From a bacterium (GTDB lineage Bacteria > CG2-30-53-67 > CG2-30-70-394), in assembly GCA_024278555.1 (NCBI GenBank), contig JAJRSX010000101.1, positions 1-47,966 of the forward strand: 47,966 nt of DNA. The letters are read 5' to 3'. Shown here piece by piece: positions 1 through 47,966 of this stretch. Each line of letters opens with the position of its first letter. Positions within the stretch are counted from its first letter, which is position 1. The notes beneath the pieces were generated by a model that ran no database searches, had not been told where the DNA came from, and was given only the letters and a program-made list of their open reading frames with translations. The translations under genes were made by a program, and so were the position numbers.

Positions 1-1
1 C

Positions 2-829
2 CCCCTCCACCTGCGCGTCGCCGGCGTCAGCGACCCGGGTCGCTTCCGCGGCGACAACCAGGACGCCATCGGCTGGATCGACCTCTCGCCGCCGGGTGCA
101 GTGGAGGAGAGCCACCTGGTCCTCCTCGCCGACGGCGCCGGCGGCCACGCCGGGGGGGCGGCGGCGAGCCGGCGGGCGGTGCAGTGGCTCCTCACCGAAG
201 CGCGGCGCGCCGCCCCGGCCGGCGGCGGCGCCCTGGTGGCGATGGTCCGCGAGGCGCACCGCCAGGTGGTCGCCCTGGCGCGCGAGATGGGCGCCGCCGG
301 CAACATGGGGACGACGGTGGTGGCCTGCCTGATCCGCGGCGCCGAGGCCCTCGTCGCCCACGTGGGCGACAGCCGCCTCTACCGGATCCACCACGGCGTC
401 TGCGGCCAGGTGACCCACGACCACTCCTACGTTTGGGAGCTCCTCCGCCACGGCGCCATCGCCCAGGAGGAGATCCTCCGCCACCCGCAGCGCGGGGTCA
501 TCACCCGCTGCCTCGGCTTCGGGCAGGAGGCGGAGCCGGAGCTCGACCCGCCGCTGCCCCTGGAGGCGGGCGACCGCCTCGTGCTGTGCTGCGACGGCCT
601 CATCGAGGTGGTGGCCGATGGGGACATCGGCGCCACCGCCCGCGACGCCGACCCGGAGACCGCGGCCGCCGCCCTGGTGGCCCTCGCCAACCGGCGCGGC
701 ACCCGCGACAACGTCTCGGTCGTGGTCGTCGCGGCGGAGACGGCGGAGACAACAAGCGAACCGCCACCCGCCGCCCCCGCCCCGCCGGACGACGACCCCG
801 AAGCCACCAACCTGATCGCCGGCCCCTGA
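2..829 (+). CDS. PP2C-family Ser/Thr protein phosphatase (PppA-like), 5' partial
   Basis: The reading frame is open from base 2, so the start lies outside the window. An internal GTG at 101 would remove the first metal-binding motif. Visible PP2C signatures in order are RGDNQDA, ADGAGGH, NMGTTVV, HVGDSRLYR, CCDGLIEV and DNVSVVVV; the conserved aspartates bind the two catalytic Mg/Mn ions. The family dephosphorylates Ser/Thr residues, and in T6SS loci PppA removes the phosphate that PpkA-type kinases place on FHA proteins. A kinase (1843-3603) and a TagH FHA protein (46075-47355) in this window support that role. The acidic, Pro-rich tail (last ~30 residues) is probably unstructured. The family call is firm; the T6SS role is inferred from context. 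Confidence 0.93.
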   Translation, partial: PLHLRVAGVSDPGRFRGDNQDAIGWIDLSPPGAVEESHLVLLADGAGGHAGGAAASRRAVQWLLTEARRAAPAGGGALVAMVREAHRQVVALAREMGAAGNMGTTVVACLIRGAEALVAHVGDSRLYRIHHGVCGQVTHDHSYVWELLRHGAIAQEEILRHPQRGVITRCLGFGQEAEPELDPPLPLEAGDRLVLCCDGLIEVVADGDIGATARDADPETAAAALVALANRRGTRDNVSVVVVAAETAETTSEPPPAAPAPPDDDPEATNLIAGP

Positions 830-897
830 CCCGCACACCGCCGGCGGGCAGGCCGAGAGCTCGACAGATCTCCTCCCCCGCCCCTCCCCCGCGGCCC

Positions 898-982
898 GGT
901 AGGAGGGGGTTGAACCCCCGACCCCGGCCCAAAGGGCCGGCCGCGCCATCGGCGCGGATCGGGGGTTCAACCCCCTCCTACC
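898..982. repeat. BIME: two inverted GTAGG-type REP sequences enclosing two small hairpins
   Basis: Bases 898-921 and 959-982 form a perfect 24-bp inverted repeat starting GGTAGGAGGGGGTT. Each arm is itself nearly palindromic (GGGGGTTGAACCCCC). The interior folds into two further hairpins, CCGGCCC-AAA-GGGCCGG and CCGCGCC-AT-CGGCGCGG, giving a cloverleaf-like layout. GTAGG-headed REP sequences in inverted pairs are known as BIMEs in gammaproteobacteria and are mobilised by RAYT transposases. It lies between two convergent genes (ends 829 and 1007). A second diverged copy is at 47703-47789. Confidence 0.85.
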
Positions 983-1006
983 TGATTGATTTGCGTGACA
1001 AAAAGA

Positions 1007-1702
1007 TCACGGCGTGACGAGGGCCACGGTCACGTTGCGCACCTCGCCGCCGGCGGCGATCTGGAAGCTCCCGTCAAGGCCGCTCTGCTTCTCGCCGTCC
1101 ACCATCAGCTTCGTCTGGTAGCTGTACTTGCCCTCGGGGGCGTTCTCCGGGATCGGGATGGTGAGCTCGAACTCGTAGCCGCCGGTGCCGGTGACGTCCT
1201 TCGAGTAGTCGTAGGTGCGGCTGCTGATGGTGTTGCCGTCGGGGTCGAGGAAGATGCGCTCCTCCTCCACCTTCGCCTGCTCACCGGGGGGAATCTGGAC
1301 GTCGAAGCTGCTCACCCACCCCGCCTCGGCACCGCGACGGATGGCGTTCGGGTCGATCCACGTCTTGTAGGCGTGGACCCGCGGCGGGCCGCTCACCGGC
1401 ACCGCGCCGTACGCCTCCTTCACCTGCTCCGCGTCCCGCACCTTGCGCGCCTCGTACTTCTCTGCCAGCCAGCCGGCGGCGTAGCCGAGGGCGGCGCCCG
1501 CCACCGCGCCGGCGGCCGCGGACTTGAGGTCATGGCCGGTCATCGCACCGACCACCGCCCCCACCGCCGCGCCGATCCCGGCGCCCACCTTCTTCTTGTC
1601 CAACTCACCGCCCTGGGTGTGGGCACACCCGAGGGTGACCACCAAGAAGGGGATCAGGAGCCACGCCCCCCACCCCTGCCACTGCGCCAAACGAACAATC
1701 AT
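1007..1702 (-). CDS. Glycine-zipper outer-membrane lipoprotein, unknown function
   Basis: The start ATG at 1702 follows AGGAGG at good spacing; a longer open frame to 1789 lacks such a site. Residues 1-21 are a lipoprotein signal peptide ending in the lipobox VTLGC. Residues ~30-65 contain repeated small-residue spacing (GAGIGAAVGAVVGAMTG, AAAGAVAGAALGYAAG), a glycine-zipper hairpin typical of Rick_17kDa/YMGG-like envelope lipoproteins. The C-terminal half (~115-230) looks like a beta-sandwich, with phrases such as YDYSKDVTGTGGYEFELTIPIPENAPEGKYSYQTKL. It could stabilise the envelope or accompany the neighbouring kinase; no specific function is recognised. A TCAC-GCC-GTGA stem followed by a T run overlaps the stop codon and may end the transcript. 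Confidence 0.85.
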   Translation of the reverse strand: MIVRLAQWQGWGAWLLIPFLVVTLGCAHTQGGELDKKKVGAGIGAAVGAVVGAMTGHDLKSAAAGAVAGAALGYAAGWLAEKYEARKVRDAEQVKEAYGAVPVSGPPRVHAYKTWIDPNAIRRGAEAGWVSSFDVQIPPGEQAKVEEERIFLDPDGNTISSRTYDYSKDVTGTGGYEFELTIPIPENAPEGKYSYQTKLMVDGEKQSGLDGSFQIAAGGEVRNVTVALVTP

Positions 1703-1842
1703 CGCCGCCTCCTCTCTCCCCGCCGCGGACGCGGCGCGGGCACCTCGGTTGTCGATCCCTGAGGCGATGGTCCATCGCCCCACCGCCATCTGTCATCGAG
1801 TGTACCGCCGGGGTGGCTCACCGCTATACCGCCGCCGGGGGG

Positions 1843-3603
1843 TCACTTCACCGTCCGCCGCTTGCGCTTGATCACCGGCGTCTGCTTTTCGATCACCTCG
1901 CCCCAGCTCTTGCGGATTGCCTCCTTCTTCGCCACCGCCTTCGCCTTGTACTGCTTCGCCCCCTTGTGCTTCGGGTCACGGCGCAAGACGTCCTCCATGC
2001 GGGCGATGCACAGGTCGTACTGCCCCTTGTCGAAGCTCGCCACCCCCTGTTGGTAGATCTGCTCCACCTCCTTTTTCTCGCGGGCGAGAATGGTGTCACG
2101 CTCCTTGGGCTCCATGAGGACACCACGAAAACGGACCCGCCGGTCCTGCCTCAAGAGCGGATGGAGGTCGAGGCTCTGGCCGGCGGCGAGATCGATCGCC
2201 GACTCGTACGGGTAGTACCCCTTGCGGGTGAGGACGATCCGGTGGCTCCCCGCTACCACCGACTCCAGGGTGACCGGCGTCTTGCCCACCGCCGCGCCGT
2301 CGAGGGTGACCGCCGCGCCCGTCGGCTCGGAGGCGATCGAGAGGGTCGCCGGGGCCACCTCCAGGGTGTAGCTCCGTTGCACCTCCGCTCCGGCCGCCAC
2401 CGTCACCCCCTCCTCCACCGGCCGATAGCCGGCCAGGCGCACCGCCAGGCGGTAGTCCCCCGGCTCCAGGGAGAGGGTGACCGGCGTGGTGCCGCGCACC
2501 GCCCCGTCCACCTCCACGGTGGCCCCGGGCGGCACCGTCTCCACCACCACGTGCCCCACCACGGGCGCGGGCGGGGTCTGCGGCGTGGCCACCTGGGGCG
2601 CCGGCCGCGAGAGCCACCACACCGCCGCGGCCACCAGCACCGCCACCACCGCCACCGTCGCCGCCACCGTGGGCCACGGGCTACGACGGGCAGGGGGCGC
2701 GGTGGCGGCGACCGGCGGGGCCACCGCCTGCTCCAGGGCATCGATGAGCTCCTCGGCCCGCTGAAAACGGGCCTCGGGCTCCTTCTCCATCAGCCGCAAG
2801 ATAATCTGCTCGATCTCCGGCGGCAGGTCGTCGCGCAGGGCCGACGGCGGCTCAGGTGCCTTCTCGATCTGCTGCAAACAGACGCCGATCCCCGTCTCCG
2901 CCTGAAAGGGGACGCGGCCGGTAACCATCTCGTAGATGCACACTCCGAGGGAGTAGAGGTCGGAGCGGCCGTCGATCTTGTCGAGCTCGCCGCGCGCCTG
3001 CTCGGGAGAGAGGTAGTGGGGCGAGCCCACCGGCTCGCCCACCCGGGTCGCCCAGGCGGCGCGGGTGGCGTCCGCCGACTCGCTCGGCTTGGCGATCCCG
3101 AAGTCGGTGAGCTTCACCTGCCCCGACTCGGTGATCATGATGTTGTCCGGCTTCACGTCGCGGTGGACGATCCCCACCGCGTGGGCCTCGGCCAGCCCCC
3201 CGGCCACGGTGCGGGCGACGCGCACCGCATCGGCTACCGCCATCGCCCCGCCGCCGCGCAGGCGATCCCCGAGGGACTCGCCGCGAAGAAACTCCATGGC
3301 GATGTAGTAAACCCCCTGGTCCTCGCCGGCGGCGTAGATGCGCACCACCGCCGGGTGCTCCACCCGGGCCGCGAGGCGCGCCTCCTGCAGGAAGCGGGCG
3401 ACAAACCCCTTGTTCGCCGCCAGGTTGTCGGGCAGCACCTTGATCGCCACCGGCCGCTCCACGGAGAGCTGGGTGGCGGTATAGACCCGCCCCATGGCGC
3501 CGGCGCCGATAAAACCGTCGATGCGGAAATCGCCCCCCAGAACCCGCCCGAGGAGGGGATCCTCACCACCCGCGATCACCGTGCCGCCGTCGTCCGTCTC
3601 CAC
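1843..3603 (-). CDS. Transmembrane Ser/Thr protein kinase with two PEGA repeats (PpkA/PknB-like)
   Basis: Start GTG at 3603 is chosen because GGGGGAG lies about 8 bases upstream; the open frame runs further without a better site. Product about 586 aa. The Hanks kinase domain (~22-290) has the glycine loop GAGAMG (33-38), VAIK lysine (55), HRDVKPDN catalytic loop (147-154), DFG (167-169) and SPEQARG. A single membrane span lies at ~312-332, followed by two PEGA domains (~350-415 with VPPGATVEVDG and ~416-480 with EPTGAAVTLDG) and a basic, TPR-like helical tail. PEGA repeats are expected outside the membrane and may sense surface cues. With the PP2C and FHA proteins this makes a PpkA-PppA-Fha type T6SS control circuit (inference). 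Confidence 0.95.
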   Translation of the reverse strand: METDDGGTVIAGGEDPLLGRVLGGDFRIDGFIGAGAMGRVYTATQLSVERPVAIKVLPDNLAANKGFVARFLQEARLAARVEHPAVVRIYAAGEDQGVYYIAMEFLRGESLGDRLRGGGAMAVADAVRVARTVAGGLAEAHAVGIVHRDVKPDNIMITESGQVKLTDFGIAKPSESADATRAAWATRVGEPVGSPHYLSPEQARGELDKIDGRSDLYSLGVCIYEMVTGRVPFQAETGIGVCLQQIEKAPEPPSALRDDLPPEIEQIILRLMEKEPEARFQRAEELIDALEQAVAPPVAATAPPARRSPWPTVAATVAVVAVLVAAAVWWLSRPAPQVATPQTPPAPVVGHVVVETVPPGATVEVDGAVRGTTPVTLSLEPGDYRLAVRLAGYRPVEEGVTVAAGAEVQRSYTLEVAPATLSIASEPTGAAVTLDGAAVGKTPVTLESVVAGSHRIVLTRKGYYPYESAIDLAAGQSLDLHPLLRQDRRVRFRGVLMEPKERDTILAREKKEVEQIYQQGVASFDKGQYDLCIARMEDVLRRDPKHKGAKQYKAKAVAKKEAIRKSWGEVIEKQTPVIKRKRRTVK

Positions 3604-3706
3604 CAAAGTAGCTCCCCCGCGCGCCCTCTTTCGCCACCGTGCGCGGCGCAGCTTGATAGCAGAGGCGCGGGGTGGCGGCAAACGCCGCCACCCCAGGCGG
3701 GGGATG

Positions 3707-6544
3707 TTACCCGAGCGGCAGCCGGCTCGCCGAGATCAGGGCACGGTCGCCGGTGATCGGGTCGATCTGCCAGATGCCGACGTAGGTGCCGTCATCACCG
3801 AGGATATAGATCCGGCCGAGTGAATCGACCGCCACCGCCGTCACCGACAGGAACTCCGGCCCGGTCCCGCGAACCACCTTCCCTACAACATCGACGCCGG
3901 AGACCAGGGTGCGATCTCCCGTAGAGGGATCCACCTGGAAGACGGCCGGCAAGCCCGTATCCGCAACCCAAATCCCACCTTCCGCCGCCATCGCCAGGTC
4001 ATTGGGTGCGACAAGCTCCGGCCCGCCGCCTACCGGACCCGAGGTAGAAAAATCAGACCCGGAGAAGACAAAGGCGTTCCCCCTCGCATCCACTCGGTAG
4101 ACCGCGGCAATGGTGTCCTCCACGAGAAGGATCGACGAGGCATCCTCCGCCACCGCCACCGGGAAACACGGCGGATTCGGCCCGGCAACCGCGTTCTGCA
4201 CGCCGGTGGCCGCGTCCACCCCGAGAACCTGGGAGCACTCGGACTGGTCGAGGACGAGGAGGTCACCGCGGAGTCCGAGCGCGACGTCGAGCCAGGTCCC
4301 CAAGGAGGGTGGAATGGTCTCGTCGGTGATCAAAGCACGTGTGCCGGAGGCAGGGTCGACAGCGAAGAGTGCCTGTGCCTTGGTAGCCACGTTGGTCGCC
4401 GTCAGGATAATTTCCTCCTGGCCCGCATTGTCGCGCACGGTGACTGCGGCAGGACTGCCGAAGGGGTTGGGCTGACCATCCCGAGAATCCGTGACCACGA
4501 ATCGGGAGCCGGTACGCGGATCTACACGAAAGACCGAGCTGAGGGTTGGATCAGGAAGGACGAGACGCCCATCGGGCTCGGTGGCGAGGTCGACAGCGTT
4601 CAACAACCCGACCGCCCCGCCCCCCACCGCCGCCGCGGCACCCACCTGAAGATTGATATTGAGCGAAGCGGTATTCCCGGCACCATCCGTGGTGGTCACC
4701 GTGAGGGGTGTGCCGAGACCGCCCACATCAAGCGCTTCGGCACGCCAGTTGGCCGGGTCCATCTGCCGCGCGAGGTCCACCGGCGCCCCAGGGTTCAACG
4801 GCCCGGTCACGGTCACCGAGGCGACATCGGTGGCGACATCCGTGGCTATGATGCTCACCGTCGTCGTCGCGTCGACGATCCCCCCCATCGGGAAGAGCAG
4901 CGTCACCTCCGGCGGCGTCGTGTCCTGCACGGTCACCGTGGCGCTGCCCTGGGTCGTGTGACCCGAGGTATCGGTGGCGGTGAAGGTCACTGTGGTCGGA
5001 CCCGCAGGGAAGGTTGGGGGGGCGTTATTGATTAACGAGGCGACGGCGACGTTGTCCGTGGCGCTCGCCGCGGAGAGGAATGCCTGGATCGACGGATCCG
5101 TGGCTGAAGTCCCGGCGGGGCCAGCCTGCTCCACACCCGGGAGGTCGGCGGGCGCGTTCACCACCGGCGGGGTCACGTCATTCACCTGCCAGGAAAAGGC
5201 GCGGCTCGCGGTCGCCGTGGAGTCACTGACCGTAACCGTGACGGCGTACGGGCTCCCCACCGGCGCCGCCGGTGCGATGGTCCCGGAGATCAACCCGGAA
5301 TTGGGATTGATCGCCAGCCCCGCGGGCAGCCCCGCGGCACCGTAGGTGAGGGGGTCACCGTCCACGTCGGTGGCGACGGTGGCGAGGTTCACCGCGGTCG
5401 AGTCGCCGTTTACCTGATCCGCGATCGCCGCGAGCACCGGCGCATCGTTCACCGGGGTCACCGTGAGGGTGAAGGTGTCCGTCGCGGTGCCGCCGTCGCC
5501 GTCGTCGGCGGTGACGGTTATCGCGGCGGTGCCGTGGAAGTTTGCGGCGGGGGCGAGGGTGAGCTGGCTCCCCGCGATCGCCGCGGCCACCTGCGGCGCG
5601 TCGCTGGCGGCGGCAAAGCTGAGGGGGTCGCCGTCCGGGTCGTCGGCGGCGAGGTCGAGGAGGAGGGTCCCGTCCTCGGCCACGGTCTGGTCACCGATCC
5701 CGGCCGCGCCGCCCTCCCCCGCGGGCGGGAGCTTGTCTTGGGTGGTGAGGTCCATGGGCGGGGTGTTCTCCACCGTCACCGGGAGGTGCAGGGGGACGCC
5801 GCCCACGGTGACCGTGAGGGTGGCGCTCCCCTTGCCGGCGGGGCTGAGCAGGCCGGTGTCGTCCACCTGGGCGACGCCGGGGTCATCACTGGACCACGCC
5901 GCCGGCGGCTCGAAGGCGCCGAAGCCGTCGCTGAAGGTCGCGGTGACGTTGAGGTCGACCGCGGCCGAGTCGACGCGCAGGGCGGGGGGCGCACCGTCAA
6001 CGAGGTCCACCCGGGTGATCTGCGGCACGCCGTCGGCGGCCCCGTCGCCGTCGTGGAGGACGACCACCCCGCCGTCGCCGTCGCCGGTGACCGTGAGGTC
6101 GAGGAAGCCGGTAAAGTGGAGGGTCTCGGCCGCCCCCGCGGCGTCCACCACCTCGGCGGTGGCGGTAACGAAGAAGCGGCGCGGGGTGCCCACCGGGACC
6201 TGCAAGTCGAGGCCGTTCACCTCCGGCGGCTGGACCACACCGTCCACCCGGGTCACCTCGCTACCGCCCTCACGGGTCACCGCCACCGTGTGGCGCTGAC
6301 CGGCAAAGTCGGGGGCGAGGACCTGGACCTCCATGGTGAGCGACAGGACACGGCTCGGGAGGCCGATCGACGAGCTCCGCACCGCACCGCCGGTCAGGGA
6401 GGCGGGCCACTGGACCGAGAGGGCGACGGGTGCGTCCGCCGCCGGCTGGGTGGCAGCCCCGCCGGTCGCGGAGCCGCCCCCGCCACCGCTGCACGCGGTG
6501 AGGAGGAGGGAGAGGGGGAGGATGAGGCCGATGCGACGCAACAT
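3707..6544 (-). CDS. Large surface lipoprotein with Ig/cadherin-like domains and a C-terminal beta-propeller-like region
   Basis: 945 aa. The N terminus MLRRIGLILPLSLLLTACS is a lipoprotein signal with lipobox LTAC, followed by a Gly-rich linker. Residues ~30-280 contain beta-sandwich material, including a Big-like stretch (SDDPGVAQVDDTGLLSPAGKGSATLTV). Residues ~285-460 hold cadherin/putative-Ig repeats (DQTVAEDGTLLLDLAADDPD, NDAPVLAAIADQ). A HYR-like domain follows at ~465-545 (ATDTSGHTTQGSATVTV). The last ~300 residues contain repeated SMP-30/NHL-like blades (VDPRTGSR, VDPASGTRALI, VDPSTGDRTLV, IDPITGDRALI), probably a propeller. It is likely surface-exposed and adhesive or structural; the ligand is unknown. 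Calcium-binding DxDGD motifs occur in the cadherin part. Confidence 0.88.
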   Translation of the reverse strand: MLRRIGLILPLSLLLTACSGGGGGSATGGAATQPAADAPVALSVQWPASLTGGAVRSSSIGLPSRVLSLTMEVQVLAPDFAGQRHTVAVTREGGSEVTRVDGVVQPPEVNGLDLQVPVGTPRRFFVTATAEVVDAAGAAETLHFTGFLDLTVTGDGDGGVVVLHDGDGAADGVPQITRVDLVDGAPPALRVDSAAVDLNVTATFSDGFGAFEPPAAWSSDDPGVAQVDDTGLLSPAGKGSATLTVTVGGVPLHLPVTVENTPPMDLTTQDKLPPAGEGGAAGIGDQTVAEDGTLLLDLAADDPDGDPLSFAAASDAPQVAAAIAGSQLTLAPAANFHGTAAITVTADDGDGGTATDTFTLTVTPVNDAPVLAAIADQVNGDSTAVNLATVATDVDGDPLTYGAAGLPAGLAINPNSGLISGTIAPAAPVGSPYAVTVTVSDSTATASRAFSWQVNDVTPPVVNAPADLPGVEQAGPAGTSATDPSIQAFLSAASATDNVAVASLINNAPPTFPAGPTTVTFTATDTSGHTTQGSATVTVQDTTPPEVTLLFPMGGIVDATTTVSIIATDVATDVASVTVTGPLNPGAPVDLARQMDPANWRAEALDVGGLGTPLTVTTTDGAGNTASLNINLQVGAAAAVGGGAVGLLNAVDLATEPDGRLVLPDPTLSSVFRVDPRTGSRFVVTDSRDGQPNPFGSPAAVTVRDNAGQEEIILTATNVATKAQALFAVDPASGTRALITDETIPPSLGTWLDVALGLRGDLLVLDQSECSQVLGVDAATGVQNAVAGPNPPCFPVAVAEDASSILLVEDTIAAVYRVDARGNAFVFSGSDFSTSGPVGGGPELVAPNDLAMAAEGGIWVADTGLPAVFQVDPSTGDRTLVSGVDVVGKVVRGTGPEFLSVTAVAVDSLGRIYILGDDGTYVGIWQIDPITGDRALISASRLPLG

Positions 6545-6750
6545 GGTGAAGCCTCCAGCACGCGCCGCGGCGACACGACCGCGGCGAGGAAGAGATCAAA
6601 GGGGGGGTATTTCCCGCTCTCCTGCAAGAGCGGTTCCATGCACAGAGGAGCGCTTGGAATCATTTATTTTCACGGCTTTACGAGAGTTCCAGGACCGTAA
6701 CCCGAGCCGCAACCCAGCGCTTGTCTCGTTTTGAGACGGCACCGGCCGCG

Positions 6751-7791
6751 TCAAAAGGCGTGGGTGAGGCCGAGATCGAGGGCGATGTCGCGATTGTCGG
6801 TGTGGTTCACCGGGATGCGCAGGCCGAGGCGCAGGGGGGTACCCGGTACCACGAACCACTGGAGACGTGGGATCAGGTCGACGGCGGTGAAGGCGCCCGG
6901 GGTCGACTGTCCCGCGCCGTCCACCCGCAGGGTGGTGGAGGCGATGGTCCGTGCGTCCACCTTCAGCCCCGCCACCAGCCCTGCCACGCCGGGTACGTCG
7001 CGGTCGGCGCCTAGGATGAGGTTGAGGACGTTGCCGTTTCTGAGCTCGATCCGTTCGCTGCCGCCGCCGTCGACCACGTCGGCGTCGAAGTCGGCGCGGG
7101 TGTTGAGGCGGTAGCCGGCGGTGAGGTCGACCCGCCAGCGGCCGAGGCGACGCACGAAGGTCTGGTAGAGGGCGTAGTCCCAGGAGCCGGTGCCGGTGGG
7201 GAGGAACTCCCCCTCGTCGCGGCTGTTGGGCTCGCCGGTGGGCGCCTTGACGATGGCGGTGGTAATCCCCAGGAGGCTCAGGGGGCTGCCCCAGCGCCAC
7301 GACACCGAGGTGGTGATGTCGCCGAGGTCCTCGACCTCGCCCTCCTTTCCCACCCGCCGCACGAGGGGGATGGCGGCCATCAGCGCAATGTCCGGCCGCG
7401 GACGGTACGCCATGGGGAAGGTGTAGAGGTTCAGACCGGAGGTAAAGGTGGCGTCGAAGCCGAGCTCAAATCCCCCCGCCGACGAAGTTGCGCCGCCCTC
7501 CGCCTCGGGCCCCTCCCACGCCTCCCGGGAGCCGAGGGTGGTGGACTGGGTGGTGACGTAGTCGCCCTGGTAGAGGATCTCCTGCTGGGCGCCCGAATCG
7601 ACGTTCGCCGGCAGGTTTTCCTGCGACAGCTCGGGCGGGAACCGGAAGTCGAGGAGGACGTTGCCGGTCGTCTGGGCCGTGACCGGTGACGCCAATAACA
7701 GAGCGATGAGGGGGACCGCCGCCCCCCATCCGCGGCGCGCCGCCGCCGCTGTGAACATCGATACCGAGAAGATGCGGTGACCCCACTCCAT
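6751..7791 (-). CDS. Outer-membrane beta-barrel protein (transporter-like)
   Basis: Start ATG at 7791 follows GGAGGGAG; about 346 aa. The first ~40 residues hold a signal peptide (hydrophobic AAVPLIALLLASPVTA then cleavage after TAQ). An internal ATG at the codon preceding FTAAAARRGWG would give a shorter, more standard signal. The body alternates polar and apolar residues in amphipathic strands (LTAGYRLNTRADF, NLILGADRDV, LRLGLRIPVNHTD) and ends in phenylalanine (LTHAF), the usual terminal residue recognised by the BAM complex. This matches the MetA/transporter group of outer-membrane proteins. Substrate unknown. It is divergent from the sigma-54 activator at 7948, sharing a 156-bp promoter region. 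Confidence 0.85.
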   Translation of the reverse strand: MEWGHRIFSVSMFTAAAARRGWGAAVPLIALLLASPVTAQTTGNVLLDFRFPPELSQENLPANVDSGAQQEILYQGDYVTTQSTTLGSREAWEGPEAEGGATSSAGGFELGFDATFTSGLNLYTFPMAYRPRPDIALMAAIPLVRRVGKEGEVEDLGDITTSVSWRWGSPLSLLGITTAIVKAPTGEPNSRDEGEFLPTGTGSWDYALYQTFVRRLGRWRVDLTAGYRLNTRADFDADVVDGGGSERIELRNGNVLNLILGADRDVPGVAGLVAGLKVDARTIASTTLRVDGAGQSTPGAFTAVDLIPRLQWFVVPGTPLRLGLRIPVNHTDNRDIALDLGLTHAF

Positions 7792-7947
7792 GACACTCCC
7801 TCCTTCGGCGCCGGCCCGCCTGCGCCGGTCCACCTCACAAGTGGCGATTGAGTAACCTCACCTACAAGGGTGCACACTGTCCGTGGCACCGCAAGAGAAA
7901 GAGAATCACGAACCCGCCGACCCCCTGCGCAGGAGGAGCATCCCGCC

Positions 7948-9240
<1,293 letters not shown>

Positions 9241-9243
9241 GCC

Positions 9244-9567
9244 ATGGAGCGGCTGCAGCGCCACCCGTGGCCGGGGAACATCCGCGAGCTACGCAACGTC
9301 CTCGCCCGCGCCCGTCTGATGAGCGACTCGCCGCGCCTCGACGCCGATGCGTTTGCCTTCCTCGACGAGGCCCCACCCACGGCGCCGGGGCTCGACCTCG
9401 GCCACCTCACCCTCCGGGAGGTCGAGCGGATGACCATCGCCGCCCACCTCGCCGCCCACCAGGGGCAGCGCCGCGCCGCCGCCGCGTCGCTGGGGATCGC
9501 CACCTCCACCCTGTACGAGAAGCTGAAGCGGTACCCGGAGCTGGGGAGCGACGGTGGTCGAGCGTAA
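9244..9567 (+). CDS. C-terminal part of the split sigma-54 activator (sensor-2 region and Fis-type HTH)
   Basis: It is in the same frame as 7948-9240, separated only by TAG and GCC. The first residues (MERLQRHPWPGNIRELRNVL) are the sensor-2 helix of NtrC-type activators, and the end (RRAAAASLGIATSTLYEKLKRY) is a Fis-family HTH_8 DNA-binding domain, so the two pieces together form one normal ~540-residue activator. Before the stop lies GGAGGTGA (9225-9232), 11 bases from ATG 9244, so re-initiation after termination is conceivable. Alternatives are a recent nonsense mutation (GAG or CAG to TAG; Glu or Gln would fit the linker), a sequencing error, or suppression. The last codons overlap the YkgJ-type gene. 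Confidence 0.8.
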   Translation: MERLQRHPWPGNIRELRNVLARARLMSDSPRLDADAFAFLDEAPPTAPGLDLGHLTLREVERMTIAAHLAAHQGQRRAAAASLGIATSTLYEKLKRYPELGSDGGRA

Positions 9568-10414
9568 CGCCGGAGCACCGACGGACGAGGCGAGCGACGG
9601 CCACCTCCCCTTCGAGCTACCCACCCCCCACGGGACGGTTCGCGGCGACCTACCCCTGCCACCGCAGGCGGTGCGCCTGTCGGAGGTGGTGGTGCCCCTG
9701 CTGACCCTCGACTCCGCCCTGGTGGACCAGGCGGTGCGCCATGCCGCCGCCGGCCACACCCCATGCACCTGTGGCCCCGGGTGCGGAACCTGCTGCCGCC
9801 AGCTCGTCCCCCTCTCCGCCCCCGAGGCCTTCGCCCTCACCGCGACCATGCGCCACCTGTCGGGCGAGCAGCGCCAGCGGCTACGGCCGCGCTTCACCGC
9901 CATCGGCGCCACCCTGGCGCGCTACCCGGACCTCGCGCGCCGCATCTTCACGGTCGAGACGTCGGACGCGGCGGTGAACGCCACCGCCCTCGCCTACTTC
10001 GACCTCGGCCTCCCATGTCCCTTCCTGGAGGCGGAGAGCTGCGCCATCCACCGCTTCCGCCCTGCCGCCTGCCGTGAGTTCAACGTCGCCTCCGACCCGG
10101 CGTGGTGCGCCACCCCGGCTGCCGCCACGACCGTCGCCATCCCCGCGCCCCTGCGCCTCTCGTCACTCCTCGCCCAGGCCCACGCCCACCTCTACCGCTT
10201 GCCTCAACCCCTCCTCGTCCCCCTGTCGCTCGCCCCGTCGTGGTGCGCCGACCACCCGGAGCTCGACCGCCTCGCCTGGGACCCGGCGACGCTGATGCGC
10301 GACCTCTTGGGGGCGATGGCGCGGGTGATGAAGATCAGCGAGGGATCGCCACCGCCATCTCCACCTCCAGACGGCCGGGGAGAAGCGGCTCAGGGATCCG
10401 AGTCCGAAGGGTGA
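9554..10414 (+). CDS. YkgJ-family cysteine-cluster protein
   Basis: GTG start at 9554 lies inside the end of the activator gene (stop 9565-9567), with GGGGAG upstream, so translation is probably coupled. About 286 aa. The signature cysteines are CTCGPGCGTCCRQ (~residues 71-83) and later CPFLEAESCAIHRFRPAACREF, the pattern of the YkgJ (CxxCxxxCC) family thought to bind Zn or Fe-S. A further Cys occurs in AWCATP. The biochemical role of the family is not settled. The 3' end overlaps the convergent gene ending at 10335 by 80 bp; the Pro/Gly/Ser-rich tail beyond residue ~260 is encoded largely in that overlap. Confidence 0.85.
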   Translation: MVERNAGAPTDEASDGHLPFELPTPHGTVRGDLPLPPQAVRLSEVVVPLLTLDSALVDQAVRHAAAGHTPCTCGPGCGTCCRQLVPLSAPEAFALTATMRHLSGEQRQRLRPRFTAIGATLARYPDLARRIFTVETSDAAVNATALAYFDLGLPCPFLEAESCAIHRFRPAACREFNVASDPAWCATPAAATTVAIPAPLRLSSLLAQAHAHLYRLPQPLLVPLSLAPSWCADHPELDRLAWDPATLMRDLLGAMARVMKISEGSPPPSPPPDGRGEAAQGSESEG

Positions 10415-12026
10415 GAATGCGGCGGTCCGGCCGATCCGGGTGCGGCCCGACCTCCGCCGCCACCGACTCCACCTCAAGCCCGAGCAACGCCGCCAGGGGC
10501 GTGGCCACCTCGGCGCCGACCTCCGCGTCGGTGGCACCAAGCGGCAGGGTGGCGACGATCTCTTGCAAGGCGCGGGCGAGTTGCCCCACCACGAGCTGGT
10601 AACCCAGGGTGGCGCGGGCCGCTGCCTCGCGGCACGCCGCGGAGCCGGCATAATGAGGCGGACGCACGACGGTCGGCGTCGGTCCGATGACCACCCGGTC
10701 GCGTCCCGCCTCCGGCAGCAGCGGCAGGAGGCCGTGGCTGGTGAGGACCATGGCGGCCTCGGCATCCACGGCAAGGGCGGTGGCGCGCGGACGCGCCGCC
10801 CCGGCTACCAGGGCCGGGGCCGTCAACGAGCCCTCCAGACGGCCCGCCCACCCGTGGGCCCCAAAGCTCTCGCACGCGGCGGTCGCGACCCACCAGGGAG
10901 ACGCGCCCCACAGGGGCGAGGTGTTCTCGTCGTAGGCGAGGTTGCGGCCCCCCGGCGCCTCCGCGCCGTAGGCCCCACGCAACAGGGGCGGGTTGCACGC
11001 GGCCACCAGCCAGCGGCTCGCCTCGCGCTCCCGAAGGGCGCGCCACTTGCCGTAGGCGTTGGAGCTGAGATGAAGGTCGAGAGAGGGGATGGCGGCCACC
11101 TCGGCCCAATCGCCGCACCCGAAAAAGGCTGGAGCCACCCCGACCACCACCGGCGCCTGGAGCGCCTCCCCCGCCTCCGCGAGGGCGGCGAGTATCGCCA
11201 CCTCGCGGTCGATGCATCCGAACTCGTGGCCCACCACTGCTAGGCCAACCTCCTCGCCGGTCCCCGCGAGCCACGGCGCCACCACATCAGACGCCATGCG
11301 CTCCGCCGCCTCGTCGTGGGAGGCGGAAACCACGGCCACGCGCACCCGTGCGTCCGCAGAGACATGGCCGAGGAGGAGGGCGAGGCCGCGCCATGCCGCC
11401 TCCACCGCACGCAAGGTCGGGTCCGAGAAGACCGCATCGAGCTGGCCGGAGATGCGGCGGTCGAGGTCCGCACACAGGCGCTCCACCGCCCCGGCATCCC
11501 CAACGTGGCCGCGAGGCCCGAGAAGGTTTCCGATGAGCGTGCCCAGGGGCGTCGGCGCCGTGGACCGCCGTTCTCCCACGGCGACCCCCTCGGGGAGGTC
11601 CACCATGTCGAGGATCGAGTCGACTCCACTCACCGCCACCGGCGCCGGTGCAGCCGGCGACAGGGGCGGCGCCACCTCGGCCGCGGCCGCCGCGCCGGCC
11701 CGATCGCGGAACTGCTCCACCGTGAGGCGCCCCGCCGCAAGCTCACCCGCGTGGCGGCGCAGTGCCACCACCTCGCCGAGCCCCGGAACGGCCGCCGCCA
11801 CCGCCTCGGGCCGAAGGGAACGGAGGCCGGTCAGGGGCAGCTCCACCGGAAGCCATGCGTCCCCGCCACCGAGACGATCCTCCACCTGCAAATGGAGGGT
11901 TCCGGCGAGGCGCGCCATCGCCTCGTCGAGCCCCATGCGGTCCACCGCCACCACCCCGCCCTCCGCCTCCGGGGCAAAGGGGGCGACGACCACGATCCGC
12001 AAAGAGGGAGGACGAAGGGACTTCAT
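10335..12026 (-). CDS. Single-chain TssB-TssC sheath-like fusion paralogue
   Basis: 563 aa. Residues ~8-115 align by eye with TssB at 36650-37147: RIVVVAPFA with KFMMIGDYT, VDRMGLDEAMARL with VDKDNFDEVM, then a beta-rich stretch and a helix matching LKDFEPESIVKQVPELNKL. After a Pro/Ala linker, residues ~160-563 align with TssC at 35087-36574: LDAVFSDPTLRAVEAAWRGL, a central APVVVGVAPAFFG (TssC APCIASAGPKFFG), LREREASRWLV and YDENTSPLWGASPWWVATA. Canonical separate tssB and tssC exist elsewhere in the window, so this is an extra, strongly diverged copy in one chain. It sits at the end of a PAAR/DUF2169 unit. It may cap or nucleate a sheath or sit in the baseplate (inference). Its 3' end overlaps the YkgJ gene. 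Confidence 0.85.
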   Translation of the reverse strand: MKSLRPPSLRIVVVAPFAPEAEGGVVAVDRMGLDEAMARLAGTLHLQVEDRLGGGDAWLPVELPLTGLRSLRPEAVAAAVPGLGEVVALRRHAGELAAGRLTVEQFRDRAGAAAAAEVAPPLSPAAPAPVAVSGVDSILDMVDLPEGVAVGERRSTAPTPLGTLIGNLLGPRGHVGDAGAVERLCADLDRRISGQLDAVFSDPTLRAVEAAWRGLALLLGHVSADARVRVAVVSASHDEAAERMASDVVAPWLAGTGEEVGLAVVGHEFGCIDREVAILAALAEAGEALQAPVVVGVAPAFFGCGDWAEVAAIPSLDLHLSSNAYGKWRALREREASRWLVAACNPPLLRGAYGAEAPGGRNLAYDENTSPLWGASPWWVATAACESFGAHGWAGRLEGSLTAPALVAGAARPRATALAVDAEAAMVLTSHGLLPLLPEAGRDRVVIGPTPTVVRPPHYAGSAACREAAARATLGYQLVVGQLARALQEIVATLPLGATDAEVGAEVATPLAALLGLEVESVAAEVGPHPDRPDRRILTLRTRIPEPLLPGRLEVEMAVAIPR

Positions 12027-12065
12027 GGCGTCTCCATATAGATAGCCGTCGCGAACAGATGCCGC

Positions 12066-13100
12066 TCAACCGCCCAGGCGGACCGTGACCCCGTCGATCT
12101 CCGGCACCTCCAGATCCGCGACGCTCACCACCCCGCGCCAGGTGAGACAAACGATGCGGTCGTCCGGGCGTACGACGCAGGTGTCGAGGTGCATCTCGAC
12201 CGCCTCCTCGCCCGGACCGGCGGCGGGCGGCTGGCCGTCACTCCCCGCCACCCCCGGGGTCTCCGAGGCGAAGCGGTGAACGACCGCCTGCGGGGCGACG
12301 CCGGGGAGGCGGAAGGAGAGGCGGCCGTCGGCGGTGAGGCGGAGGAGCTCGATCTCCTCGTCGCCGGCGAGGTACCCGTCGAACTGGAGCCACGGGTAGG
12401 CGCTGTTGTGGTAATCGAAGCGGAAGTCCTCCGGCGGCAGGGGCGAGCGCTCGGTGCGCCACGTCTCGTCGAAGGTGCCGAGGGCGGCGATGCGCGAGGC
12501 GGCGGAGCGCGGTACGACGCCGAAGCCCACCGGCTCCGGGTGGTCGTTCCAACTCTGCACCGGCCGCTCCAGGGACTCGATGTTCGCCAGCGGCGCCCCC
12601 TTCGCATCCTGCCTCTTGCCCACCACCGCGAACCCCTTACCGATGGGGTTTTCGTCACAGACACCCCCGGTGGGGGAGACCCCGCCGAAGGCGAGGTGGG
12701 CGCCGAGCTCCATCTCGGCGAAGGGGGTCGGCTTGCTCGACCGTGACGCCTTCTCCCACACCCGGTCGCCGAAGACCCGCACGCCGCAGCGCCGCTCCCC
12801 CACCCGCACCCCCGCCTCCACGTACGGGGCGGGCGCCCCGCCCGGCGCGTGGACCGAGCCGGCGATAATCACGTCGGCACGCGGCTTAAAGGGGGCGGTG
12901 TCCGCCTCCCAGCGCGCCACCCCGGTCTCGCCCAGGGGCTCGTCGGCGTAGGCGACCGGCTCCTGCGTCGCCGCCGGCGCAACCTCGCCGTCACCAATCT
13001 CGTAGGTCGCCTTCACCACCACCGTCGCCACTGGTCGCATCTCCGGCCCGACGCCGGGCACCACGGCGACCTCGAAGGGGGTGTCATTTTCGATGTTCAT
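12066..13100 (-). CDS. DUF2169-family T6SS accessory protein
   Basis: 344 aa, start ATG 13100 after AAGGAG-like sequence. The opening MNIENDTPFEVAVVPGVGPEMRPVATVVVKATYEI and the motifs DVIIAGSVHAPGG, VRVFGDRVW, FGGVSPTGG, NPIGKGF and LPG are diagnostic of DUF2169. Such proteins are mostly found beside PAAR or Rhs-type effectors in T6SS loci, where they are thought to act as cytosolic loading factors or chaperones between effector and spike. Here it lies 37 bp downstream of the unknown protein and upstream of the TssBC-like fusion in one apparent minus-strand operon starting with the PAAR-like gene. The family is clear; the exact client is not known, but the 13138-13968 product is the obvious candidate. 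Confidence 0.9.
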   Translation of the reverse strand: MNIENDTPFEVAVVPGVGPEMRPVATVVVKATYEIGDGEVAPAATQEPVAYADEPLGETGVARWEADTAPFKPRADVIIAGSVHAPGGAPAPYVEAGVRVGERRCGVRVFGDRVWEKASRSSKPTPFAEMELGAHLAFGGVSPTGGVCDENPIGKGFAVVGKRQDAKGAPLANIESLERPVQSWNDHPEPVGFGVVPRSAASRIAALGTFDETWRTERSPLPPEDFRFDYHNSAYPWLQFDGYLAGDEEIELLRLTADGRLSFRLPGVAPQAVVHRFASETPGVAGSDGQPPAAGPGEEAVEMHLDTCVVRPDDRIVCLTWRGVVSVADLEVPEIDGVTVRLGG

Positions 13101-13137
13101 CGGGCTTCCCGAGAGGTGACAAGGAGATAGAACCGGA

Positions 13138-13968
13138 TCAGGTCAGCACCCCGGGTGTCGGCACCGAGGTGCCGCCCACCACCGGCCCCACCGGGACAAA
13201 CGGCGGGGCGAAGGTCGGGATGGGGCCGGTGCCGAGGACGTTCTGCACCATGGTCGTCGCCTTGAAGAGGGTAAAGGTGGTGTTGAACGCCTGCGCCACG
13301 GCATCGAAGAGCTCCTTGTGGTGCAGCGCCTCGGCGTCGCCGAGGTTGGCGATCATCTGCGCCTTGAGGGTGGCGGGGGAGAGCATCGCCTCACCCGGCG
13401 AGGAGAAGGCGATGAGCGGCATGGGGACGCACGGCATCGGCGGCGCCATGGGACCGGGAAAGGCGGCGAAGGCGGGATACATGAGCTGACCGGCAAGCCC
13501 CATCTGCCACTGCTGCCAGGCGGTGGAGACCACCTGCGCGATCGCCTTCGAATACTTCATGAGCTGCGGCGTGTTCACCGGCGCCGAGGCGAGGATGAAG
13601 GGCATCAAGGGCGGTCCCACCACATTGCCCGGCGCCACCACCCCCACCGGCCCGGTGATGACCATGCCGGCGATGGAGGTGAGCTTCATCCACTTATCGA
13701 TCGCGTCGCAGAGGGCGCCACAAATTTTTTCGATGAAATCGGCAAACCCCTTGCCGATCTCCTTCTGCGTCTCGACGTGGTACTTGTTCGGGCTCTTGGC
13801 GAGGAAGACCGACGCGGCGTCCGGCGGGTTCACCAGCTCGCTCATGGCAAACGCCTTGGCGTACTGCTCGCCCGTGGGCGTCTTCCACTTCACCGGCAGG
13901 CCGATCGCCTTCGCCTTGAAGTTGAGCTTCGCCATCTCGGCGAGCTGAGATTTTTGCGGCGCGGGCAT
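13138..13968 (-). CDS. Unknown protein of the PAAR/DUF2169 unit, candidate spike-linked effector
   Basis: Start ATG at 13968 chosen; the open frame extends upstream to 14127 only as the antiframe of the PAAR-like gene. About 276 aa. No catalytic motif is recognised. The N terminus is Lys-rich and helical; residues ~95-145 are hydrophobic (LTSIAGMVITGPVGVVAPG, GPPLMPFILASAPV); a Pro/Met-rich stretch follows (FPGPMAPPMPCVPMPLIAFSS), then a helical region and a Pro/Gly tail. The gap to the PAAR-like gene is 5 bp and to DUF2169 37 bp, indicating co-expression. The hydrophobic core could mean membrane insertion. It may instead be a structural extension of the spike. Function not assigned. Confidence 0.8.
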   Translation of the reverse strand: MPAPQKSQLAEMAKLNFKAKAIGLPVKWKTPTGEQYAKAFAMSELVNPPDAASVFLAKSPNKYHVETQKEIGKGFADFIEKICGALCDAIDKWMKLTSIAGMVITGPVGVVAPGNVVGPPLMPFILASAPVNTPQLMKYSKAIAQVVSTAWQQWQMGLAGQLMYPAFAAFPGPMAPPMPCVPMPLIAFSSPGEAMLSPATLKAQMIANLGDAEALHHKELFDAVAQAFNTTFTLFKATTMVQNVLGTGPIPTFAPPFVPVGPVVGGTSVPTPGVLT

Positions 13969-13973
13969 CGTCT

Positions 13974-14297
13974 CTAGCCGCCGACGATCACGTCGGTGCT
14001 CCCCTGGACCAGCATGCCGGGACCACCGCAGTGCTTGTCCTGATCGCCCATACGGTGGGCCGGCTTGTTGTTGATCAGCACCGTGGCCGAACCGCCCACC
14101 GCCTCCCAGGTGTTGGGGCCGCAGCACGCCGTGTGGATCCCCTTATCGCCCTTGCGCAGGGCCGGCCGGTTATTCACCAGGACGTCGGGCGACGCGGAGA
14201 TCGCCGGCCCGGTGACCGCCGGGTGCGGGCAGAGCGGACAGCCATGCGCATCCGCGGGTGCGAGCGACTTATCACCGAGCCTCCCTTGTCCGGGCAT
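13974..14297 (-). CDS. PAAR-like (DUF4150-type) spike tip protein
   Basis: ATG 14297 follows GGAGGAG; 107 aa. The sequence begins MPGQGRLGDKSLAPADAHGCP and has the PAAR-like spacing CPLCPHPAVTGPAI, SPDVLVNNRPALRKGDKGIH, CCGPNTW, GSATVLINNKPAHRMGDQDKHCGGPG and STDVIVGG, ending after the last repeat with no C-terminal extension. PAAR proteins cap the VgrG trimer, sharpen the spike and carry effectors; His/Cys residues bind a tip metal ion. Being a bare tip, it should carry cargo non-covalently, consistent with the adjacent DUF2169 gene. It is the first gene of a four-gene minus-strand unit ending with the TssBC fusion. Confidence 0.92.
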   Translation of the reverse strand: MPGQGRLGDKSLAPADAHGCPLCPHPAVTGPAISASPDVLVNNRPALRKGDKGIHTACCGPNTWEAVGGSATVLINNKPAHRMGDQDKHCGGPGMLVQGSTDVIVGG

Positions 14298-14326
14298 CCT
14301 CGACTCCTCCATCCAACAGGGTGAAA

Positions 14327-14341
14327 CGCGGGCGCCGTGCC
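14327..14341 (-). promoter_or_regulatory. Weak candidate sigma-54 promoter for the PAAR-like unit
   Basis: On the minus strand the bases read CGGCACG-GCGC-CCGC, against the consensus TGGCACG-N4-TTGC. The GG/GC core and 10-base spacing are kept but three bases differ. It is 30 bases upstream of ATG 14297. Proposed only because two much better sites occur in the same T6SS region. Confidence 0.3.
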
Positions 14342-14467
14342 GTCCCGCGACAATCCAGCCGTTGCAGGAACCGTACCACCTCCGACCACGCTACCAAGGC
14401 CACTTGGGTTCGCCCACCCCACCCCCGCCGGCCGTCTTCCGGAGCCCCCCTCCAAGAACCGGACCGA

Positions 14468-14522
14468 GAAAAGGGGACAGGACCCTTTTTCTTAATTGAG
14501 AAAAGGGTCCTGTCCCCTTTTC
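14468..14522. repeat. Left palindrome of the RAYT unit
   Basis: A perfect 22-bp inverted repeat (14468-14489 with 14501-14522) and an 11-base loop. The stem core is AAAAGGGGACAGGACCC. The T run at the end of each arm would also let it work as a terminator on either strand, for the RAYT gene ending at 14536. Confidence 0.85.
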
Positions 14523-14535
14523 GCCGAAGCTGCTC

Positions 14536-15219
14536 TCACGGGGCATGCCGGGGGCGGCCTTTTGGCCGCAGGGTCGAGGTGATACCGAGCTCCTCTGCAA
14601 CCCTTACCCGCCACTCCTCAGCGCCGAAGGGGGCACCCCGCACAACCGAGCGCCGCACCACCGCAAGCTCCGCCTCGTCCTGTGGAGTCGCGAGCAGATG
14701 CTCCCAACGCCGTGGCATGGGCACGGGCCATGGGCTCAGCATGGAACGGGCCTCCTCATCGCCATGGCGACGCTGCCAGAGGCTCCCCCATCGCCAGTCG
14801 GAGGCGGCCGTGACGAGGTTGGCACGCCACGCATTGCCCTCCACGTAGCGGGCAACCCTCAAGAAGTGATCATCCTCGGCCACAGGGAATGACTTGAAAC
14901 GCCCCTGGTAGATGTGGCCCGTGCCCTCTGTGTGATGATGTGCATGAAGACGCTGGGTGTGGGTCAGCGTGAGCCAGTGAAGATGGGTGGAAAGCTCGCG
15001 GTCATCCCTCGGCCAGAGGAGGAGGTGCCAATGGTTCGGCATGAGGCAAAACGCCAGAAGGCGGATCGGATGTCGCGCCTGGGCTTCGACCATCACCCGC
15101 AAGAATGCGGCATAGTCGCCTGGCTTCTCGAAAAGCGACCGCCGCCCCACCCCGCGATTCAACACGTGGTAAACCAAGCCTCCCCGTACATTTCGTGCCA
15201 TCCGTGGCATCACAACCAT
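14536..15219 (-). CDS. REP-associated tyrosine transposase (RAYT, Y1_Tnp family)
   Basis: About 227 aa. Motifs of the HUH single-strand transposase fold are visible: GGLVYHVLNRG near the N terminus, LLAFCLMPNHWHLLLWP with the HxH metal-binding pair (~residues 62-64), and YIQGRFKS-type GHIYQGRFKSFPV (~103-115) followed by YVEGNAWRANLV, with the catalytic Tyr expected in this region. The Trp-rich DWRWGSLWQRR segment is typical of RAYTs. These enzymes cleave and join REP palindromes as single strands. ATG 15219 is used; a downstream ATG (MARNVRGG) is also plausible. The C-terminal ~60 residues are Arg-rich. It appears intact. Confidence 0.92.
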   Translation of the reverse strand: MVVMPRMARNVRGGLVYHVLNRGVGRRSLFEKPGDYAAFLRVMVEAQARHPIRLLAFCLMPNHWHLLLWPRDDRELSTHLHWLTLTHTQRLHAHHHTEGTGHIYQGRFKSFPVAEDDHFLRVARYVEGNAWRANLVTAASDWRWGSLWQRRHGDEEARSMLSPWPVPMPRRWEHLLATPQDEAELAVVRRSVVRGAPFGAEEWRVRVAEELGITSTLRPKGRPRHAP

Positions 15220-15257
15220 CCTACGACAACCACCCCGGACGCCAAAGAGTCACCCCA

Positions 15258-15315
15258 AAAAAGGGGACAGGACCCTTTTCTTTTGCAGGAAAAAAAAGGG
15301 TCCTGTCCCCTTTTT
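15258..15315. repeat. Right palindrome of the RAYT unit
   Basis: Perfect 22-bp inverted repeat, 15258-15279 with 15294-15315, 14-base loop. The core is identical to the left palindrome while loop sequence and length differ, so the stem rather than the loop is conserved. It lies between the RAYT start and the plus-strand gene at 15392. Confidence 0.85.
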
Positions 15316-15391
15316 CAAGGGGGGCGAGGGGGGAGGGTTCCTGTTAGAATTGGCGTCCACGGTGGGGGTCGCCGGAGAGAGGGGGCGGGAG

Positions 15392-16186
15392 ATGGCGAAG
15401 AAGCGGATCTGGATCACCTGGCTGCCGCCGGAAGAGGAGGGGGCGCCGGCGCCCCAAGAGGTGGTGGTGGCGCTACAGAAGTACGGCCACGCCACCGGCG
15501 GCGCACCGTGGATCGACAAGCTCGAACAGATGGCGTGGACCTCCACCGGCCTCACCCTGCTGGATACAGAGGCCGCCGACGTGTGGCTCATCGCCGGCCG
15601 TAAGGCAGACTGGGAGCGACCCTCGGTGCGCACCGGCCTGGCGCTCGCCGCGGCCATGGCCCAGGGGATCCGCGGCCACCGCTTTCCCATTGTCGCTGTG
15701 GGGCTCGATTTTCTGCCCGATGCCGAGACCCTCCCCACCCCCCTGGCTGGTGCCGTCTGTCTCGACGGCAGCAGGCCCGCGTGGGGGATCAAGATCGGGC
15801 CGGGGCTGAAGCGGTTCGCCGGCGCAGCCGCCCCCGAGTACCGCTTCGCGGTCACCGCCGAGCCGCACATCGGCCTGTGGTTGGAGGTGGGGCCGCGGGT
15901 CGGCGAGTGGGCCGGCGCCATGTTCGGGGTGAGCGGCGGCGGCGCCACCCTCACCCAGCAGGCGGTGGGGCCGAAGGAGGAGCTGCCGTCGAAGACGGTG
16001 CTCGAGTACCCGATGAACGGGATCGAGCTCACCGCCGGGGGCCGGAGCTACACCGCCTGTGCGGCGAACAACCGGATCGACGAATCGACCTCTTACTACG
16101 TGAAGATCGACGGCACCCCGGAGCGCATCTTGTTCGGCGCCCACCCGGACAGTGACGGCGAGGTGTACGTCCTCAGCTTGGTGTAA
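15392..16186 (+). CDS. Unknown protein, lone plus-strand gene in the T6SS island
   Basis: ATG 15392 (MAKKRIWITWLPPEEEG) is chosen over an upstream start at 15350 because it follows GGCGGGAG and looks like a natural N terminus. About 264 aa, no signal peptide or membrane span. Residues ~55-115 resemble an alpha/beta nucleotide-type fold (TEAADVWLIAGRKADW, HRFPIVAVGLDFLPD); the C-terminal half is beta-rich (YPMNGIELTAGG, ESTSYYVKIDG, DGEVYVLSLV). No family is recognised. It is bounded by the RAYT right palindrome upstream and converges with the lipoprotein gene ending at 16386. Confidence 0.75.
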   Translation: MAKKRIWITWLPPEEEGAPAPQEVVVALQKYGHATGGAPWIDKLEQMAWTSTGLTLLDTEAADVWLIAGRKADWERPSVRTGLALAAAMAQGIRGHRFPIVAVGLDFLPDAETLPTPLAGAVCLDGSRPAWGIKIGPGLKRFAGAAAPEYRFAVTAEPHIGLWLEVGPRVGEWAGAMFGVSGGGATLTQQAVGPKEELPSKTVLEYPMNGIELTAGGRSYTACAANNRIDESTSYYVKIDGTPERILFGAHPDSDGEVYVLSLV

Positions 16187-16304
16187 CAACTTCAAATCCG
16201 CACCACACCAAGCGTCACGCCCGGCACAGCGCACCGTGGGCAGCTCGACGGAGATCGTGCTCCCCTCCTGGATCACGTTGATGGCGTAGGGCTGGGTCAG
16301 CGGA

Positions 16305-16326
16305 TATCGCCGGGCAACCGGCGATA
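16305..16326. repeat. Hairpin with GCAA loop in the 199-bp convergent gap
   Basis: TATCGCCGG-GCAA-CCGGCGATA forms a 9-bp stem with a GNRA-type loop on the plus strand, between convergent genes ending at 16186 and 16386. There is no T run after it, so it is a weak candidate terminator. The rest of 16187-16385 shows no gene; the minus frame near 16186-16276 reads like protein but has no end of its own. Confidence 0.5.
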
Positions 16327-16385
16327 ACGGAAACCGCCTCTCCCCTTAGCGATGGAAAGCCGGTTCGCAAAGCTCTTCACTCCCT

Positions 16386-17480
16386 TCATCTCCGATCCGC
16401 GGGGACCACGGCGACGCGCACCGGTGCTGCTACGACATCTCGACTGAGGGCATGCACGAAGTACACCGTCGGGGCACGCGGCAGGCGGGCGAGGGTGACG
16501 AGATCGACGGCGAAGTGGCCGATCGCCTGTTCGCCATCCACCGTGTAGACCGGAACTCGCAACTGGACCGGGAAAGGGCCCGGATCGTCACTGCCGGTGG
16601 CGAGCAACGCTATCGAGAGCACGGCCCGAGTCTTGGAGCCACCCGCCAGGCTCCCCTTGACAACCCAATCGCGCGCAGACAGGGGAAGCCGGAAGCTCCC
16701 ACGGACAACGAGCGGTCCGCCAACACGTACCTCCGGAGCCGCGGCGAGCGCGATCCCGACACCGTCGGGCACCGCCGGGGAGTCCGGCCGGCGGCGATAC
16801 TCGGGGAGATCGGCGCCGCCGGCGGGCGGCCAGACCGCCGGCGGCTCAGCCGCGCGCGTGTCGCCCACGGGCACACCATCGACAAGCTCGGTGGTCACGA
16901 CGTTCGAGACCCAGTCCTGCAGGATCACGGCGGCGGCGTAGCGTCCCGCTCGCCACGGTAGATCGAGCATCCGGCGCAGATCGGTCTCGAACATCTCGGA
17001 CCTGACCCCCTCGCCGGGATCCAGTCCGCTGGGCGGCGGGGGTGGAGGCCGGTGTTTCCCTGCGTCCAGGGCCCGCGCCGCGCGCAGCCCACCGGTATGC
17101 AGATCGACGACCGCGACCACGGCCTGGCCCTCCAAATCGCGTCGCCCATCTTGGCGGAGGGTACGCACATACCACCCGACGAGCGGCAAGGTCTCGTGCT
17201 GCTCCAGCACCACGGTGCGCGGGAGGTCGATGAGGAGGCCGCGGAACCCTCCCCCAGCGAAGCGCGCAAGGGTGGCCTCCTGGGTGCGGGTGTAGTCGCC
17301 CCAGAAATCCGCGTCGGCGAGCCCCAAGGGATGGTTCGCCGCGCCGCCCGCGGCGGACGCCGACGGCGGGCTGCCGGTCTCGACGCGCGGCATGCTGTCC
17401 GGGGATCGATCTCCCGCGACGCACGAGGAGGCGCACAGCACGAACGCCATCACGGCCGTCGCGCGCAGGAATGACTTCAC
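16386..17480 (-). CDS. Lipoprotein paralogue B, candidate periplasmic immunity protein
   Basis: GTG 17480, 4 bp after the stop of its paralogue; 364 aa. The N terminus MKSFLRATAVMAFVLCASSCVAG is a lipoprotein signal (lipobox ASSC), followed by a ~25-residue linker. The rest aligns with the 17485-18510 product: LGLADADFWGDYTRT with LGLRDDEFWGDYTRT, LPLVGWYVRTLRQD with APVVGWWIRTFRED, AVVDLHTGGLRAARALDAGK with AVDLATHELRAGLALDTGK, then LPWRAGRYAAAVILQDWVSN, RGSFRLPLSARDWV and PVQLRVPVYT. No known domain. A membrane-anchored and a cytosolic version side by side after a protease-like T6SS protein suggests immunity or a shared ligand; this is inference. Confidence 0.8.
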   Translation of the reverse strand: MKSFLRATAVMAFVLCASSCVAGDRSPDSMPRVETGSPPSASAAGGAANHPLGLADADFWGDYTRTQEATLARFAGGGFRGLLIDLPRTVVLEQHETLPLVGWYVRTLRQDGRRDLEGQAVVAVVDLHTGGLRAARALDAGKHRPPPPPPSGLDPGEGVRSEMFETDLRRMLDLPWRAGRYAAAVILQDWVSNVVTTELVDGVPVGDTRAAEPPAVWPPAGGADLPEYRRRPDSPAVPDGVGIALAAAPEVRVGGPLVVRGSFRLPLSARDWVVKGSLAGGSKTRAVLSIALLATGSDDPGPFPVQLRVPVYTVDGEQAIGHFAVDLVTLARLPRAPTVYFVHALSRDVVAAPVRVAVVPADRR

Positions 17481-17484
17481 GCCG

Positions 17485-18510
17485 TCACGCTCCCGTCGGT
17501 GGTGCGGAACCCGTCGCGACGAGGGTCACGGGGACCGGCCCGGCGACCGTCTCCCCGCTGAAGGCGTACGCAAAGTAGCTCATCGCACTCCTCGGCATGG
17601 CCGGCATCTGCAAGAGATCAATCGTGAAACACCCGGTCACCGTCGTGTCGCTCTGGTCAGGGTCGTATGGCGTGTAGGTGGGGACGCGAACCGGCACGAT
17701 GAAGGGCCCCACCGCGTCGCTACCGGTAAGCACGATCGTGATACCGACCACCGCGGTGGCGGCCGGGTCGTAGCCCGCCGGCGAGGCCCCCTCTCCGGGC
17801 TCCGGCGGGTGGTTGCGCTCGTGGGCCAAGACCGGCAGTCGGAAGCTACCCCGCAGGAGGCACGGCTCGCCGCCTCCGATCACCGTGACCTCGGAGCAGG
17901 CGAGGTTAATCCCGACCGCTTCGGGAAGCGGCGGCGACTCCGCGGTCGGCTCGTAGCATGGCCAGGGGGCATCGCTCGTCGGCGGCGACACGCGCGGCGC
18001 CGGCACAATCGTGGACGGTGACGCGACCACTGGCTCGCCCCTCGACTCGGCGAGTTGCAACGTCACCGTGTTCGACACCCTGTCCCGCAGCAGCAAGGTG
18101 ACGGCATGGCGACCCGGTTGCCACGGCAGGCCGATCTGACGGCGGACGTCCAGCTCGATCATCTCCATCAACTTGCCCTCACCCGGGTCATCCTCCGGCG
18201 GCGGCGGCGGCTCGGCGGGCATCTTGCCGGTATCGAGGGCCAGCCCCGCGCGCAGCTCATGGGTCGCCAGATCGACGGCGCAGATCAGCGTCTGACTCGC
18301 CACGTCGAGGAGGCGGTCTTCACGAAAGGTGCGAATCCACCAACCCACCACCGGGGCGCTGGTGTGGGTGTCGATCGCCACCCGGGTTGGTGCGTCGATT
18401 ATTAGCCCGAGAAAATCCTGCTCGCCGAGACGCTCCAGCACCTCGTCTGTGGTGCGCGTGTAATCGCCCCAGAACTCGTCGTCGCGCAGACCCAGCTCGC
18501 CATTGGCCAT
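17485..18510 (-). CDS. Cytosolic paralogue A of the tandem pair, candidate immunity protein
   Basis: ATG 18510, preceded by AGGAGG (18516-18521 on the minus strand), part of which is the CTAG target site of the adjacent MITE. 341 aa without signal peptide, beginning MANGELGLRDDEFWGDYTRT. It aligns over its full length with the lipoprotein encoded next (16386-17480). It contains an acidic, Pro-rich loop (PAEPPPPPEDDPGEG) and several beta-type segments (GFRL-like RGSFRLPVLAHERN, VPVRVPTYTPYD). No family recognised. Before the MITE arrived, its Shine-Dalgarno would have overlapped the stop codon of the 18685-21219 gene, so the two were probably translationally coupled. Confidence 0.8.
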   Translation of the reverse strand: MANGELGLRDDEFWGDYTRTTDEVLERLGEQDFLGLIIDAPTRVAIDTHTSAPVVGWWIRTFREDRLLDVASQTLICAVDLATHELRAGLALDTGKMPAEPPPPPEDDPGEGKLMEMIELDVRRQIGLPWQPGRHAVTLLLRDRVSNTVTLQLAESRGEPVVASPSTIVPAPRVSPPTSDAPWPCYEPTAESPPLPEAVGINLACSEVTVIGGGEPCLLRGSFRLPVLAHERNHPPEPGEGASPAGYDPAATAVVGITIVLTGSDAVGPFIVPVRVPTYTPYDPDQSDTTVTGCFTIDLLQMPAMPRSAMSYFAYAFSGETVAGPVPVTLVATGSAPPTGA

Positions 18511-18519
18511 GTTTGCCTC

Positions 18520-18688
18520 CTAGGAGTCTGTCGGACTTATGCGATCGTTGCGAGGGAAAGCGGGCTCGAGTCCGGATTGCGACCCGTTCGAGCGCCACGC
18601 GGGCCTATGTAACGAAGAACGGGGCGCGATCCGGGCCGAGATCCGCGAATCAAGCAGTAGATCGTGCATAAGTCCGACAGACTCCTAG
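18520..18688. mobile_element. 161-bp MITE with 19-bp terminal inverted repeats and CTAG target duplication
   Basis: 18524-18542 (GAGTCTGTCGGACTTATGC) is the exact reverse complement of 18666-18684. Each end is flanked by CTAG (18520-18523 and 18685-18688), a 4-bp duplication of the kind made by IS5-group or IS1182-type elements. The interior is too short for a transposase and has no convincing gene. The right CTAG supplies the TAG stop of the 18685-21219 gene; the left CTAG is part of the AGGAGG of the next gene. Confidence 0.88.
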
Positions 18689-21219
18689 TGGAGCGTGGTC
18701 ATCGCCTCACCGCGGATGAAGGGCGTACATCGAGCGCAGAACTTACCGTTGGACTTCGACCCCTGAGACGAGTTCTCTCCGTACATGATGCACTTGCACT
18801 CCGCGTGGCCCTTGAACGACGCGAGATTCTTGAAATTGTCGTCGCTCATCCCGTCGGCACAGTGCGGTCCCTGGTGGCCCTTGCCCGTGTACTTGCGCCC
18901 ATGAGTCGTGCCCTCCAGGCCCGGGGGTTTTGACTTGATCACCTGGTTGATGGTGTGGCCGAGCTCGTGGGACATGACGTCGTTGATCGAGGAGTCCGGC
19001 ATCTTGATGACGATGAGCTGGAGGAAGCCCTTCGCGCCGTCCGACTCGCCGAGGAACGGCCCCTTGCCGGCGAAGTAGGTAATATCTACCTCCACCTCGT
19101 TGCCTGCCGCCTTCTTGACCCACTTCTCCGCATCGCCGGTGAGCCGGATGGAGAGCCGTCGCTGGCGCGACCCGCCAACATTGTGGACCCGCAGATCCGC
19201 GAGGGGGATCGCGCCCTTCTGACCGGCATCGGTGGTGGCCTTCCACTTGCAGTTCTTGAACGAGTCGCCACCGTCCTTCATGGACTTCGGGAACAGTCCC
19301 TCCTTGACGCTACTCAGGGTCTTGCCGATCACCGTCGACCCGTCCAACCAGGTAATCGTGTCGCTCGCCTTGATCTTGGTGGTGACCTTGTTGGTGAAGC
19401 AAGATGGCGCCGCGCAGTCGTACTGGGTGTGGCAACACAGCACGTGGACGCCGAGTGGTGTGTGGGTGTCTTCGAACTTCGCATGGAAGGTCGCCTTGTT
19501 GTGGTCGCCGATATTGATGAGTCTCTTGCCGGGCTCATCGATCCAGTCGCCCGGGAACCAAGAGCCGGGGGGCCCGGAGTCCACCGGCAGCTCCACGTCC
19601 TTGTACTTCTGGTACTCGACCCACACCGCATTGAGCGTGCCGGTCTGGCGCGCCATGTTCGGTGCCGGCGTGCCCTTGGGCACGGTCACCTGATAGTGCA
19701 GCTTGCGCCAGTTGACGATCTTGAGGGTCGCCTCGTCGCACGCAGGCGTCATACCGATCTTCACCTCGCACTCATCGCCACCCGCCTGTCCCAGCTCGAT
19801 CTCAAACTCGGCGTCACCGCCGCCCACGGCGAACGACACCTGCCCCTTCGCCACCCCCGCCGCGTCGGGCAGGACATCCGCTCCACCCACCGTGGTCTTG
19901 AGGGCGCACCTCGGGGTGTTGCGCTGGCAGCGGTCGTCCCCCTCGGCGTTCTTCTTGGAGAAGGTCACCTGGACGTGGAAGGGTACCGCCCTCTGGGTCG
20001 GCCCAGTATCTTTTTGGGTCCCGACTTTGAGGCGGATCAGGCTCCCCTGGTCGGTCCCCGGCTGATTCGCCACGTTGACGTACTGCTTGTGGCGATTCTT
20101 GTCATCGAACGGCGCGACCGGGAACAGGAACCCAACCTTGCACGGTTTAACGACCGTTCCACCGCCCCCGCCCTTCTCGCAAGGGCAGTCGCGGGCGATG
20201 GAGTCGTAGAAGCTGCAGTGGAGCTCCTCCTTGTGGCGCGGCAGCGGCGCCGCGCTCTGCTTCTTGCACGGCGTGAGATCGCCCGCCTTGCACGGCAGGT
20301 TGGGCAGGCGCTTCTCGTTGAACAGGTAGAAGGTGACCCGGCGGTTCTCCTCACACGGACCGTCGGTCTCGACCACCGGGTTGAGCTCACCGCACCCCAT
20401 GTGCTTCGGGTCCATGAAGCGGCCATCGTCGATCTCGATGTCGTGCTTGCCCGCCATATAGGCGGTGAACAGCGTGTTGCGGCTCTTCGGGCCGGCGATC
20501 CCGTCGACCGTGAGGCCGTAGTCTCCCTGGAACTTCTTCACCGCCGCCTTGGTCTTCGCACCGTTGATGCCGTCCACCGGGCCGGGGTCATAGGGGCCGC
20601 CCATGTCCTTGAGGATCGCCTGGACGGCGTAGGTCCCCCAGCTCTCCTTCTTGTAGAGCTCCTCCCAGATCGCCGGCTGGTTGGTGATGAAGGCGTAGAC
20701 GCTGCGCGCCCGCCGCTCGCTGAGCCCCTTGTTGTAGCCATCCGAGCCCACCTTGTCCGTGTGGCCGAAGATCATCACCTTCGCCTCGGGGTGGGCGGCG
20801 AGGGCGCTCTCCAGCTCCGCCAAGTCGTCCACCACCGACGGGCGCACGAAGGACTTGTCAAACTCGAAGGTGACTCCGGAGATCTTCGCGCACCCCTGAA
20901 ACTGCTCCGCCGGCTCCGGCTGTTTGCGCACCCGGAGGGTGTGCGCCCGGTTGGTGGCCATGCCGACCCGCTTGAAGCGGCTCGGGATGAGGAGGTCACT
21001 GCGCGCCTCGCCGTCGGCGGAGATGACGAAGCGCTTGTCCTCCCCCCGCTTGTAGCAGCCGAGCTCGTCGCGCAGGTGCTCGTCGATGGTCTCCGGGTCA
21101 TCGGCGCCCCAGTTGAAGCGGGCGATCTCCGCGGCGCTGACCGCGTTGCCCGCCGCCGCCTCACGCTCGGCGATCTTCTCCAGGGTGTCGCCATCCTGCG
21201 GCCGGTACTTCGTCGCCAT
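18685..21219 (-). CDS. LysM-OmpA-peptidoglycan-binding-zincin multidomain protein, candidate T6SS effector
   Basis: ATG 21219 (MATKYRPQDGDTL) is chosen because it matches the start of the LysM protein at 25374 (MATEHQVKQGEC); 844 aa. Domains: LysM-like (~1-90); OmpA-type peptidoglycan-binding (~110-180; VTFEFDKSFVRP, IFGHTDKVGSDGYNKGLSERRA); peptidoglycan_binding_1 (~190-250; GPVDGINGAKTKAAVKKFQ); a Cys-rich, beta-rich middle (~260-700); and a C-terminal zinc protease with HELGH (751-755) and a later CIMYG that resembles a Met-turn. Nothing here is a secretion signal, but it lies in the vgrG operon, so delivery by the T6SS to the target periplasm is inferred. The stop TAG is in the MITE target site. 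Candidate immunity genes follow. Confidence 0.88.
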   Translation of the reverse strand: MATKYRPQDGDTLEKIAEREAAAGNAVSAAEIARFNWGADDPETIDEHLRDELGCYKRGEDKRFVISADGEARSDLLIPSRFKRVGMATNRAHTLRVRKQPEPAEQFQGCAKISGVTFEFDKSFVRPSVVDDLAELESALAAHPEAKVMIFGHTDKVGSDGYNKGLSERRARSVYAFITNQPAIWEELYKKESWGTYAVQAILKDMGGPYDPGPVDGINGAKTKAAVKKFQGDYGLTVDGIAGPKSRNTLFTAYMAGKHDIEIDDGRFMDPKHMGCGELNPVVETDGPCEENRRVTFYLFNEKRLPNLPCKAGDLTPCKKQSAAPLPRHKEELHCSFYDSIARDCPCEKGGGGGTVVKPCKVGFLFPVAPFDDKNRHKQYVNVANQPGTDQGSLIRLKVGTQKDTGPTQRAVPFHVQVTFSKKNAEGDDRCQRNTPRCALKTTVGGADVLPDAAGVAKGQVSFAVGGGDAEFEIELGQAGGDECEVKIGMTPACDEATLKIVNWRKLHYQVTVPKGTPAPNMARQTGTLNAVWVEYQKYKDVELPVDSGPPGSWFPGDWIDEPGKRLINIGDHNKATFHAKFEDTHTPLGVHVLCCHTQYDCAAPSCFTNKVTTKIKASDTITWLDGSTVIGKTLSSVKEGLFPKSMKDGGDSFKNCKWKATTDAGQKGAIPLADLRVHNVGGSRQRRLSIRLTGDAEKWVKKAAGNEVEVDITYFAGKGPFLGESDGAKGFLQLIVIKMPDSSINDVMSHELGHTINQVIKSKPPGLEGTTHGRKYTGKGHQGPHCADGMSDDNFKNLASFKGHAECKCIMYGENSSQGSKSNGKFCARCTPFIRGEAMTTLH

Positions 21220-21277
21220 CGATCGTCGCTCAAAGCCCATCGACCCCCATCCTTACGCACGCGACACCAGGCGACAC

Positions 21278-21904
21278 CTACGTTGCCTGCACCACCTCCC
21301 ACCCCACCTCATCCACCATCTCCTCGATGTCGCAGGTCCCCGACACCAGGCCGGTGAGCTCAACGCGACCGCTCGCGTCGGTGGTCACCGACCTGCGGCT
21401 GCCATCCGGGAGCTTGAGGGTGAAGCTCACCCCCGCCACCGGCCCGCCCGTGGCGTCGTCCACCACCTCCAGCTTGAACCAGGTCTCGGTCTCGCTCTTT
21501 ATGGCTGTGGCGGGTCCACCGGTGGACTTCAGGACCACCGGCTCCGCCTCCTTCACGGCGCCGCTGGAGACCCGCGCCAGGCCGTCCACCGGCGGCGGCG
21601 GCACCACCGCACCGGCGGCGGCCAGCGGCACCAGCCGCAGCCGCCCGCGTGCCACCCGCGCCTCCACCTGCGCCACCACCTCCGCGTCGCGCATCCGCCC
21701 CACCCGGCCGCGCCCCACCTCCTCCGCCAGGGTGGCACGCAGGGTCGCCCTGTTCATCGGGTCGCGGGCGAAACCCCGCAGGAGGGCGCAAGCGCCCAAA
21801 CGATCCGCCCGTAAGGCGCTACCCTCGACGCGCTCTCCACCTTGCAAGAGCTCGACGGTCTGGATACCGCGGGAGAGGAGCCTACGCACGATCAACCTCG
21901 CCAC
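21278..21904 (-). CDS. Transthyretin-like domain protein, candidate VgrG-effector adaptor
   Basis: GTG 21904 used; an internal GTG five codons on, after GAGG, is also possible. About 208 aa. The N-terminal ~125 residues are Arg/Ala-rich and helical (FARDPMNRATLRATLAEEVGRG). Residues ~140-205 form a transthyretin/carboxypeptidase-regulatory-like beta-sandwich (WFKLEVVDDATGGPVAGVSF, LPDGSRRSVTTDASGRVELTGL) that closely resembles the C-terminal tail of VgrG here (WLEVELIDEADEPVPGEKVM, LPDGKVYTGRTNKEGVLRVTG). In enteroaggregative E. coli a VgrG transthyretin-like domain binds the Tle1 effector. By analogy this protein may couple the next gene's product (18685-21219) to the spike. Confidence 0.75.
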   Translation of the reverse strand: MARLIVRRLLSRGIQTVELLQGGERVEGSALRADRLGACALLRGFARDPMNRATLRATLAEEVGRGRVGRMRDAEVVAQVEARVARGRLRLVPLAAAGAVVPPPPVDGLARVSSGAVKEAEPVVLKSTGGPATAIKSETETWFKLEVVDDATGGPVAGVSFTLKLPDGSRRSVTTDASGRVELTGLVSGTCDIEEMVDEVGWEVVQAT

Positions 21905-22012
21905 AACGCTGCAACGGTGGTCTCCACGCCACCAATCCTTTCCGGTGCATCACCCGGATACCGCGAGGAGGGCCGGTCCGAGCACGGCTTCGCACCTCGG
22001 TGGAGACTCGAA

Positions 22013-22933
22013 TCATGGGCGCTGAATCTCTTCCACGTCGACCAACACCTTTTTCACAACCTTTCGTAAGTCAGGTGTCAGCGGCACCTTCGCGAGGGCA
22101 TACTCACCGATCCTGTGCAGCACCGTGAGGGCTGCCTGGCTCGCCTGGTGCCGATCCGGCGGTGTAAAGAGAGACGCGGGCGTGTACCACTCCTGAGGCC
22201 GGTAATCGAAAAGGACGGAGACCAGGGTGAGGCGGAGGGCCTCGGGCAATCCGGCAGCCAGCAGCCGTTCACAGCTTTGCAAGAGCGCCACGTCGTTTCG
22301 GTGAACCAGGACGCTCGATAACAGCCAGTCGGTCTTGTCCTCGTCCTCGTGCGCCGGACCCGCCAGCTTCTTTTCAAACAGCGCAAGCGCCGGTTCACTA
22401 CCATTCTTGACCATGGCGTCGATGGTGATCGGCGTGAAACCGTCCTCGGGCTGGCTGTGAACATCCCAAAACCGGACGACCTCCGGTGGAGGTGGACGCA
22501 ATACGGCAGAGGCGTAGATCAATAAATCCACCCGTGTCGCATCTTTGATAAAGGATGGGGTCTGGGTCAGGGCGATGAGGGTTGCCTGGCTTCCCGGAGC
22601 CGGATTCTTGCTCAGCGCCTCCAGGATTCTCCAGAGACGCAGTCGCTTCGCCCGTCCACGATACGCCTCCTCACTGTCCAGACGCGCGAGAAAATCCTCG
22701 GAGCGAAGGACATCCAGGAGGGCGTGCTGATCCGTCGCGTCACGGCTGTTGGCCAGCGACAGGGCTGCCTGCACCAACTTCTTGCTATCGCGCGACGATT
22801 GAAGTGTCTGTAGCGCTGTCTCGGCCACGGCAGTCTCCTTCGTGTGTCGATCTGAGCTTTGGACCGGCGGACACCCAAGTTGGAGGAGGGCGACGATCAC
22901 CAGCATCGAGCCCACTACACGTGGATAGGTCAT
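22013..22933 (-). CDS. Lipoprotein translationally coupled to the metzincin gene, candidate immunity protein
   Basis: ATG 22933 overlaps the TGA of the metalloprotease gene (ATGA). 306 aa. MTYPRVVGSMLVIVALLQLGC is a lipoprotein signal with lipobox LQLGC. The mature part is helical with repeated ~30-35-residue helix pairs (LALVNSRD-type LSLANSRDATDQHALLDVL, LRLWRILEALSKNPAPGSQATLI, LLSSVLVHRNDVALLQSCERLL), suggesting a HEAT-like solenoid, though no named family is recognised. A periplasmic lipoprotein tightly coupled behind a protease in a vgrG operon fits a T6SS immunity protein. The coding sequence is visibly less GC-rich than the structural genes. Confidence 0.8.
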   Translation of the reverse strand: MTYPRVVGSMLVIVALLQLGCPPVQSSDRHTKETAVAETALQTLQSSRDSKKLVQAALSLANSRDATDQHALLDVLRSEDFLARLDSEEAYRGRAKRLRLWRILEALSKNPAPGSQATLIALTQTPSFIKDATRVDLLIYASAVLRPPPPEVVRFWDVHSQPEDGFTPITIDAMVKNGSEPALALFEKKLAGPAHEDEDKTDWLLSSVLVHRNDVALLQSCERLLAAGLPEALRLTLVSVLFDYRPQEWYTPASLFTPPDRHQASQAALTVLHRIGEYALAKVPLTPDLRKVVKKVLVDVEEIQRP

Positions 22934-24582
22934 GGCGGCAATAGAGGGCTCTGGTGGATGGCCCGGGCCTGGATGATGTCCAGATCCTGCGCCAGGGTAG
23001 TGGGGTTGTTCCAGTGCATGAGATTCTCATTCCGGGGGTAGTTGAGCCCATCGTTAAAGGGTGAACCACCAGTATCCACCCGGTGCGGGAGATTCAAGAT
23101 GTGGCCGAACTCGTGGGCAATGGTCCCAGCATAGGTCTGCTGCGCCGCCAGCACCGATGGATTCCCATTGGCGTTGGTGACGTACATGGAAAAAAGGTGC
23201 GGGTGGTGCGGCCGCTGACGTGCCAACAGGAGGTTCATGGTGACCGTCCCGGCTGCCGCATCGGGGGGAACGCCGGTCGGGGAGATCCAGGAGACGGAGG
23301 GGGTTCCACTGTCGGTGATCGAGGCCCCAGCACCGCTCGCCGGATAGTCGGTCGCGGCGCCGAGGTTACCGCTACGATCCGAATGGATGTAGGCGAAATT
23401 CATCACGTTGTGGCGATAGTTGAGCCGTGTCGCCCTCGCGAAACCGGTGGTCCCGATGTTACGCGTACGCCCTGCAGGGACACGGATCCGAAAGATGCCG
23501 GGGATGCCCGTAGCGCGAGCATGATTATGGCGCGACAGGTCGGTATCCAGGATAAGCTCTATGCCCGCTTGCCTGAGGAACCGGTTAGCGATGGCCAGGT
23601 GGTTGACGATGTCCGCCGGCGTACTCCTCGGGGTGGAGCTACGGTGCGGGCCATTAAGAATGTTGAAGCGGCAAGGGATCTGCTTCACCGGCAGCACAAG
23701 GGCCCGATAGGTCGCGAGCACCGCTCCCCGAAAACGGACCTCCAAGCGCACCTCACCTGCGTGGGTACCGTAGACTAGTACCTTCAGCCCGCGCGGCTGA
23801 CCGACAAAGCGCACCGCTCCCCCGCCGGCGACGGACACCGCAGACCACACGAGCCGCCGGTCATTGTTGGTAAAGGCGAGGGTGTTGGGACGGTAGTACG
23901 TAAACTCGATACGAGCCGCGGTCTGGTTGTTCGCCTGCGCCACCGTAAGGACCGGAATAACAGCAGGATTGGGCACAATATTGATGGGATCCGCGGGTCG
24001 AACATTGGTATTGCCACCATTGGTAACGGCTGGCCCCGTTCCCCTGGGGAAGCGCGGACGGGCAGGTAACCCCGTGGTGGGGCTTGGACGCACTGGGTGG
24101 ATCTCCAGGCGGCTGACCACCCGCGCCCCCGACACCGTGGTACACACCCCGGCACCACGGCGGGCACGACATGCAAAGACGGTGTTGGGGGAATGACGAC
24201 CGAACCGCCCGTCGACAGCCAACTCTACGCTCCACTCAAGGACGTAGTATCGCGTGGCGTGGCGGTAACGCCGCTGGCGCCATGGTGGACGCAGCTGGTG
24301 GGTGATGGTTCCCAGGTCGTCATCGAAGGTGACGTCCTCGTCCTTGCCCTGAAAACGCACCGCGACCTCGCTCTCCCGGCGCACATTGACGATGCTTGAC
24401 CAGTCGCGATCCGGCAGATCGATCCAGTGGTGCTCGACCGCATTGTAGATGGCGTTAGGATTTCCAACGGAGATGCCATCTACGCTGGCTTGGAAATAAA
24501 ACTCTCCCGAGCCGAAGGTATCCGCGTCGTTCTTCACATAGACCCGATGGAAGGTCACCTTGATCCGCTCATCCGCCGGCAT
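22930..24582 (-). CDS. Metzincin-type zinc metalloprotease, candidate T6SS effector
   Basis: ATG 24582 follows GGAGGA; 550 aa. Residues 490-500 read HEFGHILNLPH, an exact HExxHxxxLxH zinc site. ENLMHW about 20 residues later can supply the Met-turn. Just before it, MNFAYIHSDRSGN and TMNLLLARQRPHHPHLFSMYV are typical pre-active-site strands. The N-terminal ~140 residues are beta-rich (FHRVYVKNDADTFGSGEFYF); the middle (~230-300) carries another beta-sandwich (RLVWSAVSVAGGGAVRFVGQPRG) resembling adhesin/lectin-type modules. No Sec signal. Its place after VgrG and LysM genes and the coupled lipoprotein point to a secreted toxin. Base composition is lower in GC than the core genes, consistent with later acquisition. 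Confidence 0.85.
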   Translation of the reverse strand: MPADERIKVTFHRVYVKNDADTFGSGEFYFQASVDGISVGNPNAIYNAVEHHWIDLPDRDWSSIVNVRRESEVAVRFQGKDEDVTFDDDLGTITHQLRPPWRQRRYRHATRYYVLEWSVELAVDGRFGRHSPNTVFACRARRGAGVCTTVSGARVVSRLEIHPVRPSPTTGLPARPRFPRGTGPAVTNGGNTNVRPADPINIVPNPAVIPVLTVAQANNQTAARIEFTYYRPNTLAFTNNDRRLVWSAVSVAGGGAVRFVGQPRGLKVLVYGTHAGEVRLEVRFRGAVLATYRALVLPVKQIPCRFNILNGPHRSSTPRSTPADIVNHLAIANRFLRQAGIELILDTDLSRHNHARATGIPGIFRIRVPAGRTRNIGTTGFARATRLNYRHNVMNFAYIHSDRSGNLGAATDYPASGAGASITDSGTPSVSWISPTGVPPDAAAGTVTMNLLLARQRPHHPHLFSMYVTNANGNPSVLAAQQTYAGTIAHEFGHILNLPHRVDTGGSPFNDGLNYPRNENLMHWNNPTTLAQDLDIIQARAIHQSPLLPP

Positions 24583-24639
24583 CACCGTCTCCTCCGTGGG
24601 CGGCTAGTGACACCGCGAGAATAGAACTAGATACGACTC

Positions 24640-25374
24640 TCATGCCCCATGTACCTCCTCCAGCTTGTCGCGCGTCTCGCCGTCGATCTCCCCGGTGACT
24701 GTAAGCCCGTGATCCTCCTGGAAGGTTTTTACCGCTGCCACCAGCTCGGGAGAGAGGCTGTCGTCTGGATCCCCACACTCGAAGCCGAGGTTGGCCAGCC
24801 GCTCCTTGACGCCGCTGACCTCGGTGATCGGGTCCAGATGGCCGAGGCGTACGGGGAGCTCAAGCTCATCCGGTGTCCCGGGTTCCAGGATCAACTTCCC
24901 CTTCTTGGCATCTGGAGGGATGTCGCACTCCACGAAGCCGTCCGCATCGGTGCGCCCCTCGATGAGCTGCCCATCGATCTTCAAGACGTACGGAACATCG
25001 CCACGCGGCCGCTCCTCCCCCCCATCCGATTCGATCACCGGATCTTCCGTGTCGGAATCCTTGCCGTCCGTCTGTGGCGGTACGGCCTCGGGCTCCTCGT
25101 CCTCCTCCGAAGGCTCGACGACCCGCAACCGAAACTTCGCGGGAACCCCCTTTTTCCGAAAGCGGTAGCGCTGCCCTGCGGCGGCTGACTCCTCTTTGGC
25201 GCATTTGTCCGGAACGACGACAGTGTCGCCGGGCAGCAGCAAGTTGGGCTCTCCCCGCCTCTTCTTCAGATCCGCATTGGCGGAGTCATCCCAGATCGTC
25301 TCCGGGAAGAGCCCGTACTTGGCGGCGATGCTGGAGATGCACTCGCCCTGTTTGACCTGATGCTCGGTCGCCAT
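24640..25374 (-). CDS. LysM and peptidoglycan-binding protein of the vgrG operon
   Basis: ATG 25374 overlaps the VgrG stop as TGATG, so the two are coupled; a longer frame to 25425 is not favoured. 244 aa. An N-terminal LysM (~1-55; MATEHQVKQGECISSIAAKYGL, PNLLLPGDTVVVP) is followed by an acidic linker (~85-125), a transthyretin-like beta unit (~125-170; VLKIDGQLIEGRTDADGFVECDIP) and a C-terminal peptidoglycan_binding_1 domain (~185-243; VKERLANLGFECGDPDDSLSPELVAAVKTFQEDHGL). LysM proteins behind vgrG are frequent in T6SS loci and may act as adaptors or target peptidoglycan. No catalytic motif is seen. Confidence 0.88.
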   Translation of the reverse strand: MATEHQVKQGECISSIAAKYGLFPETIWDDSANADLKKRRGEPNLLLPGDTVVVPDKCAKEESAAAGQRYRFRKKGVPAKFRLRVVEPSEEDEEPEAVPPQTDGKDSDTEDPVIESDGGEERPRGDVPYVLKIDGQLIEGRTDADGFVECDIPPDAKKGKLILEPGTPDELELPVRLGHLDPITEVSGVKERLANLGFECGDPDDSLSPELVAAVKTFQEDHGLTVTGEIDGETRDKLEEVHGA

Positions 25375-27695
25375 CACGCCTTCTCCCATGCGTCCTTGTC
25401 CAGGTCCGGGAAGGTGATCTTGCACTCGGCGCCCTTCTCCACGCCGGTCACCCTGAGCACGCCCTCCTTGTTGGTGCGGCCGGTGTAGACCTTGCCGTCG
25501 GGGAGGGTGACCATCACCTTCTCACCCGGTACCGGCTCGTCCGCCTCGTCGATGAGCTCCACCTCCAGCCACGATTTTTCCTCCTCGTCCTCCTTCGGGT
25601 CCTTGTGGGTCGGGGCAGAGAGGGCCTTCACCACCAGGGGGTCCATCTGCGTCTGCTTGCGGCTGGCGGTGATCTCCTTGCCGGCGCCGACGGAGGCGGC
25701 GATTGCCGCCTCCAGCGGTTTGGCGGCCGGCTGCGCCTTGCCCATCTTGCCCTTGCCCGCCGAGCCACCGGAGTTGAGCTTGATCATCGGCCCCTTGATG
25801 GTGACGCCGCTGGGATCAATCTTCACGAACGAGCCGCCCACCTTGAGGGTGAGCTCCTTCATCCCCTCGATCACCACCCCCATCGCCTTCAGGTAGAGGT
25901 CACCGCCCACCTCCTGGCCGTGGTTGGTGCTGTACTTCTCGATGACGTCGCCGGAGACGGTGATCGAGCGGTCGCCGCCCACCTCAATGGCCTGGTTCTT
26001 CCCGACCTTCAACGAGTGGTCACGGGTGATCTCGGTGATCTGATCGCGGTCCACCAGGGAGTGGTCGTCGCGCTCGACCTTCTGCACCTTGTCGCGCGCC
26101 ACCACCAGGTGGCGGTCATTGCCCACGTGCTCGCGGCGGTCGTTCTTCACCCGGAAGTCGAGGTCCTTCTCGGCGTGGAAGAGGAGCTGCTCGTCGCCCT
26201 TCTTGTCCTCGAAGGAGATCTCGTTGGAGCCGCCGCCCCCCTTGGAGCTGCTGCTCTTGATGGTGGAGCGGGTCTTCTCCTTGGGCAGCTCGTACGGCGG
26301 CATCTGGTCGGCGTTGTAGACGCGGCCGGTGATGATCGGCCGGTCCGGGTCGCCCTCCAGGAAGTCGACGATGACCTCCTGGCCGATGCGCGGCAGGAAC
26401 ACCATCCCGTAGCCACCGCCGGCCCACCCCTGGCTCACCCGCACCCAGCACGACGCCTTCTCGTCGTACCCGCCGGTGCGGTCCCAGTGGAACTGGACCT
26501 TCACCCGGCCGTACTTGTCGGTGTGGATCTCCTCGCCCGAGGGGCCGACGACGATGGCGGTCTGACCGCCGGAGATGGTGGGGTGCGGCGTGGTGCGCGG
26601 CGGCCGGAAGGGGCTCTTCTTGGGGATGCACACCACGTCGTTCTCGTAGACCGCCTGGTCGCCGGCGCCACTCGCGGTGGCCTCCGCCCCCACCCCCTCG
26701 GGCTGCGAGCCGTAGTGCTGCACCGCGGTGACCACGTAGTCCTGGTTGAAGGCGGTGCGGTCGTGACCGTCGAGGGTGAAGGTGTAGCCGCTGATGAGGC
26801 GACGGCAGTCGCTGTGGGCGGTGGCCTGCTCCCGCGTCGCCTGCTCCTCCTCCAGGCGCACCTTCGCCACCCCCTTGCCGCGGCCCGCCTCACCGAAGCC
26901 CCCCGGGTAGTCGTAGAGCTCCAGCTCCGGGTGCTCCCTCCCCCTCTGCTCCGCGGTCAGATCCACGGAGGGCTTGATGGGGTTGAAGTCGCGCAGGACC
27001 ACCGCGCCGGGGCGGATCTCCTGGGTCATGCGGAAGGTGGAGAAGAACTCCTCGGAGGTGGAGCCGAAGGCGGCGTCGCGCAGGGAGACCTTGGTGGGCT
27101 TGGCGATCGCCGGATGGACGTCGGCTCCGTCACCGAGGGTGAGGAGGTGGGCCGTCTCGGTGTGCTCGAAGAAGAAAAAGATCCCCTCCTCCTCCATGAG
27201 GCGGGCGATGAAGTCCATGTCCGACTCGCGGTACTGAACGCAATACTCGCGCTTCGGGTAGCTGCCACGCAGGGCGAGCTTGTAGGCGTCGCTCGGCAGC
27301 CCGGCGTCGTCGAGGACCTGCTTGACGATCTCCGGGACCGACCTCTCCTGGAAGATGCGGCAGCTCTGCCGCTGGGTCAGGAGCCAGACCGCCGGCACCA
27401 GCTCCGCCCGGTAGTAGGTGTACTCGGTGCCGCGCCCCGCCTGCTCGATGCGCGAGACGATGCCGTTGACGTAACGCGCCTCCGGCTCCCCCTTGATGGT
27501 GAGCACCGCCGGCTGGCCGAGGACCGTGGCGAAGTCGAGCTCGCTCTCCTTGCTCGCCAGCTCCAGGGTGAAGTGGAAGAGCTGCGAGATCTCCTCCCGG
27601 CCGTGGAAGCGCACCACCCGCAGGAGGTCCGAGGCGAGCTTGCCCACGCGAAAGATCAGGTCCGCCGCGGCGGCGCGGTTACGGATGACGGCCAT
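25374..27695 (-). CDS. vgrG: VgrG spike protein with C-terminal transthyretin-like extension (TssI)
   Basis: 773 aa. The gp27-like part (~1-380) has the usual phrases LFHFTLELAS, GIVSRIEQAGRGTEYTYYRAELVP, RIFQERSVPEIVKQVL, REYCVQYRESDMDFIARLMEEEGIFFFFEH. The OB-fold/gp5 part (~385-490) has GRVKVQFHWDR, CWVRVSQGWAGGGYGMVFLPRIGQEVIVDFLEGDPDRPIITGRVYN. A gp5-like beta-helix follows (~530-640; VGNDRHLVVARDK, VGGDRSITVSGD). The last ~65 residues are a transthyretin-like domain (WLEVELIDEADEPVPGEKVM). VgrG trimerises as the spike on the Hcp tube; the tail is a probable effector dock. It starts 6 bp after the GxxExxY-like gene and is coupled to the LysM gene. Confidence 0.97.
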   Translation of the reverse strand: MAVIRNRAAAADLIFRVGKLASDLLRVVRFHGREEISQLFHFTLELASKESELDFATVLGQPAVLTIKGEPEARYVNGIVSRIEQAGRGTEYTYYRAELVPAVWLLTQRQSCRIFQERSVPEIVKQVLDDAGLPSDAYKLALRGSYPKREYCVQYRESDMDFIARLMEEEGIFFFFEHTETAHLLTLGDGADVHPAIAKPTKVSLRDAAFGSTSEEFFSTFRMTQEIRPGAVVLRDFNPIKPSVDLTAEQRGREHPELELYDYPGGFGEAGRGKGVAKVRLEEEQATREQATAHSDCRRLISGYTFTLDGHDRTAFNQDYVVTAVQHYGSQPEGVGAEATASGAGDQAVYENDVVCIPKKSPFRPPRTTPHPTISGGQTAIVVGPSGEEIHTDKYGRVKVQFHWDRTGGYDEKASCWVRVSQGWAGGGYGMVFLPRIGQEVIVDFLEGDPDRPIITGRVYNADQMPPYELPKEKTRSTIKSSSSKGGGGSNEISFEDKKGDEQLLFHAEKDLDFRVKNDRREHVGNDRHLVVARDKVQKVERDDHSLVDRDQITEITRDHSLKVGKNQAIEVGGDRSITVSGDVIEKYSTNHGQEVGGDLYLKAMGVVIEGMKELTLKVGGSFVKIDPSGVTIKGPMIKLNSGGSAGKGKMGKAQPAAKPLEAAIAASVGAGKEITASRKQTQMDPLVVKALSAPTHKDPKEDEEEKSWLEVELIDEADEPVPGEKVMVTLPDGKVYTGRTNKEGVLRVTGVEKGAECKITFPDLDKDAWEKA

Positions 27696-27701
27696 GGCGA
27701 C

Positions 27702-28106
27702 TCAGACGGTGATCACGGCGGCGTGCGACATGCAAGGCGTGGGGGACGGGCCGGACGTCGGCGGCGGCGTAACCGCCTGGACCTCGACCCCGGCCTCGTC
27801 GAAGTGCAGGAGGAGACCCGAGGCGAGGCCGGTGGCGGCCAGGCACTCGGCGAGGGTGTGGCGCGGCCGGCCCACCCCCGCGACCCGGATCACCAGGCCG
27901 CCGGCGGCCACCAGGTCGCGCGCCAGACACGGCGCCGCGCCGATCTCGCGGCCCGAGCAGGTGGCGACCCCCGCGTCGCGCAGGAGGAACGTCAGCCCAT
28001 CGCGGTAGATGGTGGGCGACCAGCCACTGCCGAGGCGGCGGTAGAGATCATGGGCGACATCGACCACCTGGCGGATGGTGGTAGGGGAGAGGGTGTGGGT
28101 AACCAT
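27702..28106 (-). CDS. Degenerate GxxExxY-family protein, first gene of the vgrG operon
   Basis: ATG 28106 follows GAGGAG; upstream frame to 28313 is rejected because it would span the sigma-54 promoter. 134 aa. VVDVAHDLYRRLGSGWSPTIYRDGLTFLLRDAGV matches the GxxExxY family opening (LGxGxxExxYxxAL), and CLAATGLASGLLLHFDEAGVEV matches its closing (YLKATGLxxGLLLNF). The signature Glu is replaced (GWSPTIY) and the usual VELKA segment reads VIRVAGVGRP, so the PD-(D/E)xK-like acidic residues are gone. The family is poorly understood; this member is probably a binding or assembly factor rather than an enzyme. It lies directly downstream of a perfect sigma-54 promoter. Confidence 0.75.
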   Translation of the reverse strand: MVTHTLSPTTIRQVVDVAHDLYRRLGSGWSPTIYRDGLTFLLRDAGVATCSGREIGAAPCLARDLVAAGGLVIRVAGVGRPRHTLAECLAATGLASGLLLHFDEAGVEVQAVTPPPTSGPSPTPCMSHAAVITV

Positions 28107-28153
28107 CGGGCTCCTCGCTCGCCGCAACCGGCGGCTTCGATGGTCGAATCCCA

Positions 28154-28168
28154 GCAACCGCCGTGCCA
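28154..28168 (-). promoter_or_regulatory. Sigma-54 (-24/-12) promoter of the vgrG-effector operon
   Basis: Minus strand TGGCACG-GCGG-TTGC, an exact match to the sigma-54 consensus TGGCACG-N4-TTGC, followed by T. It lies in the 209-bp gap between clpV (stop 28316) and the GxxExxY-like gene (ATG 28106). The transcript should begin near 28142, giving a leader of about 35 bases containing the GAGGAG ribosome site. Confidence 0.8.
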
Positions 28169-28315
28169 CCCCCGACCCACCGACCGCGTGCAACGCGACC
28201 GTGATCTGCCAACGAGTTACAAAGGAGCCACCCGATCGGAGCCCGGTGGTGGCCTCCGCATTCCGGAGACCCCATCCGGATCCGGGGCGGGGCGCGCAGC
28301 GGACCGCGCCCATCC

Positions 28316-31039
28316 CTACGCCCCCTCGCCGAAGGTGAGGACGAACTCCCCCGCCTCGCCCACCTCCAGATCGAGGCGGCCGGGGAGCGGCCCGCTGCTC
28401 ATCCGCTGGAGGAGCTCCGTGGAGATCTGCGGCAGCAGGGTCCCCTGGAGGATGTGGTCGATGTTGCGCGCGCCGCTCTCTACCTCGGTGCAGCGCGCGG
28501 CGATCTGCGCCACCACCGCGTCCGAGTAGTGGAAGGCGATGCGGTGGCTCTCATACAGCCGGCGCACCACCTTCTTCATCTTCAGCCGCGCGATGTCGCC
28601 GAGGACGTCGGGACCCAGGGGATAGAACGGGACGATCTCCATCCGCCCGAGGAGCGCCGGCTTGAAGTGGGCGGAGAGGATCGGGCGGATGGCGCTCGCC
28701 AGCTCGTCGGCGCTGGGCCGCTCGCCGCCCTCGCACAGGGCCATGATCTCGTCCGTGGCGAGGTTGGAGGTGAGGAAGATGCAGGTGTTCTTGAAATCGA
28801 TCTGGCGCCCCTCCCCATCGCTGAGCACCCCCTTGTCGAAGACCTGATAGAAGAGGTTCAACACCTCCGGGTCCGCCTTCTCCACCTCGTCCAGGAGGAC
28901 CACCGAGTAGGGACGCTGGCGCACCGCCTCGGTGAGCACCCCGCCCTCGCCGTAGCCGACGTAGCCCGGAGGCGAGCCGATCAGCTTGCTCACCGTGTGC
29001 TTCTCCTGAAACTCGCTCATGGCGATGGTGGTCATGAACTGCTCGCCGCCGAAGAGCAGATCCGCCACCCCGGTGGCGCACTCGGTCTTACCCACCCCCG
29101 AGGTCCCGACAAAGAGGAAGATGCCCATCGGCTTGCTGGGGTCCTGCACCCCCGCCTTGGCCGCCTTGATCCCCTGCGCCACCGCCGCCACCGCCTGGTC
29201 CTGCCCCTTGATGCGCTCCTTCAGGCGCCGGTCGAAGTCGAGGACCGCCGTCGCCTCATCCTTCACCATGTTGCCCACCGGCACCCCGGTCCAGTCGGCG
29301 ACCACCTGGGCGACGGTCTCGCCGGTCACCTCCGTGGGGATCAACGGCGCCTCGCCCTGAATCTCCTTGAGCGCCGCCACGGCCGCCTCCAGCTCGGCGC
29401 GCAGCTCTTCCAGGGACATGGCAACGTCCTCGGCCTTGGCCTTGGCCTCCGTCTCCGTCTCGGCCTCGGCCGCTTCCCCGCTCTCGGCGTCCGCGTCGGC
29501 CGCCGGCGGCGGCGTCTCCCCGGCTTCCGCCAGGCTCACCCGCTTGCGTAGGTCGAGCAGCTTGGCGACCGCCTCTCTCTCCGCGAGCCACCGCTCACGC
29601 AAGGTGTCGTACCGCTCCCGCGCCTCGGTGAGCAGACCGTCCAGCTCGTCCAGCCGCTCCCGGTCGACCTCAAAGCCGCGCTCGGCGTCACGCTGCAAGG
29701 CAGCCTGCTCGCGCTCCAGGGTCTCGACCCGCCGCTCCAGGTCCTCCAGGCTGCCGGGCTTGGCGCTGATGGCGATCTTCACCCGCGCCGCCGCCGTGTC
29801 CAGCAGGTCGACCCCCTTGTCCGGGTGCTGGCGGCCGCTGATGTAGCGACTGCCGAGGGAGGCACAGGCGGCCACCGCCGAGTCGGCGATGTGCACCCCG
29901 TGGGCCTGCTCGTAGCGCTCGCGCAGGCCGCGCAACATCCCGGTCGCCCCGTCCGCGTCCGGCTCTTCCACCTTCACCGGCTGGAAGCGCCGCGCCAGGG
30001 CGGGATCCTTCTCGAAGTATTTCTTGTACTCCGACCAGGTGGTGGCGGCGACGGTCCTGAGCTCGCCGCGCGCCAGGGCCGGTTTGAGCAGGTTAGCGGC
30101 ATCGCCGCCGCCCGCCGCGCCGCCGGCACCGATCAAGGTGTGGGCCTCGTCGATAAACAGGACGATCGGCTTGGGCGACGCCTTCACCTCGTCGATCACC
30201 CCCTTGAGGCGGTTCTCGAACTCCCCCTTCACCGAGGCGCCCGCCTGCAACAGCCCCATGTCGAGGCCGAGGAGGTCGACGCCCAGCAAGATCTCCGGCA
30301 CGTCGTCGTGGACGATGCGCAGGGCGAGCCCCTCCACCAGGGCGGTCTTCCCCACCCCCGCCTCGCCGACGACGATCGGGTTGTTCTTCCGCCGCCGGCC
30401 GAGGATGTCGACCATCTGGCGGATCTCCCGGTCGCGACCGAAGATCGGGTCGATGCGGCCGGCGCGTGCCTCGGCGGTAAAATCCACGGTGAAGCGGCCC
30501 AGGGCCGACTCGCCGCGCGGCCCCGCCTCGGGGGCGGTCGCCCCGCTGGTGGCCGCGGCCACGTCCTCGGCCGAACCGGAGACGATGGTGAGGAGCTGGC
30601 GCCGCAGCTCGTCCGGACCGACCTTCTCCAGGAGCTCCAGGTAGGGACCGCTGCCGAACCGCTGCGGGTGGGAGCAGAGGCAAGAGAAGAGGACCCCCGA
30701 GCGCACGTGGGGCAGGGCGAGCTCCACCGAGGCCAGCAGCCACCCCTCCTGGATCCACTCCATGAGGGTGGGCGAGAAGACCGGCCGGCCGGTGTTGCCC
30801 CCCTTGAGTGACTCCACCGTCTCCTCCACGGCGCGCAGAAAGGCGACCGCGTCGACCCCGAAATGGGAGAGGATCTGCACCACGTCGCCGTCGGCGTCGT
30901 CGCACATCTTCAGGAGGAGGTGCTCCACGGTCACCTCGTAGTGGCCGCGGGCCACGCACACCCCGGCGGCCCCCTCCATCGCCTGAGTCATACGCGGGTT
31001 GAGGCGCTGCAAGAGCGGCTTGAGCTCAACACTGATCAT
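28316..31039 (-). CDS. tssH: ClpV AAA+ ATPase, sheath recycling (TssH)
   Basis: ATG 31039 follows GGAGGG; the open frame continues to 31825 only as an antiframe of tssG. 907 aa, normal for ClpV. The N domain (~1-155) should bind the TssC N-terminal helix of contracted sheath. D1 has Walker A GEAGVGKT (225-232) and Walker B VLFIDEAH (~293-300). A coiled-coil middle domain (~410-550) carries an unusual Ala/Glu/Lys-rich insert (~505-540). D2 has Walker A GTSGVGKT (645-652), then SEFQEKHTVSKLIGSPPGYVGYGEGG. The protein unfolds contracted TssBC to allow another firing. A tandem-hairpin element lies immediately upstream. Confidence 0.97.
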   Translation of the reverse strand: MISVELKPLLQRLNPRMTQAMEGAAGVCVARGHYEVTVEHLLLKMCDDADGDVVQILSHFGVDAVAFLRAVEETVESLKGGNTGRPVFSPTLMEWIQEGWLLASVELALPHVRSGVLFSCLCSHPQRFGSGPYLELLEKVGPDELRRQLLTIVSGSAEDVAAATSGATAPEAGPRGESALGRFTVDFTAEARAGRIDPIFGRDREIRQMVDILGRRRKNNPIVVGEAGVGKTALVEGLALRIVHDDVPEILLGVDLLGLDMGLLQAGASVKGEFENRLKGVIDEVKASPKPIVLFIDEAHTLIGAGGAAGGGDAANLLKPALARGELRTVAATTWSEYKKYFEKDPALARRFQPVKVEEPDADGATGMLRGLRERYEQAHGVHIADSAVAACASLGSRYISGRQHPDKGVDLLDTAAARVKIAISAKPGSLEDLERRVETLEREQAALQRDAERGFEVDRERLDELDGLLTEARERYDTLRERWLAEREAVAKLLDLRKRVSLAEAGETPPPAADADAESGEAAEAETETEAKAKAEDVAMSLEELRAELEAAVAALKEIQGEAPLIPTEVTGETVAQVVADWTGVPVGNMVKDEATAVLDFDRRLKERIKGQDQAVAAVAQGIKAAKAGVQDPSKPMGIFLFVGTSGVGKTECATGVADLLFGGEQFMTTIAMSEFQEKHTVSKLIGSPPGYVGYGEGGVLTEAVRQRPYSVVLLDEVEKADPEVLNLFYQVFDKGVLSDGEGRQIDFKNTCIFLTSNLATDEIMALCEGGERPSADELASAIRPILSAHFKPALLGRMEIVPFYPLGPDVLGDIARLKMKKVVRRLYESHRIAFHYSDAVVAQIAARCTEVESGARNIDHILQGTLLPQISTELLQRMSSGPLPGRLDLEVGEAGEFVLTFGEGA

Positions 31040-31052
31040 GGTACGGCCCTCC

Positions 31053-31096
31053 TTTTTTCGCTGCGCGAAAAAAGATGTCTGCGGCACCAGCGCCGC
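31053..31096. repeat. Tandem hairpin element, copy A (upstream of clpV)
   Basis: TTTTTTCGC-TGC-GCGAAAAAA (31053-31073) is a perfect 9-bp stem with a 3-base loop. Seven bases later GCGGC-N6-GCCGC (31081-31096) forms a GC-rich hairpin. The order and spacing recur at 44099-44140 and 47457-47500. On the minus strand the A-run end of the first stem runs straight into GGAGGG of clpV. Confidence 0.75.
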
Positions 31097-31137
31097 GGGG
31101 AGTAGGTGTATTGGGTGACTCTGGCAATTCCAACTTC

Positions 31138-31155
31138 TTTTTTCGTGCAGCGAAA
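31138..31155. repeat. Short decayed hairpin, copy E (after tssG)
   Basis: TTTTTTCGTGCAGCGAAA resembles the first stem of copy A, but only TTTCGT/GCGAAA pairs. It lies 5 bp beyond the tssG stop, with no GC-rich partner hairpin. Confidence 0.45.
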
Positions 31156-31160
31156 GGAGC

Positions 31161-32171
31161 TCATCCCCCGTACCCTCCGACACACACCACGCCATCCTCC
31201 ATAGGCCGCCCGAGCCAGGTGGTCCAGCCGAGGCGGGGGGCGGGGTCGGTGGCGCCGAGGCGGAGCTCGGGGAGCTCGTCACGGTGTAGGCGCAGCTCGA
31301 TCTCAAAGGCGAGGGGGTCGGTGAGGAAGAGGTGGATGAGAGCGAGGCAGGCGGCGAGCCGCTCGCCGCCGGGTAGCAACGCCTCGAAGTCTGCGTACCC
31401 CACCGGGCCGACCACCACCAGAAACATGCCCCCACGGTCCGGGACGCGGCTGCCGGCCACCGCCTCGCCGAGACGCGCGGTGCCCCTGCCCAGGCGACAC
31501 TGCTGCGGTGGGGGGATCGACACCCAGCGCAGGCAGCACTCCTCAACCCGGACTGCCAGGCCGCCGAGCTCGTCGCTGAGGAGGTGGGCGAGGTCGGTCG
31601 CCGAGTGCGGGTGGCGGCCGATGAGGCCGGCGAAGTGGAGGAGGTGGATCGGCGCCACCCCCGCCGCCGCGCCGCTGCCAGGGGTGGCGAGCCCCACGAG
31701 GCCGAGCAACAGCCGGGAGAGCCGGTCACCGCCGCCGGGACGAAACTGGAGCGGGTAGCGCGGCTTGAGCCACGCCCGGTAGAGGAGGGAGAGGAGGCGA
31801 TGGTGGAAGATGTCGAGGAAGTCACGCCGCCGGCCGCTCTCGTCGTCCCACAAGATCACCTCAGTGAAGTAGGCCGGGAGCGGCGAGTCGGCGCCGTAGA
31901 GGCCGAAGAAGGCGGTGGTGAGCTCGGTGCGCCGCCGGCCACCCCTCTTCACCTCGCGGATCGCCACCAGGTCGCTGGCGGGAAAGTCGAAGCCTGCGTG
32001 GGGGCGCAGGCGGAGGGTCTCGTCGCGCGCAGGTCCCGCGGTGCCGATCCGGGCGCCGCCCGCGTGTGCCGCCTCCAAGAGGCGCACCGCCTCGAAGAAG
32101 GAGAAGCGATGCGCAACCTCCTCCAGGCGGCGGATCACAGGAGGGTCTGCTGTCCCAGGCGAGCCGGCCAC
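31161..32171 (-). CDS. tssG: T6SS baseplate protein TssG
   Basis: GTG 32171 lies 37 bp inside the end of tssF, so the genes are coupled. 336 aa, the usual TssG length. Recognisable stretches are FSFFEAVRLLEAAH, LRLRPHAGFDFPASDLVAI, LTTAFFGLYGADSPLPAYFTEVIL, RRDFLDIFHHRLLSLLYRAWLKPRYPLQF and the C-terminal beta region GWTTWLGRP. TssG forms the baseplate wedge with two TssF and TssE and links it to TssK. The family is also called ImpH/VasB. Confidence 0.96.
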   Translation of the reverse strand: MAGSPGTADPPVIRRLEEVAHRFSFFEAVRLLEAAHAGGARIGTAGPARDETLRLRPHAGFDFPASDLVAIREVKRGGRRRTELTTAFFGLYGADSPLPAYFTEVILWDDESGRRRDFLDIFHHRLLSLLYRAWLKPRYPLQFRPGGGDRLSRLLLGLVGLATPGSGAAAGVAPIHLLHFAGLIGRHPHSATDLAHLLSDELGGLAVRVEECCLRWVSIPPPQQCRLGRGTARLGEAVAGSRVPDRGGMFLVVVGPVGYADFEALLPGGERLAACLALIHLFLTDPLAFEIELRLHRDELPELRLGATDPAPRLGWTTWLGRPMEDGVVCVGGYGG

Positions 32172-33886
32172 TGGTAGATCTCCCCGTGTCGCGCGCCGCG
32201 GACGGTGAGGCGCGTGAAGGCGTTGAGGGTGGAGAGGAGGGCGAAGAGCTCGGAGAGGAGGCGGCCGAAGAGGGCGACGTCACCGTCGCCGGCGAACCCA
32301 TCCTCGTCGAGGGTCACCTCCACCTCGCTGCCGCGCACCACCACCCCCTTGAAGAGGTGGTCGGCCGAGCTGGAACGCACCTCGCGGATCGACTCCAGGC
32401 GCAGGCGGTGGGCGGCGGCCGCCTGGCGATCGACGCGTGCCTGGGCGTTGTACAGCTCCAGCACCCCGCGCAGGGCGTCGGCGCTCGCCATTGGCAGGTG
32501 GTTCAGGGTGAGGTGGGAGATGAGACGCCAGTGGAGCCCGTCGCCGAGGGGCGGCGGGACCGAGGGGGTGACGCGAGTGAGGTTGGCGAAGGTGGCGAAC
32601 TCGGGTGAGGTGGCGGTGGGGACGTGGATCTCCCCCACCCCGAGACGGCTGGGCAGCCGCCGGTTGGTGCAGGTGAGCTCCACCGCCACCGTCTCCGCCG
32701 GCGCCATCCCACCGGGGGTTACCAACGACAGGTAGGTCTCGGCGCCGCGGCTCGCCACCGACTCCACCAGGTGCAGGTCGTAGTAGGCGGCCTCGCCGTC
32801 CGCCGCGGCCATCCGCCGGGAGAATGAGTAGAAGGGCTCGTACACCCGCTCCCGCCCGCTCCCCTGCTCCCACCCCACCACCCGGTCCACCGAGTAGACC
32901 TCGTAGTGGCGTGGGTCATCCCCCTCGGGGCGGACGCGGTAGCTGGCGCGCTCCTGGTCGATGCGGATCGGGTCGGCGCGGTGGGCGAAGAGGTTCGCCA
33001 CCGGGGTACAGAAGAGGCGCAGGTTGTCCGCATCCACCCGCACCGCCTCCTCGGCGCCACGGCGGAAGGGGATCTCCACCACCCACTCCTCCGCCTCCCC
33101 GAGCCTCTCCGTGGCCAAACCAGTGAGCTCCACCGCGAGGAACTTCGCCGGCAGGGCGAAGTACTCCTGCAGCAGCCGAAAGCCGGGGAAGGCGTTGGAG
33201 GGATAGGGAAAGAGGGGCTCTTCCTCGGCGAAGCCCGCCGCCACGATGGTGGTGGCGTCGAGCTCCCGGCGCGTCGTGGCACGGCCGCCAGTGCGCGCCT
33301 CCATCGCCACCCCGGTGGCGCGGCGGGTGAGGAGGTCGTAGAGGGCGTACACCTCCGCCGGCTCGCCGTGGAGAAAGAGGTGCAGCCGGTCGAGACCGAG
33401 GGCCGCCAGGGCGGCCCCATCCAGGGGACGGATGCGCAGGGTAAGGCGGGGGGCGGCGCCGGCCGGCTCGTCGACGCGCGCCTCGGCGAGCTCGATGGGC
33501 CACACCTCCACCTCGCGGGTGGTGCGAAAGTGGCACGGGGTCCCCTCCACCGGGATCGAGTCGATCTCGGTCCCCCGCTTCACCACCTCACCGCCGCGCA
33601 GGGCGCCCGGGCGCGGGGTCAACTGGAGGATCGAGAGGGCCGGAATCGGCCGCAGGTAGTGGGGCCAGAGGAGCCGGATGAGGGTGTGGGTGAGCTCCGG
33701 GAGATCGTCGTCGAGCCTCTGGCGGATCCGGCCGGTGAGGAAGGCAAACCCTTCAAGCAGCCGCTCCACGTCGGGGTCACTGCCGGCGCCGGAGAGCATG
33801 TGCGCCACCTCCGGATGGGCGGCGGCAAACTCCTCCCCCATGTCACGGAGAAAGGCGAGCTCCTCTTGGTAGTACTTATTGAACAT
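32135..33886 (-). CDS. tssF: T6SS baseplate protein TssF
   Basis: ATG 33886; 583 aa, typical for TssF/ImpG. Diagnostic segments: FNKYYQEELAFLRDMGEEFAAAHPEVAHMLSG, DPDVERLLEGFAFLTGRIRQRLDDDLPELTHTLIRLLWPHYLRPIPALSILQ, and later FCTPVANLFAHRADPIRI and RRLPSRL. It forms the baseplate wedge with TssG and TssE. No Shine-Dalgarno sequence is visible; instead a 9-bp stem-loop (33887-33907) abuts the ATG directly, which is unusual (see that entry). It overlaps tssG by 37 bp at its 3' end. Confidence 0.97.
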   Translation of the reverse strand: MFNKYYQEELAFLRDMGEEFAAAHPEVAHMLSGAGSDPDVERLLEGFAFLTGRIRQRLDDDLPELTHTLIRLLWPHYLRPIPALSILQLTPRPGALRGGEVVKRGTEIDSIPVEGTPCHFRTTREVEVWPIELAEARVDEPAGAAPRLTLRIRPLDGAALAALGLDRLHLFLHGEPAEVYALYDLLTRRATGVAMEARTGGRATTRRELDATTIVAAGFAEEEPLFPYPSNAFPGFRLLQEYFALPAKFLAVELTGLATERLGEAEEWVVEIPFRRGAEEAVRVDADNLRLFCTPVANLFAHRADPIRIDQERASYRVRPEGDDPRHYEVYSVDRVVGWEQGSGRERVYEPFYSFSRRMAAADGEAAYYDLHLVESVASRGAETYLSLVTPGGMAPAETVAVELTCTNRRLPSRLGVGEIHVPTATSPEFATFANLTRVTPSVPPPLGDGLHWRLISHLTLNHLPMASADALRGVLELYNAQARVDRQAAAAHRLRLESIREVRSSSADHLFKGVVVRGSEVEVTLDEDGFAGDGDVALFGRLLSELFALLSTLNAFTRLTVRGARHGEIYQWPARLGQQTLL

Positions 33887-33907
33887 TTTTTTCGTTTCAC
33901 GAAAAAA
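33887..33907 (-). promoter_or_regulatory. Stem-loop abutting the tssF start codon (hairpin copy D)
   Basis: TTTTTTCGT-TTC-ACGAAAAAA: same 6+3 bp geometry as copy A, with one C-G pair changed to T-A, so the stem is conserved. On the transcript the 3' A run ends at the A of the tssF AUG. No Shine-Dalgarno sequence lies within 12 bases, so the fold could govern tssF translation. Confidence 0.6.
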
Positions 33908-33916
33908 TAAGGGGAC

Positions 33917-34333
33917 CTAACCCCGCACCCGCACATGGCCGTCGGCGCCGATCGTCGTCTCGAACCAGACCGACGCGTCTTCATCCGCGGTCACCAGTTC
34001 GGCGGTGATCTCGAAGCGGAGCTGCAAGAAGTCGTCCTCCGGGTTCGCCGGGGTCACCCGGACCTTGCGCAGGCGTGGCTCGTACCGCTCGACGGAGCGC
34101 CGGATCGCCCGCTGCATCTGCCCCACCGCCTCGGGGAAGTTGTGCACCATGTCGGTGAAGTCGGGGATGCCGTAGTCCGGCACCGTGAGACAGTTCCCCT
34201 GGCGGGTGTTGAGCATCCGCTGGAGGTGGGTGAGGACCGAGTCGGCGAGGGCCTCCGTGTCCTCCTCCACCCGCCGGGGGGCATCGGGACGCGGGTCGTC
34301 GATGCGGTCGAGGAGGCTTCGCTCCCGGGCCAT
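33917..34333 (-). CDS. tssE: T6SS baseplate gp25-like protein TssE
   Basis: 138 aa, normal for TssE. It starts MARERSLLDRIDDP and carries the gp25-like core: VLTHLQRMLNTRQGNCLTVPDYGIPDFTDM, IRRSVERYEPRLRKVRVTP and LRFEITAEL. The EPRL motif is the conserved gp25 signature. TssE connects the baseplate wedge to the first sheath ring and primes sheath polymerisation. It lies after the strong hairpin that follows hcp, and 30 bp before tssF. Confidence 0.96.
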   Translation of the reverse strand: MARERSLLDRIDDPRPDAPRRVEEDTEALADSVLTHLQRMLNTRQGNCLTVPDYGIPDFTDMVHNFPEAVGQMQRAIRRSVERYEPRLRKVRVTPANPEDDFLQLRFEITAELVTADEDASVWFETTIGADGHVRVRG

Positions 34334-34346
34334 GACAGAAAGGAGC

Positions 34347-34384
34347 GGCGCTCCGGGCGGCGCTCACGCGCCGCCCGGAGCGCC
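34347..34384 (-). terminator. Perfect 16-bp hairpin between hcp and tssE
   Basis: Perfect 16-bp GC-rich stem (34347-34362 with 34369-34384; starts GGCGCTCCGGGCGGCG) and a 6-base loop, 5 bp after the hcp stop. On the minus strand it is followed by GCTCCTTTCTGTC, which is pyrimidine-rich but not a proper U run. Most likely a partial terminator or 3'-end stabiliser that lets hcp exceed tssE in expression. Confidence 0.65.
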
Positions 34385-34389
34385 AGCCC

Positions 34390-34875
34390 CTAGCGGGGAG
34401 CCTCCCAGTCGTCCATGGCGGTGATGCCGCCGTCCTCGTAGGTCCAGGTGATCCGACGGTAGGTGAAGGAGACCTCCTCCATGTGACCGTACTGCTCCGT
34501 CGCCGCGTCGAGGGCGTTGGGCATGAAGGGGCGCATGGAGACGATAATCGCGTCCTCCAGGATGGTGGTGAAGTAGTGCTCCTCCTGGCCGGTGGGGGCG
34601 ATGCGGTACCACTTGAGGGTCACGTTCTGCATGTGCTCGCCGGTGCACAGGGCCTGGTAGAGGAGCGGGCTCGACTTGTCGTAGAACTTCACCACCGAGA
34701 GCGGCTCGTGGCGCCGCTTGCCGCTGGACAGCCCGGTCTGCGGGTCACGCGGGATGACCACCTCGTGGTTGAAGGCCTCGACGAGGATCGACCCCTCGCG
34801 TCCGGCCATGGTGACGGAACCTTCGATCTCACCCTGGTTCTCGCCGGTGAGGGTCATGTGTGCTGGCATTGGCAT
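34390..34875 (-). CDS. hcp: T6SS tube protein Hcp (TssD)
   Basis: ATG 34875 follows GAGGAGG; 161 aa, standard Hcp length. The sequence starts MPMPAHMTLTGENQGEIEGS and has the Hcp hallmarks GREGSILVEAFNHEVVIPRDPQTGLSSGKRRHEPLSVVKFYDKSSPLLYQAL, NVTLKWYRIAPTGQEEHYFTTILEDAIIVSM, EEVSFTYRRITWTYEDGG. Hcp hexamers stack into the inner tube and can carry small effectors. It has its own upstream sigma-54 promoter (34938-34952) and a strong hairpin on each side, which suggests separate, high-level expression. Confidence 0.97.
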   Translation of the reverse strand: MPMPAHMTLTGENQGEIEGSVTMAGREGSILVEAFNHEVVIPRDPQTGLSSGKRRHEPLSVVKFYDKSSPLLYQALCTGEHMQNVTLKWYRIAPTGQEEHYFTTILEDAIIVSMRPFMPNALDAATEQYGHMEEVSFTYRRITWTYEDGGITAMDDWEAPR

Positions 34876-34937
34876 GGTGTGTCCTCCTCATGAAGGGCCG
34901 CCTACGGGGCGGCGGTTGACGTTCTACCCTCGCTATA

Positions 34938-34952
34938 GCATCCACCGTGCCA
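34938..34952 (-). promoter_or_regulatory. Sigma-54 (-24/-12) promoter of hcp
   Basis: Minus strand CTGGCACG-GTGG-ATGCT. It differs from the TGGCACG-N4-TTGC consensus at one base. It lies in the 211-bp tssC-hcp gap, 63 bases before the hcp ATG. Confidence 0.65.
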
Positions 34953-35024
34953 GCGGGTGCCCCACTAGGGGTAAGCGTCCAAGTGTTTGTCGATAGTGCG
35001 CTCTTTCCGTGGGCAGCCCGAACG

Positions 35025-35052
35025 GGAGGAGGGAAGCGCCCTCCCTTCCTCC
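35025..35052. terminator. Hairpin in the tssC-hcp gap
   Basis: GGAGGAGGGAAG...CCCTCCCTTCCTCC can form an ~11-bp stem with one bulge, between the tssC stop (35087) and the hcp promoter. It may end the tssBC transcript before the separate hcp unit. There is no clear U run. Confidence 0.45.
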
Positions 35053-35086
35053 GGCTTTCGGAAGCGCGGCCGTCCGGCTTCCGGAG

Positions 35087-36574
35087 CTACTGCTTGTCGA
35101 GCTTGCCGACCAAAGAGAGGGTGAAGAAGGCACCCATGTACTTGAAGTGGGGGCGCACCTGGAGGTCGACCTTGTACCAGCCCGGATCCCCCTCCACGTC
35201 GGAGACGGTGATCTGCGCCTGGCGCAGGGGGCGCCGGCCGCGCACCCCCGGATCGACCACATCTTGGTCGGAGACGTACTGACGGATCCAGTTATTGAGC
35301 TCGCGCTCCAGGTCGACCCGCTCCTTCCACGAGCCGAGCTGCTCCCGCTGGAGCACTTTGATGTAGTGGGCGAGCCGGTTGATGATCATCGTGTACGGGA
35401 GCTGGGTGCCGAGCTTGTAGTTCGCCTCCGCCTCCTTGCCCTCCTTGCTGGTGCCGAAGTACTTCGGCTTCTGGCAGGAGTTGGCGGAGAAGAAGCAGGC
35501 GTTGTCGCTCCCCTTGCGCATCGCCAGGGCGATGAACCCCTCCTCGGCGAGCTCGAACTCACGCCGCTCGGAGATCAGGACCTCGGTGGGGATCTTCGTC
35601 TGGATCTCGCCCATTGCCTCGAACTGGTGCAGGGGCAGGTCGTCCACCGTGCCGCCGGACTGGGGGCCGATGATGTTCGGGCACCAGCGGAACTTGGCGA
35701 AGCTGTCGGAGAGCCGGGTGGCGAAGGCGAAAGAGGCGTTGCCCCACAGGTAGCTGTGGTGGTCGCCGGTGACCTGCTCGTTGTAGTTGAACGCCTTGAC
35801 CGGGTTGTTCTCCTCGTCGTACGGCAACCGGAGGAGGAAGCGCGGCAGGGTGAGGGCCATGTAGCGCGAATCCTCCGACTCACGAAAGGAGTTCCACTTC
35901 GCGTACTGCGGCCCCTCGAAGATGGAGTGCAGGTCTTTCAGATTCGGCAGCTTGAGGAAGTCGTCCTCACCGAAGAACTTCGGACCGGCGGAGGCGATGC
36001 ACGGGGCGTGCGCCATCGCGCCGACGCTGGACATCGACTGCATGAGGGCGATATCCGGGGCGCTCGGAGAGAGCTCGTAGTTGGCGACCATCGCCCCCAC
36101 GGGCTCGCCGCCGAACTGACCGTACTCGGCGGTGTAGACCTGCTTGTAGAGGCCCGATTTGGTGATGTCCGGGGCGTCCTCGAAGTCCTCCAAGAGCTCC
36201 TCCTTGGAGACAGAGAGGAGCTCCATCTTGATGTTCTCGCGGAAGTTGGTGCGGTCGATGGCGAACTTCAGGCCACGCCACGCACTCTCCAGCCGCTGCA
36301 CGTCCGGGTGGTGGAGGATCGCATCCACCTGGGAGGAGAGCTGCTGATCGATCTCCGCGATCATCTCGTTCACCAGCTTATGGTGAACCTTCTCCCCCGC
36401 ATGCGCCGGGGTGACGAGCTCGGCGATGAACCGGCTCACCCCCTGCTTGGCCACCGTGTACCCCTCATCCGTCGGGGCGATCTTGGTCTCCTGAAGGATC
36501 TGGTCGAGGAGGTTGCCCTCCGCCGCGGTGGTCTCTGCCGCCGCCTCTGCCTGGGTCTGCTGCTCTTCCGCCAT
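35087..36574 (-). CDS. tssC: T6SS sheath large subunit TssC (VipB)
   Basis: ATG 36574 follows GAGGAGAGAG; 495 aa, normal. The N-terminal LLDQILQETKIAP helix is the region recognised by ClpV in the family. Core signatures: ILHHPDVQRLESAWRGLKF, APCIASAGPKFFG, SFRESEDSRYMALTLPRFLLRLPYD, YLWGNASFAFATRLSDSFAKFRWCPNIIGPQSGG and the C-terminal PHFKYMGAFFTLSLVGKLDK. It forms the contractile sheath with TssB, encoded 75 bp upstream. A fused, diverged paralogue lies at 10335-12026. Confidence 0.98.
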   Translation of the reverse strand: MAEEQQTQAEAAAETTAAEGNLLDQILQETKIAPTDEGYTVAKQGVSRFIAELVTPAHAGEKVHHKLVNEMIAEIDQQLSSQVDAILHHPDVQRLESAWRGLKFAIDRTNFRENIKMELLSVSKEELLEDFEDAPDITKSGLYKQVYTAEYGQFGGEPVGAMVANYELSPSAPDIALMQSMSSVGAMAHAPCIASAGPKFFGEDDFLKLPNLKDLHSIFEGPQYAKWNSFRESEDSRYMALTLPRFLLRLPYDEENNPVKAFNYNEQVTGDHHSYLWGNASFAFATRLSDSFAKFRWCPNIIGPQSGGTVDDLPLHQFEAMGEIQTKIPTEVLISERREFELAEEGFIALAMRKGSDNACFFSANSCQKPKYFGTSKEGKEAEANYKLGTQLPYTMIINRLAHYIKVLQREQLGSWKERVDLERELNNWIRQYVSDQDVVDPGVRGRRPLRQAQITVSDVEGDPGWYKVDLQVRPHFKYMGAFFTLSLVGKLDKQ

Positions 36575-36649
36575 CGTCTCTCTCCTCGTGAGTCATCGTG
36601 GGTCGTCGTGGTGCGGCGCCTCCGCCGCTGGCCGGGGGAGGGGGTCAGA

Positions 36650-37147
36650 TCACCCCTCGCCCTCGCCGCCGATCCCAAGCTCCTTGATGAGCTGGGCGCG
36701 CTGCCCCTCATCCTCGAGCATCGCCTGGATCTTCTTGCGGAAGGCGGGGAGGTTGCCGAGCGGCCCCTTGAGGGCGGTGAGGGCGTCGCGCAGCTCCAGG
36801 AGCTTGTTGAGCTCCGGCACCTGCTTGACGATCGACTCGGGCTCGAAGTCCTTCAGGGTGTCGAACTTCAGGCTCACCGACATCTGCGCCCCCTCCTCAC
36901 CGGAGAGGCGGTCGTCGACGTTGGCGTCCAGCGCCAGATTCTGGCTGCGCATGACTTCGTCGAAGTTGTCCTTGTCGACCTTGATCGCCTTGCGCTCCTC
37001 CAGGGGGGTGGAATCGGCGCGCAGGGTGTAGTCACCGATCATCATGAACTTGAGGGGCAGCTCCACCTCCTCCTGGGCGCCACCGGTGGCCGGCCTGTAG
37101 GTGATGTTCACCCGCTCCTTCGGTGCGACGGAACCTTCCTTTGCCAT
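36650..37147 (-). CDS. tssB: T6SS sheath small subunit TssB (VipA)
   Basis: ATG 37147 after AGGAGAG; a longer frame to 37258 is rejected. 165 aa, normal. Starts MAKEGSVAPKERVNITY and has the diagnostic VELPLKFMMIGDYTLR, KVDKDNFDEVM, LKDFEPESIVKQVPELNKLLELRDALTALKGPLGN. TssB pairs with TssC in the sheath. Between it and tssA (stop 37296) is a 148-bp gap containing a GCTACG-ACAAG-CGTAGC hairpin, so tssBC may be a separate transcription unit from the tagH-tssA genes. Confidence 0.97.
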   Translation of the reverse strand: MAKEGSVAPKERVNITYRPATGGAQEEVELPLKFMMIGDYTLRADSTPLEERKAIKVDKDNFDEVMRSQNLALDANVDDRLSGEEGAQMSVSLKFDTLKDFEPESIVKQVPELNKLLELRDALTALKGPLGNLPAFRKKIQAMLEDEGQRAQLIKELGIGGEGEG

Positions 37148-37295
37148 GGTGCTCTCCTCTCGCTCTCGGCGTGGTTGGGATTGGGTTGATAGCAGCAAGC
37201 TACGACAAGCGTAGCGTGGTCGCGAAACCAGGAAGCCCGCGGCGGCATGACCTACCACGACGCGAATCTACACTCATCTTTGTTCTCTCATCGAC

Positions 37296-38837
37296 TCACC
37301 TACCTCGCACCCTCCCGCCCTCCAGGTCAAGAGCGGCGACGACATCAAGACGACAGAGGCGCGCCTGGAGGATCTCAAGCCGCTGCACCTCCTCCGGGGT
37401 GGGCCGCCGCTTCTCCGCCCCCTTGCGCGCCTCCACCAGGGTGGCGAGGACGGCGCGCGCCAACTCCGGGGCCCACGCCGCCAGGTCGCGCGCCTGCACC
37501 TCCTCGTCCAGCGCCTCCAGGAGCGGGATGGCAAGATCGGTGCGACCAGCAGCATTACACAGGCGAGCGGTGGCGAGGCGCCAGTGGAAGCGGTCGTGGT
37601 CGCTGGCGGCGGCGCGCTCGCCGTCTTGCAAGAGCGCGAGGCCTCCCTTCAGGTCGCCGCCCGCCGCCGTCGCCCGCGCCTCCTGCTCCGCCTCCTCCCA
37701 AGGCGACGCATCCCCCCCTCCTTCGCCGCCACCGGCGGCCGGGCCACCGGCGGCGAGGACCTCGGTGTCGATCCACATGCGGGTCTCGCCGTCGGCAAAC
37801 GGTGTCCCGTCGGCGAAGGTGAGGAGGTGGAAGCCGGGGAGGCGGGTCAGCAGGATACGCACCCCTGCCACCACCGCCGCCGCCGCCGCCGCATAGCCGT
37901 CGCCGAGGCGGCGCAGCGCCTGGACCGCCCACCGCTGGGGGTCGAGCCACAGGGGCTCCACCGCCAGGCGCTGCTCGCACGCCGCCACCAGCCCTGGCCA
38001 GTCGCCCTGCTCCAAGAGTCCGGTGAGGGCCTGGCGCGTCGCCCCCTGGGGCGCCGGTACCCGCGTCTTTCCCGCCTCGTTGGGCGGCACCTGCGCCAGC
38101 CCCCCCCACGCCGCCAGGCGCGGCAGGAGGTGGGCGAGGGGGTCGGTGGCGTCCGCCGCCTTGAGCATCGGTGCGGCCGCCGCGAGGGCCTTGAGGACCT
38201 CCGCCGGGGTCGACATGGACGACGGCGCCGCGGCCGTGGCGGCAGATGACGCGGCCGCCGCCTTCGGCTTCTCCTTGCGCTTGGCGTCCGCCTCCAGGGA
38301 ACGGACCATCCCCTCCAGGGCGCGGCGCGCCGGACCCAGGGCCGGGGCGTTGTCGCCGTAGAGATCGCCCGCCAGGCCATCGAGGCGGTGAAGCTGCTCC
38401 AGACAGGTCGCCGCCGCCTCCGCATCGCCGCCCAAAGCGGCCTTCCGCTCCAGGGCCGCCTCCAGACGCTCGGCGAGCCAGGTGAGGGCGTTCGCCCGGC
38501 CACGCGGCCGCCGGGGGAAGAGGGCGTCGCCGAAGGTGTCGTGGAGGTCGGCGAGCACGGTGAGGCCGGCGGCGAGCCCCGCGTACCCCTCCAGCTCGAA
38601 GAGGCCGCTGGTGAGGTAGGTGGCGGCGGCCACGTCCTTCGACCGGGACTCCAGGATCCCGGTGGCGAGCTCCACCACCCGCGCCCAGTCCACAACCTCG
38701 CCGGTGAGGGAGCCGAGTTTGGCGATCTCGCCGCCGAGCTCCTCGAACTCCGGCTCATAGCGCACCTCCTCGCCGGTCGCCTCCCCCTCAAAGGGGGTGC
38801 GGCCGAGGGTGGCGGCCCGTTCCGCGAGGGCGCCCAT
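37296..38837 (-). CDS. tssA: T6SS tail assembly protein TssA
   Basis: ATG 38837 overlaps the tagF stop (TGATG); 513 aa. An N-terminal ImpA_N domain (~1-110) shows RYEPEFEELGGEIAKLGSLTGEVVDWARVVELATGILESRSKDVAAATYLTSGLFELEGYAGL and DLHDTFGDALFPRRPRGRANALTWLAERLE. A Pro/Ala/Ser linker (~180-210) follows. The C-terminal half (~250-500) resembles the VasJ/TssA long-class extension (WLDPQRWAVQALRRLGDGYAAAAAAVV, LLTRLPGFHLLTFADGTPFADGET). TssA caps the distal sheath end or bridges baseplate and tail during assembly. The N-terminal domain is secure; subclass is inferred from length and C-terminal text. Confidence 0.93.
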   Translation of the reverse strand: MGALAERAATLGRTPFEGEATGEEVRYEPEFEELGGEIAKLGSLTGEVVDWARVVELATGILESRSKDVAAATYLTSGLFELEGYAGLAAGLTVLADLHDTFGDALFPRRPRGRANALTWLAERLEAALERKAALGGDAEAAATCLEQLHRLDGLAGDLYGDNAPALGPARRALEGMVRSLEADAKRKEKPKAAAASSAATAAAPSSMSTPAEVLKALAAAAPMLKAADATDPLAHLLPRLAAWGGLAQVPPNEAGKTRVPAPQGATRQALTGLLEQGDWPGLVAACEQRLAVEPLWLDPQRWAVQALRRLGDGYAAAAAAVVAGVRILLTRLPGFHLLTFADGTPFADGETRMWIDTEVLAAGGPAAGGGEGGGDASPWEEAEQEARATAAGGDLKGGLALLQDGERAAASDHDRFHWRLATARLCNAAGRTDLAIPLLEALDEEVQARDLAAWAPELARAVLATLVEARKGAEKRRPTPEEVQRLEILQARLCRLDVVAALDLEGGRVRGR

Positions 38838-39763
38838 CACGACCACCTCCAACGGCCAAGCTCCGCCACCGTGGCACGCGCCACCGCGTCCGCCACCGGA
38901 GCGCCCGCGCGGCCGGCGGCGGCGGCCACCGTGGCCGAGTCGGTGGTGTCCACCAGGCGGTCGTCCTCGCCCGCGTGGCCGAGGAGGTAGAGGAGGCCGC
39001 GCGGCGAAAGGGGCGGCGCGGCGAGCCACACACGGTCTCCGCCCCAGAAAGCGGCCAGCCCGCTCTCGCCGGACCGCAGCAGGTTCGCCAGGTGCAGCCA
39101 GGCGGCAACGCTCTCTTCAGCCGCCGGCGCGGGCAGGGCGAGCCACCAGCCGCCGCGTGGCCGCCGGGCCGCCTCCACCATGATCTGGAGGTAACCAACG
39201 GGATCGGCGCCATGTGGCGAGAGGTGGCCGAGGAGCTCGCCGACGGCCGCCCCGTCAGACACCGCCGCCCCGTCGCCCGGCGCGGCCACCGACTCCAGGG
39301 TGCGCACCCGCTCCATCCACGCACCACGGTCCCCCGCCACTTGCCCCGCCGCCACCACCTTCGCCGCCGCCGCCAGGTAGCCGCGGTAGCGGAGCGGCAA
39401 GAGCGCCGGGGGGCCGGCATCGCGCCCATCGACGAGCAGAAAACAGGCACACGGGTAGCGGCGGCCAGCGGCGTCCTGGCTCGGCGCCAGGTGACCGAGG
39501 CAGTAGCGCTGCCCCCGCTCCGCCGGCGGCAGGAGGAAGTGGCTGCCGGGCCAGCCGCCGTAGAGCCCCCTCCCCTCCCCCGCCGGGTCGCCGGCGAACC
39601 GCTCGTGGGCGCTCGCGAGCCCCTCTTGGATCCACCGGTCGAGCCCCTCCACCTCCGGATGGTGGGCGTTGACCCGCAGGAACTCGCGATCCAGCGGCAG
39701 CTTGCCGAAGCACCCCACCGCCGGCGCCACCGTGCGGCCGCGACCACGTAACCAGGCGCTCAC
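38837..39763 (-). CDS. tagF: T6SS-associated TagF-domain protein
   Basis: GTG 39763 overlaps the tssM stop (GTGA); 308 aa. The N-terminal TagF/DUF2094 motif is GCFGKLPLDREFLRVNAHHPEVEGLDRWIQEGL, followed by YGGWPGSHFLLPPAERGQRYCLGHLAPSQDAAGRRYPCACFLLV. In Pseudomonas and Agrobacterium TagF represses T6SS assembly after translation, in part by acting against Fha. Here it is a stand-alone protein, not fused to a PP2C domain as in some species; the phosphatase is the separate gene at 2-829. The C-terminal ~100 residues (WLHLANLLRSGESGLAAFWGGDRVW) are less conserved. Confidence 0.93.
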   Translation of the reverse strand: MSAWLRGRGRTVAPAVGCFGKLPLDREFLRVNAHHPEVEGLDRWIQEGLASAHERFAGDPAGEGRGLYGGWPGSHFLLPPAERGQRYCLGHLAPSQDAAGRRYPCACFLLVDGRDAGPPALLPLRYRGYLAAAAKVVAAGQVAGDRGAWMERVRTLESVAAPGDGAAVSDGAAVGELLGHLSPHGADPVGYLQIMVEAARRPRGGWWLALPAPAAEESVAAWLHLANLLRSGESGLAAFWGGDRVWLAAPPLSPRGLLYLLGHAGEDDRLVDTTDSATVAAAAGRAGAPVADAVARATVAELGRWRWS

Positions 39764-42700
39764 GAGTCGAGCCTCCCCGGCGGCCGGAAGTCGGCGGCGC
39801 GCGGCGGCCGGAAGGGGTTGGCATAGGCGCTCGCCTTCACGTCGACGGAGACCCGCGTCTTGCGCGTCCCGCGGGCGCCGATCTTCCACCGGGCGATGAA
39901 GCGGGTACGGCTCTGGGGCTCGATCTTCGCCGCATCCAGCAGCCGGAAGAGGGCCCACGCCCCCTGGTAGCGCAGGGTACGCCGCGGCCCGCCGCCGATC
40001 GGCACCGCCTCGACCGCCGCCTTGCCCGAGCCGAAGGCGCCGGGCCACGCCAGGGGCACCCACTCCTCCGGGGTCATCCGATACCGCTCGCGGTGGTCGT
40101 CCACCACCAGGTCGATCTCCTCCAGCCCCGGGGTCGGGTGGATGCGGATCTGAAAGGTGGCCTTGGGCTCCTGGGCGCCGCGCGGGAAGAGGGCCTTGGT
40201 GACTCCCGCGGCCACCGCGATCGCCCTGCGTGCCTCCGGCCCGACCACCACCCCGGCGTCCATCCACACCCTTGGGGTCCAGCCGTCACGCCCCTTGCGC
40301 AGGAAGGGGGCGAGGCGCTTGTCGAAGTAGCGCCAGAAGGCACCCTGCCCCGGCTGAAGGTAGTCGGTCACCTCACCCAGGGGGGCCTCCTCGCGGCCGT
40401 CCGTGGCGAACGGGTAGCGGCCGGCGAGGCGCTCGCGGTACGGCCGCACCACCTCCTCGGCCCAGCCGCGCGCCAGGGCCGCCTGGGTCTCGGCGAGCAC
40501 CCCGCGATAGGCGCGCGCCGCCACCTCGGTGAAGAAGGGGCGCACCGCGGCCCGCAGGTCGGGGCCGAAGCGGTCCGCCATCCGGGTCGAGAAGGTGATG
40601 AGGGCGCGTACCTCGTTGCCCGAGGCGTTGGTGAGCGCCCCGAGGGCGAAGGCGGCCACCGCCTGGTCCGGGTCGTCGGAGCTGCGCAGGGAGGCGAGGC
40701 GGTCGCGCAGGGAGGCGAGGCGGGCGCGGTACTCGTCGAGCGACAGGGAGGGGTCCTTCCTGTCCCCCTGGATCAGCAGGGTGCGCACCGGCGCGAAGGT
40801 GTCGCTCACCGCCGCCATGGGGCCTCGCGACCCCTCACGTTCGCTCATCTTCTTCGCCTTCTCCCGCGCGAGGTCCTGGCCGGTGGCGCCGATCCCGAGC
40901 TTGCGCCCCACCGCCCCGGTCACCCTTGAGAGGGTAGAGCGGCTCACCTTGGCGCCCGTGGCCTCTTCGAAGTCGGTGTTCTCCGCCACCGTCTTGAAGA
41001 GGGCGGGGAGCGGTGAGTCGGGGCCGGCGAGGAGGTCGAGCTTGCCCACCGCGTCCTCGGTGTCGCGGAAGGAGACCACGGAGAGGGAGGTGAGGAAGGT
41101 GGTCCACGCCGCCTGGTAGTCGCGGGCGTAGAGCCGCTCCATGGTGGCGCGCAGGGCCTTGGCGTCCGCCTTCTGCTCCGCCTCCCCCGACGCCAGGACC
41201 CAGGCGTCCGCCACCGACCCCTGGGCGAGCGCCTCCATCCGCTTCGCTACCCGCTCCTTGTACCCCTGGCGGGTGAACATCCCCGGGACCTCCTTCGGAT
41301 CAACGAGGAGGGCCTCACGCCGCCAGCGGGTGGCGGTAGTGAGGGTGACCGGGGGGAGCTGGTGGAGGAGCTCGCCGCGGAGGATGGCGTAGAGGCGCTC
41401 GCCCGCCGGGATGGCGTTCAGCGCCGCGCGCGCCGCGGTGATCACCGCGGCCTCCGGCGCCACCACCGGGCAGTCGTCACGCCCCACCTGGGCGAGGTAC
41501 GCATCGAAGGTGCGGCCGGCGATGGCGTCGAGCTCCTCTGCCGAGACCTGGTCGTCGGGCAGGGGCCGGGAGAGCGCCCAGCGCGGCTCCAGGGTCTTGC
41601 GCAGGAGGTCGGCGTCGGCATGGTGGCGCTCGCCCACCATCAGATACGCCTTCAAGAGCGGGTAGGCGGACTCACCGTCGCCGCGCGCCACCGCCGAGCT
41701 CAGGTCGTCGCCGAGGCGCGCCACCGCCGGCGCCAGGAAGCTCTCGCGCAGGTGGGCGAGGTAGAGACTACGCAGGCGCGCCGCCACCAGGTCGCCGCTA
41801 TAGAGGCCGCCGCGCAGGGCCAGGGGCGGCCCCTCCGCCTCGTAACGGTCGAGGCGTTCGGCGAGGGTGGTGAGGCGATCCAGGGCCACCCACCGATCGG
41901 GGCTCGTGGGCGGCGCCTGACCGACCCGCGCGACCGCCCGGTCCACCTGGCGCAACAGGGTCCGGTTCGCCGCCCAAGAAAACGTGATCGCCGCGCCGCC
42001 GCCGACAAACAGGAGGAGCGCCAGGGCGAGGCTGCCCGCGCGCAGCCACGAGGCGCGCTTGCCGGCGCTGCGCGTCGGGCCGGCGACGTCGCGGTCGGGG
42101 AAGACCACGGTGGTGAAGAGGTCACGCAGGAAGTAGCTCTTCTTCTCCCGCTCCTGGGCCACCACATCGCCGACACCGCTGATCTGGAATGCCTCACCCA
42201 TGGAGGCGATGAGGCGGTCGATGGGCGACCCCTCCTGGGTGCCGCTGGTGAGGTAGAAGCCGCGGAAGAGCGGGTTCTCCTGGTACGGGTTGGCGGCGAA
42301 GAGGGCCTCCATGAAGGCGCGCAGGGTGGGCGCCGAGGCGGCGACCTGCTCCGGGAAGGCGTAGACGAGGAGCTGCTCGCGTGGCACGTGCACCTCACCG
42401 AGGCGCGCCAGGCGGCGGCGGCCGAGGCGACGGACGAGCTCGCGGAAGCGCTCCGCCAGGGTCTCGCCGGAGACCGAGTCTCCCGCGAGGGGCAGGGTCA
42501 CCCCCCACACCTGGCCGCGACGCTGGGGATCGAGGTCGCCGAAGGACTCGACAAAGCCGGGGATCAGGTCGCACTTGGTGAACAGGACGTAGACCGGGAA
42601 CTGGACCCCGAGGTGGTTGATCAGCTCGTCGATGCGCTCGCGGATCCGCTTCGCGTGCGCCGCCACCTCGCCGTCGCTCCCCTCCAAGAGGTCGGCCACC

Positions 42701-43353
42701 GACACCCCGACCAACACGCCGTTGATCGGCTTCTTCGGCCGGTACCGCTTGAGCATGTCGAGGAAGGCGATCCACTCGTCGCGGTCCTCGTCGCTGGTGG
42801 TGTAGCGGCCGGCGGTGTCGAGCAGCACCGCCTGGTCGGTGAACCACCAGTCGCAGTTGCGCGTCCCGCCGACCCCCTGGACCCCGTGGCCGCCGCTGCC
42901 GGTGAACGGGAAGTTGAGCCCCGAGTGGAGGAGCGCCGTCGACTTCCCCGAGGCGGGGGGGCCGATGATCATGTACCACGGCAGGGCGTAGAGGGCGGAG
43001 CCGCGCCCGACACCGCGCCCCAGCTTCGACCCCTTCAGCGAGGTGACCGCCTCCTTGAGCTGCTGCTTGAGCGCCTGGATCTCCTCCTTGCGCTCCGGCC
43101 GGGCGTCGGCCGCCTGGTCGTCCGCCTGGGCCCACAGGGCCGACTCCAGCTTGGTGGCCCGCTTTGCCTCGACGATGCGGGTGACGATGTAGGCGATCGC
43201 CGCCCCCACGAAGACCACCGCGAAGCTGGCCAGGCGCACGGTCACCGACAGCTTCAACAGGCCGCCGCCGAACCAGACCAGGGCGAGCAGCGCCAGGACG
43301 CCGATCGCCGCCACCAGGCGGCGATCGCGCAGGAGGGTCAGGAGCAGCTTCAC
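39760..43353 (-). CDS. tssM: T6SS envelope protein TssM (IcmF)
   Basis: GTG 43353 overlaps the tssL stop (GTGA); an upstream frame to 43485 lies antisense to tssL and is rejected. 1197 aa. Two spans near the N terminus (LVAAIGVLALLALVWFGGGLL; LASFAVVFVGAAIAYIV) and one at ~430 (AGSLALALLLFVGGGAAITF) place a cytosolic domain at ~60-425 with an intact Walker A, GPPASGKS (131-138), and a large periplasmic part after ~455 with the IcmF-related and DUF1215-like regions. TssM bridges inner membrane and TssJ. An intact P-loop suggests the ATP-binding subclass. Confidence 0.97.
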   Translation of the reverse strand: MKLLLTLLRDRRLVAAIGVLALLALVWFGGGLLKLSVTVRLASFAVVFVGAAIAYIVTRIVEAKRATKLESALWAQADDQAADARPERKEEIQALKQQLKEAVTSLKGSKLGRGVGRGSALYALPWYMIIGPPASGKSTALLHSGLNFPFTGSGGHGVQGVGGTRNCDWWFTDQAVLLDTAGRYTTSDEDRDEWIAFLDMLKRYRPKKPINGVLVGVSVADLLEGSDGEVAAHAKRIRERIDELINHLGVQFPVYVLFTKCDLIPGFVESFGDLDPQRRGQVWGVTLPLAGDSVSGETLAERFRELVRRLGRRRLARLGEVHVPREQLLVYAFPEQVAASAPTLRAFMEALFAANPYQENPLFRGFYLTSGTQEGSPIDRLIASMGEAFQISGVGDVVAQEREKKSYFLRDLFTTVVFPDRDVAGPTRSAGKRASWLRAGSLALALLLFVGGGAAITFSWAANRTLLRQVDRAVARVGQAPPTSPDRWVALDRLTTLAERLDRYEAEGPPLALRGGLYSGDLVAARLRSLYLAHLRESFLAPAVARLGDDLSSAVARGDGESAYPLLKAYLMVGERHHADADLLRKTLEPRWALSRPLPDDQVSAEELDAIAGRTFDAYLAQVGRDDCPVVAPEAAVITAARAALNAIPAGERLYAILRGELLHQLPPVTLTTATRWRREALLVDPKEVPGMFTRQGYKERVAKRMEALAQGSVADAWVLASGEAEQKADAKALRATMERLYARDYQAAWTTFLTSLSVVSFRDTEDAVGKLDLLAGPDSPLPALFKTVAENTDFEEATGAKVSRSTLSRVTGAVGRKLGIGATGQDLAREKAKKMSEREGSRGPMAAVSDTFAPVRTLLIQGDRKDPSLSLDEYRARLASLRDRLASLRSSDDPDQAVAAFALGALTNASGNEVRALITFSTRMADRFGPDLRAAVRPFFTEVAARAYRGVLAETQAALARGWAEEVVRPYRERLAGRYPFATDGREEAPLGEVTDYLQPGQGAFWRYFDKRLAPFLRKGRDGWTPRVWMDAGVVVGPEARRAIAVAAGVTKALFPRGAQEPKATFQIRIHPTPGLEEIDLVVDDHRERYRMTPEEWVPLAWPGAFGSGKAAVEAVPIGGGPRRTLRYQGAWALFRLLDAAKIEPQSRTRFIARWKIGARGTRKTRVSVDVKASAYANPFRPPRAADFRPPGRLDS

Positions 43354-44045
43354 GACGCCACCTCCCCGGTCTCCGCCGCGGGCGGCGGCGGGAAGGCGAG
43401 GCGGCCGGCGTCGCGGTGGAGCCAGACGGCGTAGCCGGAGTAGAGCATCACCAGCAGGGCGCCGCTCACCGCCAGGGCGACCCACGGCGGCAGCGACCGC
43501 CGCACCTCTCCGCCGATCCCTCCGCCGGCGCCGGGGAGCGGCGGGGAGAGGGCGTCGTCACCCTTGTGCAGCCGGTCGAGGTCGGCGCGCAGTTCACCGG
43601 TGAGCCGCCTGAGCCCCTCCACCCCCTCCAGTCGATACTTCCCCTCGAAGCCGAGGGCGAGGCAGAGGTAGTAGACCTCCGCCGCCTCCGCGTGCTCCGC
43701 CAACCCCTTGCCCATCTCCGCCAGCCGCTGAAAGAACCCCTCGCCGGCGAGGTGCTCACCGAAGAGGTCGAGCTGCAGGGTGCGCGCCGACCACTGCTCG
43801 CGCATCGGCAGGGTGGAGACGAGGATCGTCTCGTCGAGGAAGGCGCACAGGGCGTACTTCGCCGCCTCCACCTCTCTCTCCGGGGTCCCCGCCTCGCGGG
43901 CGTCGAGCTCCAGGCGATACAGCGCCCGATCGACCCGCCGGCGCACCTCCTCGCCGTCGCCGGGGTCACCGCCGGCGTGGATCTGCACCGCCAGACCGAG
44001 GAGGTCGGTGGCGAGGTCGGCGAGGCGGGGCTTGGAGGCATCCAT
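43350..44045 (-). CDS. tssL: T6SS inner-membrane protein TssL (DotU/IcmH)
   Basis: ATG 44045; 231 aa. Characteristic text: REVEAAKYALCAFLDETILVST, LQLDLFGEHLAGEGFFQRLAEMGKG, EVYYLCLALGFEGKYRLEG. The single C-terminal span is VALAVSGALLVMLYSGYAVWLH (~193-214), leaving a ~15-residue periplasmic tail. There is no peptidoglycan-binding extension, so anchoring must come from another protein. Its stop overlaps the tssM start (GTGA). It lies downstream of tssK across a 111-bp gap holding tandem-hairpin copy C. Confidence 0.96.
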   Translation of the reverse strand: MDASKPRLADLATDLLGLAVQIHAGGDPGDGEEVRRRVDRALYRLELDAREAGTPEREVEAAKYALCAFLDETILVSTLPMREQWSARTLQLDLFGEHLAGEGFFQRLAEMGKGLAEHAEAAEVYYLCLALGFEGKYRLEGVEGLRRLTGELRADLDRLHKGDDALSPPLPGAGGGIGGEVRRSLPPWVALAVSGALLVMLYSGYAVWLHRDAGRLAFPPPPAAETGEVAS

Positions 44046-44098
44046 GGGAGTCTGAGGTGTTCTGAAAAGAGTGGCGTCCCAGGCGGTGTCTAGTGCTA

Positions 44099-44140
44099 TT
44101 TTCGCCGCGTAAAAAAAGGTGTCCGCGGCGCACGCGCCGC
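44099..44140. repeat. Tandem hairpin element, copy C (tssK-tssL gap)
   Basis: TTTTCGCCGCGTAAAAAAA (decayed first stem) followed by GCGGCG-CACG-CGCCGC (44125-44140, 6-bp stem). Between them GGTGTCC corresponds to GATGTCT of copy A. It lies 16 bp beyond the tssK stop; on the minus strand the GC stem precedes a 7-T run, so a terminator role between tssK and tssL is also possible here. Confidence 0.6.
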
Positions 44141-44156
44141 GTGGGGGAAGAGGAGG

Positions 44157-45515
44157 TCACTCCTTGAGGGCGAGGAGCTCACACGCCAGATCCGGCGCGG
44201 CGATCGGCAGATACAGCGCGATGGCGCCGCTCCCGCGCACCCCGTCCCACGCCGAGGCGCCCGGCTCCAGGCGGAAATAGACGGTGCCGGTGCGCACCGG
44301 CAGGGCCGCGGGCGGGCGGGGCGCGTGGACCAGACGGATGCCGGGGAGGGCCGCGGCGATGAGGGCGTCGATCTGGTCCGGCGAGGCGACCTTGCCCTTG
44401 TGCTGGACCTCGGTGATCAGCTCGCTCTCCGCCACCTCCGCGCGCACCGCGAGGAAGAGATCCGCCTCGGCGAACAGCGCCGCGTCGTCGGCGCGCCCCT
44501 GGTACATGAACTCCCGTGCCCGGGTCAGGGCCACGTTCACCCAGCGGGTCGGGGTCACCGTCCCCATGAGGCGGCCGAGGAGCTTCTGCAGACCAGCGAA
44601 GGTCCCGCCAAGGTCGTCGTGCGCATAGGGCGGCACGTCGGCGGCGTTGACCTCGGTGGAGAAGGTGGCCAGCGACCCGGCCAGGCGCGCCACCGCCAGG
44701 TAGGCGGTGTGCGGGTGGTGCGCCGGGGTACGGACCAGGTCCGCCACCTCCGGCAGCGCCGTGTTCACCGTGTGCAGGAGCCAGTAGGTCGCGGTGTCGG
44801 CGGTGCCGAAGTCCACCAGGTCGCGGGAGCGGTGGCGGCGCTGCTCACCGAGCGCCTGCGCCTTGGCGGCGAGCTGCTCCAGCAGGGCGCGCAGGTGCGC
44901 CGTCACCGGGGCGGCCGCGGCGAGGTGCAGGGCCGGCGGGGCGTAGGTGGGGTCGAGGGTGAGGGTGCCGGCGGCGGAGCGAGCAAGGCGGGCGACCGGC
45001 ACGGCGTCGAAGCCGTCGCGCTCCTCGCCCTCGAAGAGGATCGACCAGCGGGCGCGCGCCACCCCCACCTGGCGGGTCTCGCTGCCGCTGTTCACGTCCA
45101 CCACCTCCACCCGCTCCTCCTCCCAGCGCACCGGCATCGCCGGCTCAGTGGTAGCGCTCAGGAGGTGGGCGCCGGCACGGCCCGCCTCGGCACGCGGCAG
45201 GGCGAGGTAGACGGTGAGGGTGGTGGCGGTGGGGGCGAAGAGGTCACCGACGCCGCGCCCCTCCGGGAGCGGCGCCTCACCCGGCAGGTCGAAGGCGAGG
45301 CCGCCGGGCAGCAGCCCCGCGCACCGCTCCAGACGGAAGACGCCGTTGGCCAACGCCTCCTCCGCCACCTCCACCCCGGTCAGCCCCCAGCCGTGGGGGA
45401 CGAGGGCTGCCGCCAGGCGGCGGTGCGCCTCTTGGTGGGCGCGGTCCGCCTGCTGGAAGCAGTGCGGGGTGAGGAGCATCCCCTCCGCCCAGAGGACGGG
45501 CGCCACCTCCGCCAT
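44157..45515 (-). CDS. tssK: T6SS baseplate-envelope connector TssK
   Basis: ATG 45515 overlaps the tssJ stop (TAATG), with GGGGAGAGG upstream; 452 aa, normal. Starts MAEVAPVLWAEGMLLTPHCFQQADRAHQEA, the TssK/ImpJ hallmark (W.EGM.L.PQHFQ). Further family text: LRALLEQLAAKAQALGEQRRHR, FGTADTATYWLLHTVNTALPEVADLVRTPAHHPHTAYLAVARLAGSLATFS, and the receptor-binding-like C-terminal domain ending PIAAPDLACELLALKE. TssK trimers link the baseplate to TssL/TssM. Confidence 0.97.
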   Translation of the reverse strand: MAEVAPVLWAEGMLLTPHCFQQADRAHQEAHRRLAAALVPHGWGLTGVEVAEEALANGVFRLERCAGLLPGGLAFDLPGEAPLPEGRGVGDLFAPTATTLTVYLALPRAEAGRAGAHLLSATTEPAMPVRWEEERVEVVDVNSGSETRQVGVARARWSILFEGEERDGFDAVPVARLARSAAGTLTLDPTYAPPALHLAAAAPVTAHLRALLEQLAAKAQALGEQRRHRSRDLVDFGTADTATYWLLHTVNTALPEVADLVRTPAHHPHTAYLAVARLAGSLATFSTEVNAADVPPYAHDDLGGTFAGLQKLLGRLMGTVTPTRWVNVALTRAREFMYQGRADDAALFAEADLFLAVRAEVAESELITEVQHKGKVASPDQIDALIAAALPGIRLVHAPRPPAALPVRTGTVYFRLEPGASAWDGVRGSGAIALYLPIAAPDLACELLALKE

Positions 45516-46018
45516 TACCTCTCCCCCTTCTTCTTGAACAGCGGACCCCCGAAGAGGCCGCTCTCCTCCGCGTCGAGCTCCACCTGGCTGTCACGCAACG
45601 ACAGGCGGAAGCCCTGCTTGCGCTTCTCCGTGAGCGGCAGCAGGCGCCGCCACCGATCACCCTTCGGGGTCCGGAAGAGGGCGACCACGCCGAGGTAGCG
45701 CGAGTCGAGGTTACGCTTCACCTCCACGTCGCGCTCCTCGCCGGGGCGCAGGGTGAGCTCCTGGCGCTCCACCAGGTCGCCGGCGAGGGCGTCGCCCGGC
45801 GACTTCCACAGGGCGTGAAAGTCCGCCTGGTTGAAGCGATCGGGCCGCTTGAGCTGGTAGACGTAGACCACCACCGGCAGAGACGCCCCGGCGGAGTCCG
45901 GGTTGAGCTGTGCGTCACCACGCAGGTGCAGGCCGAGGACCGGTGGCTTGTGGCTACAGGCGACGAGGCCCACGAGGCCCACCGCCAGGATCAACCGTCG
46001 TAGCGCAACACCCTTCAT
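45515..46018 (-). CDS. tssJ: T6SS outer-membrane lipoprotein TssJ
   Basis: ATG 46018 follows GAGGAGAGAG; 167 aa. Signal MKGVALRRLILAVGLVGLVACS with lipobox LVAC. The mature transthyretin-like fold shows LHLRGDAQLNPDSAGASLPVVVYVYQLKRPDRFNQADFHALW, DLVERQELTLRPGEERDVEV and YLGVVALFRTP, typical of TssJ/VasD. It binds the TssM periplasmic C terminus and anchors the complex to the outer membrane. It overlaps tssK by one base. Confidence 0.96.
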   Translation of the reverse strand: MKGVALRRLILAVGLVGLVACSHKPPVLGLHLRGDAQLNPDSAGASLPVVVYVYQLKRPDRFNQADFHALWKSPGDALAGDLVERQELTLRPGEERDVEVKRNLDSRYLGVVALFRTPKGDRWRRLLPLTEKRKQGFRLSLRDSQVELDAEESGLFGGPLFKKKGER

Positions 46019-46074
46019 GACTCTCTCCTCTCACCGCCCTCCTGAGCGGCGACTCGATGGCGAAGATGCCCCAT

Positions 46075-47355
46075 TCACCCTGATTCGTCACCACCGCGCT
46101 GCTGCATCTCCAGCCAGCCGCGCGCCAGGACCGGCCGCAGGAGCCGATTGAAGGTCGCCTCGTCCATCTCCGCCAGGCGGGCGTACTTCTCTACATAGTG
46201 GCGCCACGCCGACTGCCTCCCCGGGATCGACTTCAACGGGATCGACAGGGGGCCCACCTTCACCTCCTTGCCCTGCACCTCCGCCTCCACCCGCCGCGGG
46301 TCGATCTCCTCCAGGGCCTCGCGCACACACCGCTTCAGGCCGTGGAGCAGACCGAGCTGGTGGCGCAGGCAGTCCTCGGTGGACTCGCGCACGGCCTCCT
46401 CCGCCTCCTCGTGGGTGGGGCAACTCTCCGGGTCCAGCAGGTAGGCGGCGACCGAGCCCTCCTCCTGACCTGTGGCGCGCAGCTTCACCCGGTTGGCGCC
46501 GAGGCCGTGGTAGCGGGTGGCGGAGGCGTCGTAGGCCACCTCGAACTCACGCCGCCCGGCCAGCAACGCGCCGAGACCATCGAGGAGCAGCGGCACCACC
46601 CGCGCCAGGCGCTCCCCCGCCGCCGCCTGCCAGGCCGGATCGTCGGGGAGATCGTCACGACCCAGCAGCGCCGCCAGGACACCACGCAGATCGCCGATCC
46701 CCTCGGGGACCACCTCCACCACCGCCTCTTCCACCACCGGCTCGGGCGGGGTGTGGGTGCGATCGGGAAAGACCTCGCGCAGGGCGGCGACGGTCGCCGC
46801 CCGCTCCTCCGGCAGGAGCGGCTCCAGCGCCTCGGCCACGGTGCGCGCCACCGCCGTCTTGCGTGCCTCGCCGTCGAGGGGGGCAAGCTCACCGAGGGCT
46901 GCGGCGATGTGCCGCACCCGCCGGCGCAAGATCGCCGCCGGGTCCTCCACCACCGGCGCCTCGGGGAGGGGCGGCAGCTCCACCTCGCCGGCCATGACGA
47001 TCCGTGTCCCCCCCTCCTCCGGCTCCGACGCGGGGACCTCCCCCTCCACCGCCAGGCGCACAGTGTAGGTGGCGAGGCCGATCCGATCCCCCGGGACCAC
47101 CACCTCCGCCTCCTGGGCGACGAGGGGGTGGCCATTGAGCGACGAGCCGTTGGTCGAGCCGAGGTCGGTGACCCAGTACTGGTTGCCGCGAAACTCGATG
47201 CGCGCGTGGTGGGTGGAGAGAGAGCGCGTCCGGTCCGCGATCACCAGATCATTGTCCGGACCGCGGCCGATGGAGACCTCATCCCCCTCCGCCTCAAAGC
47301 GAAACGGCGCCACCCCGGCAGCGGGTGGGGGGTCGATGATCAGAGAGATGGGCAT
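46075..47355 (-). CDS. tagH: T6SS FHA-domain protein TagH (Fha)
   Basis: ATG 47355 (MPISLIIDPPPAAG) is chosen by homology to FHA starts, though no clear Shine-Dalgarno precedes it; a GTG at 47448 would add 31 low-complexity residues. 426 aa. N-terminal FHA domain (~1-100): SIGRGPDNDLVIADRTRSLSTHHARIEF, VTDLGSTNGSSLNG. The C-terminal TagH region (~230-420) reads YDASATRYHGLGANRVKLRATGQEEGSVAAYLLD, LKRCVREALEEIDPRRVE, SAWRHYVEKYARLAEMDEATFNRLLRPVLARG. FHA proteins bind phosphothreonine and trigger assembly when phosphorylated by PpkA-type kinases. First gene of the tagH-tssJ-tssK run. Confidence 0.95.
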   Translation of the reverse strand: MPISLIIDPPPAAGVAPFRFEAEGDEVSIGRGPDNDLVIADRTRSLSTHHARIEFRGNQYWVTDLGSTNGSSLNGHPLVAQEAEVVVPGDRIGLATYTVRLAVEGEVPASEPEEGGTRIVMAGEVELPPLPEAPVVEDPAAILRRRVRHIAAALGELAPLDGEARKTAVARTVAEALEPLLPEERAATVAALREVFPDRTHTPPEPVVEEAVVEVVPEGIGDLRGVLAALLGRDDLPDDPAWQAAAGERLARVVPLLLDGLGALLAGRREFEVAYDASATRYHGLGANRVKLRATGQEEGSVAAYLLDPESCPTHEEAEEAVRESTEDCLRHQLGLLHGLKRCVREALEEIDPRRVEAEVQGKEVKVGPLSIPLKSIPGRQSAWRHYVEKYARLAEMDEATFNRLLRPVLARGWLEMQQRGGDESG

Positions 47356-47456
47356 GGGATCAGTAGAAAGTGGACAGTTAGGTAAGTAGATAGGAGGCGG
47401 GGGGTGGGGGCTCGGGGGTCGTCTAAGAGTTGTGTCTCTTCGAAGCACCTCCGCGC

Positions 47457-47500
47457 TTTTTTCCCTACGCGAAAAAAGATCTTCGCGGCGCGGGCGCCGC
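47457..47500. repeat. Tandem hairpin element, copy B (upstream of tagH)
   Basis: TTTTTTCCC-TAC-GCGAAAAAA (47457-47477, 9-bp stem with one mismatch) followed by GCGGCG-CGGG-CGCCGC (47485-47500). The link GATCTTC matches GATGTCT of copy A in length and mostly in sequence. It lies ~100 bp upstream of the tagH ATG. Confidence 0.7.
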
Positions 47501-47966
47501 GGCGCGATCGAGCTCGCTGGAGCCTCTCTCCCCCTGCATGGTCACCGCCCTCAAGTCGGGTCGCATCGTCCCCCGGGTCGTGGAGGCGATCAAGGGGTAC
47601 CCTGCCGCCCGTCACCGCCAGGGGGCCCGGGGAGACGAGCATCCAGGGCAGACCACCCCGACCTCGGCACCGCCCTCCCCGTCGCCACACCCGCGGCCCC
47701 CCGGTAGGAGGGGGTTGTACCCCCGACCCCGGCCCAGAGGGCCGGCCGGTGCCGCCGGCGCCGGATCGCGGGGACAACCCGCTCCCACCCGCCTCCTCCA
47801 CAAGCTCCGCGCGCCGCAGAAGGGCGGGAGGCGCAGGGGGAGGGGCTCAACACGATACGCCTATCCCCTTAGCTCATGACCGGAGAAGGGCAATCGGAAG
47901 ACAGCAAGGGCTCAGGGGGGAAGGGGATCCACCCATCAGGATCGAAGGAACCACCAGGTGGTCACG
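47501..47966. other. Non-coding end region with no supported gene
   Basis: Open frames here are short, low-complexity and overlap each other on both strands; none shows a ribosome site or recognisable protein. The region holds the second BIME (47703-47789) and otherwise nothing that can be named. The promoter for tagH and the genes behind it should lie in 47356-47600, but no clear -35/-10 or -24/-12 pair was found. Confidence 0.5.
47703..47789. repeat. Second BIME, diverged copy of 898-982
   Basis: Starts GGTAGGAGGGGGTTGTACCC and ends CAACCCGCTCCCACC; the arms pair with a few mismatches. The two inner hairpins are kept (CCGGCCC-AGA-GGGCCGG; CCGGTGCC-GCC-GGCGCCGG). Compared with copy 1, the left arm changes TTGA to TTGT and the right arm TCAA to ACAA, a compensatory change. 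Confidence 0.8.

Follow-up and report, generated by a model that had tools for sequence, protein, structure and literature searches.

The type VI secretion system (T6SS) is a protein-injection machine with a two-part tail sheath, which is usually described as a uniform polymer of TssB and TssC (VipA and VipB). The handshake arms of the sheath, namely the N-terminal strand of TssB and the C-terminal strand of TssC, are given to neighbouring subunits, and the C-terminal strands of TssC form the socket (PMC5807055). Two linkers run from each subunit to the adjacent ring on the baseplate side, and TssE has been proposed as the acceptor of the linkers of the first ring (PMC5813253). In V. cholerae, insertion of at least two residues into the VipA linker abolishes contraction while sheaths still assemble (PMC5797969); in the N3 mutant the VipB linker is the only tie between a subunit and the previous ring, and the sheath does not contract (PMC5813253). 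It is not clear how contraction travels from one ring to the next (PMC5797969) or what role a second TssC protein (TssC40) has in Agrobacterium (PMC3702570; PMC5813230), and the composition of the distal sheath end is unresolved (PMC5813253).

Here we describe a protein in which a TssB-like and a TssC-like part are joined in one chain and which is encoded, in addition to a canonical TssB and TssC, in a bacterial DNA stretch of 47,966 nucleotides (the window, by which we mean the whole of the analysed stretch).

The TssB–TssC fusion and the canonical pair

The fusion gene (10335..12026, minus strand) has an ATG start codon with GGAG just 5′ of it and encodes 563 amino acids. It was assigned to what we call type B on the basis of Pfam VipA and VipB matches, hhalign and AlphaFold2/Foldseek. 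Residues 24–108 match Pfam T6SS_VipA (PF05591) with an E-value of 1.4e-9 and 38.4 bits (curated cut-off 24), and two stretches match Pfam VipB (PF05943), the better of which spans residues 257–401 (E 9.1e-33, 114 bits, cut-off 27). A profile of ten type-B relatives aligned with canonical TssB at E 8.5e-15 and with canonical TssC at E 1.9e-37 in hhalign, and the core TssC signature (EAAWRGL...) is present. The NCBIfam TssC model TIGR03355 scored 110.6 bits (E 8.5e-32) and did not reach its equivalog cut-off of 271.5, and the TssB model TIGR03358 (E 6e-9) stayed far under its own. Because both scores lie so far below the equivalog cut-offs, the fusion is, as judged from its sequence, homologous to the sheath subunits and an orthologue of neither TssB nor TssC.

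An AlphaFold2 model built with ten homologues (pLDDT 71, pTM 0.67) shows four parts: a TssB-like core that has no N-terminal linker strand (residues about 8–112), a disordered linker (residues 118–158) carrying the ClpV-type helix VDSILDM (residues 135–141), a TssC-like middle (residues about 177–470), and a C-terminal gpW/gp25-like domain of two helices and three strands (residues 474–562). When the model was compared with the PDB by Foldseek, ranks 1 to 9 were all T6SS TssC sheaths (best E 6e-15), and T6SS sheaths ranked far above eCIS and phage sheaths. TssB (5urw_1A) was placed over the N-terminal part at rank 23 with 99 columns and an rmsd of 2.6 Å, at an E-value of just 0.024. Whole-chain TM-scores were 0.4–0.6, so the relative placement of the domains is unreliable. 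The initial annotation of this DNA had proposed a diverged TssB and TssC fused in one chain, and Pfam, hhalign and the predicted structure agree on this, both folds being found in the model. Its observation that the ClpV-recognised helix is kept but internal also holds, and the helix is conserved in all branches of the family.

The ends of the protein set it apart from an ordinary protomer. The TssB core of type-B proteins starts within about ten residues of the protein start, and since at most 13 in-frame codons are open 5′ of the start of the window gene, it encodes no TssB-type arm. The arm is likewise missing from the other type-B proteins, the one exception being the basal L061, which has a longer N-terminus. 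The earlier suggestion that the N-terminal ~115 residues follow TssB holds for the VipA match and the fold but not for the linker strand. At the other end, Pfam VipB_2 (PF18945) matched neither the window fusion nor the fusions of 16 genomes, although the AlphaFold2 model predicts a gpW/gp25-like fold there. The pooled C-terminal domains of type-B and Myxococcaceae proteins matched canonical TssC C-termini weakly (E 2e-4, hhalign probability 44%). A second kind of fusion, type A, has an extended N-terminus, which carries a GDFSG-type motif, and the protein stops short of the gpW/gp25 domain; hhalign found nothing between type-A and canonical TssC C-termini.

The normal tssB and tssC that the initial annotation had placed in the window are indeed there. 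Canonical TssC (35087..36574, minus strand) matches Pfam VipB (2.3e-131) and VipB_2 (gpW/gp25; 4.9e-43), and is 26% identical to the fusion. Canonical TssB, complete with its N-terminal linker, was recognised by alignment at approximately 36650..37258 (minus strand), the true start lying inside the open reading frame at MAKEGSVAPKERVNITY... Apart from this pair and the fusion, a genome-wide search found no sheath genes, and the canonical TssC was the single further TssC that it returned. The genome assembly is fragmented (211 contigs), and the composition of the window agrees with that of five other contigs.

The canonical pair belongs to the only T6SS cluster found in the genome. Pfam identifies its vgrG (25374..27695, minus strand; Phage_GPD 2e-97 and Gp5 domains), clpV, tssF, tssE, hcp, tssC, tssA, tssM, tssK, tssJ and an FHA protein, and tssG (31161–32171) and tssL (43350–44045) were named by gene order and cross-similarity instead. 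A search of a congeneric genome and other genomes of this small phylum (G000 against G001–G007) gave no sheath match, and the T6SS may therefore have been acquired laterally in this lineage. Two adjoining and visibly similar genes for proteins of about 340–364 residues, neither with a Pfam match, lie at 16386–18510 (minus strand), beside a gene for an OmpA/peptidoglycan-binding protein (18685–21240).

Gene neighbourhood and distribution of the fusions

The fusion is the last gene of a minus-strand operon that reads PAAR, a gene for an unknown 275-residue protein, DUF2169 and fusion, in which 8, 37 and 39 bp separate successive genes, and the proposal that it is encoded with a PAAR/DUF2169 unit was correct. 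The first gene (13974..14312, minus strand) encodes a 112-residue spike tip protein with a PAAR motif (PF05488, 1.1e-15); it had been annotated as DUF4150, for which the corresponding family (PF13665) gave just 0.02. The 275-residue product (13138..13965, minus strand), whose start was placed at MPAPQKSQ inside an open reading frame at 13138–14127, matches no Pfam family at E 0.1. The DUF2169 protein (12066..13100, minus strand; Pfam 5.9e-78), a TvpA-like PAAR chaperone, is encoded 39 bp upstream of the fusion. The operon adjoins a gene for an IS200-like/REP-associated transposase (14536–15219, minus strand).

We searched 297 genomes from a single phylum, which matching named records suggest is Desulfobacterota. 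Sheath matches occurred in 30 of them, and the 16 fusion carriers scored first comprised 11 with type B and five with type A. Further type-B genes came from a scan of named genomes, in Desulfobacterales, Syntrophaceae, Desulfobulbus and a gammaproteobacterial MAG. The type-B set comprises 21 loci, mostly from Desulfobacterota and with the MAG contributing one (L061). The type-A fusions (L053–L057) sit between clpV and vgrG. A third branch, type M, consists of proteins of about 550–590 residues with both Pfam domains, encoded in genomes of 9–14 Mb that we took as Myxococcaceae; they occupy a stand-alone locus common to several genomes, near an aldehyde-dehydrogenase-like gene (L105–L114). In L106 and L114 a vgrG gene adjoins the type-M fusion.

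In a tree of the TssC core, all fusions split from canonical TssC with 100% UFBoot support; types B and M group with L061 at 94%, and type A forms a separate clade. The fusions thus appear to share descent apart from canonical TssC, a topology with long branches in which long-branch attraction is possible. Among close type-B genes dN/dS is 0.08–0.25, which indicates purifying selection. No description of a TssB–TssC fusion was found in the open-access journal literature searched, where the nearest precedent is the second TssC of Agrobacterium, which is unfused; the family is widespread and apparently undescribed so far.

Exactly one canonical TssC with VipB_2 is present in 15 of the 16 fusion genomes. 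The exception, G217, has a fusion and no canonical TssC, but its contig begins just before tssE, and the missing gene is likely an assembly loss. In G133 the locus L051 is the canonical TssC, and the fusion lies on another contig (C19), where it is cut by the contig start. G162 appears to carry canonical TssBC, a type-A fusion (L053) and a type-B gene cut by the contig end (L115); types A and B may thus coexist in one genome, although an assembly contamination of 8% weakens the case. Because a single canonical TssC accompanies the fusion both in the window genome and in these 15 genomes, the fusion is an addition to the sheath genes and not a replacement. For the same reason, we rejected the idea that the fusion is the sheath of another, complete T6SS.

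Linkage to the spike genes is not a constant feature of the family. DUF2169 lies within 10 kb of six of the 21 type-B loci, and so does PAAR. The six DUF2169-linked loci include the deepest type-B branches (the window, L042 and L077), so spike linkage may be ancestral; in L042, which was inspected closely, the genes for VgrG, DUF2169/TvpAB, TvpB, DUF3540/TvpC and PAAR follow one another in the manner of Tvp class III. Among T6SS genomes, DUF2169 is found in 4 of 11 type-B carriers versus 7 of 19 others (Fisher p=1), and whole clades have the fusion in genomes that contain no DUF2169. The co-occurrence of fusion and DUF2169 that the initial annotation had suggested looking for is therefore lacking, a tight dependence of the fusion on DUF2169 was rejected, and its proposal of a sheath dedicated to this spike is not borne out.

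Steadier companions of type B are a protein that we call c10 and a module of FHA, PP2C phosphatase and kinase genes. Counted within 10 kb of the 21 loci, several of which are incomplete so that the figures are lower bounds, FHA occurs 15 times, PP2C and kinase 12 times each and c10 10 times. The FHA gene is usually immediately upstream of the fusion; FHA, PP2C and kinase are all missing beside L042, L060, L077 and L045, and L062 is without phosphatase and kinase. The window has counterparts of all three: a gene for FHA and a sigma-54 activator (7870..9567, plus strand; Pfam FHA and Sigma54_activat, in two open reading frames), a PP2C-type phosphatase (2..829, plus strand; PP2C_2 8.7e-11) and a Ser/Thr kinase with PEGA domains (1843..3681, minus strand; Pkinase 1.8e-48). 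The FHA/sigma-54 gene is interrupted at 9238–9240 by an in-frame TAG, which has the AAA core on one side and the WPGNIREL region on the other; the frame resumes beyond it, and the TAG may reflect a sequencing error, decay or readthrough.

The c10 protein of the window has 264 residues (15392..16186, plus strand) and belongs to a conserved family of ~258-residue proteins. With the type-B gene at the contig end of G162 counted, this family is present in 11 of 12 type-B carriers and in 3 of 18 T6SS genomes that lack type B (p 9e-5), an association inflated by shared ancestry as six carriers come from one family. The co-occurrence extends to genomes in which c10 and the fusion are not adjacent. 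The family has no credible Pfam match, and AlphaFold2 (pLDDT 86) predicts an alpha/beta N-terminal half that is weakly TIR-like and a beta-sandwich-like C-terminal half. Foldseek returned the TIR-APAZ of SPARTA (9.7e-5, but with an rmsd of 30 Å) and adhesin beta-sandwiches, which are too weak to name the protein.

A possible role at the end of the sheath

We propose, at somewhat short of an even chance, that the fusion is an arm-less sheath protomer that forms a specialised end ring, probably on the baseplate side, and gates contraction. This single-chain protomer retains the ClpV-type helix, the core in which TssB and TssC interlock, and a diverged socket domain, C-terminal strand included. 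It lacks the TssB linker, the arm that normally ties a subunit to the ring on its baseplate side and hands contraction on. It would serve alongside the canonical sheath in a single T6SS, as a ring at one tail end, most likely the end that faces the baseplate and spike; there it could accept canonical protomers above while a single linker, in place of two, held it from below. Such a one-linker hold could let the ring gate or delay contraction.

We infer the incorporation of the fusion into the tail, its position and its gating role. By comparison with the V. cholerae mutants, a protomer with a socket and no VipA linker should let the sheath assemble above it without transmitting the pull, which would suit a gate near the baseplate. 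Type A, being without the socket, would suit a sheath terminator, and this mirror-image loss suggests end pieces rather than ordinary protomers. A broader scheme, in which type B (socket, no arm) and type A (extension, no socket) are the specialised first and last rings of one end-piece family that determines where the sheath begins and ends and when it may contract, with type B wired to the FHA/PP2C/kinase module, strikes us as rather unlikely.

Gene context supports the end ring, since the fusions adjoin PAAR/DUF2169 (the window and five further loci), vgrG, or FHA/PP2C/kinase genes. It is weakened by (i) the location of many type-B genes and all sampled Myxococcaceae genes away from the tss core genes, (ii) the poor match of the C-terminal domain to canonical TssC described above, and (iii) the longer, not missing, linker of published non-contractile sheaths. 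Of the roles suggested in the initial annotation, an end ring or adaptor is still the leading idea, and the spike-dedicated sheath is a weak one.

The FHA/PP2C/kinase neighbours fit equally well with a soluble, sheath-derived regulator, that is, a TssBC-mimicking monomer that would attach to ClpV or to the ends of a growing sheath and so repress T6SS activity or set its timing, under the control of these signalling proteins. The frequency of the module around type-B loci, the retention of the ClpV-type helix in every branch and the stand-alone loci of Myxococcaceae all speak for such a protein, which we regard as a serious though unlikely alternative: the module is missing or incomplete at the loci named above, and a capping inhibitor needs neither the whole core nor the tube-facing helix nor the C-terminal domain, yet all of these are kept. 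The 39-bp spacing to DUF2169, the six loci with DUF2169 and PAAR, deepest branches included, and the full Tvp row of L042 would instead fit a component of the chaperone complex, or a dedicated ring, for the PAAR/DUF2169 (Tvp) spike. The even distribution of DUF2169 among T6SS genomes and the clades that have the fusion and no DUF2169 make this improbable.

Random incorporation as a minor subunit of the ordinary sheath, at no particular place, would account for the conserved core and has a precedent in A. tumefaciens, where TssC40 makes two TssC proteins in one T6SS (PMC3702570). We consider it quite improbable, as the missing linker would break the handshake at any point of insertion and the fusion has diverged strongly from its own TssC. 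That the gene is a decaying duplicate or an assembly artefact, as the great divergence of the family and the fragmented window genome might suggest, is hardly credible given an open frame conserved across phyla; for the family, the low dN/dS and the matching composition led us to reject a pseudogene or artefact.

Comparison with known sheath systems

Like TssB/TssC (VipA/VipB), the fusion has both folds, a ClpV-type helix, the EAAWRGL... signature and a helix-strand C-terminal domain. It differs from them in being one chain without the TssB linker, in being PF18945-negative and below the equivalog scores, and in occurring in addition to the canonical pair. This last property recalls Agrobacterium TssC40 (ImpC/ImpD), an extra, non-redundant TssC-like protein in a single T6SS (PMC3702570; PMC5813230), which, unlike the fusion, is not joined to TssB. 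An arrangement resembling TssC40/TssC41 was seen in Pararoseomonas, where a second full-length TssC directly follows tssC (L073, 10332–11885); unlike the fusions, it has full VipB and VipB_2 matches and groups with canonical TssC.

The window fusion and five further type-B genes adjoin DUF2169 and PAAR genes, whose products are parts of the Tvp accessory complexes (DUF2169 TvpA, TvpB, TvpC and PAAR). The consulted passages of the paper on these complexes (PMC13373197) report no sheath-like component, and the fusion, unlike them, also occurs in genomes without DUF2169. One-chain sheaths are familiar from phages, and particles with several sheath proteins from eCIS (Afp/PVC; PMC8894135), whereas the T6SS of the window is otherwise standard, with TssJLM and ClpV.

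As a conserved and natural arm-less one-chain protomer, the fusion is a concrete candidate for the role of end ring or contraction gate, and this candidate is present in Myxococcaceae and many Desulfobacterota. A further comparison is with the VipA-N2/N3 non-contractile mutants of V. cholerae, in which the N-terminal linker of VipA is likewise altered (PMC5813253; PMC5797969); those, however, are laboratory insertions in TssB, whereas the fusion represents a natural loss in a fused paralogue.
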